DNA of 64,000 nucleotides from Pseudodesulfovibrio profundus. Lineage in GTDB: Bacteria; Desulfobacterota; Desulfovibrionia; Desulfovibrionales; Desulfovibrionaceae. Both the position numbers and the translations under genes were made by a program. Positions 1-64,000 of the stretch are shown here, in pieces; positions within the stretch are counted from its first letter, which is position 1; the number at the start of each line of letters is the position of its first letter. The stretch is from assembly GCF_900217235.1 (NCBI RefSeq), contig NZ_LT907975.1, positions 434,001 through 498,000 of the forward strand, written 5' to 3'. Below the pieces are notes generated by a model. The model was not told the origin of the DNA. It did not search any database and saw only the letters and a list, made by a program, of their open reading frames with translations.

Positions 1-1648
1 GATCGTTAACGGCCGTTACAGCCTCTGCGAGAGGTTTGCCGCTCGTTATCTGGCTCCGTAAATAGGCACGAGCCGAAGCCATCATCAGTGCAGCCTGAAA
101 ACCATGACCGCTGACATCTCCAACTCCAACAACCAATGACTTGGTCCCATTCATGGTACGGGGTATGAACCCATAATAGTCGCCACCGGTTTCATCGCAG
201 TACGAACTTGAAGCTGCAATATCCAAAGAGAAAAATGTGGGATTTTCTGAGGGAAGCAAGTTCTGTTGAACCTCTTGGGCAACCTCAAGATGATTCTTCA
301 TTGCCACACGTTCCTGGAGCTCGGGAACCATCTTGTTTACTGCGGCTGCAAGTTGGCCAATCTCATCAGAAGATCGAACTTGTGCTCTGACCAAAAAATT
401 TCCTTTGGCAACACTCTTAACTGTATCAACGAGAATACTGATATTTTGAGTAAACAGTTTTGCAAGCAGCATGGAAATCAAAACGACGAAAATAGCGACA
501 CCGAAGACTATTAAACTAATTTTTCCATTATGCTCATCTACCTGAGAAACAACATATTCTCGTGCAGTCTGGGCCTCACTGACAATATCCTGCCTAGGAA
601 CCACCAATAATAAAGAAAGCCCATTCTCCTGAATAGGAGCATAAGCCCAAAGAGCGTCCCCTGAACTGTCAGGCATTCCGACGACACCGGCTCTTCCCTT
701 TTCAATATTATTTACCATTATAGAGTACTGTTCCATATCGGTAGGATTGAGCCATTGCTCGCGATCAGACATCTGCCAATGCCGCATCTCATCACTTTGA
801 GCTAATTGTTGAGCAACAATACGTAAGCTGTTGTTTTGTTGGCTTTGATTAGCAGCCGGACGAACCAAATACGACTGAAAGCCTTCTGAGTACATCTGCA
901 CATGGGAGTTCTTGTGCAAAACTGCGTCTACGGGGATTACTATTGAAAGCCTCCCCTGCACTTCGCCCATTTCATTCCTTATCAATGACGTAAAACGAAA
1001 ACTCATCTTTCCTGTAAAAGAGTCAACTTCCGACAGTGTCCATCCTAATGCGTTATTAGACACATTTGCCCCCGATCGCATCCTCGACTGTCGCATCATC
1101 CGCTTGGATTGCAATTTCGGATACGAGATATCAGTCCCCTCCTGGAGTGACATTTCGATCCATAAGATCAGTTTTGGGTAATTTGTTTTCACATCCCTGA
1201 AAATTGAAGCGAGATTCTCTGCCATGTCAGGTTGTATGGTCCCTTTATCAAGGGTAATATCATTGAAATCCACATGTAAAAGCTGCTGGCGCCCCCCCAT
1301 ATGCATAAACGAGTAATCCGCCAACATTTCCTTGCTAAGCACTTCATTCAAGTCCAACGAGTCGTTGTCCACAATGTGTGAATGTCCATACAACACCCCC
1401 TCGACCTTTGACGCCATTAGTAGAGAAATTGATTCCAGGAGCTGCCGTTCACGCCCAAGTACTCGCGCATAATCCTCAACTATACGCTGCAAACTGTTAC
1501 TTGCTTTGTGAACTAGAACATTTTCGCTTCTCTCGGCTAACTTATCCCCCATATTGAGGATATCCCTTTCCACAACTGCACGAACCAACAATAGCGGGAT
1601 TAGAGAGATAAACATTAACAAAACAAGTAATTTAAATCTAAAAAGCAT
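1..1648 (-). CDS. Membrane sensor with HAMP and SpoIIE-type PP2C phosphatase domain (partial)
   Basis: The reading frame is open from ATG at 1648 (AGGAG just upstream) to the window edge, 549 codons, so the C-terminus is missing. It begins with a hydrophobic segment, continues with a long extracytoplasmic sensor region of about 330 residues (double-CACHE-like by layout), a second membrane segment (ISLIVFGVAIFVVLISMLLA), a HAMP region and then the linker typical of SpoIIE phosphatases (EVAQEVQQNLLP). The phosphatase metal-site motifs GGDYYG and GDVSGHG are visible. The family dephosphorylates serine or threonine on anti-sigma-factor antagonists or similar partners in response to an external signal. 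The ligand and the partner cannot be read from the sequence. Confidence 0.85.
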   Translation of the reverse strand, partial: MLFRFKLLVLLMFISLIPLLLVRAVVERDILNMGDKLAERSENVLVHKASNSLQRIVEDYARVLGRERQLLESISLLMASKVEGVLYGHSHIVDNDSLDLNEVLSKEMLADYSFMHMGGRQQLLHVDFNDITLDKGTIQPDMAENLASIFRDVKTNYPKLILWIEMSLQEGTDISYPKLQSKRMMRQSRMRSGANVSNNALGWTLSEVDSFTGKMSFRFTSLIRNEMGEVQGRLSIVIPVDAVLHKNSHVQMYSEGFQSYLVRPAANQSQQNNSLRIVAQQLAQSDEMRHWQMSDREQWLNPTDMEQYSIMVNNIEKGRAGVVGMPDSSGDALWAYAPIQENGLSLLLVVPRQDIVSEAQTAREYVVSQVDEHNGKISLIVFGVAIFVVLISMLLAKLFTQNISILVDTVKSVAKGNFLVRAQVRSSDEIGQLAAAVNKMVPELQERVAMKNHLEVAQEVQQNLLPSENPTFFSLDIAASSSYCDETGGDYYGFIPRTMNGTKSLVVGVGDVSGHGFQAALMMASARAYLRSQITSGKPLAEAVTAVND

Positions 1649-1949
1649 TAAAGCTCCTGTATTTTAATCCATTTTAGGCGCACATCATGTTTTTAACTTG
1701 CAGGGAGTATTCCAATGCGCCAGGACCGATTAATAATATGATTATTATCCATAATTATATGATAATACTAGGCACAAATGACCGCACTCAGTGCGCATTT
1801 TTTTGCACATGCACATGCAACTATATTCACTAAACCTGACAAAAACAGTCTGGATTGTTTTTGAAAAAATGGCTAACGAACTAAAATACAAGGACAAGCC
1901 TGTATTGGCATAGTCATTGTTAGGAATATGCAAACTTCATGGAGTAATA
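1649..1949. other. Intergenic region, AT-rich
   Basis: Divergent spacer between the sensor gene and the truncated TolC-like gene, so it should hold both promoters. A short dyad (CGCACTCAGTGCG followed by a T run) lies near 1784-1803. I see no gene in it. Confidence 0.5.
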
Positions 1950-2207
1950 ATGCACGTCAGTAAAATAGTATTGTCAGGAGTAATCCTCACACTAACCCTG
2001 TTTGCCCCACTTGGGAATAACTCAAATGCTGCCAAGGGAATTGAAGAATTTACTCCTCAAGGCAATTACATAGGTGACACGGACGAACTTGCAGACCTCA
2101 AGGAATTCTTGGCTATCGCTGCAGAGAGCAATAATGAGCTACGAGCTGCGTTTCACGCCTGGCAGTCTGCTATAAAAAAGGTTCATCCGGCTCAAGAGTA
2201 CTTTTGA
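1950..2207 (+). pseudogene. TolC-like outer membrane efflux protein, N-terminal remnant
   Basis: ATG at 1950 follows GGAG. The first 26 residues form a signal peptide ending in NSNA. The segment ELRAAFHAWQSAIKK resembles the first helix of TolC/CusC-type efflux proteins, which are normally about 450 residues long. Only about 77 native codons remain: the ISL3-family element begins at 2180 and supplies the last residues and a stop. The remainder of the gene is not present on the far side of the element, so this is a dead fragment. The family call rests on a short stretch and is tentative. Confidence 0.55.
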
Positions 2208-2223
2208 CAAAATGAAAGGACAT
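2180..2223 (+). repeat. Left terminal inverted repeat of the ISL3-family element
   Basis: Matches the reverse complement of 5416-5459 at 43 of 44 positions; the only difference is A versus G at 2207. Confidence 0.92.
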
Positions 2224-2272
2224 GGCGTCCAACCGATGGAAGTACCACCAACCATCGGGAGGAAGAACCACC

Positions 2273-3487
2273 ATGTCCACGAGTTTGATGTATCACGCCT
2301 TCGGTCTGACCGGCTTCGACTATGTTCGGCAGTCGTTTGTGGCCGGGAACATTATCTTTGATGTCCGGCCCAAGCCGAAACTGGTCAGATGTCCGGAATG
2401 TAAAAGCCAAGAGGTCGTTCGACGTGGGTCATTTGAGAGGTGGCTCAGGACCGTTCCCATCGGCTTCAAACCTGTTTGGCTGTGTGTGGAGGCTCCGCGA
2501 GTAGAATGTCGGAAGTGTGGCTGTGTTCGACGAATCGACCTGAAGATTGCCGAGCCGAGGCGTTGGTACACAAGGGCTTTTGAGCGATTCGCATTGGCAC
2601 TCACCAAGATGATGACCATGCTTGATGCATCTGCCTTACTCGGTATCGGGTGGGACGGAATCAAGTCCATCTTTAAACGTCACCTCCAGCGTCGTTTCGG
2701 CAATCCGTCTCTGTCCGGCCTCAAGTATATCGCCATCGATGAAATCAGCGTCCGCAAAGGGCACAAATATTTGACCCTAGTTATGGACCTTGAAAGTGGC
2801 GCAATCGTATTTGTGGGAGACGGCAAGGGCGCGGAGGCACTGGATCCATTCTGGAAGCGGCTGAAGCGTTCAAGCGCAATGGTTCAAGCGGTCGCTACAG
2901 ATCTGAGTATAGCATACATCAGCGCAGTTATGACCCACCTTCCAGGTGTCCCACTGGTGTTCGATCATTTCCACGTGGTGAAGCTCATGAACGACAAACT
3001 GACAGAGATTCGACGCAAGATTTTCCAGGAGTTGGAAAACATGCCAGGGCGGGAAGTTCTCAAAGGAAGTCGCTGGATTCTATTGAAAAATCCAGAAAAT
3101 CTGAATAAGAAACGCAATGAACCGGAACGATTGAAAGAAGCTCTGCGATTCAATGAGCCATTGGCCACGGCCTATTATATGAAGGAAGATCTGCGGCAAA
3201 TTTGGAGTCAATCGGACAAAGCAAAAGCCTTTGTTTTCCTGGACGACTGGATTGCCCGTGCAACTACGTCAGGGATCGGCCCACTGGTGAAGATGGGCAA
3301 TACCATGGTAAAATTCAGGTTCGGCATTCTGGCTTGGTATGATCATCCCATTTCGTCAGGCCCGATGGAAGGCTCCAATAACAAGATCAAAACCATGAAA
3401 CGGCAGGCCTACGGCTACCGGGACAAGGAGTTCTTTAAACTCAGAATCATGGGCATCCATGAGTCCCGGTTTATCCTGACGGGGTGA
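2273..3487 (+). CDS. ISL3-family transposase
   Basis: 404 residues from ATG 2273, preceded by GGGAGGAAG; an in-frame ATG at 2222 lies inside the terminal repeat and is less likely. Near the N-terminus there is a zinc-finger-like pair (CPEC and CRKCG). This is followed by the DDE catalytic core of the ISL3 family: Asp in YIAIDEISV, Asp in AVATDLSIAYI, and Glu in PMEGSNNKIK, with the conserved C-terminal KRQAYGYRD. The frame is intact and full length, so the enzyme may be active. It would act on the 44-bp ends at 2180 and 5459. Confidence 0.93.
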   Translation: MSTSLMYHAFGLTGFDYVRQSFVAGNIIFDVRPKPKLVRCPECKSQEVVRRGSFERWLRTVPIGFKPVWLCVEAPRVECRKCGCVRRIDLKIAEPRRWYTRAFERFALALTKMMTMLDASALLGIGWDGIKSIFKRHLQRRFGNPSLSGLKYIAIDEISVRKGHKYLTLVMDLESGAIVFVGDGKGAEALDPFWKRLKRSSAMVQAVATDLSIAYISAVMTHLPGVPLVFDHFHVVKLMNDKLTEIRRKIFQELENMPGREVLKGSRWILLKNPENLNKKRNEPERLKEALRFNEPLATAYYMKEDLRQIWSQSDKAKAFVFLDDWIARATTSGIGPLVKMGNTMVKFRFGILAWYDHPISSGPMEGSNNKIKTMKRQAYGYRDKEFFKLRIMGIHESRFILTG

Positions 3488-3614
3488 TTTATGATGTTTG
3501 TTTCTTTTTGTGGACTTTTTTATCCCCTAGAGGTATGGTATTCAAAATACTATCCTCAGCGCTAAGTGTTTGAATAAAATCAGTATGTTGCTTGATGAAA
3601 AAAAAGGGAAAACC

Positions 3615-4169
3615 ATGTGTAAGTCAAAGCTCTTGGTGGGACTCATAATGATTACTTGTTTTCTATCGAGTATTGTTGCCTTGGCAGATGACCATAATGA
3701 TCGTCGTAAACACCGTAAAGACCACCACGATCGAGAGGAGGTAGAAGATGCCGTGCCCAGCCCTAAAAATGAGCTCTACCTATCGGTTTGCGGTTCATGC
3801 CACATGGCCTATCCGCCGGGGTTGCTAAATTCGGCCTCGTGGGCTGCTTTGATTCAGGGGGCGAGTGAGCATTTCGGCGAAGATCTTAGTTTAGACACCA
3901 AGGATGCCGAAGAGCTCGAAACCTATCTTACATCAGGGGCATCTGAAAACGTTCAAGGAGAATTAGCTAGGGATATTTCCCGGGATTTGGGGAATCGGAT
4001 TGTAAAGCGCATCACCGAAATTCCTGAAATAAGAAAAGAACATCATGAGTTGAGTGCCTCAGTGTTTTCAAGAACATCTATTGGTGGTCTTTCAAACTGT
4101 ATTGCATGTCACAAGCGTGCTGATGTCGGAGTGTTTGACGACGACGAGGTAAGCATACCACGAGAATGA
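3615..4169 (+). CDS. Periplasmic di-haem cytochrome c (DHC type), IS passenger
   Basis: 184 residues from ATG 3615; the next in-frame upstream starts (3585, 3570) would add residues before a clear signal peptide (KLLVGLIMITCFLSSIVALA). A His/Asp-rich stretch follows. Two c-type haem sites are visible, CGSCH at residues 59-63 and CIACH at 162-166. Size and layout fit the DHC di-haem cytochrome c family, which are periplasmic electron carriers. The gene lies inside the ISL3-type element and is AT-richer than the convergent metallophosphoesterase, so the two passengers may have different origins. The redox partner is unknown. Confidence 0.82.
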   Translation: MCKSKLLVGLIMITCFLSSIVALADDHNDRRKHRKDHHDREEVEDAVPSPKNELYLSVCGSCHMAYPPGLLNSASWAALIQGASEHFGEDLSLDTKDAEELETYLTSGASENVQGELARDISRDLGNRIVKRITEIPEIRKEHHELSASVFSRTSIGGLSNCIACHKRADVGVFDDDEVSIPRE

Positions 4170-4224
4170 TCCAAAGAATTTGAGGTTAAAGGGCGAGAGT
4201 TTTTTTGCTTATCTTTTGGTGATG

Positions 4225-5322
4225 TTATTTCGACCGTAAGGTGACCCGCAGGATTTCGCTTGGCCTCCACAGACGCATGCGCGGCCCCCAAATGCCGGTT
4301 CCCCGGCAGATGATGACTGTCATCGAGTCGACCTCGTGACGTCCTTCCAGCAGTGGGTAGCGCAGCCGCACCAGATAACCGAAAGGCCAAACTTGCCCTG
4401 CGTGGGTATGGCCGCTTAGCATCAGTCCGACGCCTTGTGCAGCCGCCTCTGCGGTGCGTAGTGGGGTGTGCGACAGCAGAACGGTGGACCCGGCAGGACG
4501 GTCTGACAATGTTTCGGTTATGGGGTCTGCGGTTGCTGCCATGCGTGAGTGGATGGTTAGATCCTCCACTCCGGCTATGATCAGCCCCGATGCCGGGGAC
4601 TCCCACTTGTTGAGCAGCACATTGAATCCGGCATCAGCCATGAGCTGCATGGGATTCCCCTCACGGCCATATTGCTCGTGGTTGCCCTGAACCGCAAAGA
4701 CACCAAACGGTGCGCGAAGGGTGCGTAGCACGGGCAGCAATCCGTCATAGTTTAGGCTGTGTCCCTCGAAGATGTCCCCGAGCAGCACGATCATGTCCGG
4801 CTGCATGGACATGGTTTGCTCTATGCGAGCTTTGAGCCAGTCCGTGTCCTGTTGGGAGCCGATATGAAGGTCCGACAGTCCGGCAATGACCATACCGTCG
4901 ATGTCGAGCGGTAATTCGGGCAGGGCTACCTCGTACTCCGTGATTACAGGCGAACGTAGCCCTTGCACCATGGCCAATCCCGACAGGAGCAGTCCGGCCA
5001 AGAACGCCGCCCCCCGCAGCTTGGGTGTCATGCGTGGCATGAAAAAACCGAATCCGGTGATGATGTCTACGAACAGCAGCAGGACGAACGTGAGAAAAAT
5101 GACGACTAACAGGTTCATTCCAGCAAGTTCAATGACCGAAGCCCATTGTTCATCGCGGCCATGACAAAACGCTCTGCCCAACCAGACGGAGACCCAGGAC
5201 AGGACACAGAGGCCCAAGCGTATCGGCCAGGAAATGCGGTCGAACAGGGGGAGGCCCCCCATGCGCCAGAAGATGTACCCAACCATTAGGGCAGCCGCAG
5301 TCAGAAGGATAGTTCCGAACAT
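4225..5322 (-). CDS. Membrane-anchored metallophosphoesterase (YkuE-like), IS passenger
   Basis: 365 residues. The N-terminal 120 residues contain about four hydrophobic segments. They are followed by a calcineurin-like metallophosphoesterase domain with the ordered motifs GLSDLHIG, LLGDIFEGH, QGNHEQYG, LLSHTP and LSGHTHAGQ, all metal ligands present. YkuE-like enzymes hydrolyse phosphodiesters or pyrophosphates of lipid or nucleotide substrates at the membrane. It converges on the cytochrome gene with 55 bp between the stops. It is GC-richer than the backbone. The substrate cannot be inferred. Confidence 0.85.
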   Translation of the reverse strand: MFGTILLTAAALMVGYIFWRMGGLPLFDRISWPIRLGLCVLSWVSVWLGRAFCHGRDEQWASVIELAGMNLLVVIFLTFVLLLFVDIITGFGFFMPRMTPKLRGAAFLAGLLLSGLAMVQGLRSPVITEYEVALPELPLDIDGMVIAGLSDLHIGSQQDTDWLKARIEQTMSMQPDMIVLLGDIFEGHSLNYDGLLPVLRTLRAPFGVFAVQGNHEQYGREGNPMQLMADAGFNVLLNKWESPASGLIIAGVEDLTIHSRMAATADPITETLSDRPAGSTVLLSHTPLRTAEAAAQGVGLMLSGHTHAGQVWPFGYLVRLRYPLLEGRHEVDSMTVIICRGTGIWGPRMRLWRPSEILRVTLRSK

Positions 5323-5415
5323 GTGACCTGATTACCACAGTAAGGGAATAATGCCACCGCCTAGTTGTTTCTAAATTTTTATGATCATCCAGCTAAAGCG
5401 TACTTCGACTCATGA

Positions 5416-5459
5416 ATGTCCTTTCATTTTGCCAAAAGTACTCTTGAGCCGGATGAACC
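5416..5459 (-). repeat. Right terminal inverted repeat of the ISL3-family element
   Basis: Reverse complement of 2180-2223 with one mismatch. It marks the right boundary of the element. Confidence 0.92.
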
Positions 5460-5465
5460 AAAAAA

Positions 5466-5603
5466 ATGAACAAACATATGATGACCACCATGAAAGGCAT
5501 GGGCCTTGCCAAAAAGAATGTCGACGAAGGCATTCCCATGATGATGGATGGCCTCAACAACATGGAAAAGGTCCTGGAGTCCATGAAAGGCTCAATGAAG
5601 TAA
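5466..5603 (+). pseudogene. 3' fragment of a Met-rich protein beside the IS end
   Basis: An open frame of 45 residues, starting at ATG 5466 six bases beyond the IS end, reads as natural protein (ending NNMEKVLESMKGSMK, nine methionines). It is followed directly by a strong terminator. It has no ribosome binding site of its own because the IS end lies there, so it is probably the 3' end of a longer gene. It is not the C-terminus of a TolC family protein, so it likely belonged to a neighbouring gene in the same operon. No function assigned. Confidence 0.5.
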
Positions 5604-5624
5604 TTGAGAACCATAGTAAGAACT

Positions 5625-5662
5625 GAAAGCCAGGAACGTTTTGCGTTCCTGGCTTTCTTTTT
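5625..5662 (+). terminator. Rho-independent terminator
   Basis: A 14-bp perfect stem (GAAAGCCAGGAACG and its complement), a 5-nt loop and a T run. It ends the transcript of the fragment at 5466-5603. Confidence 0.9.
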
Positions 5663-6120
5663 ATTAGCTTATTTGCCGTATTTTTTAAGATAATAAAAGC
5701 GGCTAAAATATATGATAGAATAGGTCGTATTTCCCACCTCGCCAATTGAAGCTCCAACCCACGATTTGAAGATGGGTGCAGTTTATCGGATACTCCTCTT
5801 CTTACCTATCATATCAAGAGGTAATCACTCCTCAATAAGGATCGATCAATGACAAAAAAAATCGGTTTCCTCTTGATTTATCTTGCCAAGCCGTTAACTG
5901 CCATATCTATAAAAAAAACCGTAATTGATTGAATCTAATAGATATTTAGGAATAATTTTGGAGACACTTCAGGTGCGAACTTCGGTGTATTGATAGCAAA
6001 ACCAAGATGGATAAATGCATTTCCTGTCCCCTTTCAGAGTCTTGCTCCCAAACTATTCGGTACTCCTTGCAGTAGAAAAATAGATAATCTATTTACCAAG
6101 AAAAAAGGAGGTTAAAAGTA
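5663..6120. other. Intergenic region, no gene seen
   Basis: AT-rich with no convincing open frame or RNA structure. It presumably holds the promoter of the SH3 protein gene. A good ribosome binding site (AAGGAGG, 6106-6112) is at its right end. Confidence 0.5.
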
Positions 6121-6468
6121 ATGATGTATAGAGTGAGAAGTGAATACCTTGAAGCACCAGATCACCCCATTGAAATCAAGCAAGGTGAAGTTTTAGAGTT
6201 TGTAGAAGAGTCTGATGCTGAAGGGGATTGGGCTAACTGGGTATATTGTAAAGGCGTAAATAAAGAGGGGTGGGTTCCTAAACAAATACTCGAAATAAAT
6301 AATAATAACATTTTAGTTTTAAAGAATTATTCTGCCAAGGAACACAATTTGACTACGGGCGAAATCTTGCACGCTGAATATGAACTTAATGGCTGGATAT
6401 GGTGTGAAAAAGAAGGCTCCAGAGGTCTTTGCGCTTGGGCCCCTTTAAATCATCTCGTTAAGATTTGA
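6121..6468 (+). CDS. Small protein with two SH3-like repeats
   Basis: 115 residues, starting 8 bp after AAGGAGG; a second ATG follows directly at 6124. Two similar halves (about residues 3-57 and 60-115) each have the pattern of bacterial SH3-like folds: an ALYDY-like opening (YRVRSEY / VLKNYSA), a GE(V/I)L segment and a W-containing core. There is no signal peptide, so it is probably cytoplasmic. The domain is generic and no role can be given. It is a monocistronic gene between an AT-rich spacer and a tRNA terminator. Confidence 0.65.
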   Translation: MMYRVRSEYLEAPDHPIEIKQGEVLEFVEESDAEGDWANWVYCKGVNKEGWVPKQILEINNNNILVLKNYSAKEHNLTTGEILHAEYELNGWIWCEKEGSRGLCAWAPLNHLVKI

Positions 6469-6502
6469 CCACTTTTCTCATCCGGGCAACAATGGCCGTA
6501 TC

Positions 6503-6543
6503 AAAAAAGAAAAGGGTTGCAGCTTATTAGCTACAACCCTTTT
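6503..6543 (-). terminator. Terminator downstream of tRNA-Leu copy 1
   Basis: Stem AAAGGGTTG/CAACCCTTT with an inner AGCT/AGCT pairing; on the minus strand it is followed by a T-rich tract. A similar, weaker hairpin (about 6725-6754) sits between the two tRNA copies. Confidence 0.7.
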
Positions 6544-6550
6544 GAATTCG

Positions 6551-6637
6551 TGGTGCCGAGGGGGGGATTCGAACCCCCACGGAATTTCTTCCACTGCCCC
6601 CTCAAGACAGCGTGTCTACCAATTCCACCACCTCGGC
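6551..6637 (-). tRNA. tRNA-Leu (anticodon GAG), copy 1
   Basis: 87 nt including an encoded CCA. Class II tRNA with a long variable arm; anticodon stem CTGTC/GGCAG and loop TTGAGGG give anticodon GAG, reading CUC and CUU. Identical to the second copy 212 bp away. Confidence 0.95.
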
Positions 6638-6762
6638 ACTATACACGCTCGAACTGATTGCTCAGTGAACAGTGCCTATTTTTCAAACTACACAGCTACA
6701 TTCTGCTGTTGAGAGGGGAAAGAGAAAGGTTGCAGTGAGGTGACCGCAACCCTTTAAATTTA

Positions 6763-6849
6763 TGGTGCCGAGGGGGGGATTCGAACCCCCACGGAATTTC
6801 TTCCACTGCCCCCTCAAGACAGCGTGTCTACCAATTCCACCACCTCGGC
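6763..6849 (-). tRNA. tRNA-Leu (anticodon GAG), copy 2
   Basis: 87 nt, base-for-base identical to the copy at 6551-6637, CCA encoded. It begins 12 bp after the secG stop and is probably cotranscribed with secG and copy 1. Confidence 0.95.
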
Positions 6850-6861
6850 ACGATCAAAAAG

Positions 6862-7209
6862 CTATTCGCTCTTTTCTTCGCTACCAGTATCTTTAAACTG
6901 AACTGCAGGCTTTTGCTGCTCAGCGGGAACGATCGGCTGGACCGTTTCCTCGCCCTGGAGCATCAAGGATTCATTTTGAGAAACCTTGGTGCCTGTGAGG
7001 ACGTTGTAGGTCAAAGAAGTCACCAGAAAGACAGCTGCCAACCCTGCGGTTACCTTGACGAGAAGTCCACCTGCGCCCGAGCTACCGAACATTGTGGAGC
7101 TACCGCCGCCGAAGATGACTCCCATCCCCTCGTGACCGGACTGAAGCATTACAGCACCGATCAGAAAGATGCAAGCTAAAACATGAATGACAATAACTAA
7201 AGTTTCCAA
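6862..7209 (-). CDS. secG: Preprotein translocase subunit SecG
   Basis: 115 residues. Two transmembrane helices (about residues 1-20 and 50-70) flank the SecG signature MLQSGHEGMGVIFGGGSS. SecG is the small accessory subunit of the SecYEG channel in the inner membrane and helps SecA-driven export. The charged C-terminal tail is longer than in the minimal family, as is common. It is the last protein gene of a minus-strand operon pgk-tpiA-secG with tRNA-Leu genes behind it. The secG-after-tpiA order is widely conserved in bacteria. Confidence 0.93.
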   Translation of the reverse strand: METLVIVIHVLACIFLIGAVMLQSGHEGMGVIFGGGSSTMFGSSGAGGLLVKVTAGLAAVFLVTSLTYNVLTGTKVSQNESLMLQGEETVQPIVPAEQQKPAVQFKDTGSEEKSE

Positions 7210-7248
7210 AATCTTATCCTTCTTCTGACTTGTATGCAGTCACTTAGA

Positions 7249-8007
7249 TTAGTCGGCCAAAACGATCTCAGAAAAGCTTTCGCCGTCCAAGCTCGCGCCT
7301 CCTACCAATACTCCGTCGACATTGTCAAGCGCAATAATCTCTCCACAATTTGCGGGCTTCACACTTCCGCCATATAAAATCCTGATATCACTTGCCTTTT
7401 CTCCAAAATAGGAAATCAGAGTTTTTCTGACGAAAGCATGTGCTTCTTCAATTTCTTTTGGCCCAGCGACTTCACCGGTCCCAATGGCCCAAACCGGCTC
7501 ATAAGCAATGGAGATGTCTTCCGGTGCAGTCTCTGTCGGTACATCTTTAAGCCCCTGACGCATTTGTCGCTCTAAAGCTTCTTCAACCTTATTTCCTTTG
7601 CGTTCATCGAGGGTTTCGCCAACGCATAGTACAATACGCAGCCCCTTTTTCAGGCCAAAGGTAGTTTTATCACCGACAAAATCGTCAGTCTCCCGAAGGA
7701 TATGCCGACGCTCAGAATGGCCAGTTAAACCATACTTTGCCCCTGAATCCTTGAGCATTTCGGGCGACAACTCCCCAGTAAACGCTCCCTCACTCGCAGG
7801 ATAAAAGTTTTGTCCCCCCGCCGAGAACCCCTCAGCAGACTCAAAAACTTCCGCTACACCATGCAGGCAGGTAGAAGGAGGAAAGACCAGCACTTCACGA
7901 TCGTCTGGGAGCTTACCTGAAACCAGCTCGACAAGTTTACGAGCTGTGGTCACAGCTTCATCTCTGGTTTTGAACATTTTCCAGTTGGCAGCCATTAATT
8001 TTTTCAT
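7249..8007 (-). CDS. tpiA: Triosephosphate isomerase
   Basis: 252 residues from the ATG at 8007, which overlaps the pgk stop as ATGA; an in-frame ATG at 8019 lies too close to the upstream Shine-Dalgarno sequence and is less likely. The protein interconverts dihydroxyacetone phosphate and glyceraldehyde 3-phosphate. Visible motifs are AANWKM (substrate Asn/Lys), the catalytic His in GHSERR, the catalytic Glu in AYEPVWAIGTG and the phosphate-binding GGSVKPAN and GVLVGGASL. Full length for the family. Translationally coupled to pgk and followed by secG. Confidence 0.96.
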   Translation of the reverse strand: MKKLMAANWKMFKTRDEAVTTARKLVELVSGKLPDDREVLVFPPSTCLHGVAEVFESAEGFSAGGQNFYPASEGAFTGELSPEMLKDSGAKYGLTGHSERRHILRETDDFVGDKTTFGLKKGLRIVLCVGETLDERKGNKVEEALERQMRQGLKDVPTETAPEDISIAYEPVWAIGTGEVAGPKEIEEAHAFVRKTLISYFGEKASDIRILYGGSVKPANCGEIIALDNVDGVLVGGASLDGESFSEIVLAD

Positions 8008-9206
8008 TTTACCATACACTCCTTCAGAGCTTTGAAAGCGGGCAGTTCTTTCCCCTCAAGAAACTCGAGAAAAGATCCACCACCTGTGGAAATAAAACTG
8101 AACTTGTCGGCCATGTGCAGGGCGTGAACCACGGCATCGGTATCTCCCCCGCCGACAATGCTTATGCAATCATCCAAATCAGCTATCGCCCGACAAACGG
8201 CAAAAGACCCCTCAGCAAAAGCAGGAGTCTCAAAGAGCCCCATGGGACCGTTCCATACTATGGTTTTGGATTGAGCGATTACTGACGTGAAGAGCTCAAC
8301 TGTTTTGGGTCCTATATCAAGCACCATGACGTTATCTGGAACAGCGTCCGCTGTGCAGGTACCACTCTTTTCGGTTGCAGTGTGATCTTCTGCATAAACA
8401 AAATCCACAGGTAGGTGGAGCTTGGTTCCAGCCTTCTCAGCTTTCTCCATAACTGCAATGGCTTCATTCACCAGGTCTTTTTCGACGAGTGAATTACCAA
8501 CCGATTGTCCCTGAGCGAGCAAAAAAGTATTGGCCATGGCGCCGCCGATGATGATGTCGTCAACTTTTCCTAGCAGGTTGTTCAATATTCCAAGCTTGGA
8601 AGAGACCTTGGCTCCACCGGAAATACACACATAAGGGCGTTTGGGGTCAGAGAGCGCATCTCCAAGATATTCAAGCTCTTTCTTCAGCAGAAAGCCTGCA
8701 CAACACTCTTTTGCATGTCTTGGAATATCAACAACGGATGCATTCTCTCTATGGGCAACGCCAAAGGCATCATTAACATAAACATCCGCCAGTGAAGCGA
8801 GCTTTTTGCCAAAATCTCCACGCGCTTGCTCGGTTTTACCGGTCTCCTCAGGATTGAAACGCAGGTTTTCCAACATCATGGCCTGACCAGGCTTAAGTTC
8901 GGCAGCCATGACCCTGGCATTCTCTCCAACTGAATCGAACGCAAGCGGAACATCAATTCCCAACAGTTCAGCTGTTCGCTTTGCGACAGGGGCCAGGGAT
9001 AACTCTGGAACGACTTTGCCCTTGGGCTTCCCAAGATGTGCACACAAGATAATAGCGGCACCATTTTTCAATGCGTATTTCAAAGTGGGGATAGCCGCTT
9101 GAATTCTGTTGTCGTCAGTGATGACATCGCCATCCAATGGAACGTTGAAATCGACTCTGAATAGCAGTTTTTTCCCTTGAATTTCAGCTTGATCAATAAA
9201 CTTCAT
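8004..9206 (-). CDS. pgk: Phosphoglycerate kinase
   Basis: 400 residues. Transfers the acyl phosphate of 1,3-bisphosphoglycerate to ADP in glycolysis. The N-lobe substrate motif FRVDFNVPLDG, the hinge region, NDAFGVAHR, and the nucleotide-lobe motifs KTIVWNGPMGLFE and SIVGGGDTDAV are intact. Length is typical. First gene of the pgk-tpiA-secG unit; rimI ends 23 bp upstream on the same strand and may be the promoter-proximal gene. Confidence 0.96.
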   Translation of the reverse strand: MKFIDQAEIQGKKLLFRVDFNVPLDGDVITDDNRIQAAIPTLKYALKNGAAIILCAHLGKPKGKVVPELSLAPVAKRTAELLGIDVPLAFDSVGENARVMAAELKPGQAMMLENLRFNPEETGKTEQARGDFGKKLASLADVYVNDAFGVAHRENASVVDIPRHAKECCAGFLLKKELEYLGDALSDPKRPYVCISGGAKVSSKLGILNNLLGKVDDIIIGGAMANTFLLAQGQSVGNSLVEKDLVNEAIAVMEKAEKAGTKLHLPVDFVYAEDHTATEKSGTCTADAVPDNVMVLDIGPKTVELFTSVIAQSKTIVWNGPMGLFETPAFAEGSFAVCRAIADLDDCISIVGGGDTDAVVHALHMADKFSFISTGGGSFLEFLEGKELPAFKALKECMVK

Positions 9207-9229
9207 AATGATTTATCCCTATGATGAGC

Positions 9230-9673
9230 CTAAACAAAATCAACCCTAAACAATAATGCATCTTCTTTGGTGTCGGGGTAATACTTCTTGCGTACACCTA
9301 TCTGCTTGTACCCAAATTTTTGATACAGTTCGATAGCAGGAGCATTGGAAACTTTCACATCCAAAAAACCCTTCGCGACACCACTCTCTTTACATATAGT
9401 AAATGCATGCTTCAGCAATGCCGTTGCCAAACCATGCTTTCTGAACTCTGAGCGTACAGCCAGATTAAGTATCTCCATCTCATCTTTGATGATAGAGATA
9501 GCAATATATCCTGAAAGGACGCCATCTGTACGGGTCCCAAGAATGATGAACGCTCCGCGCTCCAATCCCAACAAAAACTGGTCTCGACTCCAGTGATATT
9601 CGAAACACGCATGTTCCAATTCAATGAGATCGTCGACATCAGTGGCGTTCAACCGTTCAACTTCAATATTCAT
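9230..9673 (-). CDS. rimI: Ribosomal-protein-alanine N-acetyltransferase (RimI-like)
   Basis: 147 residues, a single GNAT domain. The acetyl-CoA loop RKHGLATALLKHA is in the expected place, followed by the RimI-type stretch LDVKVSNAPAIELYQKFGYKQIGVRKKYYPD. RimI acetylates the N-terminal alanine of ribosomal protein S18; related GNATs act on other substrates, so the substrate is inferred from family pattern. Same strand and close to pgk. Confidence 0.85.
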   Translation of the reverse strand: MNIEVERLNATDVDDLIELEHACFEYHWSRDQFLLGLERGAFIILGTRTDGVLSGYIAISIIKDEMEILNLAVRSEFRKHGLATALLKHAFTICKESGVAKGFLDVKVSNAPAIELYQKFGYKQIGVRKKYYPDTKEDALLFRVDFV

Positions 9674-9768
9674 TTCTACCCTTGTGCAGCGATTTTAGCT
9701 ACTGGAAATATGCCAACAACGAGTGTATACACACTTATTCAGTAAATCAAAGATTTCAAGGCAGCACA

Positions 9769-10308
9769 TTGAATAAAGAAAACAAGAACGGCTCACCCGA
9801 TGATCAGCTTCATCTCCTGGAGGTTGTTGATGACAACAATCGTCCGATTGCCGCATTACCAGCAGAGATAACTCATCGCCAGCTACTGAAGCACCGCTCA
9901 GTTCAGGTGATGATTTTCAATTCTGATCGAAAAATATATCTCCAGAAGAGACATAAGCAAAAAAGCATCTTTCCTGGCCGTTGGGATATTTCTGCCCGAA
10001 CACACCCACATGTAAACGAATCTACGGAAGATGCGGCGATTCGTGTACTTCACGAAAAGTTGGATATGGAGGTTGAGTCCCTGCAGTTTGTCAGAACGCT
10101 TCCAGCCTGCCCTGAAACTGCCTTTGAAAACATGACCATCTATGCGCTGACAAAAAACACACAGCCCATCAAACCGAACTCAAAAGAGGTTGAAGAAGGT
10201 TACTATTTCTCCAATGAAGAGCTAACCTGTCTTGTCAAAGAATTCAGAGAGCTTCTGACTCCAAACATCGTTACCCTGTGGGAAGCAGGTTTACTGGTCG
10301 CTCCCTAA
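9769..10308 (+). CDS. Nudix-fold protein (isopentenyl-diphosphate isomerase / YfcD-like)
   Basis: 179 residues if translation begins at TTG 9769, which has AAGG eight bases upstream; the frame extends to 9682 but no better start exists. The order of elements (AEITHRQLLKHRSVQVMIF, LQKRHKQKSIFPGRWDISA, HPHVNESTEDAAIRVLHEKL) is that of the IDI/YfcD branch of Nudix proteins. The Nudix box is degenerate: the leading Gly is missing and one Glu of REUXEE is replaced by His, so hydrolase activity is doubtful. It converges with the inositol monophosphatase gene, stops overlapping by 4 bp. Confidence 0.75.
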   Translation: MNKENKNGSPDDQLHLLEVVDDNNRPIAALPAEITHRQLLKHRSVQVMIFNSDRKIYLQKRHKQKSIFPGRWDISARTHPHVNESTEDAAIRVLHEKLDMEVESLQFVRTLPACPETAFENMTIYALTKNTQPIKPNSKEVEEGYYFSNEELTCLVKEFRELLTPNIVTLWEAGLLVAP

Positions 10309-11096
10309 CATTCAGTCAGAATTTTACTCAGATCATCGTGAATTCGTCCATTGGTTGCCAGTATGTTCGGAGATGAAAAGGTATACTCCTTTTCACAATC
10401 TCTCTCAGAGACCCTCCCCCCTGCTTCTTGCACAAGTAAAAGACCTGCCGCTGTATCCCAAGGGTTCAGTGCACTTTCATAGAATCCATCATACCTACCG
10501 GCTGCCACATAAGCCAGGTCCATGGCTGCAGCTCCAGGACGACGCACTCCCTGAACAATCGGCAAGAGTTTCTCGAGATTATTGAGTACATCGTTCAAAT
10601 GTTCCTCAATGGCATAAGGGAATCCTGTCGCTATCACGGTTTTATCCAATGAAGCCTCTTCAGAAACTGATATCCGAGAGTCATTGAGATAGGCCCCCCG
10701 CCCTTCAACAGCCGAGAACAATTCACCCAGTATAGGTAGGTTGACTACCCCTAAAACAACTCTGTCTTCATGCCAAAGAGCGATTGAATTAGCGACAAAA
10801 GGCAGCCCATGAGCAAAGTTGGTGGTTCCGTCCAACGGATCGATTATCCATGTAAATGCTCCCAGCTGTGTTTCCTTGGCCGACTCCTCGGCTAGAAACG
10901 TAGCTTCAGGCAAAAGAGGTGCAAGGCGCTCTACCAGGAATTTTTCGACAGCTATATCAGTTTCCGTTACCAAATCCACCCGTCCCTTGTGGGTGATTTT
11001 TTTATCCGCCCCAAAAGCATCACGGACCAGCTCTCCAGCTTCCCTGACTATGGGAATAACCTGAGCAACTACAGCATCAATATCGAAATCCCGCAT
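10305..11096 (-). CDS. suhB: Inositol monophosphatase family protein (SuhB-like)
   Basis: 263 residues. A magnesium-dependent phosphatase of the IMPase fold. Metal-binding motifs are complete: the Glu pair in FLAEESA, the signature WIIDPLDGTTNFAHG, and the C-terminal WDTAAGLLLVQEAGG. In bacteria this family hydrolyses inositol 1-phosphate and, as SuhB, also supports rRNA transcription antitermination; which role applies here cannot be told. Convergent with the Nudix gene. Confidence 0.9.
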   Translation of the reverse strand: MRDFDIDAVVAQVIPIVREAGELVRDAFGADKKITHKGRVDLVTETDIAVEKFLVERLAPLLPEATFLAEESAKETQLGAFTWIIDPLDGTTNFAHGLPFVANSIALWHEDRVVLGVVNLPILGELFSAVEGRGAYLNDSRISVSEEASLDKTVIATGFPYAIEEHLNDVLNNLEKLLPIVQGVRRPGAAAMDLAYVAAGRYDGFYESALNPWDTAAGLLLVQEAGGRVSERDCEKEYTFSSPNILATNGRIHDDLSKILTEC

Positions 11097-11153
11097 TTTT
11101 TTGACCCCATGAAAAAAGGCGGTGAGAACCGCCCTTTTGTAAGAGAACTTGAT

Positions 11154-11357
11154 TTAGGCTCTGCGTTGAATAAAAAACTCTACGGTCCTGTTATAGGTCT
11201 TCTCTTCTTCTTCAGAGAAATAACAGGCTGGAATCTCACCTCTCTGGCGATGATAATGCAGACATTCGCAACAAATGCCATGCTTGTCACAAGAGTATGT
11301 GCAGGAGCAATACTGCTCATTGATTCCAGATCGTGGACACTGATCTTTCTTCTTCAT
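11154..11357 (-). CDS. Small Cys-rich cytosolic protein (DUF6485-type)
   Basis: 67 residues with seven cysteines in the pattern CPRSG..CSCTYSC..HGICCEC, then HYHRQRGEIPACYF and a helical tail. This is the layout of a small family (DUF6485) found in anaerobes; its cysteines suggest metal or Fe-S binding. No function is known. It is followed by suhB on the same strand, 57 bp away. Confidence 0.75.
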   Translation of the reverse strand: MKKKDQCPRSGINEQYCSCTYSCDKHGICCECLHYHRQRGEIPACYFSEEEEKTYNRTVEFFIQRRA

Positions 11358-11594
11358 TAGTACCTCGTAAGAGCAAAGGTTGACACAATCACCTCAAAGC
11401 CACGGGAACTGTAGACAAACAGGGATAATGCGTCAACGCATCCATCATCAGCCACAAGCATGAATTAGAAAATGTAATTAGCATTAATCATGGTAATTTC
11501 GTTGAATTTTCTACAATATGGGTATAAATATACAATATTGTAACCATTTCATCTGACAGTAGTCGATTTTGTTCACGGGAGCACGTGGGATAAC

Positions 11595-13328
11595 ATGTGG
11601 AAGAAAGCTTTCAGCAAGGCTCCAGGCCTCAAATCATATGGGCGTAAGAACTCGCCTGACCCAAACCTGAAAACTCTTGAGGAACTCAAGGAATTTCTGG
11701 ACTTTTGCCACATAAAATATTGCCTTCTCAAACCCTACTTTACCGTCGAGAACTATCCTCTTGTAGAAGCCAGAGAGCTTCTCCCTTCATTTGAAGTTGA
11801 TTTATACGAATACAAGGCGCTCCCGGGGATGAGCCTCGTGGCCTTCGAGCGCCAGTTAAGCTCCTTTCAGGAAGTTTTCCAATACGACTCCCTGCATTCC
11901 CTTGCAGACTGGGAAGATATGGCTGATCTTGATCAGGAAATGGTCGAAAACAACGCTGTTGCACAGAATATCAAGACATATCTTAGCCGACTGCCTAAAA
12001 GGCATCACTCGGATTTTCTCAAAACATACGATGGGAAGGACATTACGAGCATGAAAGACTACGGTAACATGCTCCAATTCCTCCTTGAACTTGAGCGAGC
12101 TCACATTCTGGCGCTTGACTCGACCGGGAAATTCACTTTGCAAGGAATGTACGCTTCACTGCCTTCAAATCTTGATAGCGAGTTGAAGCAGTTCGGACTA
12201 AAAATTGGAAAGTTCAGGCCGGGCGACAACTTGATGTACGAACAGAACCGATTGTTTGTATATCAATTCATGATGGAGTTACACGGGTTCCCAATCGTTT
12301 CTGAGCGACGCACATCATCTGCGATGTTTGCCATACGACTGCTTCGTTCCGGAGAACGATTCATTGTTCGAGTGCTGGGCCAAAGCGACCGGACCATTAC
12401 AACAATGATGTCTCCACCAGATTCTACTCCAAGGCATCTGAAAAAGTACCCGAGGGTTGAGAAAATAGCTCTGGTACAGGTTAATGAGAATCAGAAAGAA
12501 ACCAACACGATGCTTCGAGAGCAAGGTTTTTTCATCGACCCCAAAAAACGAGTCGTTATCCTTCGTGTGACGTATCAGCAACATGAATACAGCTCAAAAA
12601 ACGTTCGGGAAGATCGTGCCCTTTCGGTTTTGCGACAGGAGATCATCCACCCAATAACAGGAAAAGCTCTGGACTCATTGAATATTATTCAAAATGTCCA
12701 AAACATGATTTTACGACTCAACGACATTGTTCGAGGTGAGTATCGAATCGCTATCAACTATAAGCGCAATGAAATCATCAATAACACCGACACCCATGAA
12801 AACAGGTTGAAGGTACTGTATTCTTGGCTTTCAAAGCATATGCATCGCATAATCGACTACTCGGACGAGTACTACTCGCAAATAGTCAGAGTGTTGGATA
12901 GCTACCTGCTGGCTCCCGACAACTACGACACTTTTAACGATTATCACCAACTCCATCAGGAAGTTTGGGTACGGTTCAATCAAATCCAACAAGCTCGAAA
13001 AATCCGTATCCTAGGAGATCTTCCTTCTCGCCATTATAAAGGCAGTACAGTTTCATACGAGCGAATGTTGCAACTGATGAATGAGACTCTCAATGAATTG
13101 AAGTTTGAGATTGTCAACTATTTTGACAGCTTGATTGTAAAAGTCTTGATCATTGGTGGCGATGTGATTTCCAATCCGTACTTGCTGAGAAAATATATCA
13201 ATGTTGACGAAGAAACACTTTCTCCTTACGGCAAACGTATACGATCTCATTATAATGAACTTATCCAATTGCTAGATGAGTTTAGATCGATTAGGAAATC
13301 TCGTAGGTCAAACATGCTACGAGACTAA
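11595..13328 (+). CDS. Conserved-looking hypothetical protein, 577 residues
   Basis: I do not recognise the family. The frame is long, has normal backbone composition and starts at ATG 11595. The protein is soluble (no membrane segment or signal), rich in charged and aromatic residues and mainly helical in character, with a basic C-terminus (EFRSIRKSRRSNMLRD). No nucleotide-binding or catalytic motif stands out. It stands alone, with gcvT 31 bp downstream on the same strand, so cotranscription with gcvT is possible. Confidence 0.7.
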   Translation: MWKKAFSKAPGLKSYGRKNSPDPNLKTLEELKEFLDFCHIKYCLLKPYFTVENYPLVEARELLPSFEVDLYEYKALPGMSLVAFERQLSSFQEVFQYDSLHSLADWEDMADLDQEMVENNAVAQNIKTYLSRLPKRHHSDFLKTYDGKDITSMKDYGNMLQFLLELERAHILALDSTGKFTLQGMYASLPSNLDSELKQFGLKIGKFRPGDNLMYEQNRLFVYQFMMELHGFPIVSERRTSSAMFAIRLLRSGERFIVRVLGQSDRTITTMMSPPDSTPRHLKKYPRVEKIALVQVNENQKETNTMLREQGFFIDPKKRVVILRVTYQQHEYSSKNVREDRALSVLRQEIIHPITGKALDSLNIIQNVQNMILRLNDIVRGEYRIAINYKRNEIINNTDTHENRLKVLYSWLSKHMHRIIDYSDEYYSQIVRVLDSYLLAPDNYDTFNDYHQLHQEVWVRFNQIQQARKIRILGDLPSRHYKGSTVSYERMLQLMNETLNELKFEIVNYFDSLIVKVLIIGGDVISNPYLLRKYINVDEETLSPYGKRIRSHYNELIQLLDEFRSIRKSRRSNMLRD

Positions 13329-13359
13329 AACTACCTAAAGAATATGCTCAGGAGGCAAT

Positions 13360-14445
13360 ATGGACAAACTTCAAACAACTCCGCTTACAGATTGGCACCG
13401 TGAAAACGGAGCAAAAATGGCACCATTTGCCGGCTTCGATATGCCTGTTCAATACAAAGGTATTATCGTTGAGCACAAGCACACCAGAGAAAAGGCTGGT
13501 ATATTCGACATCTCTCACATGGGAGAGTTCGCTTTGACAGGTGCCGGGTCTAAGGATGCACTCAACAAGGTTGTGAGCCATGACCTGAACACCCTTGCCC
13601 CGGGCAAATGCCGATACGGATTCCTCCTGAATGAAAGTGGTGGAATCAACGATGACCTCATCATCTACTGTATGGCAGAAGACGAGTACATGCTCGTTGT
13701 GAACGGTGCATGCCGAGAGAAAGATTTCGCCCACATTTCTTCCAACCTTCCGGACTCGGTACAACTTACCGACATCAGTGACCAAACAGCAAAGATCGAT
13801 ATACAGGGGCCAGAGAGCCTCGTAGTGCTTGAATCATTGATGGGAGAAAAATGGAATCATCTCAAATATTTCAATTTTGAAACTAATAATTCGCTGGGCT
13901 TCTCAATGATCGTCAGCCGCACAGGCTACACTGGTGAATTGGGTTATGAACTCTATCTGCCTGCAGATCAGGCCTTGGGAGTTTGGGAGAAACTGGCTGC
14001 CAATGAACTGGTTGAGCCAGTTGGATTAGGTGCTCGCGACACATTACGCCTTGAAATCGGTTATCCGCTGTATGGACAAGATCTTGACGAAGAACACACG
14101 CCCAAAGAGGCTGGAGCAGGCTTCTTCCTTAAAAAAGAGTCTGAATATATAGGAAAATCCGGCCTCGACAAAGTCAATGAATGTCTGATTCCCTTAATGA
14201 TTGAAGGAAGAAGAACAGCCAGACACCACGACGAAGTATTGTTGGCCAACGGAAACAAAACCGGAATCGTAACAAGTGGATCTTTTGCTCCGAGCCTTGG
14301 GTGCTGTATTGCTCTGGCTTACGTAAAGGCTGAAGACGCCGACAACGACACTTTCCTGATAAAAACAGCTCGTGTGGAACTGGAAGCCAAGAAAACGTCC
14401 CTCCCTTTCTACAAGGAAGGAACTGCTCGTATGAAGCTCGATTAA
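13360..14445 (+). CDS. gcvT: Aminomethyltransferase (glycine cleavage system T protein)
   Basis: 361 residues, full length. GcvT releases ammonia from the aminomethyl-lipoyl H protein and passes the methylene group to tetrahydrofolate. Typical family landmarks are GAKMAPFAGFDMPVQY near the start, FDISHMGEF, the catalytic Asp region NESGGINDDLIIY, SRTGYTGELGYE and GLGARDTLRLEIGYPLYGQD. No gcvH or gcvP is seen in this window. AGGAGG precedes the ATG; a hairpin terminator follows. Confidence 0.96.
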   Translation: MDKLQTTPLTDWHRENGAKMAPFAGFDMPVQYKGIIVEHKHTREKAGIFDISHMGEFALTGAGSKDALNKVVSHDLNTLAPGKCRYGFLLNESGGINDDLIIYCMAEDEYMLVVNGACREKDFAHISSNLPDSVQLTDISDQTAKIDIQGPESLVVLESLMGEKWNHLKYFNFETNNSLGFSMIVSRTGYTGELGYELYLPADQALGVWEKLAANELVEPVGLGARDTLRLEIGYPLYGQDLDEEHTPKEAGAGFFLKKESEYIGKSGLDKVNECLIPLMIEGRRTARHHDEVLLANGNKTGIVTSGSFAPSLGCCIALAYVKAEDADNDTFLIKTARVELEAKKTSLPFYKEGTARMKLD

Positions 14446-14460
14446 GTAGACAAGCAAACA

Positions 14461-14496
14461 AAAAAGGGACGCTCTAGCGTCCCTTTTTTATTTTTG
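14461..14496. terminator. Bidirectional terminator between gcvT and the acyltransferase gene
   Basis: Stem AAAAAGGGACGC / GCGTCCCTTTTT with a TCTA loop, T runs on both strands. It serves two convergent genes and slightly overlaps the acyltransferase stop at 14488. Confidence 0.9.
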
Positions 14497-15138
14497 AGGT
14501 CCGAGCATCTTCATGTGCTCTTCCAAGCGCTCTCGCTCCGAAACAAGTTCACTTTTAGTTAGCTTGTTCGTAGTTACAGAAAAAGGCTCGCCCACATAGA
14601 CATCGCATCGAGTAAACGGATATGGGACGACGAATTTATCCCATGATTTTTCGAATACTATTTTGGATTTTGAGAATGTCCGTAAAGGGATAATCTTTGC
14701 ACCTGCAATCTGTGCAGCTAAAATAATACCATCTTTGGGTTTATGCCGGGGGCCACGCGGACCATCCATTGCAAAAGCGGGCATGACGTTTTCTCGCTCC
14801 ATGACCCTTTTCACCTCCAGCAATGCCCTAAGCCCACCTCGGGAACTGGAACCTCGAATGGTGCGATGTCCCAGGCTCTCCAGCAATTGTGCAGCGATCT
14901 CCCCATCCTTACTCTGACTGACAAGTGCTGCAAATCTTTGCGCAAAAGCTCCCGCCATGCCTATGATGTTGAATAAATCATCATGCCACAGCCCAATAAC
15001 AAAGTGTTCACCAGTGGCTTGCTTTTCTAGTAGCCCTTCAAGGTCACCATGGAATTTATAGCGAATCGTACGAACCCACCCTTTATAAGCAAGGGAGAAA
15101 ACAGGCATTAATTTGAGGGGATCTATGGGTATTCTCAT
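14488..15138 (-). CDS. Lysophospholipid acyltransferase family protein (DUF374)
   Basis: 216 residues. The order GLWHDDLFNI (HX4D-like active site), SQSKDGEIAAQLLESLGHRTIRGSSSRGG, and FAMDGPRGPRHKPKDG matches the DUF374 branch of the LPLAT superfamily, which acylates lipid A precursors or other lipids at the inner membrane. A hydrophobic N-terminal segment could anchor it. The precise lipid acceptor is not known. Transcribed towards gcvT, with a shared terminator. Confidence 0.85.
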   Translation of the reverse strand: MRIPIDPLKLMPVFSLAYKGWVRTIRYKFHGDLEGLLEKQATGEHFVIGLWHDDLFNIIGMAGAFAQRFAALVSQSKDGEIAAQLLESLGHRTIRGSSSRGGLRALLEVKRVMERENVMPAFAMDGPRGPRHKPKDGIILAAQIAGAKIIPLRTFSKSKIVFEKSWDKFVVPYPFTRCDVYVGEPFSVTTNKLTKSELVSERERLEEHMKMLGPQK

Positions 15139-15298
15139 GATAAAACTCGTTCTTTGAATTCTTCATACCTACACCCCAATATAAGAGCAAGAGAGGATTA
15201 CCCATTGACGGACTCATACAATGTCAAATCAAGCATATATGTTTTCTATTTGACCTAATTGCAAAGTCTATGCTTGGTTGGACACAAAGGAGTGAACC

Positions 15299-15907
15299 AT
15301 GTCTAAAAAACATATTGTCTGCCAAGGACTTCCCTGCCCTCAACCTGTTCTTAAATGCAAAGAGGTCATAGAATCTGATCATCCAGAAGAAATCACTGTG
15401 ACAGTCGATAACGAAGCCGCAAAGGACAATGTGTCCCGGTTCATGAAAACCCAAGGGTATACTGCTTCCACAGAGCCTTATGGAGAAGACTACCTTGTCA
15501 AAGGTGTTAGAAGTGAAGACTGCCCAGCTTGTGAAACAATGGATGATGCACAGCTTGAAGCTGCAGCTAAACACAAGATTCTTGTTTTCCTCCCTACTGA
15601 TGTAATGGGAGGGGGAGATGATGTACTCGGTGAAAAACTGATGTACAATTTCCTTTTAACCCTCAAAGAACTCGGTAGTGACCTGTGGCGAATAGTTATG
15701 GTCAATGGCGGTGTGAAGCTCAGTACTGAAGATTCATCCTGCATAGGAATACTTCAGGACTTGGAAAACAAAGGTGTTTCCATCCTGGTGTGCGGTACAT
15801 GTCTTGAGCATTTTGAGTTGATGGATCAACGTGCTGTCGGACAGGTTACAAACATGCTTGATATTGTCACCAGCTTCCAACTTGCTGAAAAAACCATCCG
15901 TATCTAG
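15299..15907 (+). CDS. yedF: Sulfurtransferase-like selenium metabolism protein YedF
   Basis: 202 residues. The N-terminal TusA-like domain carries the GLPCPQP motif with its reactive Cys (about residues 1-75), joined to a DsrE-like C-terminal domain (about 90-202) with VCGTCLEHF. This fusion is the YedF family found in selenium-using anaerobes, thought to handle sulfur or selenium for selenoprotein synthesis. No sel genes are in this window. Monocistronic, with a strong terminator. Confidence 0.92.
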   Translation: MSKKHIVCQGLPCPQPVLKCKEVIESDHPEEITVTVDNEAAKDNVSRFMKTQGYTASTEPYGEDYLVKGVRSEDCPACETMDDAQLEAAAKHKILVFLPTDVMGGGDDVLGEKLMYNFLLTLKELGSDLWRIVMVNGGVKLSTEDSSCIGILQDLENKGVSILVCGTCLEHFELMDQRAVGQVTNMLDIVTSFQLAEKTIRI

Positions 15908-15930
15908 CTTTAATTCCAACGAATAAGTTC

Positions 15931-15964
15931 AAGGCTCTCTATGGTTTCATAGAGAGCCTTTTTT
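15931..15964 (+). terminator. Rho-independent terminator after yedF
   Basis: AAGGCTCTCTATG / CATAGAGAGCCTT stem followed by six Ts. Confidence 0.93.
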
Positions 15965-16035
15965 ACAATGATTACACTTGGTAAAGGTTTGACGAATGCC
16001 AGTCGAACGGATAGTTATTGTGGTTGGAGAAAACA

Positions 16036-16788
16036 ATGGACAATACCAAGCCAATACGACTCAATAAATTTATTGCTCAATGCGGGATTGCCTCTCGCCG
16101 TGGAGCAGATGACCTTGTCTTTAGCGGAAAGGTTTCCGTCAACGGAAAGTTGGCAGACTCACCTGGCTACAAAGTCGATCCGACTAGTGACATTGTCAAA
16201 GTCAACAACAAAACCATCGGTTTGCAATCAACAGCACAGAATATCACCTTGATGATCAACAAGCCGATTGAAGTTGTTACAACGGCCAGCGACCCTCAGG
16301 GAAGAACAACTGTTTTGGATTTATTGCCGGAAAAATTTAAAAAAATTCGCCCTTTCCCGGTTGGGCGCTTGGACTATTTCTCTGAAGGCCTGTTACTTCT
16401 AACAACCGATGGTGACCTTTGTTATCGGCTGACTCACCCCAAGTTCCACCTTCCCAAAGTCTACCGAGTGACTGTGCGTGGTAGAGTTCCCGATGCAGTA
16501 TTGAAGACCATGCGATCGGGCATGACGTTGGAGGATGGAGAGAAACTGGCCCCAGTCCTGATCGATCTCAAAAAGTACACCGATGGGAAGCAAATCCTGG
16601 ACATGACTCTTACGCAAGGTGTCAATCGCCAGATTCGACGGATGTTTGCAGAGTCCGACATCACTATATTGAAGCTACGCCGCACAAAACAGGGGCCGCT
16701 CAACATAGGCAGCCTTAAGCCAGGTAAATGGCGTGAACTGTCAGAAAGAGAGTTAGCCTCTCTCAAAAAGGCAGTTGAACTCGCTTAA
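16036..16788 (+). CDS. rRNA pseudouridine synthase (RluB/RsuA family)
   Basis: 250 residues from ATG 16036, with GGAG seven bases upstream; a TTG at 16018 in frame is not needed. An N-terminal S4 RNA-binding domain (IRLNKFIAQCGIASRRGAD) is followed by the RsuA/RluB/RluE catalytic domain with the active Asp in PVGRLDYFSEGLLLLTTDG and the downstream VNRQIRRMF. The enzyme isomerises a specific uridine in rRNA. Its stop overlaps that of the convergent lolA gene by 4 bp. Confidence 0.92.
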   Translation: MDNTKPIRLNKFIAQCGIASRRGADDLVFSGKVSVNGKLADSPGYKVDPTSDIVKVNNKTIGLQSTAQNITLMINKPIEVVTTASDPQGRTTVLDLLPEKFKKIRPFPVGRLDYFSEGLLLLTTDGDLCYRLTHPKFHLPKVYRVTVRGRVPDAVLKTMRSGMTLEDGEKLAPVLIDLKKYTDGKQILDMTLTQGVNRQIRRMFAESDITILKLRRTKQGPLNIGSLKPGKWRELSERELASLKKAVELA

Positions 16789-17471
16789 AAGCCCTGAGAG
16801 TTATCCTCCACAATCACGCCTTCTGGAGGACTGAACTGAAAGATATCCTCATCCAGAGCGACATCAAGTTCAATACCGGATAGCCGGACTTCATTGCCGT
16901 TGCCGTAAAAATCTACGATCATGACCTGACGCAGTAAGCCTGTGTCAGGTTCAACACCGATAAAGGCCAGCACCATCCCTGGCTCAGGCTCTTTCGGAGT
17001 CAACTGCAGGATAACATTTCCCTTACCCCACTTTTCCCGGACTGCCTCAGCCCCTTCCCACTCTGTTTTAACAAAAAAATCTTCTTTCAGGTTGGCCTGA
17101 CCAGAGATGAAGCGAAGGATGGTTTTGGAGTTTAACAGGCTCTCCACGCTATACTTAATTGCCAACTCATCTTCTTCAATATAGTCCCAGGCAAAATCAG
17201 GTCCGACAATGAGTAACTCCTTTTCAGGCTCACTGGTTTCCCACCGAACTCTGGAAGGCTGTTTGAACCAGATTTTCCCTTTGCGAACATCTACTTCGCC
17301 ACTAGCAATGTTTGTCAGCTCCTGTACAAAGTCTGCTTGGAACGAATCCATATTTTCATATTTTTCCTGAATCAGATTCGGCATTGCCTCTGCATCAACT
17401 TCCGCAGCCCATGAGGGGGAAGTGGCAAAGAGTACCAGCGCCGCAATAACCAATATATTTTTAACCTGCAT
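16785..17471 (-). CDS. lolA: Outer-membrane lipoprotein carrier protein LolA
   Basis: 228 residues with a signal peptide ending in SWA. LolA carries lipoproteins across the periplasm. The family pattern is present: YENMDSFQADFVQELT, GKIWFKQPSRVRWE, LIVGPDFAWDY. It starts 13 bp after the ftsK stop on the same strand, an ftsK-lolA order found in many bacteria, so the two are probably one operon. Confidence 0.88.
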   Translation of the reverse strand: MQVKNILVIAALVLFATSPSWAAEVDAEAMPNLIQEKYENMDSFQADFVQELTNIASGEVDVRKGKIWFKQPSRVRWETSEPEKELLIVGPDFAWDYIEEDELAIKYSVESLLNSKTILRFISGQANLKEDFFVKTEWEGAEAVREKWGKGNVILQLTPKEPEPGMVLAFIGVEPDTGLLRQVMIVDFYGNGNEVRLSGIELDVALDEDIFQFSPPEGVIVEDNSQGF

Positions 17472-17484
17472 ACTGATCTCCAGA

Positions 17485-19728
17485 TTATTCCTTTACTAAA
17501 ACTTTTCTGGGCTTACTGCCTTCTTGAGGACCGAGTATCCCTTCCATCTCCATTTGCTCAATATAGCGTGCTGCCCTGTTGAAACCTATCCTGAACCTTC
17601 GCTGCAACAACGAGATGGATGCTTTCCCTTGACTGAGCACGAATTGTACCGCTTCATCATAAACAGGGTCGTTCGATGCACCTCCACCGACAGAACCACC
17701 AGAATTTTCAGCATCTTTTTTCCAATCCGAAAAGTCCAGATCAAAGTTCTGCGGTTCATGCTCCTTCCAAAAATTAACCACGTGTGCAATTTCTGTTTCA
17801 TCAACGTACGCTCCGTGCATACGCTTCAACTTGCCACCACTTGGCTTGAACAGCATATCACCCTTGCCAAGCAGGCGTTCGGCGCCGACCGAGTCCAGGA
17901 TGGTTCGAGAATCGAATTTTGATGTCACAAAGAAAGAAATACGCGTAGGAAAGTTGGCCTTGATCAAGCCGGTCACAACATCAACACTCGGCCGTTGCGT
18001 GGCAAGAATCATATGTATACCGGCAGCACGAGCCAGTTGTGCAAGCCGAACAATACACTGTTCAACATCCTTGGCCGCAGTCATCATCAGATCAGCCAAC
18101 TCATCAATAATAATGACTAAGTATGGCATGGGTTTGAAGCTTTCAAACTCTTCCGGGAGGTTCCCCCCATAGCTTTCGAGCTTCTTATTGTACCCTTCGA
18201 TATTACGGACGCCCATTTTGGCCATTTTTTCATACCGGCAATCCATCTCGAAAACAGCCCATTCAAGTGCAGACTTGGCCAAACTCATCTCGGTTACAAC
18301 CGGATGTACCAAATGGGGCAACTCTGCATATGGAGCCAGCTCAATGCGCTTGGGATCAACCAACAGCAACTTAACCTTGTCCGGTCCAGCCTTATACAGC
18401 AGGCTCAATAAAAAGCCGTTGATTCCAACTGACTTACCTGCTCCAGTTGCACCAGCAACAAGCAAATGCGGCATCTTGGCAAGATCAGCAACCTTGGTCG
18501 CACCATGAATATCTTTGCCGAGGGCAAGTGTTAATGGGGAAGAACTCTTTGCGAATTGTGAAGATTCTAGAACCTCACGTAAATAGACTGTCTCCCTGTC
18601 AATGTTGGGTATTTCGATACCAACACTGTCTTTCCCCGGAATTGGTGCTTCAATTCGTACGGATTCAGCTCGAAGAGCAAGGGCAATGTCATCGGTGAGG
18701 TTTTCGATTTTACTCACCTTGACGCCTGGCGCCGGTTTGAACTCGAACATGGTGACAACCGGTCCGGGTACAACTTGTTGAATCTCACCATTCACATTAA
18801 AATCATTCAGACACTCTTTCAGTCTATCCGAAAGGGGCTGTAAGACTTCAGCTGTCTGGCTCGTCTTTTGATCAGCAGGAGGAGACAACAAGTCGGAACT
18901 CGGTAACTCTCCGTTGCCAGAGACTACTTTGCTCGCTTTGCTGACCGGCGTCTTTTTGTTTTGTTTTTTCTTGGTATTAGCGTGTTTTACCTTCTGTTTT
19001 TTGGATGGCTGCTCCAAATCAACATATTCTAGATCCAGTTCTTTCTCTTGGCTTGACTTCTCTGCTTCCTTGGCTGCTTTTCGAGCAGCTTTTTGCGCTT
19101 TTCTCTCTTCCTTTCTCTCAAGTCTAGTAGCATTCCATTCAGCAAAGCGATCATTTGAAGACGAGAGCCAAGACAACAGGTGCTCCCACACAGTGGCCCA
19201 GGAAAAACCGACTAAAGCCTGGAAAGAAGCAATGGTTACAAACAACCACAATAAAAGAGAGCCCAGCGGCCGCAGATACGGCAACGTCAGCCTCGTGATA
19301 ATATCTCTTCCAAGGTATCCGCTGCCAATCAAGCCATACGCGTCGTCTGGAACATCAAAGAGCCAAGGATGCATGGCCCATGCTTCGAATGCGATAAACA
19401 GTCCGATCAAGCCAAGCCAACGGACTCGGGACAAGCGGATTCTCGATACGAATCGAGCCAAGCCGAGGTAGAGGAAGTAAAAAGGCCAGACCATGGCACC
19501 AAGGCCAAAGATTTCAACCAGAAATCCGGCACAATATGACCCAGCGACTCCGACGACGTTCTGAACAACCCAACCGGGAGTAACAGACTGGTTGAAGCTG
19601 GGATCACTGGGATGAAATGACAACAAACTCAAAAAGAGAAATGCCGAAAAAAACAAAAACAGTAATCCGACAAACTCCTTACCATACCCTTTGTGTACAG
19701 ACTGAGCAGTTGATTTCCTTCGTGCCAT
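17485..19728 (-). CDS. ftsK: DNA translocase FtsK/SpoIIIE
   Basis: 747 residues. The N-terminus has four membrane helices within the first 190 residues, then a charged Lys/Ala-rich linker, then the motor domain with Walker A GATGAGKS (about residue 430), Walker B LVIIIDELADLMM and LATQRPSVDVVTGLIK. It ends in a winged-helix gamma domain (DEAVQFVLSQGKASISLLQRRFRIGFNRAARYIEQME) that reads the KOPS sites. The protein pumps chromosomal DNA towards dif at the division septum. The linker is short, as in SpoIIIE and SftA. Confidence 0.97.
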   Translation of the reverse strand: MARRKSTAQSVHKGYGKEFVGLLFLFFSAFLFLSLLSFHPSDPSFNQSVTPGWVVQNVVGVAGSYCAGFLVEIFGLGAMVWPFYFLYLGLARFVSRIRLSRVRWLGLIGLFIAFEAWAMHPWLFDVPDDAYGLIGSGYLGRDIITRLTLPYLRPLGSLLLWLFVTIASFQALVGFSWATVWEHLLSWLSSSNDRFAEWNATRLERKEERKAQKAARKAAKEAEKSSQEKELDLEYVDLEQPSKKQKVKHANTKKKQNKKTPVSKASKVVSGNGELPSSDLLSPPADQKTSQTAEVLQPLSDRLKECLNDFNVNGEIQQVVPGPVVTMFEFKPAPGVKVSKIENLTDDIALALRAESVRIEAPIPGKDSVGIEIPNIDRETVYLREVLESSQFAKSSSPLTLALGKDIHGATKVADLAKMPHLLVAGATGAGKSVGINGFLLSLLYKAGPDKVKLLLVDPKRIELAPYAELPHLVHPVVTEMSLAKSALEWAVFEMDCRYEKMAKMGVRNIEGYNKKLESYGGNLPEEFESFKPMPYLVIIIDELADLMMTAAKDVEQCIVRLAQLARAAGIHMILATQRPSVDVVTGLIKANFPTRISFFVTSKFDSRTILDSVGAERLLGKGDMLFKPSGGKLKRMHGAYVDETEIAHVVNFWKEHEPQNFDLDFSDWKKDAENSGGSVGGGASNDPVYDEAVQFVLSQGKASISLLQRRFRIGFNRAARYIEQMEMEGILGPQEGSKPRKVLVKE

Positions 19729-19746
19729 GTATATTCCTCACTTCCC

Positions 19747-19785
19747 AAAAAAGGTCCTGAACAGCGAACTGTCCACGACCTTTTT
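19747..19785 (-). terminator. Terminator after efp
   Basis: On the minus strand: AAAAAGGTCGTGGACAG-TTCG-CTGTTCAGGACCTTTTTT-type hairpin with two mismatched positions and a T run. It separates efp from ftsK. Confidence 0.85.
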
Positions 19786-19817
19786 ACGCAGTTTATAGAA
19801 CGAGTTGCAAGGGACGA

Positions 19818-20375
19818 TTACTCGCGTCCCAAATACTCGCTGCTACGAGTATCAACCTTGATAACATCACCTTCGTTAATGAAAAGAGGTACCTGAACAA
19901 CCAAGCCGGTTTCCATTGTTGCCGGTTTGGTGGCATTGGAAACACGATCACCCTGCACACCAGGATCAGTCTGGGCAACGCTCAAATTAACATTGGCAGG
20001 AAGGTCAACACCAATCAGTTCGCCATTGTAAAGCAGGACCTTAACTGTATCACCTTCCTTGATGAAACCGCCCTTTTCACCAACGGCATCACCAGGAACA
20101 TTGACCTGCTCATAGGTCTCAAGGTCCATGAAAACGAAATCTGTTCCATCTTTATAAATAAACTGCTGATCTACAACAGCCATATCCGGCTTTTTGACTT
20201 TCTCACCAGACCGGAACGTCTTATCGAGTATCTGGCCTGTTTTCATGTGACGAAGCTTGGTTCTGACCATAGCTCCGCCTTTACCTGGCTTGAAGTGCTG
20301 AAATTCAACAATTTCAAAAGGCTTGTCATCAATTTCAATTTTAAGACCAGTTCTGAACTCTTTAGTCGCTATCAT
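19818..20375 (-). CDS. efp: Elongation factor P
   Basis: 185 residues, three beta-barrel (OB-like) domains as in the family. The loop with the residue that may be modified is [13 protein letters not shown] (Lys near position 35). EF-P relieves ribosome stalling at consecutive prolines. It lies 51 bp downstream of aroQ on the same strand; aroQ-efp linkage is common. Confidence 0.97.
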
Positions 20376-20426
20376 AATATCTCCAGCAAATTATTATCCC
20401 GCCTCTCCGGGGCCACAAACATATTT

Positions 20427-20885
20427 TTAATCAGTCAAATGTCGGTACAACGCCTGAACAGCGAGGGCATAACTCAGAATACCGAATCCGGCAATGACGC
20501 CAATGCAGTTGCCCCCCATAATGGATTGCTGCCGCAAAGGTTGATCTGTCCTTGCCCAGATGTTGCTGATGTGTACCTCTACACACGGTATCTCAATCCA
20601 CGCAAGACAATCAGCAATCGCCAAGCTGGTATGAGTGTATGCTCCAGCATTAAACACTATACCATCAACGCCTTCTTCGCGGGCTTTCTCCATCCTATCA
20701 ATCAACTTTCCTTCACTATTTGATTGATAATTCATTATGGAGACCCCCTTCGCGGAATCCCCCATGAGTTTATCAAGAATGACAGGCATATCATCCATGG
20801 TTTCAGAACCATAAATTTCCGGCTGACGCTTCCCGATGTGTCCCAGATTGGGGCCGTTCAGGATCAAAACCTTGATATTAGGCAT
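20427..20885 (-). CDS. aroQ: Type II 3-dehydroquinate dehydratase
   Basis: 152 residues. Dehydrates 3-dehydroquinate in the shikimate pathway. The family signature LNGPNLNxLGxREPxxYG appears as [18 protein letters not shown], with the catalytic Tyr and the flexible-loop Arg kept but Asn replaced by Gly-His. NQSNSEG-type ([12 protein letters not shown]), [10 protein letters not shown] and EVHISN are intact. The His at NAGAYTHTS and the EVH histidine are the other active-site residues. Upstream of efp in the same direction. Confidence 0.94.
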
Positions 20886-20992
20886 GTTTTCCTCGCTCTA
20901 CCAGATTTTGTGCCACGCACTTGACTCATGGAGCGCAAAAGGAGAAAAGTGGAATCTCCAGACACAAACAATATAAAAACAACACAAAATTT

Positions 20993-21577
20993 ATGAACCG
21001 AACAATTGAGTTAGTCAAAACCATATACGAAATCAAGCAACTTGAAGACGTTGATGAGCCACAGATCGCACTGGCAGGCCGTTCCAACGTTGGTAAGTCT
21101 TCTCTGGTCAACCGCCTTGCCGGCCGTAAAAAGCTAGCAAAAATCAGTTCCAAGCCAGGTAAAACAAGAAGTTTGAATTACTATCGCGTCAATCCTGATG
21201 GCTACTATATCGTTGACCTACCAGGATATGGTTATGCGAAGTGTTCAAAAACCGAACGCGAAAAGTGGGCCAAACTGATTGAAGCGTATATCCGCGACAA
21301 TCGTCAGTTAAAGGCTGTCGCCGTCCTTCTGGACTCACGCCTTACTCCGCAAAAAATTGATATGGAATTAACCTCATATCTTGCGAAACTCGGCATTCCC
21401 ATTATTCCGATACTGACCAAGTCGGATAAACCCAAGCAACGGGAAAGAGCCAAGCTTCAAAACCAGTGGAAAGACATTCTCCAGCAGGACAAGCTGCCAT
21501 TATGCTTTTCCAGTAAAACTGGCATGGGAGAATCCAAGTTGTGGGATATCTTTACCGATTACGCGATTGATGACTAA
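20993..21577 (+). CDS. engB: Ribosome biogenesis GTP-binding protein EngB (YsxC/YihA)
   Basis: 194 residues from ATG 20993; the frame can be extended to TTG 20921 but family proteins start at this point ([13 protein letters not shown]). GTPase motifs: G1 [10 protein letters not shown]3 [12 protein letters not shown]4 TKSDK, G5 SSKTG. It acts in late 50S subunit assembly. It is divergent from aroQ and converges on lptG. Confidence 0.95.
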
Positions 21578-21592
21578 GCTATCATAGCCTTT

Positions 21593-22711
21593 TTATGCTC
21601 GCCCAAACCAGCTTTTGACCGTAACACTGAAGCCGGGCATAGCTACCCACAAAAGGCGTAAAGACGCAGCCCCTCCCATCACGATATTTCCCATCCATGC
21701 AGCCAGAAATGGGGGTAATACCCCCTTTTCTCCTGCTGTGGCTCCCACAACATGAACACCATACTGAACAAATATCAGTATTAGTGAAAAGCCAATGTTT
21801 GCATACACATTTTCAGAGAGTGTTGCGAGCATGAGAGCAAGTAGTGCCATGACAGCCATGGAAAAGGCATAGGACCACTTGCCATGCCAAACCGTTTTCA
21901 GAATCTCTACATTGGAACCGGACTCTTCCAACTTCTTGATAGCTTGCGTCAACTCCAAGAGAGGCAATTGCGCCTTATCGCCTTTTAACTCGACTGCAGC
22001 ATACGCTTTCAGGTTTTGTCGTACAGACAGGAACTGCGATGTTCGCTCTTGCGAAACAAACGTCCTGGTGTCCAGCTCGTGCACATCAAGCAAGCCCCAG
22101 CCATTATCATCAATAAGCGCTTTTTTTGCCGTCAGGATACGAATTAACTCTTGGTTATCCGTTGCAAACTCATACACCGTCACATTATCAGCCCTGCTTT
22201 TGGCAGGATGTGCTGCATCTGCATACACTATGAAAGGGCCATCTCGAAACCACAAACCCTTGATGGAAAGTTCGTCTATCTGCTTGTTTCGAACATCCTC
22301 TTTCCATATCCGATTGGCTTCAACTTCGCCGAATACACCAAGAAACTGAGAGAAAACGAGCTGTCCAAAGCTCCATATGATGGCATAAAGCAGGAAAAAT
22401 CGAATAAACCAAGCAAAGGATACGCCGCCGGCACGTAAGGCAAGCATCTCCTTGCTTCGCGATAGCACTCCGAGCTGGATGACCATGGCTAAAAGAAAAA
22501 TGGCAGGCATCAACTGGGAAACAATCAAAGGTATTTTCACAAAGAAGTAAAAAAGAATAGTCTCAGCACCCAAACCAGCACGGATAAAATCATCCAAGCG
22601 ATCAAAAACATCTGAAAGCAGGTAGATGCACGTGCCTACTGACAAGCAAATCGCCATCAAATAGAGATTCTGTCGAATCAAATATCGACTTAAAACGCCG
22701 AACATTGTCAT
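21593..22711 (-). CDS. lptG: LPS export ABC transporter permease LptG
   Basis: 372 residues from ATG 22711, which overlaps the lptF stop as ATGA. Three N-terminal membrane helices, a large periplasmic beta-jellyroll region (about residues 130-270), then three C-terminal helices: the LptF/LptG (YjgP/YjgQ) layout. With LptF it forms the inner-membrane part of the LptB2FG machine that pulls LPS out of the membrane. Tightly coupled to lptF; lptB is not in the window. Confidence 0.92.
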   Translation of the reverse strand: MTMFGVLSRYLIRQNLYLMAICLSVGTCIYLLSDVFDRLDDFIRAGLGAETILFYFFVKIPLIVSQLMPAIFLLAMVIQLGVLSRSKEMLALRAGGVSFAWFIRFFLLYAIIWSFGQLVFSQFLGVFGEVEANRIWKEDVRNKQIDELSIKGLWFRDGPFIVYADAAHPAKSRADNVTVYEFATDNQELIRILTAKKALIDDNGWGLLDVHELDTRTFVSQERTSQFLSVRQNLKAYAAVELKGDKAQLPLLELTQAIKKLEESGSNVEILKTVWHGKWSYAFSMAVMALLALMLATLSENVYANIGFSLILIFVQYGVHVVGATAGEKGVLPPFLAAWMGNIVMGGAASLRLLWVAMPGFSVTVKSWFGRA

Positions 22712-23880
22712 CCAACTCTCCCTTTGATTTTGTCTGCGATGTGAGTTCCCCACTCTACTATCGGCAACGTACGTTCTTCGTTCGCGTACTTCATCCCAAG
22801 AAGAGCTATGATCACATACATGATGTTGGGTGCCCACATACCGTAAATCGGAGGGATTGAGCCAGATTCGCCCATGCTGACACTAACGGAAAACATGGAA
22901 TAGTAGACAAGAAAGAGTCCCATCGAAAGAACAAGCCCGTATTGTTGTTTCAACCCTCTAAAGACATAAGCAATTGGAATTGCGAACATCCCGAGAATAA
23001 GACACCCAAGGGGCAGGGTCAGCCGTTTGAAATACTCGGTATCAACCTTACGGTGAAATCTATCCGATGCCCCAGGCGGAGCTTTAGAAGGGTCATCACG
23101 GATTTCCACCAGTTGAGACAAAGGCATGTCTTTCGCCTTAACTTCAGAAAAACTGAAGTCTCCCAGCAGCTTGCCCAAGTCCAGGCGAACTGAATATGTA
23201 CCGAATTTCAACACATTCAATTCGTCATTATTCTGTCTAAAAATTTTCCCTTTATGAAAAACAATATCCACTTCAGCAGACTCTGGACGAGAAATGATTT
23301 CTGCGTCGGGCGCCACTACAACAACAGACGCTCCATGCTTTGTTTGATCTCGTACAAATGCGAATTTCAGCTTGCCCTTCTCATTATCGACTTGATGAGC
23401 ATAAAAAGTTAACCCGCTGAACTCTTTATTAAAAACACCTGGCTGTAGAGAAAACTTTGAGTGTTTTCTGGCGGATTCATAAAGTGTTACTTTAAACATA
23501 TCCATACCCCAAGCCAATCCCCATATGGAGATTATGAAAGTGAAAACTGTACAAATTGTACAGAAAAGCACTGGAGCAGGAAGCATCCGATACAGCGACA
23601 CACCACTCGCCTTCAACGCTGTCAACTCGTTATCCGTACTCATGCGCAGAAATGTCAGGAAAACACTCAGCATGGTCGAAATGGGCATTATCAACAGGAG
23701 GAAGAACGGTGTCAGATAAAAGAACAATTCAAGAATGTTCAAAAAGCCGATGTTCTGCGACAAAAACAATGTACGCAATTGCAGCATACGGCCAATGAGT
23801 ATCAGGCCCAAAAGGCACGACACAGTCAGGCCGAACAACTTCAGCAGTTCGCCAAATATTTGTTTATGGAGAATTTTCAC
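22708..23880 (-). CDS. lptF: LPS export ABC transporter permease LptF
   Basis: 390 residues with the same six-helix plus periplasmic-domain plan as the next gene: N-terminal ILHKQIFGELLKLFGLTVSCLLGL, mid-protein beta-rich domain, C-terminal LTLPLGCLILGMFAIPIAYVFRG and two further helices. Partner of LptG. A 60-residue ORF ends 8 bp upstream and is probably in the same transcript. Confidence 0.92.
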   Translation of the reverse strand: MKILHKQIFGELLKLFGLTVSCLLGLILIGRMLQLRTLFLSQNIGFLNILELFFYLTPFFLLLIMPISTMLSVFLTFLRMSTDNELTALKASGVSLYRMLPAPVLFCTICTVFTFIISIWGLAWGMDMFKVTLYESARKHSKFSLQPGVFNKEFSGLTFYAHQVDNEKGKLKFAFVRDQTKHGASVVVVAPDAEIISRPESAEVDIVFHKGKIFRQNNDELNVLKFGTYSVRLDLGKLLGDFSFSEVKAKDMPLSQLVEIRDDPSKAPPGASDRFHRKVDTEYFKRLTLPLGCLILGMFAIPIAYVFRGLKQQYGLVLSMGLFLVYYSMFSVSVSMGESGSIPPIYGMWAPNIMYVIIALLGMKYANEERTLPIVEWGTHIADKIKGRVG

Positions 23881-23888
23881 CGCAGATA

Positions 23889-24071
23889 CTAGGTCTGGCT
23901 TTCCGTATAAAAACGTTTCAGGAATTCACAGTCCCGGGGACTCAGATTAAAACGGACTGCAGCCTCTTCAAGCAATACATTGATGGACTGATCTGCCTTT
24001 TGATCAAGCATCTCGGCAATCCAGGCAATGGCTTTTTTAGTCAGCTCGCTTTGAGGCATTATGGTCGTCAC
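23889..24071 (-). CDS. Small hypothetical protein upstream of lptF
   Basis: 60 residues from GTG 24071, chosen because GGGAG lies seven bases upstream; an ATG four codons later has no site. The sequence is helical and acidic (LTKKAIAWIAEMLDQKADQSINVLLEEAAVRFNLSPRDCEFLKRFY), with a possible DNA-binding-like helix pair at the end. It is 8 bp from lptF in the same direction. I do not recognise the family. Confidence 0.55.
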   Translation of the reverse strand: MTTIMPQSELTKKAIAWIAEMLDQKADQSINVLLEEAAVRFNLSPRDCEFLKRFYTESQT

Positions 24072-24191
24072 GTGTTACTCCCAGGTAGTCATTGTATGAA
24101 ATAGGAAATACACCACCTTCCAAGGGGTTGCAAGACAGTGTTTCTTACTATAGCCATGTCATGATATTACTACCAACCAAAAGAGGTTCGC

Positions 24192-24983
24192 ATGGAATCA
24201 TGGTATGTGGCGGTTATTCTTGGGATCGTTGAGGGACTCACTGAGTTTCTTCCCATATCCAGCACAGGTCATCTCATTGTAACAGGCCATCTGCTAGGCT
24301 TCACAGGCCCCAAAGCAGAAACATTTGACGTCGTCATCCAGTTGGGTGCCATTCTGGCTGTCGTGGTTCTGTATTATGATCGATTTATGGGCCTGCTCAA
24401 GACCGATCCTACAAAAGCCTTTTCCGGGCCTCGTGGTATATGGTTGCTTGTACTAACGTCAATACCAGCGTCCGTTATTGGACTGTTGGCTCACTCATAC
24501 ATAAAAGCTCATCTCTTTTCGCCGACGACAGTCGCCATAGCTCTTGCGGTGGGAGCAATTATGATCTTCGTAGTTGAAGGTCGCGACAAGGAAGAAAAAA
24601 CCACTAACCTGGATGAAATAACCCCGGCACTCGCCTTTGGCATTGGCTGCTTTCAATGTTTGGCACTCTGGCCCGGGTTCTCCCGCTCAGCAGTGACAAT
24701 CATGGGCGGGATGATCCTTGGAGCAGGCAGAAAGGTTGCAGCGGAATACTCTTTTATAGCTGCGGTTCCCATTATGTTTGCGGCTACAGGGTATGACTTT
24801 CTCAAAAGTTATTCCTTGTTTGCAGCTGACGATCTGATCTTTCTTGGAATTGGCTTCTTTGTTTCATTCATCTCGGCATGGATAGCTATCAAAGGCTTCA
24901 TTTACCTTTTAGGCAAGCTGACACTGCGTCCCTTCGCCGTTTACAGGCTGGCAATTGCTCCGTTGATCATCTTGTTTTTGTAG
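24192..24983 (+). CDS. uppP: Undecaprenyl-diphosphatase UppP (BacA)
   Basis: 263 residues, seven to eight membrane helices. The two signature regions are intact: EGLTEFLPISSTGHL near the N-terminus and LWPGFSRSAVTIMGGM in the second half, which together form the active site that removes a phosphate from undecaprenyl pyrophosphate for reuse in cell-wall synthesis. Divergent from the lptF operon. Confidence 0.96.
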   Translation: MESWYVAVILGIVEGLTEFLPISSTGHLIVTGHLLGFTGPKAETFDVVIQLGAILAVVVLYYDRFMGLLKTDPTKAFSGPRGIWLLVLTSIPASVIGLLAHSYIKAHLFSPTTVAIALAVGAIMIFVVEGRDKEEKTTNLDEITPALAFGIGCFQCLALWPGFSRSAVTIMGGMILGAGRKVAAEYSFIAAVPIMFAATGYDFLKSYSLFAADDLIFLGIGFFVSFISAWIAIKGFIYLLGKLTLRPFAVYRLAIAPLIILFL

Positions 24984-25010
24984 GATTTTTTATTTTTTTT
25001 CATTTTTCAC

Positions 25011-25039
25011 TTGCCAAGCTCAAGGAGACGTTCTATACA
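25011..25039 (+). promoter_or_regulatory. Promoter of tRNA-Met
   Basis: TTGCCA, 17-bp spacer, TATACA; a start about 7 bp downstream would lie some 20 bp before the mature tRNA. Confidence 0.65.
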
Positions 25040-25066
25040 CACTTCCGCTTCGGCGAAAACATTTGT

Positions 25067-25143
25067 GGCGAGGTAGCTCAGTTGGTTAGAGCATGCGGCT
25101 CATATCCGCAGAGTCGGAGGTTCAAGTCCTCTCCTCGCTACCA
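25067..25143 (+). tRNA. tRNA-Met (elongator, anticodon CAT)
   Basis: 77 nt with encoded CCA. Acceptor GGCGAGG/CCTCGCT, anticodon stem TGCGG/CCGCA around CTCATAT. The absence of initiator features and its likeness to elongator genes argue for elongator Met; a lysidine-modified tRNA-Ile cannot be fully excluded. Its last 17 bases are duplicated at 28156-28172. Confidence 0.93.
25127..25143 (+). repeat. att-like direct repeat, tRNA copy
   Basis: 17-bp core shared exactly with 28156-28172; it is the 3' end of tRNA-Met, so the inserted island restored the gene. Confidence 0.85.
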
Positions 25144-25153
25144 TGACTAAATC

Positions 25154-25203
25154 GAAAGTCCGTGAAATCACAGCAGATTTTACGGACTTTCTTTTTGGTT
25201 TTT
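25154..25203 (+). terminator. Terminator behind tRNA-Met
   Basis: AAAGTCCGTGAAAT / ATTTTACGGACTTT-type hairpin followed by T-rich sequence. It lies inside the island and replaces the original one now found at 28184-28220. Confidence 0.75.
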
Positions 25204-25290
25204 TTGAGGGTCTCGGAAGGACTTTCGCGAACTGTACCAAATCGGTGTACCAAATGACTCCGATGTCGGGACAGTGAGGAGACCCAGATC

Positions 25291-25446
25291 ATGTCCCGAA
25301 GCCACCTACCCGCCAACATCATGCGAAGAGGGTCAGTCTACTACTTCCGAAAACACATCACCAACAGCAATCACTCATCAGTTCCAAACAATCACTGCAT
25401 GACAAGCTCCACAATCGCCATGAAGCCACCTTCCCGGCCCGAATGA
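25291..25446 (+). pseudogene. Phage-type integrase, N-terminal fragment
   Basis: 51 codons from ATG 25291. The start, SHLPANIMRRGSVYYFRKHI, matches the N-terminal segment typical of tRNA-targeting tyrosine integrases (DUF6538-like). After about 25 residues the similarity is lost and a stop follows, so no core-binding or catalytic domain remains. Its place next to the tRNA is where the integrase of such an island belongs. Confidence 0.6.
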
Positions 25447-25855
25447 GGGGATTGCCTGCCCAGCGCAAAAAAACCTTTCAAAATGGATTTCTGGACTAGA
25501 CCTCAACAGTGCACAGTGTGCAAACTACCGACTGATTACCAACGATTTTCGCCTGCCTGCATTTTTCAAGGAAATGTGCTTGAACCGTGGCTTTGCGGGA
25601 GATCAAAAGTCTTGTGGTAAACGTTGCAGGCCCAGATGGTGGGACTATGGAACTTATGCCCGTTTTTCTCGGATTAGCTCATGAACACTGGGTTCCTCAG
25701 TGGCAATGTGAGACGGTTTTCGATGTGTGATATTAATCATCTCGCATGAGGTAAGACCCTGATGGACATCATGTTAACCAAGGTCATTTCTGATCTCAGA
25801 TAGACATTCCGGGCGACACATGACGTAGTTCATCTAGGGTACACTCTAGATGGAC
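25447..25855. other. Gene-poor decayed stretch of the island
   Basis: No open frame with coding character; probably the eroded remainder of the integrase gene and nearby sequence. Confidence 0.5.
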
Positions 25856-26469
25856 TCACTTTTCGGCAGGAAGTTTCGGTTCGTGCTCGTTGATCCTCAT
25901 TTTCGCCAGAGATTGCTTTGCCTTTGCGCTTCCACCTTGCGATGCCAGTTCAAGCCAATTGACAGCCCTAGTGTTGCTTCTTTCTACTCCAACCCCCTCA
26001 GAGAGCATTAAACCGACAAGATATTGGGCCTTTACAACACCGTCATTAGCAGCTTCGATTAGTATGTCGAATGCTTTTTCATAGTCCTTGTCTGCACAGA
26101 TTCCATTAGTATAGAAATTGGCCAAGCTGAGCTTTCCAGAAATGTTCCCATCCTCTATTGAAGAATTGAGCCAATGAAATGACTTCTCGCAACTAAACGA
26201 ATGATAGTTTCTGTCGGCATATAGCTTGCCTAACTCATACTTAGCAATCATGTGGCCACTACTAGCTGCTTTAGTTAGCCATTCAATAGCTTCACTTGTG
26301 TTCTGCACTCCATATGATCCCTCATAGTAGGCTTTCCCTAGCTGGTACTGCGCTTCAATATCATCGGATTCAGCCTTGTCATGAAGGGGGCGTAATTCTT
26401 CACTTATTTCACCGGTTGCCTCATAGTACAGCCCCACGACACTCTTCCATCGATCAATTACAGATTTAT

Positions 26470-26478
26470 GTTCCAGGT
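26470..26478 (+). repeat. Target-site duplication of the IS4-family element, left copy
   Basis: GTTCCAGGT, repeated exactly at 27823-27831. Confidence 0.85.
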
Positions 26479-27822
26479 CAGTGTTGTCCGGTTAAGCGAC
26501 ATAGCTCAGTAGCCTGTAATCGTTGTTGATGTTGTCATGGAAGGCGTCGGGTGGTTTGAAGATGTCCTCCATTTCTCGCCGATCGAAGAGGTTGACCTGG
26601 AGCAACTGGAACATCTCCTGGAGGCTGAAGGCAACGCTGGACTTGAACTTAAGCCAAGCCAGCATGAGATAGGCGATCATGGCCACGTAGATCTGGCTTA
26701 GAACGGCGTTCTCCGAGGTGCCGACAAAGGATTTGAGGCGAAGATTTTGCTTGATGAGCCGGAAGAATGTCTCGATCTGCCAGCGTTCCTTGTAGATGTC
26801 GGCGATGGTCTTGGCCGAGAGGTTTAAGTGATTGGTCAGGAATTCGTAGAACTTGCCGGTTTCTGGATCCCTGTAGCCAACCCGCCGAAGGTGCAGTTCC
26901 TTGTCTTGGCTGAAGACGACAATCACATGGTCGGAAGTGACGCCAGTGCTTTTCCGAACCGGGTTTCTTTTGAGAACTTTGTACACGGCGTTGGTCTTGA
27001 GCCTGGTGACGAAGAACAGCCCCGAGGCGCTGAGGGTCCGAAACCAGGAATAGTTGATGTATGCTTTGTCGAAGACGGCGATGGACCCCTTGGGGAGCCT
27101 GAGCATCTTGACCATCTTGGAGTCATGAAGTCGGGCATTGGTGACACGGACAAAGGCAGGCAGGTATCCGTCGTGATCGAGGACTGTATGGATTTTGAGG
27201 CCACCCCTTTTAGCCCGATAGGATGCCCATGGAAAGGCGGACAGGCAGAGCTTGATGACCGAGGAATCGAAGCTGTAGAGTTTGGCTTTGAAGCGGAACT
27301 TATGCCCAGGAGCCACGGACGAGCAACGCTGGTAGAGCTTGCCGAAAATCGCCTGAAAGAACTCCGCTGGCCGCTTGGAGTTGGCATCGGCAAAGGTCGA
27401 GCGTGCCACGCTGCGCAGCCCCAGATGATACATTTGCCTGATGTTGGCACCCAGGCTGCGGATGCCGTCACGCATGCTTTGGCGACCTGCAAGGTGGATG
27501 AAGAGCAGGCATGCGAACTGGTTCCACCGGGAAAAACTCCGGAACGCCCTGCCGGTACTGTACTTTTTGGCCAGGGCTTCGAATTCAGTCCGAGGGATCA
27601 GGGATAGCACTTGATGAAAGATTGTGTTAGCATGAGCCATGTCCGAAATCTCCTTTTTGTGCAGTGAGTTAGACATCCTCTGCATATCACAAAAAGAGGA
27701 GAATTCGGACATTTTTCTTTTTGAAGGGCTGTCAAACATGTCCATCAAATAACCTTCGCCTAGGAAGTGAATGCTCATGCCGAAATCCTGGGATACCAAC
27801 GGTTCTTAACCGGACAGCAATG
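26479..27822 (-). mobile_element. IS4-family insertion sequence, complete
   Basis: 1,344 bp. Ends match over 18 bp with two mismatches (CAGTGTTGTCCGGTTAAG and CATTGCTGTCCGGTTAAG on the other strand) and are flanked by a 9-bp direct duplication, in line with IS4-family behaviour. One intact transposase gene fills the element. Confidence 0.9.
26492..27640 (-). CDS. IS4-family transposase (DUF4372 N-terminal domain)
   Basis: 382 residues from ATG 27640 (MAHANTIFHQVLSLIPRTEFE); the frame is open 53 codons further but this is where the family begins. The N-terminal DUF4372 region (FSRWNQFACLLFIHLAGRQSMRDG) is followed by the DDE core: LYSFDSSVI, SIAVFDKAYINY, and the IS4 YREK-type motif IYKERWQIETFFRLIKQNLRLKSF. 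Frame intact, so it may be active. Confidence 0.93.
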   Translation of the reverse strand: MAHANTIFHQVLSLIPRTEFEALAKKYSTGRAFRSFSRWNQFACLLFIHLAGRQSMRDGIRSLGANIRQMYHLGLRSVARSTFADANSKRPAEFFQAIFGKLYQRCSSVAPGHKFRFKAKLYSFDSSVIKLCLSAFPWASYRAKRGGLKIHTVLDHDGYLPAFVRVTNARLHDSKMVKMLRLPKGSIAVFDKAYINYSWFRTLSASGLFFVTRLKTNAVYKVLKRNPVRKSTGVTSDHVIVVFSQDKELHLRRVGYRDPETGKFYEFLTNHLNLSAKTIADIYKERWQIETFFRLIKQNLRLKSFVGTSENAVLSQIYVAMIAYLMLAWLKFKSSVAFSLQEMFQLLQVNLFDRREMEDIFKPPDAFHDNINNDYRLLSYVA

Positions 27823-27831
27823 GTTCCAGGT
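27823..27831 (+). repeat. Target-site duplication of the IS4-family element, right copy
   Basis: GTTCCAGGT, identical to 26470-26478. Confidence 0.85.
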
Positions 27832-27907
27832 ATGAAAATAAATACCCCGCGAGAACAAGTATAACAATAATCCCCTTAGTGACTTTACCGATGCTCATTC
27901 CGGCCAT

Positions 27908-28155
27908 CTCTAGTTATCTGGTAATGCAAGCTTGGTTCTTTAGCACCAGCTTACTAAGCTGCACTTTTTCTGATAGAATTGTCCAGTCCAGTTATCTCCC
28001 GCCTATGGGATGCCATGCCCCAATAGCCTTGACCACTGCTCCAAGTTAGGGCTACAAATGCAAATAGATTGGCGACGAGATCGAATGCGCCAACCTGTTA
28101 AAATCGTTCTCTAAAAATCAATGCGAGATGACTTCCGAAATCCCGGAGAGACGCT
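27908..28155. other. Gene-poor right end of the island
   Basis: No gene seen; contains the promoter side of the broken Sel1 gene and sequence leading up to the right att-like repeat. Confidence 0.45.
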
Positions 28156-28172
28156 CTCCTCTCCTCGCTACC
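28156..28172 (+). repeat. att-like direct repeat, distal copy
   Basis: Exact copy of the last 17 bases of tRNA-Met (25127-25143); marks the right end of the island. Confidence 0.85.
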
Positions 28173-28183
28173 AAGTAAAATCA

Positions 28184-28220
28184 CAACCTGTTTGAAACCT
28201 ATTCAAACAGGTTGTTTTTT
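28184..28220 (+). terminator. Rho-independent terminator (original tRNA-Met terminator)
   Basis: AACCTGTTTGAA / TTCAAACAGGTT stem followed by a T run, 11 bp after the duplicated tRNA end, as expected if it once terminated the tRNA transcript. Confidence 0.85.
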
Positions 28221-28270
28221 TATTTGAATCTGGGGCAGCAACAAATAAACTGAAATATTAGTGAAAAAGG

Positions 28271-28298
28271 TTGCCAAACGTCAGGCCGGACATATATT
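28271..28298 (+). promoter_or_regulatory. Promoter of ssrA
   Basis: TTGCCA, 16-bp spacer, TATATT, about 25 bp before the mature 5' end of tmRNA. Confidence 0.65.
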
Positions 28299-28323
28299 AG
28301 AGACATCCAATTGTTCTTTGAAA

Positions 28324-28706
28324 GGGGGCGCACTGGTTTCGACGGGGATTGTTGAAGCCAAGGCTGCAAGTCGAGGTTGGTCGATGGCCTCGTAAAAATC
28401 GACCAAAAGATAATTGCAAACGACAATTACGATTACGCAATGGCTGCTTAATTGCAGAATTGCACCTGACAGCTTAGCATGTCACGATTCCCCTGCTGAC
28501 GCCTTATAGGTGGAAGGAATCGTCAAATCATAGGGCTAGTGTATTGGGTTTGCCCTTCGCTCAATACATGAAACTAAAGAAGCGCTAGCCCAATGGCCGT
28601 CTGGCCCGGAGCAATCCATTGGGTTAAATTTAATTCCGGACCTACGCTTGTAGACGCTTTGAGCTGATCATTCTCGGACGCGGGTTCGATTCCCGCCGCC
28701 TCCACC
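28324..28706 (+). ncRNA. ssrA: Transfer-messenger RNA (tmRNA)
   Basis: 383 nt, one-piece type. The 5' end GGGGGCG pairs with CGCCTCC before the encoded CCA. The tRNA-like TTCGA arm is at the 3' end, the 5' motif CACTGGTTTCGACGGGG is present, and the tag frame at 28416-28451 encodes ANDNYDYAMAA and stops at TAA. tmRNA rescues stalled ribosomes with SmpB. ssrA is a common phage insertion site and the GC-rich prophage begins shortly after it. Confidence 0.97.
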
Positions 28707-28720
28707 ATTTAGAAAAGACA

Positions 28721-28766
28721 AACCCGTCTCTCTGGGGTCATTCTCCGGGGTGACGGGTTTTCTTTT
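28721..28766 (+). terminator. Terminator after ssrA
   Basis: AACCCGTC / GACGGGTT stem with an inner paired region and the T-rich tail TTTTCTTTTT. Confidence 0.8.
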
Positions 28767-29126
28767 TCCCCTTGTTTCTAAAGGGTTTGCGCCCGTTTCA
28801 CATCTTTCCAAAGCACCTCTCCACACCATCGATTCTCCCCATCCTCCAGCCTTTCTTTCTCTGTTTGGCCCCTGATTCTCTGTTTTCTCCGGACGAAGTC
28901 CGAAGCGCGTCCGGAAAGCTACATCCTTGATTGATATGGGTTTGTGGCTGACTGCCATTTTGGGCGGTTGTCTTAGGTCATCGTTCGATGCCGCAACCGG
29001 ACGTTTTTTTCGAAATCGCCCGCCTCGGCCATGAAAAGAAGCGCGGTCAACTCCGGTTTCCTGCCCCCTAAAGTAAAAAAGCCGACGCTGATGGTCGGCT
29101 CTCTGGGGTGGTCTCCGGTCCGGTCG
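28767..29126. other. Spacer at the left prophage boundary
   Basis: No gene supported. The attL site of the serine recombinase is expected here or near the end of ssrA. Composition rises in GC across this stretch. Confidence 0.4.
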
Positions 29127-29549
29127 TCAGTCGGTGGCGAAGCCGAACTGGCGGCGCTGCTCGGTCCAGTCCTCGGGAAAGGTCTGGGTCAGCTTCGCCA
29201 GCGAGAGCCCGTTGGGTTCCTCGCCGTTGATCAGGGCTTCGATGATGTCGGGGGCCAGGGTCGTCAGCTTGAGAATGCGGGCCACATACGAGCCATCGAC
29301 GTCAAGGGTACGGGCAAGCTCGCTGATGGACTTGATCTGGCCGGATTCGAGGATGTCGGCCCAGGAAAAGGCCCTTCCCAGCGCCTGGAGGATGGCGGAC
29401 TGCACCGGTTCCTGCGCTCCGGTGATTTCTCCATCCAGGGCCTGGGGAGCGATGACCGTCTTGCGGCCACGCATGCGCCGGATCAGCATCGGGATGTGAA
29501 TCTGCAGGTTGCCGTTGTCGGCTACGGTAATGGTCGGCTTCATTTTCAT
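29127..29549 (-). CDS. HTH (ParB/KorB-like) protein of the integration operon
   Basis: 140 residues from ATG 29549, which overlaps the recombinase stop (ATGA). A central helix-turn-helix (KSISELARTLDVDGSYVARILKLTTLAPDIIEAL) resembles the HTH of ParB/KorB proteins. The C-terminus contains TFPEDWTEQRRQFGF, a motif that often closes proteins of this recombinase-linked family. Last gene of a four-gene minus-strand operon. It may direct or regulate the recombinase; this is inference from coupling. Confidence 0.75.
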   Translation of the reverse strand: MKMKPTITVADNGNLQIHIPMLIRRMRGRKTVIAPQALDGEITGAQEPVQSAILQALGRAFSWADILESGQIKSISELARTLDVDGSYVARILKLTTLAPDIIEALINGEEPNGLSLAKLTQTFPEDWTEQRRQFGFATD

Positions 29550-31132
29550 CGGCTTGCCCTCCGTTCGGTGACTTCGCATGCCAGACCAGCCAGCTCGGCG
29601 ATGAGCGTTGTCAGCCCGTTGGTTCGCAGCTCCATGTCGATTCCGGTCTCGCGGATCTCGACCTTATCCACCAGGAGTCGGATGAGCCGGTTTCGCTCCA
29701 CCGGGAAAAGGTCTTCCCAGAAGCCCTCGACATTCTGGAAGGCCTCCGAAACGTCCTGTTCCGTGATGCTGTTCCCCTGGTAGGCTTTGCAGCGCTCGCT
29801 CACATGGGTCAGTTGTTTCGAGAGCTCGACCGCCTGGCGATTGACCGTCGTTAGCATCTCGGTCTTGCCCGTCTGATCGTTGCCAGGTTTCATCAATTCG
29901 AGTGCCTGCTCCCGCGCCTGCGACAACTCCATCTCGAGCTGGGCTTTCTGCTTGAACAACCGCTCCCGCTCTGCCTGCTCGATGTCCCGGGCTGCGAAGT
30001 AAGTCTTGGCCACCAGCGTCGGTGTGCGGAACACCGCGCTCAACTGCTCGATCACCGCCTGCTCGATGTCCCCGGCGGGAATCCGCTTGAGCGGGCATCG
30101 GCTCACGGTCCGCTTGCTGTCTTTCTGGCAGATGTAATAGGTGTAGTGGCGGCCGTTCTTGCGGGCGTAGGTCGGTCCCATCGCGCATCCGCAGTGGCCG
30201 CAGCGGATGACGCCTTTCAGCGGGGCGACCATTTTGGTCCTGGCCATGGAAACCTTGACCGGTTTGTTGTCCTCCAGGATGGCCTGAACCTTGTCCCAGG
30301 TCGCCCGGTCGATGATCCCTTCGTGCTCACCGGGGTAGCTGCGGTCCTTGTGGGCGATCTCGCCGATATAGATCCGGTTGTTCAGCAGCCGGTAGATGTG
30401 GGCGGTGTTCCATTCGGAGCCCTCGCGCACTTTGCCTTTCTTGGTGGTCCAGGCCTTGGTGCGGTAACCCTGTTCGTTCAATTCCTGGCCCAGCTTCTTG
30501 GCCGAGCCGATCTGGATGAACCGGCGGAAGATGTACTGCACTGTCCTGGCTTCATCGGGGTTGACCAGCAGCTTCTTGTTGTCCCTGTCGACGTCGTATC
30601 CGAGGATGGGTACGCCGCCGCAGTATTTCCCCCGGCGCTTGGCTGCCGCCACCTTGTCCCGGATACGCTCGGCGATGACCTCCCGCTCGTACTGGGCGAA
30701 GGTGATCAGGATGCCGAGAAACATCCGGCCGGTGGGATCGGTGGTGCTGAAGTGCTGGGTGACCGAGACGAAGCTGACACCCTTCTCGTTGAAGAGGTCG
30801 ATCATCTTCATGAAATCCAGCAGCGAGCGGGACAGCCGGTCGACCTTGTAGACGACGATCACATCGATCTTCCCGGCGTCGATGTCCGCCAGCAGTCGGC
30901 GCAGCCCCGGGCGCTCCATGTTCCCACCCGAGAATCCACCATCGTCGTAGCGATCCGGCAGAGCCGTCCAGCCACGCATCCTCTGGGCTTCGATATAGTG
31001 TTCCGCAGATTCCCGTTGCGCATCCAACGAGTTGAACTCCTGCTCGAGACCTTCTTCGTGGCTCTTGCGGGTGTAGATGGCGCAGCGCAGGGTCTTGTTT
31101 TTGCCCGGCGCGACATTGCTGTTATCAAGCAT
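29546..31132 (-). CDS. Large serine recombinase (phage integrase)
   Basis: 528 residues from ATG 31132, preceded by GGGAGG and overlapping the DUF2924 gene by 8 bp. Domains: resolvase catalytic domain with the active Ser in AIYTRKSHEEG (Ser24) and the RDGFSGGNMERPGL / DRLSRSLLDFMKM motifs; a recombinase domain; a zinc ribbon (IRCGHCGCAM ... CPLKRI); a long coiled coil (about residues 380-440). It integrates and excises DNA at att sites without a tRNA requirement and is the likely integrase of this prophage. Confidence 0.94.
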   Translation of the reverse strand: MLDNSNVAPGKNKTLRCAIYTRKSHEEGLEQEFNSLDAQRESAEHYIEAQRMRGWTALPDRYDDGGFSGGNMERPGLRRLLADIDAGKIDVIVVYKVDRLSRSLLDFMKMIDLFNEKGVSFVSVTQHFSTTDPTGRMFLGILITFAQYEREVIAERIRDKVAAAKRRGKYCGGVPILGYDVDRDNKKLLVNPDEARTVQYIFRRFIQIGSAKKLGQELNEQGYRTKAWTTKKGKVREGSEWNTAHIYRLLNNRIYIGEIAHKDRSYPGEHEGIIDRATWDKVQAILEDNKPVKVSMARTKMVAPLKGVIRCGHCGCAMGPTYARKNGRHYTYYICQKDSKRTVSRCPLKRIPAGDIEQAVIEQLSAVFRTPTLVAKTYFAARDIEQAERERLFKQKAQLEMELSQAREQALELMKPGNDQTGKTEMLTTVNRQAVELSKQLTHVSERCKAYQGNSITEQDVSEAFQNVEGFWEDLFPVERNRLIRLLVDKVEIRETGIDMELRTNGLTTLIAELAGLACEVTERRASR

Positions 31133-31649
31133 CCGAACCTCCCTCGGCTTTTCTGCCGTAAACCTTCTTCAGTCCGAAAAAGACCTTGCCGTTCCACCTG
31201 GTCCCGGTGATCTCCCTGGCCACCGCGCTGAGCGACCGGAAGGTGCGGCCTTCAAACTCGTAGCCATCGGCAAGGACGATCACCTCATAACGCCGGTCGT
31301 TCCAGACCCGCACCAGCCTGGTCCCGGGCAGGATCGCCTCGTTCGATTTCCGCTCTTCTGGGATGCGTCGATTGACAGTGGCTACCGGGTCCTCCTTGGC
31401 GGCCTGCTGGAGATGGACCTTGGCCTGCTCGGACAGCCCGCCGTAGAAAAGCTCCTGGATGCGATAGGCCAGCCGCTTGATGAGGAATTGCTTCTTGTAC
31501 TGGGGCGGCTCTTCGCCGTAGAGGTCGAGCCATTTTTCCCGGAGCTGCTCCAGGGACATGGATTGCAGCAGGGCCATCTGCCGAAGGACCGAGTTTCGGG
31601 TTCGGTCCTGATTCTTGCCGCCCGTGACGGCGTTCTGTAACTCATTCAT
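31125..31649 (-). CDS. DUF2924 family protein
   Basis: 174 residues from ATG 31649, preceded by AAGGAG. The pattern LREKWLDLYGEEPPQYKKQFLIKRLAYRIQEL and RLVRVWNDRRYEVIVLADGYEFEGRTFRSLSAVAREITGTRWNG is DUF2924, a family that sits next to serine recombinases in proteobacterial prophages and islands. A role as recombination directionality or accessory factor is plausible but not shown. Overlaps the recombinase start. Confidence 0.88.
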   Translation of the reverse strand: MNELQNAVTGGKNQDRTRNSVLRQMALLQSMSLEQLREKWLDLYGEEPPQYKKQFLIKRLAYRIQELFYGGLSEQAKVHLQQAAKEDPVATVNRRIPEERKSNEAILPGTRLVRVWNDRRYEVIVLADGYEFEGRTFRSLSAVAREITGTRWNGKVFFGLKKVYGRKAEGGSDA

Positions 31650-31683
31650 TTTCAACTCCTTATTTTAGTTTCCGGACGAGTTG

Positions 31684-31926
31684 TCATGAATGAATGCTCT
31701 GTTCCGGCAATGAATCAAGTCCTTCTCCGAGCACAGGGGAAGAATCTTCGAAAATCTCTAACTCACTGCCTACACATGCTTTTTTGGCCTTTCGGCGCAG
31801 GATCGCAGTGGCCAGAATGGAGGCGGCTGACTGGAGTCTCGCCTCACCCGACAGGCGGCCGGGATTGCCGTTTTCGCCGAGACCTTCCGTCCCCGGCACA
31901 TCATTCATTTCCTGTACATCCAACAT
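31684..31926 (-). CDS. Small leader protein of the integration operon
   Basis: 80 residues; GGAGG lies seven bases before ATG 31926. Middle segment EARLQSAASILATAILRRKAKK is helical and basic; ends are acidic. Family not recognised. It is the first gene of the minus-strand operon downstream of the repeated phage motif at 32079-32110 and 34 bp before the DUF2924 gene. Confidence 0.6.
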   Translation of the reverse strand: MLDVQEMNDVPGTEGLGENGNPGRLSGEARLQSAASILATAILRRKAKKACVGSELEIFEDSSPVLGEGLDSLPEQSIHS

Positions 31927-32078
31927 CGAACACCTCCGGTGGGACCGGGGGACTGGATGGTGTGGATGCCAGAAAACGGTGGCGGTCGGGATGCGCGTTC
32001 GATGGCACCCACAACCGCCTCAGCTCCGCCTCTGGTCGGTTATCTGGTTGTGCCCGGCTTTAACCGGACTTGCGTTCG

Positions 32079-32110
32079 TTACCTACCGGAAGGACGAGCA
32101 AGATGTCGGA
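32079..32110 (-). promoter_or_regulatory. Phage motif copy f: TCCGAC-N14-TCCGGTAGGTAA
   Basis: Minus-strand copy of the 32-nt motif with one change in the 12-base block (TAGGTAA for TAAGTAA). Read as a promoter it is CCGACA-N18-TAGGTA, firing toward the integration operon that starts at 31926. A CCGG-ttaaag-CCGG hairpin follows. Confidence 0.7.
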
Positions 32111-32135
32111 ATCAGATGAAAAGTCCTGTTTTTGA

Positions 32136-32164
32136 TTGACCTGATATTCATCAGGTCGTATATT
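32136..32164 (+). promoter_or_regulatory. Promoter with operator palindrome for the repressor/QueC-like cassette
   Basis: TTGACC (32136-32141), 17-bp spacer, TATATT (32159-32164). The perfect palindrome GACCTGAT-ATTC-ATCAGGTC (32138-32157) fills the spacer, so a protein bound there would block RNA polymerase. The HTH gene directly downstream is the obvious candidate, giving autorepression. Confidence 0.75.
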
Positions 32165-32220
32165 TCTTGGTCATAAATTGGGCTTAATCCGCTCAGTGGC
32201 CATGACACGGAGCAATCGCC

Positions 32221-32454
32221 ATGGGAAAGAAAAAGCTATCGGAAATAACCGACCCGCAGGCCAGGACGCTGAGGGTCATTTGCCAAATCATCGATGAAAA
32301 GGGGTTGCCGCCAACGGTGAAAGAATTGTCGGAAGTCCTCGGTATCAGCCACGCGAGCGCCCACGAGCAGATCGCTCAACTGGTTCGGAAAGGCTATCTG
32401 AAGAAAGAAGCTCGTAAGGCCCGGAGCATCGTCGTCATCAGGAGGCCCGAATAA
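32221..32454 (+). CDS. LexA-like winged-helix DNA-binding protein without peptidase domain
   Basis: 77 residues. The whole protein is a LexA N-terminal-type winged helix (LRVICQIIDEKGLPPTVKELSEVLGISHASAHEQIAQLVRKGYLKKE), the fold that binds SOS boxes. The S24 self-cleavage domain is missing, so it would not be inactivated by RecA in the LexA manner. It lies 57 bp downstream of a promoter with a palindromic operator in its spacer and 33 bp upstream of the next gene, so it probably represses this three-gene cassette. Confidence 0.85.
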   Translation: MGKKKLSEITDPQARTLRVICQIIDEKGLPPTVKELSEVLGISHASAHEQIAQLVRKGYLKKEARKARSIVVIRRPE

Positions 32455-32487
32455 CGATGCCGGGTCGCGACAAATAAGGAGATCGAC

Positions 32488-33276
32488 ATGGGGCACGTCA
32501 GACTTGGGAGCCTTCCAAGATCGAGGGCATGGAAAGAGGTGGTCGGCCTGATCACGGCCGGTGCCGACGTGTCCCAGATCGCAAACGCCACAATACGGGC
32601 TGCTGACAAGGCCTTCTCATTTGTGCTCAGCGATGAGGGGTTTACTGAGGCGGTATGGCTGATGACCCAGCTTGCCATTGCTGCCAAGAAGGACAACTTC
32701 AACGATCACCTGCAGTCGGTTGGCATCAATCTGCCACAGGACACCTCATTGCCCGACGTTGCCGCCGCTGTTGCAGAGGCAATGGATCGGAAGCTCGAGT
32801 CCAACGGTAGCCGCTCTGACTTGGGTGAGATGTCGCAGCGGGCCTTGGTTGGAGCATTGGTCGAACACATCTCTCCCAAGTTGCCCTCCTTGTTTACGCC
32901 AGACGCCAGCGACGTTCAGGCCGCATTGGCGTCGCTCGGGAAAAAACGGGAGTTCGGCGAGTTGTCCCGCACGTTCTTCGCCAAGCTGACCAACGAGAGC
33001 ATGAACTATTTCCTGTCAAAAACGCTGGCGACCCATCTGGGCGAAGGCCAGCGCTTTGCCACCATGAATGAAATGGGACAATTCGAGAAAGCCCTGACCA
33101 CGCACTGCAAAGAAGCATCCCTGATCGTCGAACAGTTTTCGGCGGATTGGTTTTCCAAGCACAAATACGAAGAAGGCGGTGATATCTCCCGGGAGTCGTC
33201 CAACGGCTTCGCCTCCTATGCGCTGAAGAAAATGAAGGACGAATTGAAAGAAGGAGCGCGAGCCGATGCAAGATAA
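32488..33276 (+). CDS. Unknown protein paired with the QueC-like protein
   Basis: 262 residues, AAGGAG upstream of ATG 32488. Predominantly helical and charged; no membrane segment, signal or recognisable catalytic motif. Features seen: DVAAAVAEAMDRKLES, a central acidic/helical region, and a Lys-rich C-terminus. Its last four codons overlap the start of the QueC-like gene, so the two proteins are made in coupled amounts and probably work together. In the Qat defence system a QueC-like QatC also has unknown-function partners; whether this is a QatB relative cannot be judged by eye. Confidence 0.65.
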   Translation: MGHVRLGSLPRSRAWKEVVGLITAGADVSQIANATIRAADKAFSFVLSDEGFTEAVWLMTQLAIAAKKDNFNDHLQSVGINLPQDTSLPDVAAAVAEAMDRKLESNGSRSDLGEMSQRALVGALVEHISPKLPSLFTPDASDVQAALASLGKKREFGELSRTFFAKLTNESMNYFLSKTLATHLGEGQRFATMNEMGQFEKALTTHCKEASLIVEQFSADWFSKHKYEEGGDISRESSNGFASYALKKMKDELKEGARADAR

Positions 33277-35368
33277 GCGTTACATCATCTGCGGAAACGC
33301 ACCGACCAGCGGAATCGAGGAAAACCCGGATCGGGATTTGCGCCTGCGGTTGTGGGGCAAGGATGGGCCGGACAAGATCACCCTGCGCATCGAAGACATC
33401 CACAAAAAGATGAGCAAGGACGTGCCGGATTCCTTCCAGGATCTGCTCGAAATTGCCACCTACGTGTACAGCGCCGACCAGGCTATTCCCCGTGGGGCCG
33501 ATGACGTTGATTCCTTTGGTCATGGTTGGCGGAGAAATCTGCATTTCATCATTCCGGTTCGGAACCCGGATTTCTGGAATGGTGAGGAGATTCAGCAGGC
33601 CCTGTGCTCGACGCTTGGGTTCTTGTCTGATGACAGCTATCACTTCGAATTCACCAAGCTGACAGAGGCTCAGGCATTCCAGGGCTATCTGGACTTCAAC
33701 GATGACGGGCGTCTTCTCGGTTATCCGGAGCAGGTGGTGATGTTTTCAGGCGGGCTGGATTCGCTGGCCGGAGCTATCGACGAGGTGTTGAACGAAAAGC
33801 ACCGGGTCGTTCTGGTGACCCACAAGTCAACCCCGAAGCTCAACAAGCGCCACCGCCGCCTGGAAAAGATGATCGCCGACAAGGCCGGTGAAAACGCTCC
33901 CCTTCACATCGGAGTTCGCGTCAACAAGAACAAGGGGCTGAACTACGAGTACACCCAGCGGAGCCGCTCCTTCCTCTATGTGTCCATCGGGGCGACCATC
34001 GCAAAAATGATCAACCTGAAGAGCGTCCGATTCTACGAGAACGGCGTCATCAGTCTGAATCTGCCGGTCTGCGCCCAGGTCGTCGGCGGCCGAGCAACGC
34101 GCACCACCCATCCCAGGGTAATCCGAGGCTTCCAGGAAATCATCAGTATGGTGGCTGGCGAACCATTCACCATTGAAAATCCCTACATCTGGAAAACCAA
34201 GGCTGACGTCGTCGGGGTCATCACCAAAGCCGGATGCCAGGAGATGATCGCGGCATCGACCACCTGCACGCACACCTGGGAGATGACCAATCACCATACC
34301 CACTGCGGCACCTGCTCGCAGTGCATCGACCGGCGCTTTGCCGTGATCGCAGCCAAGGCCGATCAGTATGACCCTGTCGATGCGTACAAAGCCGACATCT
34401 TCACCCAAAGCCGAAGCAAGGACGAGGACAAGATCATGGCGGCCGCGTACCTGGAACGTGCCAACCAGGTCCGTGATCAGGATGACATCACCCAGTTTAT
34501 CGCTCGATTCAGCGAGGTGAGTCGGGTCTTCCGCTACCTGAATGGGAACCCCGGAAGCGTGGCCCAGAAGGTCTATGACCTTTACAAGCGCCACGCCAAG
34601 GAGGTCTGCGATGCGATGGACACCATGGTCGGCCGCAACATCACGGCCATCCGCCAGCGCACCTTGCCGGGAGACTGCTTGCTTCGGACGGTCTATGAAT
34701 CGGGATCGGTGATCTCAGTCCCCGCCATTCCGGTCGAGCAGAAGCAGCCGGACAACTATTTCAGGAAGCGCGGGGGTGTCTGGGCCGCACGCTTTAACGG
34801 CAACGCCGAGGTGCTCGTGACGGGTGTCGACAAAGGAGCCGAGTACATCAACTTCCTCCTGGCGAGGCCCAACAAGGAAACCTCGGTCTACGAGATCGTC
34901 TGCGGGTTTGCCATCGATAGCTGCAACGCGGTCCTGAACTCCAATGAAACCGACGAAGGTTTTCAGGTCACCCAGGGGGTTCCGTTGGGTGATACCGGCT
35001 TCGTTGCCGACCGCAAGGCCGTCGAGCAATACCGGGAGACGGCTCACGAGCTTCTCCGAGAGATTGAAGAAGCCCGGGCAGAAAACAACGATGCCGAAAT
35101 CCAGCGGCTTGAGGACGAAATGACCCAGATCACAGCCGCAATCAACGAGGCGGTTGGTCTGGGTGGAAAACTCCGGAAATCCAACGACAAACGGAAGAAC
35201 ATCCGCGACGCCTTCCGGAACGCCGTGAACCGGGCTATCAAGTATCTGGAGAAGTACGATAAGCCGCTGGCTGCCCACTTGAAGGAGTCCATCAAGTGCG
35301 GCAACGAACCGGTCTACCGGACCGAAGAGGAGATCGTTTGGGAGGTCCGCCCGATAGTCAACGAATGA
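33266..35368 (+). CDS. Large QueC-like PP-loop ATPase (7-deazaguanine synthase fold), possible defence protein
   Basis: 700 residues; canonical QueC is about 230. The N-terminal 150 residues are not QueC. The PP-loop SGGLDS is at 161-166, and the zinc-binding set with the QueC spacing is Cys334 plus Cys347, Cys350 and Cys353 in HCGTCSQCIDRR. A further 340 residues include a substrate-like domain and a coiled coil (about 595-650). QueC converts a carboxylate to preQ0 nitrile with ATP; oversized QueC-like proteins occur in antiphage systems (QatC, Cap9 of type IV CBASS). No queD, queE, folE or tgt is nearby, so phage DNA modification by the queuosine pathway is unlikely from this locus alone. 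Confidence 0.8.
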   Translation: MQDKRYIICGNAPTSGIEENPDRDLRLRLWGKDGPDKITLRIEDIHKKMSKDVPDSFQDLLEIATYVYSADQAIPRGADDVDSFGHGWRRNLHFIIPVRNPDFWNGEEIQQALCSTLGFLSDDSYHFEFTKLTEAQAFQGYLDFNDDGRLLGYPEQVVMFSGGLDSLAGAIDEVLNEKHRVVLVTHKSTPKLNKRHRRLEKMIADKAGENAPLHIGVRVNKNKGLNYEYTQRSRSFLYVSIGATIAKMINLKSVRFYENGVISLNLPVCAQVVGGRATRTTHPRVIRGFQEIISMVAGEPFTIENPYIWKTKADVVGVITKAGCQEMIAASTTCTHTWEMTNHHTHCGTCSQCIDRRFAVIAAKADQYDPVDAYKADIFTQSRSKDEDKIMAAAYLERANQVRDQDDITQFIARFSEVSRVFRYLNGNPGSVAQKVYDLYKRHAKEVCDAMDTMVGRNITAIRQRTLPGDCLLRTVYESGSVISVPAIPVEQKQPDNYFRKRGGVWAARFNGNAEVLVTGVDKGAEYINFLLARPNKETSVYEIVCGFAIDSCNAVLNSNETDEGFQVTQGVPLGDTGFVADRKAVEQYRETAHELLREIEEARAENNDAEIQRLEDEMTQITAAINEAVGLGGKLRKSNDKRKNIRDAFRNAVNRAIKYLEKYDKPLAAHLKESIKCGNEPVYRTEEEIVWEVRPIVNE

Positions 35369-35433
35369 CCCGGGACCACCCAGGAAGAAAAAACTAAAAA
35401 AAATTTCCGCTACGCCAAATGTAGCCATTGCGA

Positions 35434-35481
35434 CGCCGGATGTAGCGCCTTCCCCAATGAAGGCGCGATCCGGCGTTTTTT
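35434..35481 (+). terminator. Strong terminator ending the QueC-like cassette
   Basis: Long stem CGCCGGAT..GCGCCTTC / GAAGGCGC.ATCCGGCG with a CCCAAT loop and six Ts. It isolates the cassette from the genes behind it. Confidence 0.9.
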
Positions 35482-35541
35482 ATTGGTCAGCACAGGATTG
35501 GCCACCGGGCGTGCCAGAACTTCCGAACAAGGAGACTGGCA

Positions 35542-35868
35542 GTGGCACAAATCAACAAAGCACACCTCACCCCACCGAAGCGGCGACTCATCGAGCTGAT
35601 GCAGGACATCAACTTCGGCCGCATCACCAACATTCCGGTCCGCGACGGCGAGCCGGAACTCACCCCTGACACGGTCATCGAGCGCGAGATCAAGCTGGGC
35701 GGACAAAGCGGTCCCCGGCCCGAGCGCGACCAAGATGACTTCATCCTCAAGCAAGAGGTCGTGGCGCTGCTGGAGCACCTCGCGCAGATGGGCAGCGGAA
35801 AAGTCTGCCTGCTCGAGATCAAGCACGGTCTCCCGTTTCTGATGCGCATCGAGGAACGGGCAGCCTGA
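35542..35868 (+). CDS. Phage hypothetical protein, 108 residues
   Basis: GTG start at 35542, placed by AAGGAG eight bases upstream. Soluble, charged; contains the phrase LIELMQDINFGRITNIPVRDGEP and a C-terminal GKVCLLEIKHGLPFLMRIEE. Proteins of this sort accompany phage early regions, but I cannot name the family. It lies between the cassette terminator and the sigma-factor gene. Confidence 0.7.
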   Translation: MAQINKAHLTPPKRRLIELMQDINFGRITNIPVRDGEPELTPDTVIEREIKLGGQSGPRPERDQDDFILKQEVVALLEHLAQMGSGKVCLLEIKHGLPFLMRIEERAA

Positions 35869-36063
35869 ACACGTAACGACCTGAACCCTTAGACACTGGA
35901 CAACAAGCTGGACGCATGGCGGAGGCTGTTGTGGGTGTCGCCGAGCCGAATACGGCAATTGGCGGCGTACCTACGACCCCTTCGCCCACGCGACAGCTTT
36001 GTCCTGTGATCTGGCCCGTGCCGACACCCACGCGGACCTCCTCCTCGCTCCGAGGAGGCCCCG

Positions 36064-36648
36064 ATGGTTTCACAGAATTCTTACGACGGCATCGACAAGT
36101 ATGCCGCCGACCTCATTCGGCACAAAGCACGTCAACTCGTAGGCAAGGCCGGATTCACCGAGGACGACAGACCCGACCTCGAACAGGAACTGATGATCGA
36201 TCTGCTGCAGCGGATGCGGCATTTCAATCCCGCCAAGGCCAAGAAGACCACCTTCATGGCCCGGATCGTCGAACGTCACATCTCCACCATTCTGGAGGCC
36301 CGGTTCGCTCAATGCCGGGACTGGCGACTCTGCCAAACCTCACTCAACGAACCCCTCGACAACGGCGAAGGCGATACCAACGAGCGGATCGACTTCCTGG
36401 ACAGCGAGGGCTCTCTGGGAAGCCACCCAAGGATGACCCGGGAACGGGTCGCCAATGAAATCCGCATGGATCTCGACCGGGCGATTGCCTCATTGCCGGA
36501 TGAGCTACGGGATCTGTGCGAACGCCTGCGCGACGACACCATGGCAGAAATCGCCCGGGAGATGGGCGTTCCCCGCACCACCCTCTACGACAGGCTGAGC
36601 AAACTCCGTGACGCGTTCCGCGAGGCCGGACTTGAGGACTACCTGTGA
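36064..36648 (+). CDS. Phage-encoded sigma-70-like factor
   Basis: 194 residues. Region 2-like segment (DRPDLEQELMIDLLQRMRHFNPAKAKKTTFMARIVERHI, residues about 34-72) and region 4-like helix-turn-helix (AIASLPDELRDLCERLRDDTMAEIAREMGVPRTTLYDRLSKLRDAF, about 140-185) give the two-domain layout of ECF-sized sigma factors, joined by a longer-than-usual linker. Its stop is directly followed by copy a of the repeated 32-nt motif. It is the obvious candidate to read that motif. The call as sigma factor is from fold pattern; promoter specificity is inference. Confidence 0.82.
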   Translation: MVSQNSYDGIDKYAADLIRHKARQLVGKAGFTEDDRPDLEQELMIDLLQRMRHFNPAKAKKTTFMARIVERHISTILEARFAQCRDWRLCQTSLNEPLDNGEGDTNERIDFLDSEGSLGSHPRMTRERVANEIRMDLDRAIASLPDELRDLCERLRDDTMAEIAREMGVPRTTLYDRLSKLRDAFREAGLEDYL

Positions 36649-36650
36649 TC

Positions 36651-36682
36651 TCCGACGCATCAGCCCCGGCTCCGGTAAGTAA
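36651..36682 (+). promoter_or_regulatory. Phage motif copy a: TCCGAC-N14-TCCGGTAAGTAA
   Basis: Begins two bases after the sigma-factor stop. As promoter: CCGACG-N18-TAAGTA, 70 bp ahead of the recombination/replication operon at 36753. Followed at once by a GCACC/GGTGC hairpin. Confidence 0.75.
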
Positions 36683-36752
36683 GCACCGTGCCGCATGGTG
36701 CGGCCATCCGGGGCCTCGGAAACCAGAACCTGAACAAAAGAGGAGTTCAACC

Positions 36753-37085
36753 ATGACTCACGACACCTACAAGTACCGTTTTGACGAGTCGGTCCCGGCC
36801 CAGGAACTGGAAGACACTTTCATGTTGGCGATGCTGGCCGTCGAAAGCCTGCATGGCCGTTCCCGTGTGCGGATGGAGAGCCGGTTCAATCTGGACAAGG
36901 CCCGACGCACTTGCGTGATCGACGCCTCCACCGATGTCGGCAGCGACCTCGCCCGCATTTTCACCGGCTTCGCCACCAAGGAATACGGCGAACGCTCGGT
37001 CCTGATCGAACGAACCCAGCCGTCGGGTTGCGCCTGTGCCTCCAAGCATCGCGCAGCGCCCACCGAAGCGGGGGTGGCGGTATGA
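36753..37085 (+). CDS. Phage hypothetical protein, 110 residues
   Basis: ATG 36753, AGGAG nine bases upstream. First gene of the recombination/replication operon behind motif copy a. The sequence has a compact N-terminal region (PAQELEDTFMLAMLAVESLHGRSRVRMESRF) and a Cys-containing tail. Its stop overlaps the next start (ATGA). Family not recognised. Confidence 0.72.
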   Translation: MTHDTYKYRFDESVPAQELEDTFMLAMLAVESLHGRSRVRMESRFNLDKARRTCVIDASTDVGSDLARIFTGFATKEYGERSVLIERTQPSGCACASKHRAAPTEAGVAV

Positions 37086-38098
37086 GCGAGCTGATGACCA
37101 CCACCTATTCCATGTGGCGGCTGTTCCGCAACTGCCGCATGGCCTGCAAATGGCGCTACATCGATGAGCTGGTGCCGCTCGAGCGCGACCCCAATCTGGC
37201 CTTCGGCTCGGTCATTCACGATTGCCTGGAGTGCTGGCACGGCGAGCGGGATCTGGCCAAGGTCCTCGACCACATCGACCGGACCTATCCGAACCGGGCG
37301 CAGGACGATCATCAACAGGCCGACTGGCATCTCGCCCGAGCCATGATGAGCGCCTATGCGGAACACTACCCGGCTGAAGACTTCGAGGTCGTCGCGCTCG
37401 AAAAGACCTTCGAAGGTCCCATCGTCAACCCGGCGACCGGCGCGACCTCGCGCAGTTTCATTCTCGCCGGGAAGGTGGACGGCATCGTCCGTCAGGATGG
37501 CCAGTATTTCCTGCTGGAACACAAAACCGCCTCGCAGATCGATGCCAGTTACCTGGAGCGGCTGTGGACCGATTTCCAGATCATCCTCTACGCCTGGTAC
37601 CTGGAGCAGACCCTCGGCATCACGGTCAGCGGCATCATCTACAACGTCCTGGTCAAAGCCCGGCTGCGCCAGGGCAAGGGTGAAACCGAAGCTGAATACG
37701 AAGCCCGCCGAGACGAACTGATCGCCAAGTCGAAAACCGGCAAGAGCAGCGCCAAGCGCAAGCTGCCGGAGGACGACGAAACCTTCCAGCAACGACTCCA
37801 GGAGAAGTACCTCGAGCCGGGCATGTTTCATCGCGAGGTGCTCTACATCTCCCGAGACCAGTTCGAGGAACTGCGGGCGGAGCTGTGGGAACTCTCCAAG
37901 GCCATGCTCGACGCCCGTCGGCGCGACACCTTCTACCGCAACACCAGCTACTGCTTCCAGTACGGAAGACCCTGCGCCTACTTCCAGCTCTGCCGCTCGG
38001 GCGGCAACCCCAACGTCATCGAAAACCATTTCCAACGGATCGCCCCGCACGAAGAGCTGCGGGACGGAGCCGGTGAAGACGCCGCTCCGGTGTTTTGA
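37082..38098 (+). CDS. PD-(D/E)XK exonuclease, Cas4/RecB-like with cysteine cluster
   Basis: 338 residues. The nuclease core has AGKVDGIVRQDGQYFLLEHKTAS (Asp, then Glu-x-Lys) near the middle, a RecB-family QxxxY-like segment after it (QIILYAWYLEQ), a His in FGSVIHDCLE, two Cys near the N-terminus (18 and 22) and three near the C-terminus (CFQYGRPCAYFQLC), a spacing like the 4Fe-4S site of Cas4 and AddB. It probably resects DNA ends for the annealing proteins that follow. Translationally coupled on both sides. Confidence 0.82.
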   Translation: MSELMTTTYSMWRLFRNCRMACKWRYIDELVPLERDPNLAFGSVIHDCLECWHGERDLAKVLDHIDRTYPNRAQDDHQQADWHLARAMMSAYAEHYPAEDFEVVALEKTFEGPIVNPATGATSRSFILAGKVDGIVRQDGQYFLLEHKTASQIDASYLERLWTDFQIILYAWYLEQTLGITVSGIIYNVLVKARLRQGKGETEAEYEARRDELIAKSKTGKSSAKRKLPEDDETFQQRLQEKYLEPGMFHREVLYISRDQFEELRAELWELSKAMLDARRRDTFYRNTSYCFQYGRPCAYFQLCRSGGNPNVIENHFQRIAPHEELRDGAGEDAAPVF

Positions 38099-38124
38099 AA
38101 TCCCAACCATAAGGAGACGAAGCC

Positions 38125-38895
38125 ATGCTTCCCAAGACCAAAAGCAAACCCAAACACACGCTCTCGGACCTCACCGCCCTGGTGTACGGCCCGAGCAAGA
38201 TCGGCAAGAGCACCTGGTGCTCCAAGGCCAATGACGCACTGTTCCTGGCGACCGAGCCGGGTCTGAACGCCCTGGAGGTGTTCCAGACCCCGATCACCTG
38301 CTGGGACGACCTTCTGCAGGCCTGCGCCGAAATCGCCGAGGGCAAGCACGAGTTCAAGACCATCGTCGTCGACACGGTGGATAACGCCTACAAGATGTGC
38401 TCGGACTACGTCTGCAAGAAATTCAAGATCGAGCACGAATCCGACCTGGGCTACGGCAAGGGCTACGCGCTGATCAACAACGAGTTCCAGCGCGTCATCA
38501 ACAAGCTCGCCTTCCTGCCCTATGGGTTGATCCTGATCTCCCACTCCCAGGAACGGGACATCGAGACCCGGACCGGCAAACACACCCGCATCGTGCCGAC
38601 GCTGCCGGAAAAGGCGCGGAAGCTGGTTACCGGGCTGGTGGACCTGATTCTGTTCTGCGACCTGGACATGAAAACCGGCGAGGACGGCAAGCCGGTCTGG
38701 CAGCGCGTGATGCGCACCAAGCCCAGTCCCAACTACGACGCCGGTGACCGCACCGGCCGACTCCCCGAAGTCATCCCCCTTGATTTTATGAGCTTCATAA
38801 AAGCGTTCAACAGCACGGCAACCGTAGCTGCGGCGAGTGCCGCACGGTCGAAGCCGGAGCCGACCGCGAGTGCGGCGGCGAAACCTCAACAGTAA
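38125..38895 (+). CDS. RecA-like ATPase, Sak4-type phage annealing protein
   Basis: 256 residues, with Walker A GPSKIGKST at residues 22-30 and Walker B TIVVDTVDN. The pattern (AAA_24 family) is that of Sak4 single-strand annealing proteins of phages, which pair homologous DNA together with a phage ssDNA-binding protein. A disordered Ala/Pro-rich tail ends the protein. The neighbours support the role: nuclease before it, DUF669 protein after it. Confidence 0.85.
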   Translation: MLPKTKSKPKHTLSDLTALVYGPSKIGKSTWCSKANDALFLATEPGLNALEVFQTPITCWDDLLQACAEIAEGKHEFKTIVVDTVDNAYKMCSDYVCKKFKIEHESDLGYGKGYALINNEFQRVINKLAFLPYGLILISHSQERDIETRTGKHTRIVPTLPEKARKLVTGLVDLILFCDLDMKTGEDGKPVWQRVMRTKPSPNYDAGDRTGRLPEVIPLDFMSFIKAFNSTATVAAASAARSKPEPTASAAAKPQQ

Positions 38896-38907
38896 GGAGA
38901 TCCGACC

Positions 38908-39381
38908 ATGGAACAGTACGAAAACCAATCCAACAGCAACCTCGACCTGGCGCAGTTCGATGACGCCTTCGAAACTGCTGAAGTCGAGGAACGTGAGTTC
39001 GAGGCCGTTCCCGACGGCAAGTACCAGGTCAATGTCGACCGGGTCGAACTGACCCGCGCCCAGACCTCGGGCAACCCCATGCTCAAATGGACGCTGCGCA
39101 TTCTCGCGCCGAGCCACAAGGGACGCCTGCTGTGGCGCAATAACGTCATGGCCAGCAATGAAAACATCAAGTGGCTCAAGCAGGACCTTTTCACCTGCGG
39201 GCTGCAGCTTCAACGGCTCTCCGATCTTCCCGGCCAACTCGAACAGCTTCTCAACGTCAAACTGGAGGTGACCAAGCGCACTCGCGGTGAAAACGAAAAC
39301 ATCTACCTCAACCGTCGCATTGTTCTTGCCGACGATGTCGGGGCTCCCGGCGCGGCCATGGACGACATGGTTCCGTTCTGA
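38908..39381 (+). CDS. DUF669-type phage single-stranded DNA-binding protein
   Basis: 157 residues, AAGGAG upstream. An OB-like core starts after an acidic N-terminus (VPDGKYQVNVDRVELTRAQTSGNPMLKWTLRIL) and ends with the acidic tip GAAMDDMVPF, a form shared with SSB proteins, whose tip recruits partners. DUF669 proteins take the SSB place in phages with Sak4. Its stop overlaps the start of the next gene. Confidence 0.85.
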   Translation: MEQYENQSNSNLDLAQFDDAFETAEVEEREFEAVPDGKYQVNVDRVELTRAQTSGNPMLKWTLRILAPSHKGRLLWRNNVMASNENIKWLKQDLFTCGLQLQRLSDLPGQLEQLLNVKLEVTKRTRGENENIYLNRRIVLADDVGAPGAAMDDMVPF

Positions 39382-39863
39382 TGATGGACCGGATCACCGT
39401 TGTCATCGATACCCGCGAACAGGAGCCCTACAGCTTCGATGCCGACAAGGTTTCGGCGGTCCGTAAGGCGCTGCCAGCCGGTGACTACTCACTGGTCGGT
39501 CTTGAAGACCGGGTGGCGGTGGAGCGCAAATCCATGACGGATTTCGTTTCCACCGTCATCCGTGGGCGCAAGCGGTTCCACCGCGAGCTGCAAAAGCTCT
39601 CCGCCTTCGAGGCTGCCTGTGTGGTTGTCGAGTGCAATTTCCGCGATCTGGTCGATGGCCGATACCGCAGCGATGCCCACCCGCATGCGCTGATCGGAAC
39701 GGTCGCCTCCATCGTCGTCGACTTCGGTGTTCCCGTCTACTTCTGCTCGGATCGGCAGGCCGCCTGCCGTTTTGTCGAGGAGTTTTTGACACGTTTTCAC
39801 CGGAGGATCGCGAAATGCCAAAAAGAAATGAGAGTACCCCGGCGCGACTCCGGGGAAGAATAG
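39381..39863 (+). CDS. ERCC4-domain nuclease
   Basis: 160 residues. The ERCC4/XPF nuclease signature is visible: Asp in VVIDTREQEPY and the VERKSMTDFVSTVIRGRKRF block with Glu-Arg-Lys. Members cut branched or flap DNA. It overlaps the helicase gene by 49 bp in another frame, and the DUF669 gene by one base, so it belongs to the same operon. A second ATG directly follows the first. Confidence 0.85.
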   Translation: MMDRITVVIDTREQEPYSFDADKVSAVRKALPAGDYSLVGLEDRVAVERKSMTDFVSTVIRGRKRFHRELQKLSAFEAACVVVECNFRDLVDGRYRSDAHPHALIGTVASIVVDFGVPVYFCSDRQAACRFVEEFLTRFHRRIAKCQKEMRVPRRDSGEE

Positions 39864-42043
39864 AGCGCGTCTACTATGCCGGACCGAAGTTTTCCGCTGG
39901 CCGTCTAATCACCCCAACCGGGGAAGAGGTTCAGTTCGCGGGCAACCTGTTCGCCCGAGAGAATCAGCCTGTGGTTCTGCTCGGGACGTGGTCCACCCAT
40001 CCCAAGTACGGCCGCCAGTTCAAGGTTGATGGTATGGAGCACGACCTTGAGCTCGATCCGGAGGGTTTGGTCCACTATCTGGCCAACCATCCGGAGATCA
40101 AAGGCATTGGTCCGGCCAAGGCCAGGTTGATCGTTGAGACGTTCGGCGATGCATTTGAAGAGACCCTCCTGAAGGACCCTGAGCGCATCACGCTCGCAGC
40201 CCGCCTGCCCAAGGATTCTGCGCATCGTCTTCGTGACGAATGGCTGAAAAACCGCAGCGTCAACACCGTCATGGCCTGGCTATCGGCCTTTGGCTTGACC
40301 CACCATCAGGTCACCACCCTCGTTGAAAAACTCGGCGGCAACTGCCTCGATGTCCTGAAGGAAGACCCTTACATCCTCATTCGGGAGATCCGGGGATTCG
40401 GCTTCAAGAAGGTCGACAAGATCGCCCGTAAGCTGGGCACCCCAAAGGACCACACTCCCCGTATCCGGGCCGGGTTGAATTTCTGTGTTCGGGAAGCCCT
40501 GGACAATGGCCACTGTTGGAACGAATACGAGGATCTGGTCGACCAGGCCAATCTGCTGCTGGTTATGGATGCCCTGGACAGCCGGGTCCGTGTCGAGAGC
40601 GCCCTTGATGCACTTATCGACGAACACGCGCTTGCCTGTGATTCGCACGGCGGGCGCTTCGTCGTCGCTCTGCCGGAGATCGTCCGCATGGAGCGGGAGC
40701 TGGCTTCGCTGTTCGGCCAGGCCGAAACGCCCAACCCTCATTTCCATTCCGTCAAGAAACTCGACGCCCTGATTCGACGCTGCGCGGCAACGCTGAACGA
40801 GAAGCAGCTCGACGCAGTCCGCTCGGCCCTCACGCACAGCATCTGTCTGATCTCGGGGGGAGCCGGTTCGGGCAAGAGCTACACCATTTCGGTCATCAAC
40901 ACCATCTGCGAGGAGAGCGATCTGGAGGTCGTGCTCGCCGCGCCGACCGGTAAGGCGGCCAAGCGCCTGGAGGAAGTCAGCGGTCGCAGCGGCACCACCA
41001 TCCACCGCCTGCTCGGTTATGACGGCAAGGGCTTCTCGCGCAGCAAGGAGAACCCCATCGATGCCGACGTCCTGGTGGTCGACGAGTTTTCGATGGTCGA
41101 CGTGCCGCTGGCCTGGCACCTGTTCGAGGCGGTCGACCTGTCGCGGACCACGGTGCTGCTGGTCGGAGACCACAACCAGCTTCCGCCGGTGGGACCAGGG
41201 AACATCCTGCGCGATCTGATCCAGACACGCGTCATCCCCACGGTCATCCTCGACAAGGTCGTGCGCCAGGCTGGCGTCCTCAAGGAGAACTGCACCTCCG
41301 TTCTCAAGGGCGAGGTGCGCAAGACCAGCGAGGCGTCGGTGGGCGGATGCCGGGATTGGTATCTGGTGGATCAGTTCACCGACCCGATGGCGGCACGCTC
41401 GTTCCTGCTGGAGTTGTTTCAGGAGCGGCTCGATGCCCTGGGTTTCGACATCATAAAGGACGTGCAGGTGCTGACGCCGACCCACAAGGGGCCGCTCGGC
41501 ACCAAGGAATTGAACGAGGAACTGCAGCGGCTCATCCAGCGCAAACTCTGGAACACCGAGGTGCCGCCGGTCGCCATGGGCCGCCGCGCCCCGTTTCTCA
41601 AGCACGACAAGGTGATCCAGACCCGGAACAACTACGACCTGAACGTGATGAATGGTGCCATCGGCTATGTGGTCGATGTCCTCGCAAACGGCACCCTGGT
41701 CATCGACTTCGACGGCATGCCGGTGGAGCTGGCAAAGGGTTCGCCCGACCTGCAGGACCTGCAGCTCGCCTATGCGCTCACCATCCACAAAACCCAGGGT
41801 TCCGAATTCCCCTGCGCCGTGGTGGTGGTTCACAAGGCGCATTCCTTCATGCACCACCGCAATCTGCTCTACACCGGGGTGACTCGTGCCCGGCGCACCG
41901 CCATTGTCCTGGGTGACCATTGGGGCATCCAGAACTGCGCCAAGCGTTGCCAGGAGGATGACCGCCGGACCTTTCTGCCCCTGTTTCTGGACGCCGCCCA
42001 GCACGCGGATGCCGATTTCGCCCGTGTCGCGGAGGCCGAATGA
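39815..42043 (+). CDS. RecD-like SF1 helicase
   Basis: 742 residues from ATG 39815, which has GGAGGA upstream and family-like N-terminal OB region (RLRGRIERVYYAGPKFSAGRLIT). Helix-hairpin-helix segment GIGPAKARLIVETFG, then helicase motifs: Walker A GGAGSGKSYT (about 346-356), DEFSMVDVPLAW (motif II), GDHNQLPPVGPGNILRD (III), TIHKTQGSEFPCAVVV (V) and NLLYTGVTRARR (VI). This is the RecD2 class of 5'-3' helicases. Likely acts in phage replication or recombination. Confidence 0.92.
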   Translation: MPKRNESTPARLRGRIERVYYAGPKFSAGRLITPTGEEVQFAGNLFARENQPVVLLGTWSTHPKYGRQFKVDGMEHDLELDPEGLVHYLANHPEIKGIGPAKARLIVETFGDAFEETLLKDPERITLAARLPKDSAHRLRDEWLKNRSVNTVMAWLSAFGLTHHQVTTLVEKLGGNCLDVLKEDPYILIREIRGFGFKKVDKIARKLGTPKDHTPRIRAGLNFCVREALDNGHCWNEYEDLVDQANLLLVMDALDSRVRVESALDALIDEHALACDSHGGRFVVALPEIVRMERELASLFGQAETPNPHFHSVKKLDALIRRCAATLNEKQLDAVRSALTHSICLISGGAGSGKSYTISVINTICEESDLEVVLAAPTGKAAKRLEEVSGRSGTTIHRLLGYDGKGFSRSKENPIDADVLVVDEFSMVDVPLAWHLFEAVDLSRTTVLLVGDHNQLPPVGPGNILRDLIQTRVIPTVILDKVVRQAGVLKENCTSVLKGEVRKTSEASVGGCRDWYLVDQFTDPMAARSFLLELFQERLDALGFDIIKDVQVLTPTHKGPLGTKELNEELQRLIQRKLWNTEVPPVAMGRRAPFLKHDKVIQTRNNYDLNVMNGAIGYVVDVLANGTLVIDFDGMPVELAKGSPDLQDLQLAYALTIHKTQGSEFPCAVVVVHKAHSFMHHRNLLYTGVTRARRTAIVLGDHWGIQNCAKRCQEDDRRTFLPLFLDAAQHADADFARVAEAE

Positions 42044-45000
42044 GTATGGGCGGAACGGATAACGTCAGGGAGTATTACCGGCTCGTCACCGAGATGGACA
42101 TCGGTGACGTGGTCCGGGAACTCCTGCCGGGACGGATCACCCAGGAGACCGGCCAGCGCTTGATGTGCGACTGCCCCAACCATCAGAGCCAGTCGCGCCT
42201 GTCGCTGCACGTGATGCTCGATAAGCAGGGCTGGTACTGCTTCGGCTGCGGAGTCGGCGGTGATGTGCTGCAGCTCGTGGAGTTCATTCAGACGGGCTCG
42301 GTCACCGCCGGGCAATCCGGTCCGATGCCGGACAGCCACCGTCAGGCCCGGGACTATCTCGCCAAGAAGGCGGGCTTGCCGCCGCTGTCGCGCTATGGCC
42401 TCAGCCAGGAGCGTCTCGCCCAGACGGAGGCCGACCGTGCCTTCGAACTGCGGGTCAAGGACGCGCTGACCTCGCTGGCCAGGCTTTACCACGCCAGACT
42501 CAAAGAGTCGCCGGAGGTCCTCGACTGGCTGAAATCCAAATACGCCCTGAGCGAGGAGACCATCGACGATCTCCTGATCGGCTACGCGGACAACGCGTCC
42601 GGCGCGGTCGCCCAACTGACCGGGGGTGAGGACGGTTTTTCCAAGCGGGAGCTCGCCGCGACCGGCGCTTTCCGTCCCACCAGCCAGGACGGCCTGACGC
42701 CATTTTTCGAGCGCCGCATCGTCTTTCCCTACTGGAGCCGTGGCCGGGTAGTGTTCATGATCGGCCGCAAGACGCCGTGGACCCCGGACGTGGGCTGGGA
42801 GCAAGGGAAATACAAGAAACTGCCGGTTCATGACGAGCACCAGCGGCCCTACGTCGCAGACTTCATCAACAACGCGCTGCTGTTCAACGAGGACTGTCTG
42901 CTGGCCCGGCCCGGCAAGGTGATCATCACCGAGGGGGTGACCGATTGCCTGGCGCTGATGCAACTGGGCCTGCCAACTGTATCGCCGGTCACCGTCCGCA
43001 TCCGGGCAGCCGATTGGGAGCGCCTGATCCCCAAGCTGCGCGGCGTCGAAACCGTCTACATCTGCCAGGACAACGAGCTCTCCCAGGCCGGTCTCAAGGG
43101 GGCGCTGCAAACCGCCCGCACCCTGGCCGAACACAAGATCGACACTCGCCTGGTGACGCTGCCCTTGTCGGAGACACAGCTCTCGGCCCGGCAGGAGCTG
43201 GCCGAACGCTTCGGCCTGACGGCGAGCGTGGGGCCGAAGGAACTGGCCAAGCTGCTGGCGGGACGTCCAGCCGAAGAAATCCAGTCAGCCGAGGCGCTTC
43301 TCGCCACCGCCAAGATCGACGTCAACGATTACATTGCCGCCGGGCATACCCGGGAGGATTTCGAACGCCTGCTCGCCGAAGCCAGCACGCCCATCGAGTT
43401 CGGCGTGCGCTCGCTACCCGAGGGCGCTGAAGAGGAGGAACGCAACCGTCTGCTCGAACCGATCCTGGGGGAGATTTCCGAGCAGTCGCCGCTGGAACAG
43501 GCCCGCCTGCTGAAGCTGGTGCAGGAGCGCATCGGTGGTGGCGTCTCGATGGCTACCCTGAAAGAGCAAATCCGCGCCATCCAGAAGGACCGCAAGGTCG
43601 AGTTCCGCAACGAAAAGAAAAAGGCCAAGCGGATGTCCGGCGCGATGCCCGGATCGTGCCGCGCCCGGGTCGACGAGGTGCTGATCGACACGGAGCTGGA
43701 TAACGGAGCACCTGATTACACCCTGGCCGCCGAGGCCGCCTACGACTGGTTCACCTCCAACGGTGCCCAGTTCTTTCATACCCTGCAGGGCGAACCGTTC
43801 ATGTATTTCGACAACGCCATCTACTGGATGGATTCACCGGACCGGGGCCGCAAACGCCATTACGCGGCCATGCTCTACAAGCACACGGGCATGGTGCCGA
43901 CCTCCAACGGCGGACGGACCTTTTTCGAGGTACTGCCCAGCCTGGCGATGATCCGTGGCCAGGTGCGCGACCATTTTTCCTGGCTGCACACCGATGTGGC
44001 TTCCTACACCGTCTATTTCAATCTGAACAATCCGGAGCACGAGATCGCCAAGATCACCCCGGACGAGATTCAGATCATGAAGAACGGCGGCAACGAGGAC
44101 GGCATCATCCTGGACGGCTCGCGGAAGATGAAGCCGCTGAAATTCCTGCCCGACGCCGACCTCGAAGAGGCGGACCGGCTCCTGGTCGACCTGCTGGTGG
44201 GTAACATGACCTGTCCGCAGGGGGATCGCTTTCTCATCCTTTCCTGGCTCTCCTGTTTCCTGCTGATCGACTTCGCCGGGACGCGGCCCATGACCCGTTT
44301 CGAGGGCTCGGCTGGATCGGGCAAGACCACCGCCAGCAAGATCACGTCGACGCTGCTTTTCGGCGAGCCTCAGCACAAGAAGGCCACCGACGCGGCAAAC
44401 TATACCGATGGCTCGCAGAACCCGCTCATCGTCCTCGACAACATCGAGGTCAAGCAGATGACCGAGGATCTGACCACCTTCATGCTGACCAGCATCACCG
44501 GCATCGCCAAGGAGAAACGCAAGAGCGGCACCGACAGCGAGACCATCACCGAGCGGACCAAGTGCCTGCTGAACACCACCGGCATCGAGCCGCTGTGCGG
44601 GGAGCTTTCGGAGATCCTGTCGAGGTCCTTCGTCATCAACTTCGACCTCGCCAACCAGGCCAGCGACTGCTTTCTGGAATCGGAGGTCATCTCCGCCATC
44701 CAGCAGAACCGGGATCTGATCATCTCGGCCATCATGAAGCGGACAAGCCATGTGCTGGCGATGATACGGGACGGAGCCCAGAAGCAGGTCATGCGCCTGC
44801 TGCACCGGACCATGCCGACCCATGGCAAACGCCGGTGCAACGACTATCTGAGCCTGATGTACCTGATGATGCTGGCCGGGTCCGAGGAACACGAGGTGAC
44901 CACCGGACTCGAGGATCTGAGCCCGCTGTTCATCGAGCAGATCCATTCCATCAACGACACCAGCCAGGAGATGGCGCGGGAGTCGAACCCCATCGCAACG

Positions 45001-45354
45001 GCGCTGGCATCGCTCTTCCATGCCTACCGAAACGCGGTGGAGCTGGACGAGAAGGCCCGCTACGGCGAGGACGACCGGGCAAACCACGTAGTGGGGTTCA
45101 TCGAACGCTACCAGGTGAGGTTCGAGAACGAGAACACCATGGAGCCAGTGTCAGCGGGACGGCTGCTCGCGGCGCTGCGCAGGGTCGGCCGGGAATTCAA
45201 CCTCGAGTTCGAATACAAGAAGCCCGCCCAGCTCGGTCGGCGCATCAGCAACGACCTGGACGTCATCCGGGACGCCGGGTTCGACATCGACCGGCAGCGC
45301 AATGCCCACACCAAGAATTTCGAGTATTGGATCAGCGCGAACAGGGGAAAATGA
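42040..45354 (+). CDS. Phage primase-helicase fusion
   Basis: 1,104 residues, overlapping the helicase gene as ATGA. An N-terminal CHC2-type zinc finger (Cys45, His48, Cys67, Cys70, as CPNH ... CFGC) is followed by a TOPRIM-like region (KVIITEGVTDCLALMQLG, YICQDNELSQAGLKG), a charged linker, and a C-terminal ATPase with Walker A EGSAGSGKTTASK (about 755) and Walker B-like NPLIVLDNIEV. It would lay primers and unwind DNA at the phage origin. The following 1.2 kb hold a repeat cluster that may be that origin. Confidence 0.88.
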   Translation: MSMGGTDNVREYYRLVTEMDIGDVVRELLPGRITQETGQRLMCDCPNHQSQSRLSLHVMLDKQGWYCFGCGVGGDVLQLVEFIQTGSVTAGQSGPMPDSHRQARDYLAKKAGLPPLSRYGLSQERLAQTEADRAFELRVKDALTSLARLYHARLKESPEVLDWLKSKYALSEETIDDLLIGYADNASGAVAQLTGGEDGFSKRELAATGAFRPTSQDGLTPFFERRIVFPYWSRGRVVFMIGRKTPWTPDVGWEQGKYKKLPVHDEHQRPYVADFINNALLFNEDCLLARPGKVIITEGVTDCLALMQLGLPTVSPVTVRIRAADWERLIPKLRGVETVYICQDNELSQAGLKGALQTARTLAEHKIDTRLVTLPLSETQLSARQELAERFGLTASVGPKELAKLLAGRPAEEIQSAEALLATAKIDVNDYIAAGHTREDFERLLAEASTPIEFGVRSLPEGAEEEERNRLLEPILGEISEQSPLEQARLLKLVQERIGGGVSMATLKEQIRAIQKDRKVEFRNEKKKAKRMSGAMPGSCRARVDEVLIDTELDNGAPDYTLAAEAAYDWFTSNGAQFFHTLQGEPFMYFDNAIYWMDSPDRGRKRHYAAMLYKHTGMVPTSNGGRTFFEVLPSLAMIRGQVRDHFSWLHTDVASYTVYFNLNNPEHEIAKITPDEIQIMKNGGNEDGIILDGSRKMKPLKFLPDADLEEADRLLVDLLVGNMTCPQGDRFLILSWLSCFLLIDFAGTRPMTRFEGSAGSGKTTASKITSTLLFGEPQHKKATDAANYTDGSQNPLIVLDNIEVKQMTEDLTTFMLTSITGIAKEKRKSGTDSETITERTKCLLNTTGIEPLCGELSEILSRSFVINFDLANQASDCFLESEVISAIQQNRDLIISAIMKRTSHVLAMIRDGAQKQVMRLLHRTMPTHGKRRCNDYLSLMYLMMLAGSEEHEVTTGLEDLSPLFIEQIHSINDTSQEMARESNPIATALASLFHAYRNAVELDEKARYGEDDRANHVVGFIERYQVRFENENTMEPVSAGRLLAALRRVGREFNLEFEYKKPAQLGRRISNDLDVIRDAGFDIDRQRNAHTKNFEYWISANRGK

Positions 45355-45369
45355 AGGAGAACTGGAGAG

Positions 45370-45696
45370 TTATGCCTGTAATAGACGACGTTGCAGCAAC
45401 GTCTGCATATCACGGCGGCCGTCGGCAATCACCATGACATAAACATTTTCGGCCATGACTCGATAGATGATGCGGTAGGGTTTGAAAAATATCTCACGGT
45501 ACTCGCGAAGCCCGATGGCCAGCAGTTCTTTTGGATAGGCTCCTCGCTCCGGATTCTCGGAGAGGCTCGAAAAGGCCTTCTCTATTTGATCGAGAACGTA
45601 ATCCGCTTTTCCCGGCGCATCGTGGGATGCAATGTAGTCGTACAACTCCTCCAAATCCCGTGACGCATCGTCGGTCAGAAATAACTGGAAGGTCAT
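45370..45696 (-). CDS. ParE/RelE-family toxin
   Basis: 108 residues. Pattern of the ParE branch: FQLFLTDDASRDLEELYDYIAS, ENPERGAYPKELLAIGLREYREIFFKPYRIIYRV and VYVMVIADGRRDMQTLLQRRLL. ParE toxins poison gyrase and RelE toxins cut mRNA; which applies here is uncertain. Its start overlaps the antitoxin stop, the classic antitoxin-first order. It runs opposite to the replication operon and would act as an addiction module stabilising the prophage. Confidence 0.88.
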   Translation of the reverse strand: MTFQLFLTDDASRDLEELYDYIASHDAPGKADYVLDQIEKAFSSLSENPERGAYPKELLAIGLREYREIFFKPYRIIYRVMAENVYVMVIADGRRDMQTLLQRRLLQA

Positions 45697-45971
45697 CAGC
45701 GACTCTTGCTCCGGTCGCGAAGCCGCTGGATGACATCACCGGCGGGCTGGACTTTGCCTTCCTCGATCTGACGCGAGCCTAGCGCCAGGATCTTCAGAAG
45801 GGCCATGGTCTCCTGGGTTTGCTCATAGCTTTCGATGTCCTGCATCACGACCTTGGCTTCGCCATTCTGAGTGATGACCAGGGGTTCACCTTGCCCTGAC
45901 ATGTTGCGCACGATTTCTGCGGCATGGGCTTTCAGGTAACTAATCGGTTTGATTTGGCTTGATAGCTTCAT
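45696..45971 (-). CDS. Phd/YefM-family antitoxin
   Basis: 91 residues from ATG 45971; a closer ATG (45977) sits only 2 bp behind GGAGG, so the second gives the normal spacing. Contains the Phd/YefM DNA-binding fold (KPISYLKAHAAEIVRNMSGQGEPLVITQNGEAKVVMQDIESYEQ) and a C-terminal toxin-binding tail. It neutralises the toxin encoded next and usually represses its own promoter. Confidence 0.9.
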   Translation of the reverse strand: MKLSSQIKPISYLKAHAAEIVRNMSGQGEPLVITQNGEAKVVMQDIESYEQTQETMALLKILALGSRQIEEGKVQPAGDVIQRLRDRSKSR

Positions 45972-46097
45972 ATCCATCCTCCTTTACATGACTAAATATA
46001 GTCCGAAAACGGGTCAACTGTCAATCTGAAACGCTCCGAGTCGCCACCGTGGTGGCTTGGAAAATCATCCAGGACGCTCTCGGGCGTCCTTTTCTTT

Positions 46098-46449
46098 TGC
46101 GGTGGTGCGGTGAACACCGCTGTCCTTTGCGGTGGATGACCACCGCACGCCAAAACATTGCCAGACAAGGCTTTCATGGCCTTTGCGGTGGTTGCGGTGG
46201 TAAATCCAGAGGTCTCACCCCCTATGGGCTGAAATATTTTTTTGATCCACCGATCCGGCATTCCTCGCCAGAGAAATTCCGGCCAAGCGTGAGAGACATT
46301 CCCCAAATACCACCGCAACCACCGCACTCTATCTTCTCTTTCTTCATAACTATCGATAAACAATAAATAAACAACGCACCACCCCCTGCGGTGGGACGAG
46401 AAAATCTTCCACCGCACGACCACCGCAGCCACCGCATATATCCACCGCA
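46098..46449. repeat. Cluster of TGCGGTGG / CCACCGCA repeats
   Basis: Plus-orientation copies at 46098, 46128, 46184, 46193 and 46387; minus-orientation copies at 46140, 46310, 46319, 46409, 46420, 46429 and 46442, plus a degenerate one at 46106. Two more minus copies fall inside the next gene near 46697. Confidence 0.85.
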
Positions 46450-46547
46450 GAACCTGCCGGTTTCTCGAAAAACGTTTAGAGACCTCAAAAAACAGTTACA
46501 AAACGGCCTCTCGCTCAAAAAACGATTACAAGCGAAGGCATCAGTCC

Positions 46548-46579
46548 GCCGTCATCTGGCTTTGGGCTCCGGTAAGTAA
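46548..46579 (+). promoter_or_regulatory. Phage motif copy b: (G)CCGTC-N14-TCCGGTAAGTAA
   Basis: Exact 12-base block; upstream block diverges (GCCGTC for TCCGAC) but in the right place. As promoter: CCGTCA-N18-TAAGTA, 41 bp before ATG 46620. Followed by an ACGGG/CCCGT hairpin. Confidence 0.7.
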
Positions 46580-46619
46580 CGGGAAAAGCAATTAACCCGT
46601 ATTTCTGGAGCGTGAAGCC

Positions 46620-47390
46620 ATGAGCCTTCTGAAAACCATGATCAAGCACACCGCCGGTGGGCAGGAAGCCTCGGCAGGATGTGAAACCCCATCATTACCA
46701 CCGCAACCACCGCAGCCCGCCATCTATGTCTCCACCGGGCTCGACATCCACGACATCGAGGACGCCCGCGATTGGCCTGAAGACAGGGAGATCGACGGCA
46801 CGCTGTGTCGCCGTCTGTCGCCTGAATACTTTGCCTGGCTACGTTCCCGCATGGTCACCGCCCAAGCCGCGCACAAGGCCGGAAAGCTCCCCGAGGATGC
46901 CTGGAATACGCTGCGGCAGCGATTCAACGCCCTGCAGGAGCTAGCCATCCGGGAGTTCGGCAAGGAACGCCTGCAGGAGGTCCTGCAGTCCTTTTCCTCA
47001 AAGAACTACCAGCCACCCGCGCTTCGTCCCGAGTCCCAGAAGAAACCCGTCGAAGTTCCCAGAAAGGACTGGATTTATCCCGGCAACCAAGCTTGGAAAT
47101 GTAAGCAGCCGGTGACTTCCCAGGCTGTCGCCAAGGTCGACGCCATCCGTGAGGAGGCCATGGCCAAGGGCTGGTCCGAGGCACGCCTCTATCAGAACCA
47201 GGGCCGGTTTCGGTTTCCCTGCGGCGAGGACTACGGCCTGGTCTGCTTCGTCGATGGCGATCAGGAGATTGGCGACGTCACCGAACGTTCTATCGAAATT
47301 ATCCACGGGCCGAAGTCCGGGCGTCCCAGCACGCTGCGGTTCTACAACCCGGACGTGCCGCAGCCGTGGATGAAGAAAGTGGAGGATTGA
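46620..47390 (+). CDS. Phage hypothetical protein, 256 residues
   Basis: ATG 46620 behind a GGAG site. The sequence has a low-complexity PPQPPQP stretch near the start, a central helical part (EYFAWLRSRMVTAQAAHKAGKLPEDAWNTLRQRF) and a C-terminal portion (FPCGEDYGLVCFVDGDQEIGDVTERSIEI). No known domain recognised. It heads a short unit behind motif copy b with the HTH gene 3 bp away. Confidence 0.72.
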   Translation: MSLLKTMIKHTAGGQEASAGCETPSLPPQPPQPAIYVSTGLDIHDIEDARDWPEDREIDGTLCRRLSPEYFAWLRSRMVTAQAAHKAGKLPEDAWNTLRQRFNALQELAIREFGKERLQEVLQSFSSKNYQPPALRPESQKKPVEVPRKDWIYPGNQAWKCKQPVTSQAVAKVDAIREEAMAKGWSEARLYQNQGRFRFPCGEDYGLVCFVDGDQEIGDVTERSIEIIHGPKSGRPSTLRFYNPDVPQPWMKKVED

Positions 47391-47393
47391 GCC

Positions 47394-47672
47394 GTGAAGA
47401 AAAAGAAAAGCTACGCCAACGCCAAGGATGTCCTGCCAGAGGAGCTCTTCGAGCAGATCCAGAAGCACTACACCGGGATTCTCTGGGTCCCGGCACCGAG
47501 CCGGTTTTACCAGGAGCGCCGCGATCTGGTGCTTGCCCTTCACCTGCAGGGGATCAGCAGCCAGGAGATCTCCAACCTCGCCGGAGTGACCACCCGCCGG
47601 GTCAATCAGATCATCGCCGCCGAACGAAAACAGGATCGGGACCGACAGTTGGCCGTCGCTTCCGGTAAGTAA
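47394..47672 (+). CDS. Small HTH protein
   Basis: 92 residues from GTG 47394. The second half is a helix-turn-helix like sigma region 4 or Mor-type activators (LVLALHLQGISSQEISNLAGVTTRRVNQIIAAERK). It may be a late-gene regulator. Its stop codon TAA is the last three bases of motif copy c, so gene and motif overlap. Confidence 0.75.
   Translation: MKKKKSYANAKDVLPEELFEQIQKHYTGILWVPAPSRFYQERRDLVLALHLQGISSQEISNLAGVTTRRVNQIIAAERKQDRDRQLAVASGK
47641..47672 (+). promoter_or_regulatory. Phage motif copy c: ACCGAC-N14-TCCGGTAAGTAA
   Basis: As promoter: CCGACA-N18-TAAGTA, 92 bp before the terminase-small-like gene. It overlaps the end of the HTH gene. A GGCGGGAG/CTCCCGCC hairpin follows. Confidence 0.75.
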
Positions 47673-47763
47673 CCCCTGAACCGGCGGGAGCGCGTTTGGA
47701 GGCTAAATCGGCCTCCCGCCCCGCATCCCGGCTTGGGAAAACAATATTCGGCAGGATTTCCAC

Positions 47764-48264
47764 GTGGCACTGAACAAACCGGACAAAGAGACGCTGGACC
47801 GCTGGCACCGCAACGAGGGCAAGACCGAACCGCCCCGGCGCGGGCCTGGTGCGCCCGAGGGCAACCAGAACCGGCTGCGTCACGGCATCTTTGCCGACCG
47901 CTGCCTGACACCGGAAGAGAAGGTCATGTTCGACGCGATCATCGACCGCCTCAATCAGGACTTCGAGTTCAACAAGTCCAGCGACTTCCTGCAGGTGGAG
48001 CTGGTGGGCGTCTACTCGGTGAAGCTGGTCCGCGCCCAGATCGAGGGGAACACCGACGCTGCCGAGAAGCTCGACCGGATGATCCGCTGCCACATGAAGG
48101 ATCTCAAGACCACCAAGATCGCCCGTGAGGGTGAGGAGCCGAAAGGTCCGCAGACCTCTCCGGCGGAATGGGCGGCGGCTCTGCTCGAGAAGGTGGCTGA
48201 GGCCGCCAACGCTCAGGGCGCGAAACCCTCCGGCCGCAAGAAACGCGGAAAGAATTGCGGATAA
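47764..48264 (+). CDS. Terminase small-subunit-like phage protein
   Basis: 166 residues from GTG 47764. The opening GRGPGAPEGNQNRLRHGIFA-like motif (GAP.GN.N...HG) is typical of phage terminase small subunits and related packaging proteins. A helical middle part (TPEEKVMFDAIIDRLNQDF) and a basic Lys/Arg-rich tail suited to DNA binding follow. The large subunit is 2.8 kb downstream, separated by an inserted recombinase operon on the other strand. Confidence 0.72.
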   Translation: MALNKPDKETLDRWHRNEGKTEPPRRGPGAPEGNQNRLRHGIFADRCLTPEEKVMFDAIIDRLNQDFEFNKSSDFLQVELVGVYSVKLVRAQIEGNTDAAEKLDRMIRCHMKDLKTTKIAREGEEPKGPQTSPAEWAAALLEKVAEAANAQGAKPSGRKKRGKNCG

Positions 48265-48864
48265 CACCATGGAGGGCTTTTCCGATGACCCCGACACACG
48301 GCGACTTGCAGCAGACGACTTCAGCAGGAATTGCGGATAAGACGTGTTCCTTGCACTTTCGGAATCGGCATTCTCCGGCGGCCGATCATCATTCCCACTC
48401 CTCGATTTCTTCCTGCAGCTCTCGATATCCGCTTGGCATGTGTGCGCATAAGCCGAGCCGCATAACCCAAGTAGATATTGGCATGTTCACGCCGGGGCTC
48501 TCTCACACAACCCAAGTAAATATGGGCATGTCGAGCCCCAGGCAGAACCGGCCAAGCCCCGCAAACAGCCATTCCTTCGGCAGCGGCCCTCGCATATGCC
48601 AAGCAGATATTGCCATGTGTGTTCCGCGCCCGGAGCGCACAAGCCAAGCAGTTATAGCCATGTGCGGCGGACAGACAGAGAAGGAGAAATTCCGGTCAAT
48701 CGATATTTCCCGCTCCGCCCGGGAGGAAGAGACCCTCCGTCATGATCATTCATCATCGGCGGATGTGTTCTTCTGCGGGCACTGTCATTCACTGTCTTCG
48801 ACACTGTCTCGGCCAACGAAAACAGGAGCAGCCGAGGCCGCCCCCATCGTCGGGTCCGGAAGGA
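48265..48864. other. 600-bp noncoding region with a 25-nt repeat array
   Basis: No credible gene on either strand. Four 25-nt repeats and degenerate relatives lie at 48421-48662 at spacings near 45 bp. The region lies between the terminase-small-like gene and the 3' end of the tyrosine recombinase gene. Confidence 0.65.
48461..48662. repeat. Array of 25-nt repeats, about 45-bp period
   Basis: Copies at 48461-48485, 48506-48530, 48593-48617 and 48638-48662, consensus CAYAASCCAAGYAGATATNGSCATG. The first two and last two are exactly 45 bp apart with 20-bp spacers. A degenerate copy lies near 48546 and a partial inverted one at 48421-48440. Confidence 0.85.
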
Positions 48865-49779
48865 TCAGAGGCGTTCGAGGGCTTCCTCGAGCTGACCGTC
48901 CACGAGGTGGGTATAGATCTGGGTGGTGGACACGTCGCGATGCCCCAAGGCCCGCTGCACCACGAGCAGGTCGTTGGTCGCGCCGTAGAGGTGGGTGGCG
49001 AAGGTGTGCCGCAGCCCGTGCGGCGTCAGGTCCTTTTCGATCCCGGCTTTCCGCAGCCAATGGGCGAGCCGGTTGGCAATCTGCCGCTGGCAGAGTCTGC
49101 CGTCCCGGTTCGACAGGAACAGGGCTTCCATTTCCGGGCGGCCATGTCGACGTCGCTCGGCCAGGTAACGGCGAAGCAATGTGCGGAGGTCGGTCTTGAT
49201 GAACTTGACCTGCGGCACATTCCCCTTGGCCCGCACCCGCAGATGCTTGGCGTCGAGGTCGATGTCATCCATGTCGAGCGCGGCCAGCTCACCAAGCCTG
49301 ATCCCGGTGCCCAGCAGCACCTCGATCATGGCGCGGTCGCGCAGCGCGGAGAAGTCGGGCCGTCCCTTGAGCTCCTTGAGCAGACGTTTCTTTTCGGCGG
49401 CAGTCAGGAAGACCGGCAGCTTTCTCGGCAGCCGATGCATGCGGATGGACCGGGCCGGATTGTCATCGACCACGCCCGCCTCGGCGGCCCAGGCGAAAAA
49501 GGCCCGCACCGCAGCCTTCATCCGATGGAGCGAAGCCGCCGAGCGTTGGCCTCGCTCACTCTCGATGACCGCCCCGGCGGAGAACACCTGGTCGAGGAGC
49601 CCGGCCGTAACCTCCCGGCAGACGATGCCCGGGGCCAGCTCCCCGGCCACGCGGGCCACCAGGGCGAGGTCCCGGCGGTATGCGGTTATGGTCGCAGGGG
49701 AGCGTCCTTCGGCCGACAGGCGGGCACAGAACGCCTCTGTCGCGGCCGTCAGGTCGAGGTCAGCCGTTCGGTTGCTCAT
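48865..49779 (-). CDS. Tyrosine recombinase (XerC/D-like)
   Basis: 304 residues. N-terminal core-binding domain (about 10-105) and catalytic domain with Arg in TGIRLGEL, HGLRHTFATHL (His-x-x-Arg), the later His in ALGHRDVSTTQIYTH and the Tyr nucleophile in that stretch. All catalytic residues are present. It overlaps the upstream 124-residue gene by 20 bp. It lies in the packaging region, opposite to the phage late genes, next to a repeat array, so it is not the main integrase; that role fits the serine recombinase. Confidence 0.92.
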   Translation of the reverse strand: MSNRTADLDLTAATEAFCARLSAEGRSPATITAYRRDLALVARVAGELAPGIVCREVTAGLLDQVFSAGAVIESERGQRSAASLHRMKAAVRAFFAWAAEAGVVDDNPARSIRMHRLPRKLPVFLTAAEKKRLLKELKGRPDFSALRDRAMIEVLLGTGIRLGELAALDMDDIDLDAKHLRVRAKGNVPQVKFIKTDLRTLLRRYLAERRRHGRPEMEALFLSNRDGRLCQRQIANRLAHWLRKAGIEKDLTPHGLRHTFATHLYGATNDLLVVQRALGHRDVSTTQIYTHLVDGQLEEALERL

Positions 49780-50134
49780 CGCTGGACTCCTTCACCCGGC
49801 TGTGGCCCATGGGTGTGCTCTTGGGCAGCGGCAGCTCCTCGATGCGCCCAGATTCCCTAGCCCAGACCATCATCATGCGGAACACACGGACGGTCTTGGT
49901 GACGGTGCGTTCAGCCCGCTCCTTGCCGTCGGGGAGTTTGAGCAGCAGGTCGGACTTGTAGAACTTGCCGACCTGGGGAAGCCGGATCTCGACGAGCTGG
50001 CGATCCGCGCCGAAGAAGGACTCAACCACGTCGAGGTCCTTCCGGTAGGTGTAGAGGGTCCGCTCTTTCTTTCCGGATTCCCGCAGGTGGCCGATGAAAG
50101 CCTCGGCGGCTTGATGCACGGTGCATTCGGTCAT
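49760..50134 (-). CDS. Stand-alone core-binding-domain protein of the tyrosine-recombinase type
   Basis: 124 residues. Resembles only the SAM-like N-terminal domain of tyrosine recombinases (VHQAAEAFIGHLRESGKKERTLYTYRKDLDVVESFFGAD ... RMMMVWARESGRIEELPLP); no catalytic domain follows. It ends inside the start of the full recombinase, so the pair is translationally coupled. It may assist or modulate site binding. No sign of a frameshift joining the two. Confidence 0.75.
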   Translation of the reverse strand: MTECTVHQAAEAFIGHLRESGKKERTLYTYRKDLDVVESFFGADRQLVEIRLPQVGKFYKSDLLLKLPDGKERAERTVTKTVRVFRMMMVWARESGRIEELPLPKSTPMGHSRVKESSDEQPNG

Positions 50135-50167
50135 GTCGATGTCTCCTTTGTCGGTGGCCCGGTGTGT

Positions 50168-50362
50168 TCAGGACAGGAACTCGTCCAGCTCCCGCAGCAG
50201 TTCTTCGACGTGGCCGAGGGAGCCGACGCTCGCCCAGGTGATGTCCGGCTGCTTCGCGTCCGCTTCGAGCTTGCCGCGAATGCCCTCGATCAGCCGGGCG
50301 ATGTTCTCCTGCTTTTCTCGGTACGCCTTGAGTGCCTGCTGGCGGTTTCTGTCGTAGGTCAT
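50168..50362 (-). CDS. Small helical protein of the recombinase operon
   Basis: 64 residues from ATG 50362, with GGAGG upstream; the longer open frame has no better site. Helical and charged (QQALKAYREKQENIARLIEGIRGKLEAD), ending VEELLRELDEFLS. First gene of the three-gene minus-strand operon. Family not recognised. Confidence 0.62.
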   Translation of the reverse strand: MTYDRNRQQALKAYREKQENIARLIEGIRGKLEADAKQPDITWASVGSLGHVEELLRELDEFLS

Positions 50363-50502
50363 GGCCTGCCTCCGGTTCCGGTTTTCGTGGATGCGGGACC
50401 ATCCCGCGTCACATCCAATGACGCTTCTATTTCGTTGGAAATCAAGTGTTTGCAGAGATCTTTCTGCATGTACCCCAAACCCATAACCCAAAGGAGATCA
50501 AC

Positions 50503-50775
50503 ATGTTGAAGAAGACCATCGAATGGACCATCCCGCTGGCCCTGGCCGGGATCATGACCGGCTGCGCCACCTACCGGCCTCCGGCCCAGATCCAGTCGGC
50601 GGTGGCCACCGTCAACCGCCACACGCCCGAGTACGTGACCGAGGCCAATAAGGCCCTGCGCGAGATCGGCCACCCGGACGCCGAGCGCCTGACCGGAGTC
50701 GGTCTGCGCCTGCAGACTGCCGTGGACGCCCTTGACCAGTGGGCCAATGGCTCGAACCAGGAGGCGGGCCAATGA
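50503..50775 (+). CDS. Phage small lipoprotein
   Basis: 90 residues, AAGGAG upstream of ATG 50503. A signal peptide with lipobox (LAGIMTGC, Cys near residue 21) makes it a probable lipoprotein, followed by a helical domain. Small lipoproteins in this position may serve in lysis (spanin-like) or surface exclusion; nothing distinguishes the two here. Its stop overlaps the next start. Confidence 0.75.
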   Translation: MLKKTIEWTIPLALAGIMTGCATYRPPAQIQSAVATVNRHTPEYVTEANKALREIGHPDAERLTGVGLRLQTAVDALDQWANGSNQEAGQ

Positions 50776-51050
50776 AAGAGATCCTTCAAGAAAACAGCGA
50801 TGCCGTCCGCCAGGCCGGTGAGGCCCTGGTTGAAATCGGCACCGAACTGGCGGCGGGACGGATCGAGAACGCTCTCGGCCGTTTGGAAGCGGCTCAGCAG
50901 CAGTACCGGGCCTGGGCGGAGTTGGACCAGGCCATCATCGACATTCAGGAGGCTGTCCACGACCGGAAGAACACCCTGGCCGTGCAGCAGATCCTGACGG
51001 AACTGGTGGGCACCATCCTCGGCAGCGCCTTGAGGACGGGAATGCACTGA
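50772..51050 (+). CDS. Phage hypothetical protein, 92 residues, helical
   Basis: ATG 50772 overlaps the lipoprotein stop (ATGA). Amphipathic helices throughout (AVRQAGEALVEIGTELAAGRIENALGRLEAAQQQYRAWAELDQAI), no motifs. Lies directly before the terminase large gene with a one-base overlap. Function unknown. Confidence 0.7.
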   Translation: MKEILQENSDAVRQAGEALVEIGTELAAGRIENALGRLEAAQQQYRAWAELDQAIIDIQEAVHDRKNTLAVQQILTELVGTILGSALRTGMH

Positions 51051-52573
51051 TGGCGGTAACCGACAAGGAGCGCAAACTTGCGGCGACCCTGAGCGATCCC
51101 GTGTTGTGGGGGCAAGCCTACCTCTACAACCGGGATGGCTCAGGCCGCGACTACTGGCCGCATCAGGTGGAGGACCTGCGCTGCCCGGCCAAGAACATCA
51201 TCCACCTCGACGGACGGGACGTGGGTAAGTCCATCGTGCTCTCGACCGACGCGCTCCATTACGCTTTCACCACCCGGGGCGGTCAGGGCCTCATCGCGGC
51301 TCCGCACCAGGGGCACCTCGACACCATCATCGAGGAGATCGAGTTCCAGCTCGACAGCAACCCGGATCTGATGAACAGCATCGCTCTGACCAAGTACGGC
51401 AAGCCAAAGATCCACCGCAAACCCTATTTCCGGCTGGAGTTCACCAACGGTTCGGTGCTCTATTTCCGCCCGGCCGGGGCCTATGGTGACGCCTTCCGGT
51501 CCCTGCATGTTGGTCGTATCTGGGTTGATGAAGGAGCCTGGCTGACCGAACGGGCCTGGAAGGCGCTGCGCCAGTGCCTCAAGGCCGGGGGGACGCTACG
51601 CATCTACTCAACGCCCAACGGCCTGCGCGACACCACCTATTACCGGCTCACCTCATCGGAGCAGTTCCATGTGTTCCGCTGGCCGTCCTGGCTCAACCCT
51701 TTGTGGACCGAGGATCGCGAGGCCGAACTGCTGGAGTTCTACGGCGGCCGCGACAGTTCCGGTTGGCAGCACGAGGTGGCCGGTGAACACGGCAAGCCCT
51801 CCTATGGGGCCTTCAATGTCGAGCAGTTCAACCTCTGTCGGCAGGAACTGCTGGAGTACCAGAAGATCGTCATCACCGATTCCGAAATGCGCGACTGCGA
51901 CACCGAGGAAGCGGCCCATGACCGTCTGGAGATGCTGCTCAACCTCACGCCCCGCAGCGGACAGTTCTGGGTTGGCGGCGACCTGGGCTACACCAACGAT
52001 CCCACCGAGATCGTCGTATTCCAGGAGATGGAGATCGGCGAGCGGACGCTGCTGAAGATGATCCTGCGTGTGCATCTCGAACACGTTTCCTATCCGCACA
52101 TCGCCCAGATCATCGCGCTGCTGGAGCGGTACTACACCCCGGCGGGCATCGGCGTGGACAACGGCGGCAACGGCCTATCGGTGGTCCAGGAGCTGCTCAC
52201 CCTGGACAAGTACAAGGGGCTTGAGTTGGAAGGCAGGCTCAAAGGATACGACTTCGGTGGTATGACCCGGCTGGCGGTGCGGGACGGTAAGGAAATCAAG
52301 AAGCGGACCAAGGAGCTGATGACCAGCCTCATCAACGGAGCCCTGCAGCGCAAGCAGGTCATTTTCCCCTCGGACGACCTGGAAGTGGAAGACCAGTTCA
52401 CCACCCACACCTACACCCTGCGGGACGGCAAGATCATCTATTCCAAGGGGAACGACCACATCATCGACGCGGTCCGCTGTGCCATGCTGATCCGGGAAGA
52501 AGGCAACCTCGACCCGGTCGGCGAAGAGGTGGTTTCGCTCAAGCCGGTCCTCACCAATCCGGTCTTCATCTGA
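51050..52573 (+). CDS. Phage terminase large subunit
   Basis: 507 residues. ATPase: Walker A-like LDGRDVGKSIVLS (about residues 55-67) and Walker B GRIWVDEGAWL (about 158-168). The nuclease half has GGDLGYTNDPTEIVVF (about 306-321), GVDNGGNG (about 366) and HIIDAVRCAM (about 470). It cuts the concatemer and powers DNA packaging into proheads with the portal. A hairpin follows its stop. Confidence 0.9.
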   Translation: MAVTDKERKLAATLSDPVLWGQAYLYNRDGSGRDYWPHQVEDLRCPAKNIIHLDGRDVGKSIVLSTDALHYAFTTRGGQGLIAAPHQGHLDTIIEEIEFQLDSNPDLMNSIALTKYGKPKIHRKPYFRLEFTNGSVLYFRPAGAYGDAFRSLHVGRIWVDEGAWLTERAWKALRQCLKAGGTLRIYSTPNGLRDTTYYRLTSSEQFHVFRWPSWLNPLWTEDREAELLEFYGGRDSSGWQHEVAGEHGKPSYGAFNVEQFNLCRQELLEYQKIVITDSEMRDCDTEEAAHDRLEMLLNLTPRSGQFWVGGDLGYTNDPTEIVVFQEMEIGERTLLKMILRVHLEHVSYPHIAQIIALLERYYTPAGIGVDNGGNGLSVVQELLTLDKYKGLELEGRLKGYDFGGMTRLAVRDGKEIKKRTKELMTSLINGALQRKQVIFPSDDLEVEDQFTTHTYTLRDGKIIYSKGNDHIIDAVRCAMLIREEGNLDPVGEEVVSLKPVLTNPVFI

Positions 52574-52575
52574 GC

Positions 52576-52623
52576 CAGACAAAACGTTACCAGTTTTTCG
52601 GAAGTGGCAACACTTTGTCTGGA
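52576..52623 (+). terminator. Hairpin after terminase large gene
   Basis: CCAGACAAA / TTTGTCTGG outer stem with an inner GTTACCA/TGGCAAC pairing (one mismatch). No clear T run, so it may slow or protect rather than terminate. Motif copy d follows. Confidence 0.55.
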
Positions 52624-52630
52624 GGCATCC

Positions 52631-52662
52631 TCCGACGCTTTCCACCCCGCTCCGGTAAGTAA
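52631..52662 (+). promoter_or_regulatory. Phage motif copy d: TCCGAC-N14-TCCGGTAAGTAA
   Basis: As promoter: CCGACG-N18-TAAGTA, 75 bp before the portal start. A CCGGC/GCCGG hairpin follows at once. Confidence 0.75.
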
Positions 52663-52736
52663 CCGGCATCGAGCCGGGTTCGGCCCACACGGGCCGGATG
52701 TGCGGCTGTCATGGCCGAAACTACCGAGAGGATCAC

Positions 52737-54245
52737 GTGGAAAGTACCGCCCATCAGGACGAACAACCCGAAAGCCTGGACACCACCGGCTTTGTCATCG
52801 CGCCGCTGGCCGCAGCGGCAGCGCTCGACTCGGCCGCCTTCGCCAAGGTGAACGCCGCCGAAGCGATTCCTGCCACCTGGGAAGAACGCGCCCGCAAGGC
52901 CTGGGAATACTACGTCGAGGAGCCGCTGGTGAAGAACTGCGTCAACTCCTGGCGCACCTTTGCCGTGGGCGACGAGATCAAGATCACCAGCGATGACGAG
53001 AACCTCAAGGAGCAGGCTCTGGAGGCCGCCTGGCGGTTGAACATCACGCAATTCATCAAGGACATGGTTCTTCAGCTCCTGGTGAAAGGTGATGCCATCG
53101 GCTTCAAACGCTTCACCAAGTCCGGCCAGGACATCGAGGAACTGGTCTGCGTCAACCCGGTTTCGGTCAAGGTTAAATACGCCCAGGGCGAACTGATCGA
53201 GGCCCGGCAATTTCCCGAGGACACCCCCGGCGGCGGGGAATCCATTCCGCTGCCCGTCGAACAGGTGGTCCACCTCAAATGGGATGCTCCAGCCTTCTCG
53301 CCCCGGGGCAACTCCCTCGTGCTTCCCGCCTTTCAAGCCATCGAACTGCTGCGCGACTACCGCCGGGCCGAACAGGCCATCGCCAAGCGCTGGGCCACGC
53401 CGTTCCGCCTGCTCAAGGTGGGCGGCGCGTTCGGCCAGAAGATGGTGATGCCGGACCAGCGGATGCTCGAACAGGTCCGCGACATGGTCAACAAGATGGA
53501 CATGAAAAGCGGCCTGGTGGTCCCGTTCTACGTCAATGTCGAAACCCACGGCACCGATGGTCAGGTCCTCAACGTCGAGGACAAGGTCAAGGAGGTGAAG
53601 GAAGACATCGTGGTGGCCCTGGGTCTGTCACGCTCGCTGGTGACCGGCGACGGCCCGAATTTCGCCACCGCCTCGGTGAGCATGCAGAAGATGATGGTCA
53701 TGATCCGCGAGATCAAACAGGCCGCACGCAAGCTCCTCGACTGGGTGTTCGACGACTGGATGGAGCTGAACGGCCATGGCGACAAGAGCATCCAGTTCAT
53801 CTTCAACGACCTCGACCCCAGCGATGCGGTCGATTTCAAGAAGCTCCTCATCGAACTCTACGACCGCAAGCTCATCAGCCGCTCCAGCCTTCAGCTCAAG
53901 ATGGACCTGGACCCGGACATCGAGGCCGCCAACCGCGAGACCGAACGTAAGCAGATCGACCTGATGGACGAGAAGCAGGTGAAGCCGGTGGTGGATATGG
54001 TCGTCTCCGGCATCCTCAGCGTACCTCGCGCCCGCAAGATGCTCGGGATTCCGGCCGAGGACGATGAACCCACGGCGGAGGCGGCATTGGTCTGGTCAGG
54101 CGACCTGGAGTCCACCGGCATTGCTGCCGTGTGCGACGAGTGCAGCCACTTCATTGCTGACACCAACCACTGCCGGGTTCACAACAGCGAGCGCACCTTC
54201 GACGCCCCGGCCTGTCGTTTCATCGACCGCCGGGAGCCCCGTTGA
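52737..54245 (+). CDS. Phage portal protein
   Basis: 502 residues from GTG 52737, chosen because GAGAGGA precedes it; a further ATG at 52698 is possible. The protein has the portal pattern: VEEPLVKNCVNSWRTFAVG, FIKDMVLQLLVKGDAIGFKRF, VVHLKWDAPAFSPRGNSLVLPAFQAIELL, VALGLSRSLVTGDGPNFATASVSM. Twelve copies form the DNA entry ring. The last 40 residues add a Cys/His cluster (CDECSHFIADTNHCRVH, then Cys), not usual for portals. Overlaps the head gene (TGATG). Confidence 0.88.
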   Translation: MESTAHQDEQPESLDTTGFVIAPLAAAAALDSAAFAKVNAAEAIPATWEERARKAWEYYVEEPLVKNCVNSWRTFAVGDEIKITSDDENLKEQALEAAWRLNITQFIKDMVLQLLVKGDAIGFKRFTKSGQDIEELVCVNPVSVKVKYAQGELIEARQFPEDTPGGGESIPLPVEQVVHLKWDAPAFSPRGNSLVLPAFQAIELLRDYRRAEQAIAKRWATPFRLLKVGGAFGQKMVMPDQRMLEQVRDMVNKMDMKSGLVVPFYVNVETHGTDGQVLNVEDKVKEVKEDIVVALGLSRSLVTGDGPNFATASVSMQKMMVMIREIKQAARKLLDWVFDDWMELNGHGDKSIQFIFNDLDPSDAVDFKKLLIELYDRKLISRSSLQLKMDLDPDIEAANRETERKQIDLMDEKQVKPVVDMVVSGILSVPRARKMLGIPAEDDEPTAEAALVWSGDLESTGIAAVCDECSHFIADTNHCRVHNSERTFDAPACRFIDRREPR

Positions 54246-57200
54246 TGCCGTCGGACCTTAAGCAGCGCATCCAGGCGGCCACCCTGAAAAGCCTGACGGC
54301 CCGCAACCGCTACAACGACCAGGTCACGGCCCAACTCACCCAGGCCCTGAAACAGGCCGAAGACGAGGTCGCCCGCGCCATCCTCCAGTACCGCTCCCTC
54401 GGCTCCCTGCCGGACAACAAGCTCGCCGCCCTCAAGGGGCTGGAAAAGCTCCAGCTCGAACTCGACGACACCATGAAGCGGCTCAAGCGGGAGCAGACCC
54501 TGGTCTTTCGCAAGACGACCAAGGACTCCTTCAAGCTCGGTATCCAGCAGGGAATCGGAGAACTCGCCGACGCGGCGCTGCCGTTCTACGCCGACCTCAA
54601 ACCCGAAGGCATCGACAAGCTGGCCACCAAGGTGTTCACCATCGTCGACACCAATGCGCTCGACTTCATGGCGCAGTACAACCTTACCCTTGCCGGTGAC
54701 GTCCACCGCGAGCTCGCAGACGGCATCAAGCGCACCATCCTGAACGGCGTCGCCACGGGCAAGGGGGCCGACGACATTGTCCGGGACATGGGCAAGGTGA
54801 TCGTCGACAAGGACTCCTTTCGTCAGGCCGGAAGCCGGGTGTTCAGCAAGGCGCAGTACCGCATGGAGATGATCGCCCGCACCGAGGTCCTCCGCGCCCA
54901 CAACATGGGCAGGCTCAAGTTCCACGAGCGGGTCGGCATCCAGAAGCTGGAATGGCTGGCTATGGAGGACGAGCGCATGTGCCCGGTCTGCGGCGGCCTG
55001 GACGGCAAGACCTTTCCCATCGACAAGTTCCCCCAGCAACCCGCGCATCCGCACTGCCGCTGCACCAACATCGTGGCCTGGCCGATGACCGTCTGCGGCA
55101 GCGAGATGGCCGCCAAGGCAGCCGCTCAGTCATCGCAGGGAGACGCCTGCATTCTCCCGCCCCACGTGCTGGAAGGCATGGCCGACGCCCAGGCCAAGGA
55201 GAACGCCAAGCTCAAGAGCGCCTTTGAAAACGGCGACATCGCCGACCTCGGTTCGCTGACGGTCAAACAGCTTCAGACCCTGGCGAAACAAAACGGTGTG
55301 GCCATCGCCCGGACCAAGGCCGATTTCATCAAGCTGCTCGACCTGGCCGAACCCGGGATCGATCACGGCGACCTGGCCGGAGCGGCGCTCAGCGCCAAGA
55401 TCAAGGAACACAAGATCGGCCTGCTGCGGACCAAGGAAGAACTGGTCGAGTTGCTCGGACTGAAGCAGGCGGAACTCAAACAGGCCAAGCTGCTCGCCGC
55501 CCAGATGGCGAAGATCCCTCCCGCCGAGGGGCTGGAGGGCATGACCGCTCAGCAACTCAAGGAGATGGCAAAGGAGAACGGCATCTCCCTCAACATGACC
55601 AAACAGGAGACCATCGAGCTGCTGGACAAGCTGGAGCCCGGCGTGGACCACAGCGGCCTGATGGGCAAGGAACTCGCGGCGGCCAAACAGAAGCACGGCA
55701 TCGGCATCCTCAAGAACAAGCAGCAGCTCGTTGAGGCGCTGCAGAAGAAGGCCGGTGCCGACATGGCCGAGTCGGTCAAGAAAAAGGCAGTCGACGAGGC
55801 CAAACAAAAGCTGATCCTGAAACAGAAAACGGCCCTCGAAGACGCCGCCAAGGCCGTGGTCGTTCCCGACACGCCGACCGGCTACAAGGATTTCCTCGAC
55901 GCGATTGCCAAGGCGGAACAGGCGGTTTCCGGCGGCACCGATCTACCCCAGGATCTGCTGGCGGCCCACAGCAAGGAAATCGCCCTCAAGAAACAGCTCT
56001 TCCAGGACCAGGTCGGCAAGCTGAAATCGACAGAGCTCAAGACACTCGCCAAGGAGACCAAGGTTCAGTATTGGCAGTGGGCCAACAAAGACGAGCTGAC
56101 CACGCTCTTCACCGAGACCGACCCCGCGAAAATCAAGGCGGTTCAGGCCAGCATCGACACCAAGCACGCAGCCTGGGCCGAAAAACATGGCGGCAAGAAG
56201 AAAACCGCACCGGCCAAGCCCGCCACGCCGAAACCAGCTCCACAACCGAGTCCGATCAAGCCACCCGAGGCCAAGATCGGCAAGAAAGGCGCGGAGTTCG
56301 CCAATGTCGATACCGCATGGCAGCAGAAAGGTCTGCCGTCAAAATTCAAGAAAACCGGCAAGGCCGCTGTCGGCGGCGCACACGAAAAGGAGTTCTGGAC
56401 CGATGAGAACGGCGACAAATGGCTGTTCAAGCCCATTGGCCGCAAGGACGATGAGTTCATCGCCTTCGGAGAGGAAGCCGCCTACAAAATCGGCCGCCTG
56501 ATCGACCCCCATTCCATCGAGGTGCGCACCATCCAATTGAACGGACGCACCGGTTCCATCCAGAAATGGCGCACCGATCTGCGGGACGACTTCGATTTTC
56601 GCAACATCCTGCCCCAGGATCTGACCACCATCGAACTGGAGCAGATCCAGCGCGAGCATGTGGTCGACTGGCTGATCGCCAATCACGACGGACATTCCAA
56701 GCAGTTCATCCGCGCCCGGGACGGTCGCGTCTACGGCATCGACAAAGGCCAGGCATTCAAGTTTCTGGGCCAGGACAAGCTCTCGCTCGACTATCACCCC
56801 AACGGCGTCTGCGGCGAGGAAGAGCCGTTTTACAACAAGGTCTTCCGGGCGGCCAAGGAAGGGAAGGTACGGGTCGATCCGAACGCGACCTTTCGCTACA
56901 TCCAGGAAGTCGAAAAGATCGCCGACGAGGATTACCTCGATCTGCTGCGGCCCTACGCCGAGGGACGGTTTTCCAAGGACCCGGCCGGGCTGCGGCATTT
57001 CTACGATCTGGCCCTGGAGCGGAAACACAATCTCCGGCGGGACTTCGAGGGCTATTACGCCGATGTGCTGGGGGATCGGGGCTTCCGTTTCGACGAGCTG
57101 AGCGCCGCCACCGGCAAGAAAAAGCTGCTCTCCTCCGCCGAGGAAGCCCTGGTCGAGGAGGCCCGCAAACTCGGCTGGCAGGGCAAGACGCTGCCCTTCG

Positions 57201-58819
57201 ACAGTGGCGATGTGGAGGACCAGAACGCGCTGATCTTCACCGAGAGCTTCAAGGGGAAGAAGCGCACCGTGGTCAAGATGAAGATCCGGCCGGACACGGA
57301 CCGCCGCATCGACGAGGTGCTACGCAGGTATGTGCAGACGGCGGCCGGGGAAAAGGGACAACCACTGGTCGAAGACAGCTTCTTTCCGACGATTCTGGAC
57401 GCCGTCAAAAACGTCAATTTCCACGTGGGCGACGGCAAGTACAACCGGACCAAGATCGACAAGGCCCTGCGCCTGCGCAAGAAACTGGAGACCCTGCAAA
57501 AGAGCGCCGACCCCAAGGTCAAGGAGATGGCGGACCACTATCTGAAATGGGTCAAGGAGATCGAAGAATCCGTCGACTGGGATCGGGCCACCAACGGCGT
57601 TTTCGAGCAGTATCTACCCAAGCTCGACGCGCAGAAACCCAAGGAGAAACCGCCGTTCAAGGTGGAACGCGGCAAGGTGACCCACACCAAGCGCAGGATC
57701 GGTTCCGGCACCATTACCGTCGAGGCCGACGACATCGACAACCGGACGCTGTTCAATCACAACTCCCGCATGCAGGACGGACACCAGTACACCGTCACCT
57801 TCGAGGACGGCACCCGGGTCCGCTATCGCCCCTGGTCGGACACCAACCTCTATGCCCAGCGCGGCGAGCTGGAAATGATCCTGGATGGCGACGCCACCCC
57901 CGGACGGGTCGAGGCGATGCTGGAAAAGCTCGAACAGCTTGGGATCGATACCCGGGTGGCCACGGCGGAAAACGCGGAGCAGATGTACCTCGAAAAGCTC
58001 GCCTACATCCGCAAGACCGACAAGAGCGCCGACTACAAACGACTGCAGAAATCCCTCGACGACCGCAACGCCAGCACCACCGAGCGGGTCCAGGCCCTGC
58101 GCGGCTATTGGCAAAAGGAACTGGGCGTCCAGGACATCACCCAGCTTTCCGGATACAACCCGCTGGGCGAATATCAGGCGGGCTTTCTGGACCGCGACGC
58201 CAAGGGCGGATACCGGCACCAGTTCCGGTTCGATATCACCGAGGATGACCTGGAAAAACAGATGAAGGGCTATTCGCTGGTCCACGATCTGACCAACGGC
58301 GAGAGCATGTCCGGCTTCATCGACTTGATCATGGAGAACAACGGAGCCATGGTCAGCACGGTCGAGAAGATGCGCATGGGCGTGGCTCCGGGCGGAATGT
58401 CCCCGGTGGCCGACATGCAGACCGGCGGCGCGAGCTATTTCTTCACCCGAATCAAGAAGCAACCAGCGAGTGATGCCTCACCGGCCCTCTACTTCAAGAA
58501 ACAGATGCTGCGGCGCATGGACGCCATCAGCTACGACCACGACGCCTACGGCAAAGTGATCGACGACTACGTGCAGCGCAACCGGGGGGCCAGCATCGGC
58601 GACTGGAAGCGGTTCTCGCAGCGCCATGGCAACGAGACCATCTTCAAATACTCGGTGACGCTGCTGGATAACATCGAGTTCATCGTGGCCAGAAACGACA
58701 ACGAACGCCGGGAGATCATCCAGAGTTTCACCCGGCGTGGCATCAAGAAACTGCCCGACGGGCGCAAGGTGGAGGACATCGTCCATACCTCGCAAAGCTG
58801 GAGCAAACGCAAACAATGA
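54245..58819 (+). CDS. Giant multidomain phage head protein: SPP1 gp7/Mu F-type head domain, repeats, kinase-like domain
   Basis: 1,524 residues from ATG 54245, against 250-450 for usual members. Residues 1-300: minor head (Mu F/SPP1 gp7-like) domain with EVLRAHNMGRLKFHE, then CPVCGGLDGKTFPID and HPHCRC. About 335-505: two 70-residue repeats (L..MT..QL..AKENGI). About 680-870: HipA/PI-kinase-like domain: Lys in KWLFKP, acidic GEEAAYKIG, loop NHDGHSKQF and IDKGQAF. C-terminal part has TGGASYFFTRI and VTLLDNIEFIVARND, of uncertain type, perhaps a transferase. The protein probably rides in the head and may be ejected with DNA. Confidence 0.82.
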   Translation: MPSDLKQRIQAATLKSLTARNRYNDQVTAQLTQALKQAEDEVARAILQYRSLGSLPDNKLAALKGLEKLQLELDDTMKRLKREQTLVFRKTTKDSFKLGIQQGIGELADAALPFYADLKPEGIDKLATKVFTIVDTNALDFMAQYNLTLAGDVHRELADGIKRTILNGVATGKGADDIVRDMGKVIVDKDSFRQAGSRVFSKAQYRMEMIARTEVLRAHNMGRLKFHERVGIQKLEWLAMEDERMCPVCGGLDGKTFPIDKFPQQPAHPHCRCTNIVAWPMTVCGSEMAAKAAAQSSQGDACILPPHVLEGMADAQAKENAKLKSAFENGDIADLGSLTVKQLQTLAKQNGVAIARTKADFIKLLDLAEPGIDHGDLAGAALSAKIKEHKIGLLRTKEELVELLGLKQAELKQAKLLAAQMAKIPPAEGLEGMTAQQLKEMAKENGISLNMTKQETIELLDKLEPGVDHSGLMGKELAAAKQKHGIGILKNKQQLVEALQKKAGADMAESVKKKAVDEAKQKLILKQKTALEDAAKAVVVPDTPTGYKDFLDAIAKAEQAVSGGTDLPQDLLAAHSKEIALKKQLFQDQVGKLKSTELKTLAKETKVQYWQWANKDELTTLFTETDPAKIKAVQASIDTKHAAWAEKHGGKKKTAPAKPATPKPAPQPSPIKPPEAKIGKKGAEFANVDTAWQQKGLPSKFKKTGKAAVGGAHEKEFWTDENGDKWLFKPIGRKDDEFIAFGEEAAYKIGRLIDPHSIEVRTIQLNGRTGSIQKWRTDLRDDFDFRNILPQDLTTIELEQIQREHVVDWLIANHDGHSKQFIRARDGRVYGIDKGQAFKFLGQDKLSLDYHPNGVCGEEEPFYNKVFRAAKEGKVRVDPNATFRYIQEVEKIADEDYLDLLRPYAEGRFSKDPAGLRHFYDLALERKHNLRRDFEGYYADVLGDRGFRFDELSAATGKKKLLSSAEEALVEEARKLGWQGKTLPFDSGDVEDQNALIFTESFKGKKRTVVKMKIRPDTDRRIDEVLRRYVQTAAGEKGQPLVEDSFFPTILDAVKNVNFHVGDGKYNRTKIDKALRLRKKLETLQKSADPKVKEMADHYLKWVKEIEESVDWDRATNGVFEQYLPKLDAQKPKEKPPFKVERGKVTHTKRRIGSGTITVEADDIDNRTLFNHNSRMQDGHQYTVTFEDGTRVRYRPWSDTNLYAQRGELEMILDGDATPGRVEAMLEKLEQLGIDTRVATAENAEQMYLEKLAYIRKTDKSADYKRLQKSLDDRNASTTERVQALRGYWQKELGVQDITQLSGYNPLGEYQAGFLDRDAKGGYRHQFRFDITEDDLEKQMKGYSLVHDLTNGESMSGFIDLIMENNGAMVSTVEKMRMGVAPGGMSPVADMQTGGASYFFTRIKKQPASDASPALYFKKQMLRRMDAISYDHDAYGKVIDDYVQRNRGASIGDWKRFSQRHGNETIFKYSVTLLDNIEFIVARNDNERREIIQSFTRRGIKKLPDGRKVEDIVHTSQSWSKRKQ

Positions 58820-59328
58820 CCATGAAGGACTTTATCGAGCAGGAAAAACGGCGGCTGCAGGAATCGCTGCACTGGTTCAACAGCCGGGGCAGCCGCATGA
58901 GGGTCAGAGAATCCGGGGATCTCTTTCTGGATATCCTGGTGGACAGCTTCACCGTCACCCGGATCGCACCCCATTTCGACGCTGCTGGCAACCATCTGCG
59001 CACCGATTTCTGGCTGTTGTGGAAGGCGCTCGGTTACGACGAGGGCTTCCAGCACGCCCACACCATCAAGGTGGTGGATGTCCGGGCCGAAGACACCCTG
59101 ACAGCCGAACATGACGGTAAGGAGGCCGAAGGGTGGCTGATTGTCGATCTGACCGACGACCTGGGCCGCACTCACCATGTCGAAATGATCGAGCCGGTCT
59201 CGGAGCCCGAGCTCGCGGCGGACTGGCAACGCTGGATCGCCTACCGACAAAAAAACGCCGAAAGATTCCACCGGATCGACGCTCAGCTTCTGGTCGAACA
59301 TCTCCGGATCGCGGAGGACTGGTCATGA
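58816..59328 (+). CDS. Phage hypothetical protein, 170 residues
   Basis: ATG 58816 overlaps the stop of the giant head gene. Soluble, acidic; visible segments are LHWFNSRGSRMRVRESGDLFLDILVDSFTVTRIAPHFDAAGN and HHVEMIEPVSEPELAADWQRWIAYRQ. No motif recognised. It is coupled to the next gene (ATGA). The placement suggests a partner or immunity-like protein for the head protein, without proof. Confidence 0.7.
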   Translation: MTMKDFIEQEKRRLQESLHWFNSRGSRMRVRESGDLFLDILVDSFTVTRIAPHFDAAGNHLRTDFWLLWKALGYDEGFQHAHTIKVVDVRAEDTLTAEHDGKEAEGWLIVDLTDDLGRTHHVEMIEPVSEPELAADWQRWIAYRQKNAERFHRIDAQLLVEHLRIAEDWS

Positions 59329-59678
59329 AACTGCGCTATATGATCGACTCGATACTCGCCGACCGGCATGCCACCGTCCCGGAATACGTGCCCGTGGGCG
59401 TCTGGGTTCAGGGACCGGGTCCCGGTCTGGATGTGGAGATGTACTACCTCGACCGGGGACCGAACGGGCTTGCCGACCGCAAGGATGAGGCTGCCTGGGT
59501 GGTCAACCGTCTGGTCGAGGCCGGGGCCACCTCGCTTCCGGCGGATTTTCTCGAATACCACCGGCTGTCCCGCTCTCCCTACGACGGGGCCTTTTCCGAG
59601 ATCACCGAGACCGACGAATACCCCTCCATCGACGCCTGCGGTAAGGCCGTTCTGGCCCGGCTGAACCCTGCCCGCTGA
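59325..59678 (+). CDS. Phage hypothetical protein, 117 residues
   Basis: ATG 59325 overlaps the previous stop (ATGA); a longer open frame from 59133 is not supported. Contains VPVGVWVQGPGPGLDVEMYYLDRGPNGLADRKDEAAWVVNRLVEAGA. Unknown family. Ends 16 bp before motif copy e. Confidence 0.65.
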   Translation: MKLRYMIDSILADRHATVPEYVPVGVWVQGPGPGLDVEMYYLDRGPNGLADRKDEAAWVVNRLVEAGATSLPADFLEYHRLSRSPYDGAFSEITETDEYPSIDACGKAVLARLNPAR

Positions 59679-59693
59679 AATTCACCGTCACCA

Positions 59694-59725
59694 TCCGACA
59701 CATCGCCGACGCTTCCGGTAAGTAA
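59694..59725 (+). promoter_or_regulatory. Phage motif copy e: TCCGAC-N14-TCCGGTAAGTAA
   Basis: As promoter: CCGACA-N18-TAAGTA, 57 bp before the methyltransferase-protease gene. A GCTC.CCGC/GCGG.GAGC hairpin follows. Confidence 0.75.
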
Positions 59726-59781
59726 CCGCTGAACGCTCCCCGCAGGTCGCGGAGAGCACAGCAAACTGACCGGAGACGTTG

Positions 59782-62178
59782 ATGGAACTGTTCGCCACAG
59801 ACCTGGAAAGGCTGGCGTTTCTACTGGAGGCCGATGCGGCGCTGACTCTCGATCCCGACACGCTCGGGTCCGAGGCCGCCGAACAGTCCGCTCCTGAAGA
59901 GCTCCCTCCCGAGAAGCGCCCCAAGTACATCACCAACTACATCGGCAGTAAGCAGAAGCTCGTCGACTGGATCTGGAAGCATACCCCGGAGGGCACTGGC
60001 ACGGTGCTGGATGCCTTTTCGGGGTCTGCGGTCGTGGCCTACATGTACAAGACCAAGGGCCTCCAGGTCATCGCCAACGACCGGCTCCGCTACTGCCACC
60101 ATGCCGCCAAGGCGATCATCGAGAACAACTCGGTTCGCCTGAGCGAGGACGAGATCGAGGCACTCCTGGCCGACAACGCCAAGGCGGGCAGCTTCGTTCA
60201 GGACAACTTCAAGGGCATTTTCTTCGCCAAGGGCGTCCATGCGCTGATCGACACCATCCGCGCCAACTGCGACAAGCTCTCCGGGTTCAAGAAAGACATC
60301 GCCCTGTTCGGCCTCGGCAAAACCTGCATGAGCGGCAAGGGTGGCTTCGGCCACTTCTCGTCGTCCACCGATTATGGCCGCCGCCAGGACACCCCCGACG
60401 AGTTCAAGGATCGCTTGCGCAAGAACCTGCAGCGTATCAACGCCCTGGTTTTCGACAACGACAAGGAGAACAAGGCATACCGGCAGGACATCAACGACCT
60501 GCTGCCGAAAGCCAAGGCGGATCTGGCCTACTTCGATCCGCCCTACGCCACCGAGTTTTCGACCACCAACTACGAGCGGGCCTACCACTTCGTGGAGGGG
60601 CTCATGACCTATTGGGAAGGGCTCGAAATCAAGGCCGACACCAAGGTCAAGTATTACGAGACCGACCACAAGACCGTCACCAAGGCCAACGCCAACGAGT
60701 TCTTCCAGACCTTTCTCGGCAACGCCAAGCAAATCCCGCACTGGCTGATTTCCTACCGCGATCACGCCTATCCCAACGAGCAGGAGATGAAGCGGATCAT
60801 CGGCTCCTTCGGCAAGCAGAGCCGGATGAAGTCCAAGGATCACCACTACGCCATCACCTCCAAGCACGGCGAGGCTTCCAACGCCAAGGAGCGTCTGTTC
60901 GTCTGCGCTCCCGGGGCCAAGGCCAGCGCCGAGCGGGAGGAGAAACCCGTTCCGATGGCCGCCGCCGCGAACTTCCACACCAGCATTCCCGTGGACATCC
61001 GGCTGGGCGAAGGCGAACGCCTCGCGACCGAGGCCATGGATGTCGGTTCGGCGGGCGACCCCCAGTTCAGCTTCGTGCTCTGCCGCACCGGCACCAACAA
61101 GAACGGCGACCACTTCACCGCCGAAGAGTTGTCCGGTCGGCACATGACGGCCGTGAACAAGAAGGTCGATCTGCAGCATTCGCAGGAGTTCAACGACATC
61201 GTCGGCGGCATCGTCGCCGCCGACTACCTGGAGGACGACAACGGCGGCCGCGTGGAATGCGTCGGCGAGCTGTACGTCCACGACACCCCGGCCGCCCGGC
61301 TGGCCTACAAGCTGATGAAGCGCGGGATCATCTCCCAGGTCTCCATGGAATGCGACTACCAGGAGGGCGAATGCTCGGTCTGCCACAAGCGCTTCCAGAA
61401 CAAGGCCGACTACTGCACCCACCTACGCAAATTCAAGGGCCGTGATTTCAACGGCCAACCCGTTTTCGAGATTCTGCACGGCGTCACTTTCACCGGACTG
61501 GGACTGCTCGACCGCAAAGGCGCGGACGAGAACGCCAGGATTCTGCAGGTGGCGTCCCTTCAGAGCCAGCCCGACCAATCCCAACCCGAAGGAGATTCCA
61601 CGATGGAAGACAAAACCAAACCTACCGATGACCCGGCCGTCGAAGCGGCCAAGAAGAAACCGGCCCAACAGGAAGGCGATCCTGCCCGCGTTTCCGACCT
61701 GGAAAAGGAAAACCGGCAGCTCAAGGCCCAGGTGGCCGAGCTGCAGAAACGCGTCCAGGAACTGGAAGCCGAACAAAAGGCGGCCGCTTGCCGCTCCCGC
61801 GCCAAGAAACTGCTCACCCGGCTGGAGAAGCAGGGGCTCTCCTTTGCATCCGATGAGGACCGGGAAGCCGAGCTGAAACGCCTGGCCGAACTGTCCGACG
61901 AAGCCTTCGCCGCCACCGAGGCCGCTTACGAGCGCCTGCCCAAATCGGCCAAGGCGGACAAGGACAAGGAAGAGAAACCCGCCGACAGCGACCACGGCGG
62001 CAAGCCCGCCGCCAAGGCATCGACGGAAACCCCGCTACGCAGCGACGCCGGTGTTCGGCCCCACGATGTGGACGACCGCAAGGTGTCGCTCGAGGACCGT
62101 CTGCGCGACGGGTTCATGGCCGCTTACCGCAACCGTGTCGGCGAGGACTCTCCCGAACACTCGCAAATCAACGCATAA
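59782..62178 (+). CDS. DNA adenine methyltransferase - prohead protease - scaffold fusion
   Basis: 798 residues from ATG 59782. Residues about 45-375: D12-class DNA adenine methyltransferase (NYIGSKQKLVDWIW, LDAFSGSAVVAYMY, catalytic YFDPPYATEF). About 400-605: T4 gp21-like prohead protease pattern (FVLCRTGTNKNGDHFTAEEL, VDLQHSQEFNDIVGGI, IISQVSMECDYQEGECSVCH). About 608-798: charged coiled-coil scaffold (DLEKENRQLKAQVAELQKRVQELEAEQK). Methylation could protect phage DNA; the rest matures the capsid. Capsid genes follow directly. Confidence 0.85.
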   Translation: MELFATDLERLAFLLEADAALTLDPDTLGSEAAEQSAPEELPPEKRPKYITNYIGSKQKLVDWIWKHTPEGTGTVLDAFSGSAVVAYMYKTKGLQVIANDRLRYCHHAAKAIIENNSVRLSEDEIEALLADNAKAGSFVQDNFKGIFFAKGVHALIDTIRANCDKLSGFKKDIALFGLGKTCMSGKGGFGHFSSSTDYGRRQDTPDEFKDRLRKNLQRINALVFDNDKENKAYRQDINDLLPKAKADLAYFDPPYATEFSTTNYERAYHFVEGLMTYWEGLEIKADTKVKYYETDHKTVTKANANEFFQTFLGNAKQIPHWLISYRDHAYPNEQEMKRIIGSFGKQSRMKSKDHHYAITSKHGEASNAKERLFVCAPGAKASAEREEKPVPMAAAANFHTSIPVDIRLGEGERLATEAMDVGSAGDPQFSFVLCRTGTNKNGDHFTAEELSGRHMTAVNKKVDLQHSQEFNDIVGGIVAADYLEDDNGGRVECVGELYVHDTPAARLAYKLMKRGIISQVSMECDYQEGECSVCHKRFQNKADYCTHLRKFKGRDFNGQPVFEILHGVTFTGLGLLDRKGADENARILQVASLQSQPDQSQPEGDSTMEDKTKPTDDPAVEAAKKKPAQQEGDPARVSDLEKENRQLKAQVAELQKRVQELEAEQKAAACRSRAKKLLTRLEKQGLSFASDEDREAELKRLAELSDEAFAATEAAYERLPKSAKADKDKEEKPADSDHGGKPAAKASTETPLRSDAGVRPHDVDDRKVSLEDRLRDGFMAAYRNRVGEDSPEHSQINA
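61603..62178 (+). CDS. Nested in-frame scaffolding protein (internal start)
   Basis: 191 residues, same frame as the C-terminus of the fusion protein. ATG 61603 has AAGGAGA seven bases before it, a better ribosome binding site than many in this prophage. The product would be just the coiled-coil scaffold and tail. Phage lambda makes its scaffold (Nu3) the same way from inside the protease gene C. That the internal start is used is inferred. Confidence 0.65.
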   Translation: MEDKTKPTDDPAVEAAKKKPAQQEGDPARVSDLEKENRQLKAQVAELQKRVQELEAEQKAAACRSRAKKLLTRLEKQGLSFASDEDREAELKRLAELSDEAFAATEAAYERLPKSAKADKDKEEKPADSDHGGKPAAKASTETPLRSDAGVRPHDVDDRKVSLEDRLRDGFMAAYRNRVGEDSPEHSQINA

Positions 62179-62190
62179 GGAGGAAACACC

Positions 62191-62553
62191 ATGTCATTCA
62201 TCAATCCGTGTCACCGCAGCCTCGCCTATGGCGACGGCCACATCCAGGGCGACGGCCAGCTCGGCCAGGTGGTCCGCGTGGTCGGCGACGACCTGTTCGC
62301 CGTCAACACCGATCCCACCAAACGCTCCTTCGGCATCCTGATTAAGGATTACGCCGGTGGCGAAATGCCCGGCATCTACTGCGACGGCGGCGTTTACGAG
62401 ACCGACGCCTTCGAAGGGACCGTCGTCGCCGGAGACGACCTGAAAGTTTCGGCGAGCGGTCGCCTGACCAACGGCGTCGCGGCCGGAGAGCACGTCGTCG
62501 CCCACGCCATTTCCGTACAGAGCGGCGTCCTCAAATTCCGCCTGCTCGTCTAA
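62191..62553 (+). CDS. Putative head decoration protein
   Basis: 120 residues, 12 bp after the protease-scaffold gene, with AAGGAGG upstream. Beta-rich and glycine-rich (GQLGQVVRVVGDDLFAVNTD ... TVVAGDDLKVSASGRLTNGVAAGEHVVAHAISVQSG), a form of the small capsid-stabilising proteins that lie between protease and capsid genes. The assignment rests mainly on position and fold character. Confidence 0.7.
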   Translation: MSFINPCHRSLAYGDGHIQGDGQLGQVVRVVGDDLFAVNTDPTKRSFGILIKDYAGGEMPGIYCDGGVYETDAFEGTVVAGDDLKVSASGRLTNGVAAGEHVVAHAISVQSGVLKFRLLV

Positions 62554-62571
62554 CCCAAGGAGCCAACGCAC

Positions 62572-63435
62572 ATGAAAACCAATCAGTTGAAGATCCATTC
62601 CCAGGAATACATGGAAACCATGGCGCGGCTCATGAGCGAGGCTCTCGAGTCGCCCGAAGGCATGCGGGCGCTTGCCGCCGCCATCGCCGCGCCCATCGAA
62701 CAAGAGATCAAGCGCAAGGAGATCTCCTCGCTGCTGCTCACCAAGCACACGTTGCCCAAGGGCGAACGTCCGGTCTACCAGAAGAAACCGACCGTCAAAG
62801 CCCACTGGATCAGCAAGGACGGCGACGCCCAGGAGCAGGAGGTGGGCAAGGACGAGGTCGAGTTCCCCACCAACCGCATCCACTCCAACCCGATGGTGGA
62901 CGTTTCCGTCCTCAAAAACGGCAACATCGGCACGCTGATGGACATTCAGACCAGCGCCGCCGACGCCATCCGCAAGGAGATGGACCGACGCACCATCTCG
63001 GTGCTTTCCTCGGCCATCCCGGCGGCCAACACCATCGAGGTCACCGGCGACCTGCTCACCGAGGAGGCACTGAACGAGGCCATCTCGATCATCGAGGACC
63101 TGGAGCTGTCGGTGAAGTACATCGTCATGCGCGGCCGCCGTTTCAACGACATGCGTGGCTGGAACCTCGATCCCCAGACCAAGCTCGAGCTGCGCCAGAA
63201 GGGTGTCATCAAGAACTACGGCACCGGCGGCATTCTGTTGACCGCCTCCATGCCGCTGGACGAGATCATCATCGTCCCGGATGAAGAGGTCGGAAAGATG
63301 CCGGTGCGCGAAAACCTGAAGACGGAGTCCATCGATCAGAAGACCCGCTTCAAGACCGGCTGGCTGGTGTGGTCCGAGATCGGTCAAGGAATTACCCGGC
63401 CCGACATCATGGCCAAGGTCAAACTGGTTCCGTAA
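62572..63435 (+). CDS. Major capsid protein (HK97-fold)
   Basis: 287 residues. Position right after protease/scaffold and decoration genes, and the pattern RISVL-type (RRTISVLSSAIPAANTIEVTGD), YIVMRGRRFNDMRGW, LDEIIIVPDEEVGKMPVRENL, KTGWLVWSEIGQGITRPDIMAKVKLVP, fit HK97-like capsid proteins. The N-terminal 90 residues are helical, a possible delta domain. It should be the most abundant protein of the virion. Confidence 0.82.
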   Translation: MKTNQLKIHSQEYMETMARLMSEALESPEGMRALAAAIAAPIEQEIKRKEISSLLLTKHTLPKGERPVYQKKPTVKAHWISKDGDAQEQEVGKDEVEFPTNRIHSNPMVDVSVLKNGNIGTLMDIQTSAADAIRKEMDRRTISVLSSAIPAANTIEVTGDLLTEEALNEAISIIEDLELSVKYIVMRGRRFNDMRGWNLDPQTKLELRQKGVIKNYGTGGILLTASMPLDEIIIVPDEEVGKMPVRENLKTESIDQKTRFKTGWLVWSEIGQGITRPDIMAKVKLVP

Positions 63436-63453
63436 TCCGGGAGGTGACGTGAG

Positions 63454-63813
63454 ATGAATCGAATCAAGAACATCCGTTCCGGCGTTCTGGTGATCCCCGA
63501 CGCCGGGCTGAAACTCAAACCCGGTCAGGTGGTCGAGGTGGAACGCCTCACCAAGCAGATCCAGGCGGCTCTCAAGAACGGCCGCCTGGCCATGGCCGAC
63601 AAACCGAAGCAGGAACCGCTCGCCCCTCCAGAGCCCGACCAGGACGCGGAACCGGTGGACCTGAGCAAACTCTCCGCCACCGACGCCATCTCCAAGGTCA
63701 ACGAGGAAGCCAATCCGGAAACCCTCAAAGGCTACATGGACACCGAGAAACGCCGCACGGTGATCGACGCGCTCAAGAGCCGTCTGGAGGGTCTACAAGG
63801 TGCTGCTGAGTAA
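63454..63813 (+). CDS. Phage head-region hypothetical protein, 119 residues
   Basis: Downstream of the capsid gene with GGGAGGTGA upstream. N-terminal part resembles small head-tail region proteins (IRSGVLVIPDAGLKLKPGQVVEVERLTKQIQAALKNGRLA), followed by a Pro/Asp linker and a helical C-terminus. It overlaps the start of the next gene. Function not known. Confidence 0.7.
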   Translation: MNRIKNIRSGVLVIPDAGLKLKPGQVVEVERLTKQIQAALKNGRLAMADKPKQEPLAPPEPDQDAEPVDLSKLSATDAISKVNEEANPETLKGYMDTEKRRTVIDALKSRLEGLQGAAE

Positions 63814-64000
63814 CCTCATCGCCGACCTGCGGCTCGACCTGTCCGATCCGGGCGCATCTCTCTTCGAGGATCAGACTCTGGAGAGGTGCGTCCGGAAGGC
63901 CGTTTTCCGTGTCGGCCGTGACCTCGACCAATCGCTGACGATCACGGCCGGAGAGATTACCCCCGATCCCACCGGCGAGGTCCGCGAGCTCCTGGTGATC
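63800..64000 (+). CDS. Putative head-tail connector protein (partial)
   Basis: Open from GTG 63800 to the window edge (67 codons). The helical N-terminus (LLSNLIADLRLDLSD ... LERCVRKAVFRVGRDLDQSL) and its place after the capsid gene fit gp6-like head-tail connectors. Truncated by the window, so tentative. Confidence 0.55.
   Translation, partial: MLLSNLIADLRLDLSDPGASLFEDQTLERCVRKAVFRVGRDLDQSLTITAGEITPDPTGEVRELLVI

What the first reader, a model, noticed from the sequence alone, without database searches (positions are those of the whole stretch)
46098..46449. Iteron-like cluster of TGCGGTGG in a 648-bp noncoding gap: candidate phage origin
At least 12 exact 8-mers in 352 bp, in both orientations and partly in 9-bp-spaced pairs, with an AT-rich window among them, just downstream of the primase-helicase gene. 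Two more copies are inside the next gene. Repeats at this density next to replication genes suggest an initiator-binding origin; a regulator-binding array is the alternative.
Basis: partly seen in the sequence, partly recalled or inferred. Interest (0 to 1): 0.6.

Follow-up and report, generated by a model that had tools for sequence, protein, structure and literature searches.

The report
Phage replication origin with matching initiator
A cluster of short DNA repeats in a bacterial virus looks like the place where its DNA copying starts, and across related viruses the repeat word changes together with one small loop of the virus's own primase-helicase, which suggests that this loop reads the word.

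Summary
In detail: 12 exact TGCGGTGG copies in 46098-46449 and two more at 46698-46714; 2.7 are expected per 64 kb. Relatives show what it is. An array lies downstream of the homologous primase-helicase gene in 55 of 60 loci examined, but with ten different words. In 28 non-redundant loci it spans 237-362 bp, and in 27 of them the weakest 40 bp within 1 kb lies inside it. The word tracks the predicted wing of the protein's C-terminal winged helix: 269 of 273 sixteen-residue windows have a 100%-identical pair of loci with different words; the four exceptions all lie at residues 1077-1104. Near-identical phages that differ in word differ at the wing, and homologous sites changed in concert. Two VapE-type families also peak at the C-terminal wing. 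Best reading: a replication origin bound by its own initiator, built like P4 crr and satellite-island origins, in temperate phages with their own head genes. Binding and origin activity were not tested.

The parts
42040..45354 (+). DnaG-type primase fused to a P-loop helicase-like part and a C-terminal winged helix; proposed initiator (1104 aa)
   Evidence: Pfam Zn_ribbon_DnaG and DNAG_N above cut-off; phrog_47 DNA primase, E 5.8e-290; residues
44989..45351 (+). C-terminal winged helix, about residues 984-1104
   Evidence: AlphaFold2 model of residues 980-1104, pLDDT 89.6, pTM 0.84
45223..45252 (+). putative recognition helix, residues 1062-1071
   Evidence: helix 83-92 of the model; function inferred
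45280..45327 (+). wing, residues 1081-1096, the stretch that best predicts the repeat word
   Evidence: AUC 0.988, highest of 273 windows; strands 1081-1087 and 1094-1100
45370..45696 (-). ParE-type toxin of the cargo slot
   Evidence: Pfam PF05016, E 6.8e-20
45696..45977 (-). Phd/YefM-type antitoxin of the cargo slot
   Evidence: Pfam PF02604, E 4.3e-17
46098..46200 (.). left repeat block: sites 46098+, 46128+, 46140-, 46184+, 46193+
46310..46326 (.). inner repeat pair: sites 46310-, 46319-
46330..46369 (.). AT-rich candidate unwinding element
   Evidence: weakest 40 bp of 29000-63500; 7 sites left, 5 right of it
46387..46449 (.). right repeat block: sites 46387+, 46409-, 46420-, 46429-, 46442-
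46698..46714 (-). extra repeat pair inside the next gene
   Evidence: also present downstream of the array in close relatives
46620..47390 (+). P0002, protein of unknown function next to the array
   Evidence: open frame; no Pfam or PHROGs match at E 1e-3

Best explanation
The array is the replication origin of a temperate phage. Copies of TGCGGTGG are bound by the C-terminal winged helix of the phage's own primase-helicase, the wing (residues 1081-1096) setting the sequence preference. Blocks of sites on both sides of an AT-rich stretch would gather the protein, let its helicase part open the AT-rich DNA and its primase part start synthesis. Shown here: the array, its conservation under selection, its fixed architecture under changing words, the match between word and wing, and a predicted winged helix. 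Inferred: binding, unwinding, priming and origin function.
For: (1) Array downstream of the homologous gene in 55 of 60 loci (L010, window, and the 58 of 65 loci whose frame reaches a stop), ten words. (2) Architecture constant while the word changes: span 237-362 bp, weakest 40 bp within 1 kb inside the array in 27 of 28 loci, with sites on both sides. (3) 28 loci, 9 words: wing window 1081-1096 has AUC 0.988 (median of 273 windows 0.826); 269 of 273 windows have an identical pair with different words, exceptions only at 1077-1104. (4) GTAGAAAG (16 loci) against GCCGAAAG (4): 489 variable primase columns, 5 segregate: 145, 1087, 1088, 1089, 1099. (5) Ten pairs with body (1-850) at least 95% identical but different words all differ at the wing, identity 0.19-0.80; L055/L064 are 96.9% identical, with 18 of 35 differences from residue 1089 on. 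(6) L015 against L047: of 8 aligned repeat cores 6 carry different words and 2 are relics; spacer identity 0.724 against 0.741 for the same-word pair L015/L017, so one recombination tract cannot explain it. (7) Word changes on trees: body segments 12, wing 8, which is the minimum. (8) Two VapE-type families: best window is the C-terminal wing, AUC 0.993 (18 loci, 7 words) and 0.984 (16 loci, 8 words). (9) Sites 5/96 variable columns, spacers 175/334, Fisher p 2e-19. (10) The double site occurs 8 times in the host genome, four in this prophage and four in a second near-copy; reversed control 0.
Against: No binding or replication data. L072 and L074 reach about 5 kb past the gene without an array; L067 has a truncated frame and none; L014 and L044 end within 530 bp. 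The wing is not a perfect predictor: nearest neighbour by wing has the same word in 23 of 25; L047 and L032 fail. GGTGAAAG is found with three rather different wings. Two positions away from the wing core (145, 1099) also segregate. TerS alone has AUC 0.906 and P0002 0.856, so relatedness explains part of the signal. In VapE-b another window (917-932) reaches 0.976 with only 10 same-word pairs, and in VapE-a other windows also lack an identical different-word pair. Sequence comparison with P4 alpha found nothing, and structure matches are weak (best Z 5.1).
Confidence: 0.87

Rival explanations
1. The primase-helicase binds the array, but the array mainly controls replication (copy control, incompatibility or autoregulation), and strands open elsewhere, as P4 has both crr and a separate ori.
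For: P4 holds type 1 repeats in crr beside the alpha gene and six more in a separate ori. Every test here shows recognition, not firing.
Against: The weakest DNA of the whole phage part lies inside the array, and this holds across words in 27 of 28 loci. No second cluster of 5 or more copies of any 8-mer exists in the window.
Confidence: 0.08
2. An array of operator sites for a phage regulator: the HTH protein (47394-47672) or P0002.
For: Both genes lie just downstream; P0002 has 9 columns that separate GTAGAAAG from GCCGAAAG loci.
Against: HTH proteins 96% identical between window and L048 go with different words; HTH nearest neighbours share the word in 13 of 22, P0002 in 18 of 25. The P0002 stretch 156-163 that separates the two groups is the same in the window, which has a third word.
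Confidence: 0.03
3. A packaging site read by the small terminase subunit.
For: The array lies about 1.3 kb before the terminase small subunit gene; TerS AUC 0.906.
Against: TerS is 99% identical between window and L048, whose words differ; no TerS column separates the GTAGAAAG and GCCGAAAG loci, 0 of 41 variable in the near set.
Confidence: 0.01
4. Chance or low-complexity coding remnants.
For: Two of the 14 copies lie in a variable, proline-rich start of P0002.
Against: Density far above shuffles, single-base indels and sites conserved against spacers, arrays at the same place in relatives.
Confidence: 0.01

Closest known systems
Phage P4 alpha protein with crr/ori type 1 repeats
   Same: Toprim-type primase-helicase with a C-terminal winged helix that binds 8-bp repeats (said in PMC4234260, section read in part); in the P4 record ten type 1 repeats lie in a 300-bp crr 45 bp after the alpha stop, in both orientations, some 9 bp apart.
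   Different: P4 is a satellite. No sequence similarity to alpha was found. The P4 origin-binding domain 1ka8 is only one of many weak matches (Z 3.7, 76 residues, rmsd 3.9). P4 has a second repeat-bearing ori; none was seen here.
Origins of SaPIs and other phage-inducible chromosomal islands (PICIs)
   Same: [quoted passage not shown] Rep's C-terminal domain recognises the origin directly downstream of its gene (PMC7581432, passages).
   Different: PICIs are satellites; this element has terminase, portal and major head genes. [quoted passage not shown]
PLE replicons of Vibrio cholerae
   Same: Initiator DNA-binding domain covaries with the origin, and origin-swapped elements replicate only with the cognate RepA (PMC8263062, passages).
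   Different: RepA_N initiator without a primase-helicase, about 30-bp semi-palindromic iterons, satellite element.
Geminivirus Rep and iterons
   Same: Iterons of conserved layout whose sequence differs between close relatives and pairs with the cognate Rep (PMC12548392, abstract).
   Different: Single-stranded DNA plant viruses, rolling-circle Rep; that paper argues that iteron identity is not essential for replication.
Iteron plasmids (RepE type)
   Same: Winged-helix initiator on direct repeats; Rep/RepE chains head the structural list (8ac8 Z 5.1, 1rep Z 4.5).
   Different: Separate small Rep protein, longer iterons (recalled), no fused primase-helicase.

Membership tests
P4-alpha-type initiator and origin | Toprim/DnaG-type primase domain in the same protein | tested here: met
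   Zn_ribbon_DnaG and DNAG_N above cut-off, Toprim_2 just below it
P4-alpha-type initiator and origin | Helicase part in the same protein | tested here: inconclusive
   GSAGSGKT motif by eye; only AAA_23 at E 0.0086, below cut-off
P4-alpha-type initiator and origin | C-terminal winged helix homologous to 1ka8 | tested here: inconclusive
   Confident model; 1ka8 at Z 3.7 among many winged helices; profile comparison with P4 alpha gives probability 0.2
P4-alpha-type initiator and origin | Short repeats in both orientations close to the gene | tested here: met
P4-alpha-type initiator and origin | Specific binding of the repeats by the protein | not testable with these tools
   only co-variation shown
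PICI-type replication origin | Iterons on both sides of an AT-rich region | tested here: met
PICI-type replication origin | Position immediately 3' of the initiator gene | tested here: met
   21-181 bp after the gene in 31 of 55 loci; 24 loci, the window among them, have a longer slot between
PICI (the element itself) | Satellite without its own capsid and portal genes | tested here: not met
   TerL, portal and major head protein in the window: not a PICI
Either | Autonomous replication of gene plus array | not testable with these tools
   needs an experiment

The most novel reading that the evidence does not exclude
These phages carry an expandable set of mutually exclusive initiator-origin pairs. 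A few residues at the wing tip of the primase-helicase change the word it reads, and all iterons then follow by concerted change; relic sites of the old word remain. Ten words in one family and seven and eight in two VapE-type families would be a natural recognition code, kept diverse by selection such as avoidance of co-resident phages, satellites or origin-directed nucleases.
Probability: 0.35. Interest if true: 0.76.

Novelty: new variant of a known kind. Interest (0 to 1): 0.62.

Why it matters
Origin recognition by primase-helicases is known from satellites such as P4 and SaPIs. Here temperate phages with their own head genes, without a close relative among 50,697 deposited phage records, show the same layout with at least ten words. 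Pairs of near-identical phages differ in both word and wing, so how a winged helix chooses its DNA word, and how an initiator and ten scattered sites change together, can be tested directly. If confirmed, it also gives origins for these phages from sequence alone and a set of possibly orthogonal replicons.

Tried and rejected
Sequence searches of the C-terminal part against solved structures found nothing useful: a single sequence gave 0 matches up to E 10, the profile A2 gave only two nucleoporin coiled-coil matches at E 0.07-0.14. Search of deposited phages: 64 of 50,697 records, all under 60% identity and none covering 80% of the query.

Regulator and packaging readings were tested through HTH, P0002 and TerS and given low odds. 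Linkage alone was considered, since the wing-coding end lies near the array: rejected because scattered sites changed while spacers did not follow, and because P0002, next to the array on its other side, predicts the word less well.

One search used a query file that by mistake held three proteins, so several rows described the RecD-like helicase; it was repeated with P0001 alone. Rows not used: L051, L052, L053, L061, L070, L075, L076 (no stop reached); L128, L130, L132, L133 and the 71% copy in G010 were not examined; L127, L129 and L131 (array present) were left out of the counts. In one search, of 52 rows, L077 and L087 had no 7-mer with 4 copies, and L079 and L114 only doubtful ones. The VapE test used 18 and 17 loci of those rows (18 and 16 after removing near-duplicates).

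Full report
What is there. The window holds 12 exact TGCGGTGG sites in 46098-46449 and two more at 46698-46714. They form a left block of five, an inner pair, and a right block of five; the weakest 40 bp of the whole phage part, 46330-46369, lies between inner pair and right block. The array is under selection as sites, not as a gene: among 12 distinct close copies 5 of 96 site columns vary against 175 of 334 spacer columns, and all 29 gap columns lie outside the sites. In the host genome the double site occurs eight times, four here and four in a second near-identical prophage region; the reversed control gives none.

The setting. The element is a temperate phage with its own head genes: integrase 29546-31132, Sak4-like protein 38125-38895, RecD-like helicase 39632-42043, primase 42040-45354, weak matches to a late activator and a small terminase subunit, large terminase 51050-52573, portal 52698-54245, methyltransferase 59779-62178, major head protein 62572-63435. 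Between the primase gene and the array lies a ParE/Phd pair.

Relatives. Scans of viral contigs and of genomes gave 29 and 36 loci. Of these 65, 58 hold the 3' end of the gene; with L010 and the window, 60 were examined. 55 have an array of one of ten words: TGCGGTGG, GTAGAAAG, GCCGAAAG, ACCGAAAG, TGCGAAGG, GGTGAAAG, TGAGAAGG, TGGGAAGG, TGCGGAGG, GGCGGGTG. The five without: L014 and L044 end within 530 bp; L067 has a truncated frame; L072 and L074 have about 5 kb downstream, but no array and no recognisable P0002, HTH or TerS gene. In 28 non-redundant loci the array spans 237-362 bp and in 27 the weakest 40 bp within 1 kb lies inside it, with sites on both sides; L048 is the exception.

Who reads the word. 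Sixteen-residue windows along the primase were scored for how well their identity predicts a shared word over 378 pairs of 28 loci with 9 words. The best is 1081-1096 (AUC 0.988; median 0.826). In 269 of 273 windows some pair is identical yet has different words; the four exceptions all lie at 1077-1104. Controls: P0002 0.856, HTH 0.806, TerS 0.906 for the whole protein. Relatedness clearly carries part of the signal, so close pairs matter more. Between the GTAGAAAG and GCCGAAAG loci (16 and 4) only residues 145, 1087, 1088, 1089 and 1099 separate, out of 489 variable columns; at 1087-1089 it is KRY against N/D, H, and R/K/C. L047 and L048 differ at 29 of 1100 residues and in the word. L055 and L064 are 96.9% identical, 18 of 35 differences from 1089 on. 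Ten pairs with bodies at least 95% identical but different words all differ at the wing. By nearest neighbour the wing predicts the word in 23 of 25 loci, the body in 13 of 25, residues 851-1072 in 20 of 25, P0002 in 18 of 25, HTH in 13 of 22, TerS in 15 of 20. On trees the word changes 12 times on each body segment, 8 on the wing (the minimum), 11 on P0002 (minimum 8), 12 on HTH (minimum 7), 9 on TerS (minimum 7).

Module swap and concerted change. L048 matches the window at 94.6% over the first 2.85 kb of the primase gene, is not aligned from there to 46815, and matches at 96.2% from there to the end of TerS: the C-terminal part and the array differ together. In L015 against L047 the arrays align site by site: of 8 aligned cores 6 carry different words and 2 are shared relics; spacers are 72% identical, about as in the same-word pair L015/L017 (74%).

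Structure. Residues 980-1104 are predicted with confidence (pLDDT 89.6, pTM 0.84) as helices, a putative recognition helix at 1062-1071 and a two-stranded wing at 1081-1100. Matches to solved structures are weak, but iteron Rep proteins (8ac8 Z 5.1, 1rep 4.5), ORC/Cdc6 and MarR winged helices lead, and the P4 origin-binding domain 1ka8 is among them at Z 3.7. At such Z values this shows only a common arrangement.

Further families. More distant viral contigs share the N-terminal primase part with a VapE-like domain behind it (shown by Pfam for L098); many have dense arrays at or near the end of the gene, again with other words. The same window test peaks at the C-terminal wing: 0.993 (18 loci, 7 words) and 0.984 (16 loci, 8 words). 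In the second set only 10 pairs share a word and another window reaches 0.976; in the first set a few other windows also lack an identical different-word pair. In many of the second set the array lies inside the 3' end of the gene.

Comparison with known systems. In phage P4 ten 8-bp type 1 repeats in both orientations sit in crr, 45 bp after the alpha gene, and alpha binds such repeats with a winged helix (PMC4234260, passages and part of one section). [quoted passage not shown] SaPI Rep uses its C-terminal domain on iterons directly downstream of its gene (PMC7581432, passages). PLE initiators covary with their origins (PMC8263062, passages); PMC7145576 was seen in passages and PMC12548392 as abstract. 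So the principle is known; the setting in phages with their own head genes, the number of words and the natural wing differences are what the ten paper searches (listings) did not show. That is no proof that they are unpublished, as only open-licence papers are held.

Verdict. An origin read by its own primase-helicase, confidence 0.87. Not shown: binding, strand opening, replication.

Noticed in passing
45355-46097; L042, L048, L041, L064, L013, L019, L028, L062: The stretch between initiator gene and array is a cargo slot: 400 bp or less in 31 of 55 loci, longer in 24. Of 14 slot frames scanned, 10 matched PADLOC models at E 1e-3 or better: AbiL, AbiE, PDC-S24 (Fic), mad3-like, DrmC-like and a weak ZorE.
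   Followed up: partly
46569, 47662, 52652, 59715 (+): CCGGTAAGTAAC occurs exactly four times, each 46-102 bp before a gene start (P0002, TerS, portal, methyltransferase); 6 matches with up to one mismatch against 0.13 expected. Possibly a late regulatory box.
   Followed up: no
L045, L046, L042, L054 against window 29000-64000: Phages 92-96% identical in their aligned DNA pieces lie in Ectothiorhodospira (Gammaproteobacteria) and in several Desulfobacterota, which suggests a very wide host range. Names of metagenome bins may be wrong; these four are named strains.
   Followed up: partly
G000:C1:564205-570226 (L010): A second prophage region in the same genome carries a 99% identical primase and the same word, so two origins of one specificity share a host.
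   Followed up: partly
33266-35368: Phage gene matching QatC (PADLOC E 1.7e-53) and QueC, perhaps part of a defence system.
   Followed up: no
L105, L109, L112, L117 and others: In one VapE-type group the array lies about 350-440 bp before the stop codon, so the repeats are translated as a poorly conserved tail.
   Followed up: no
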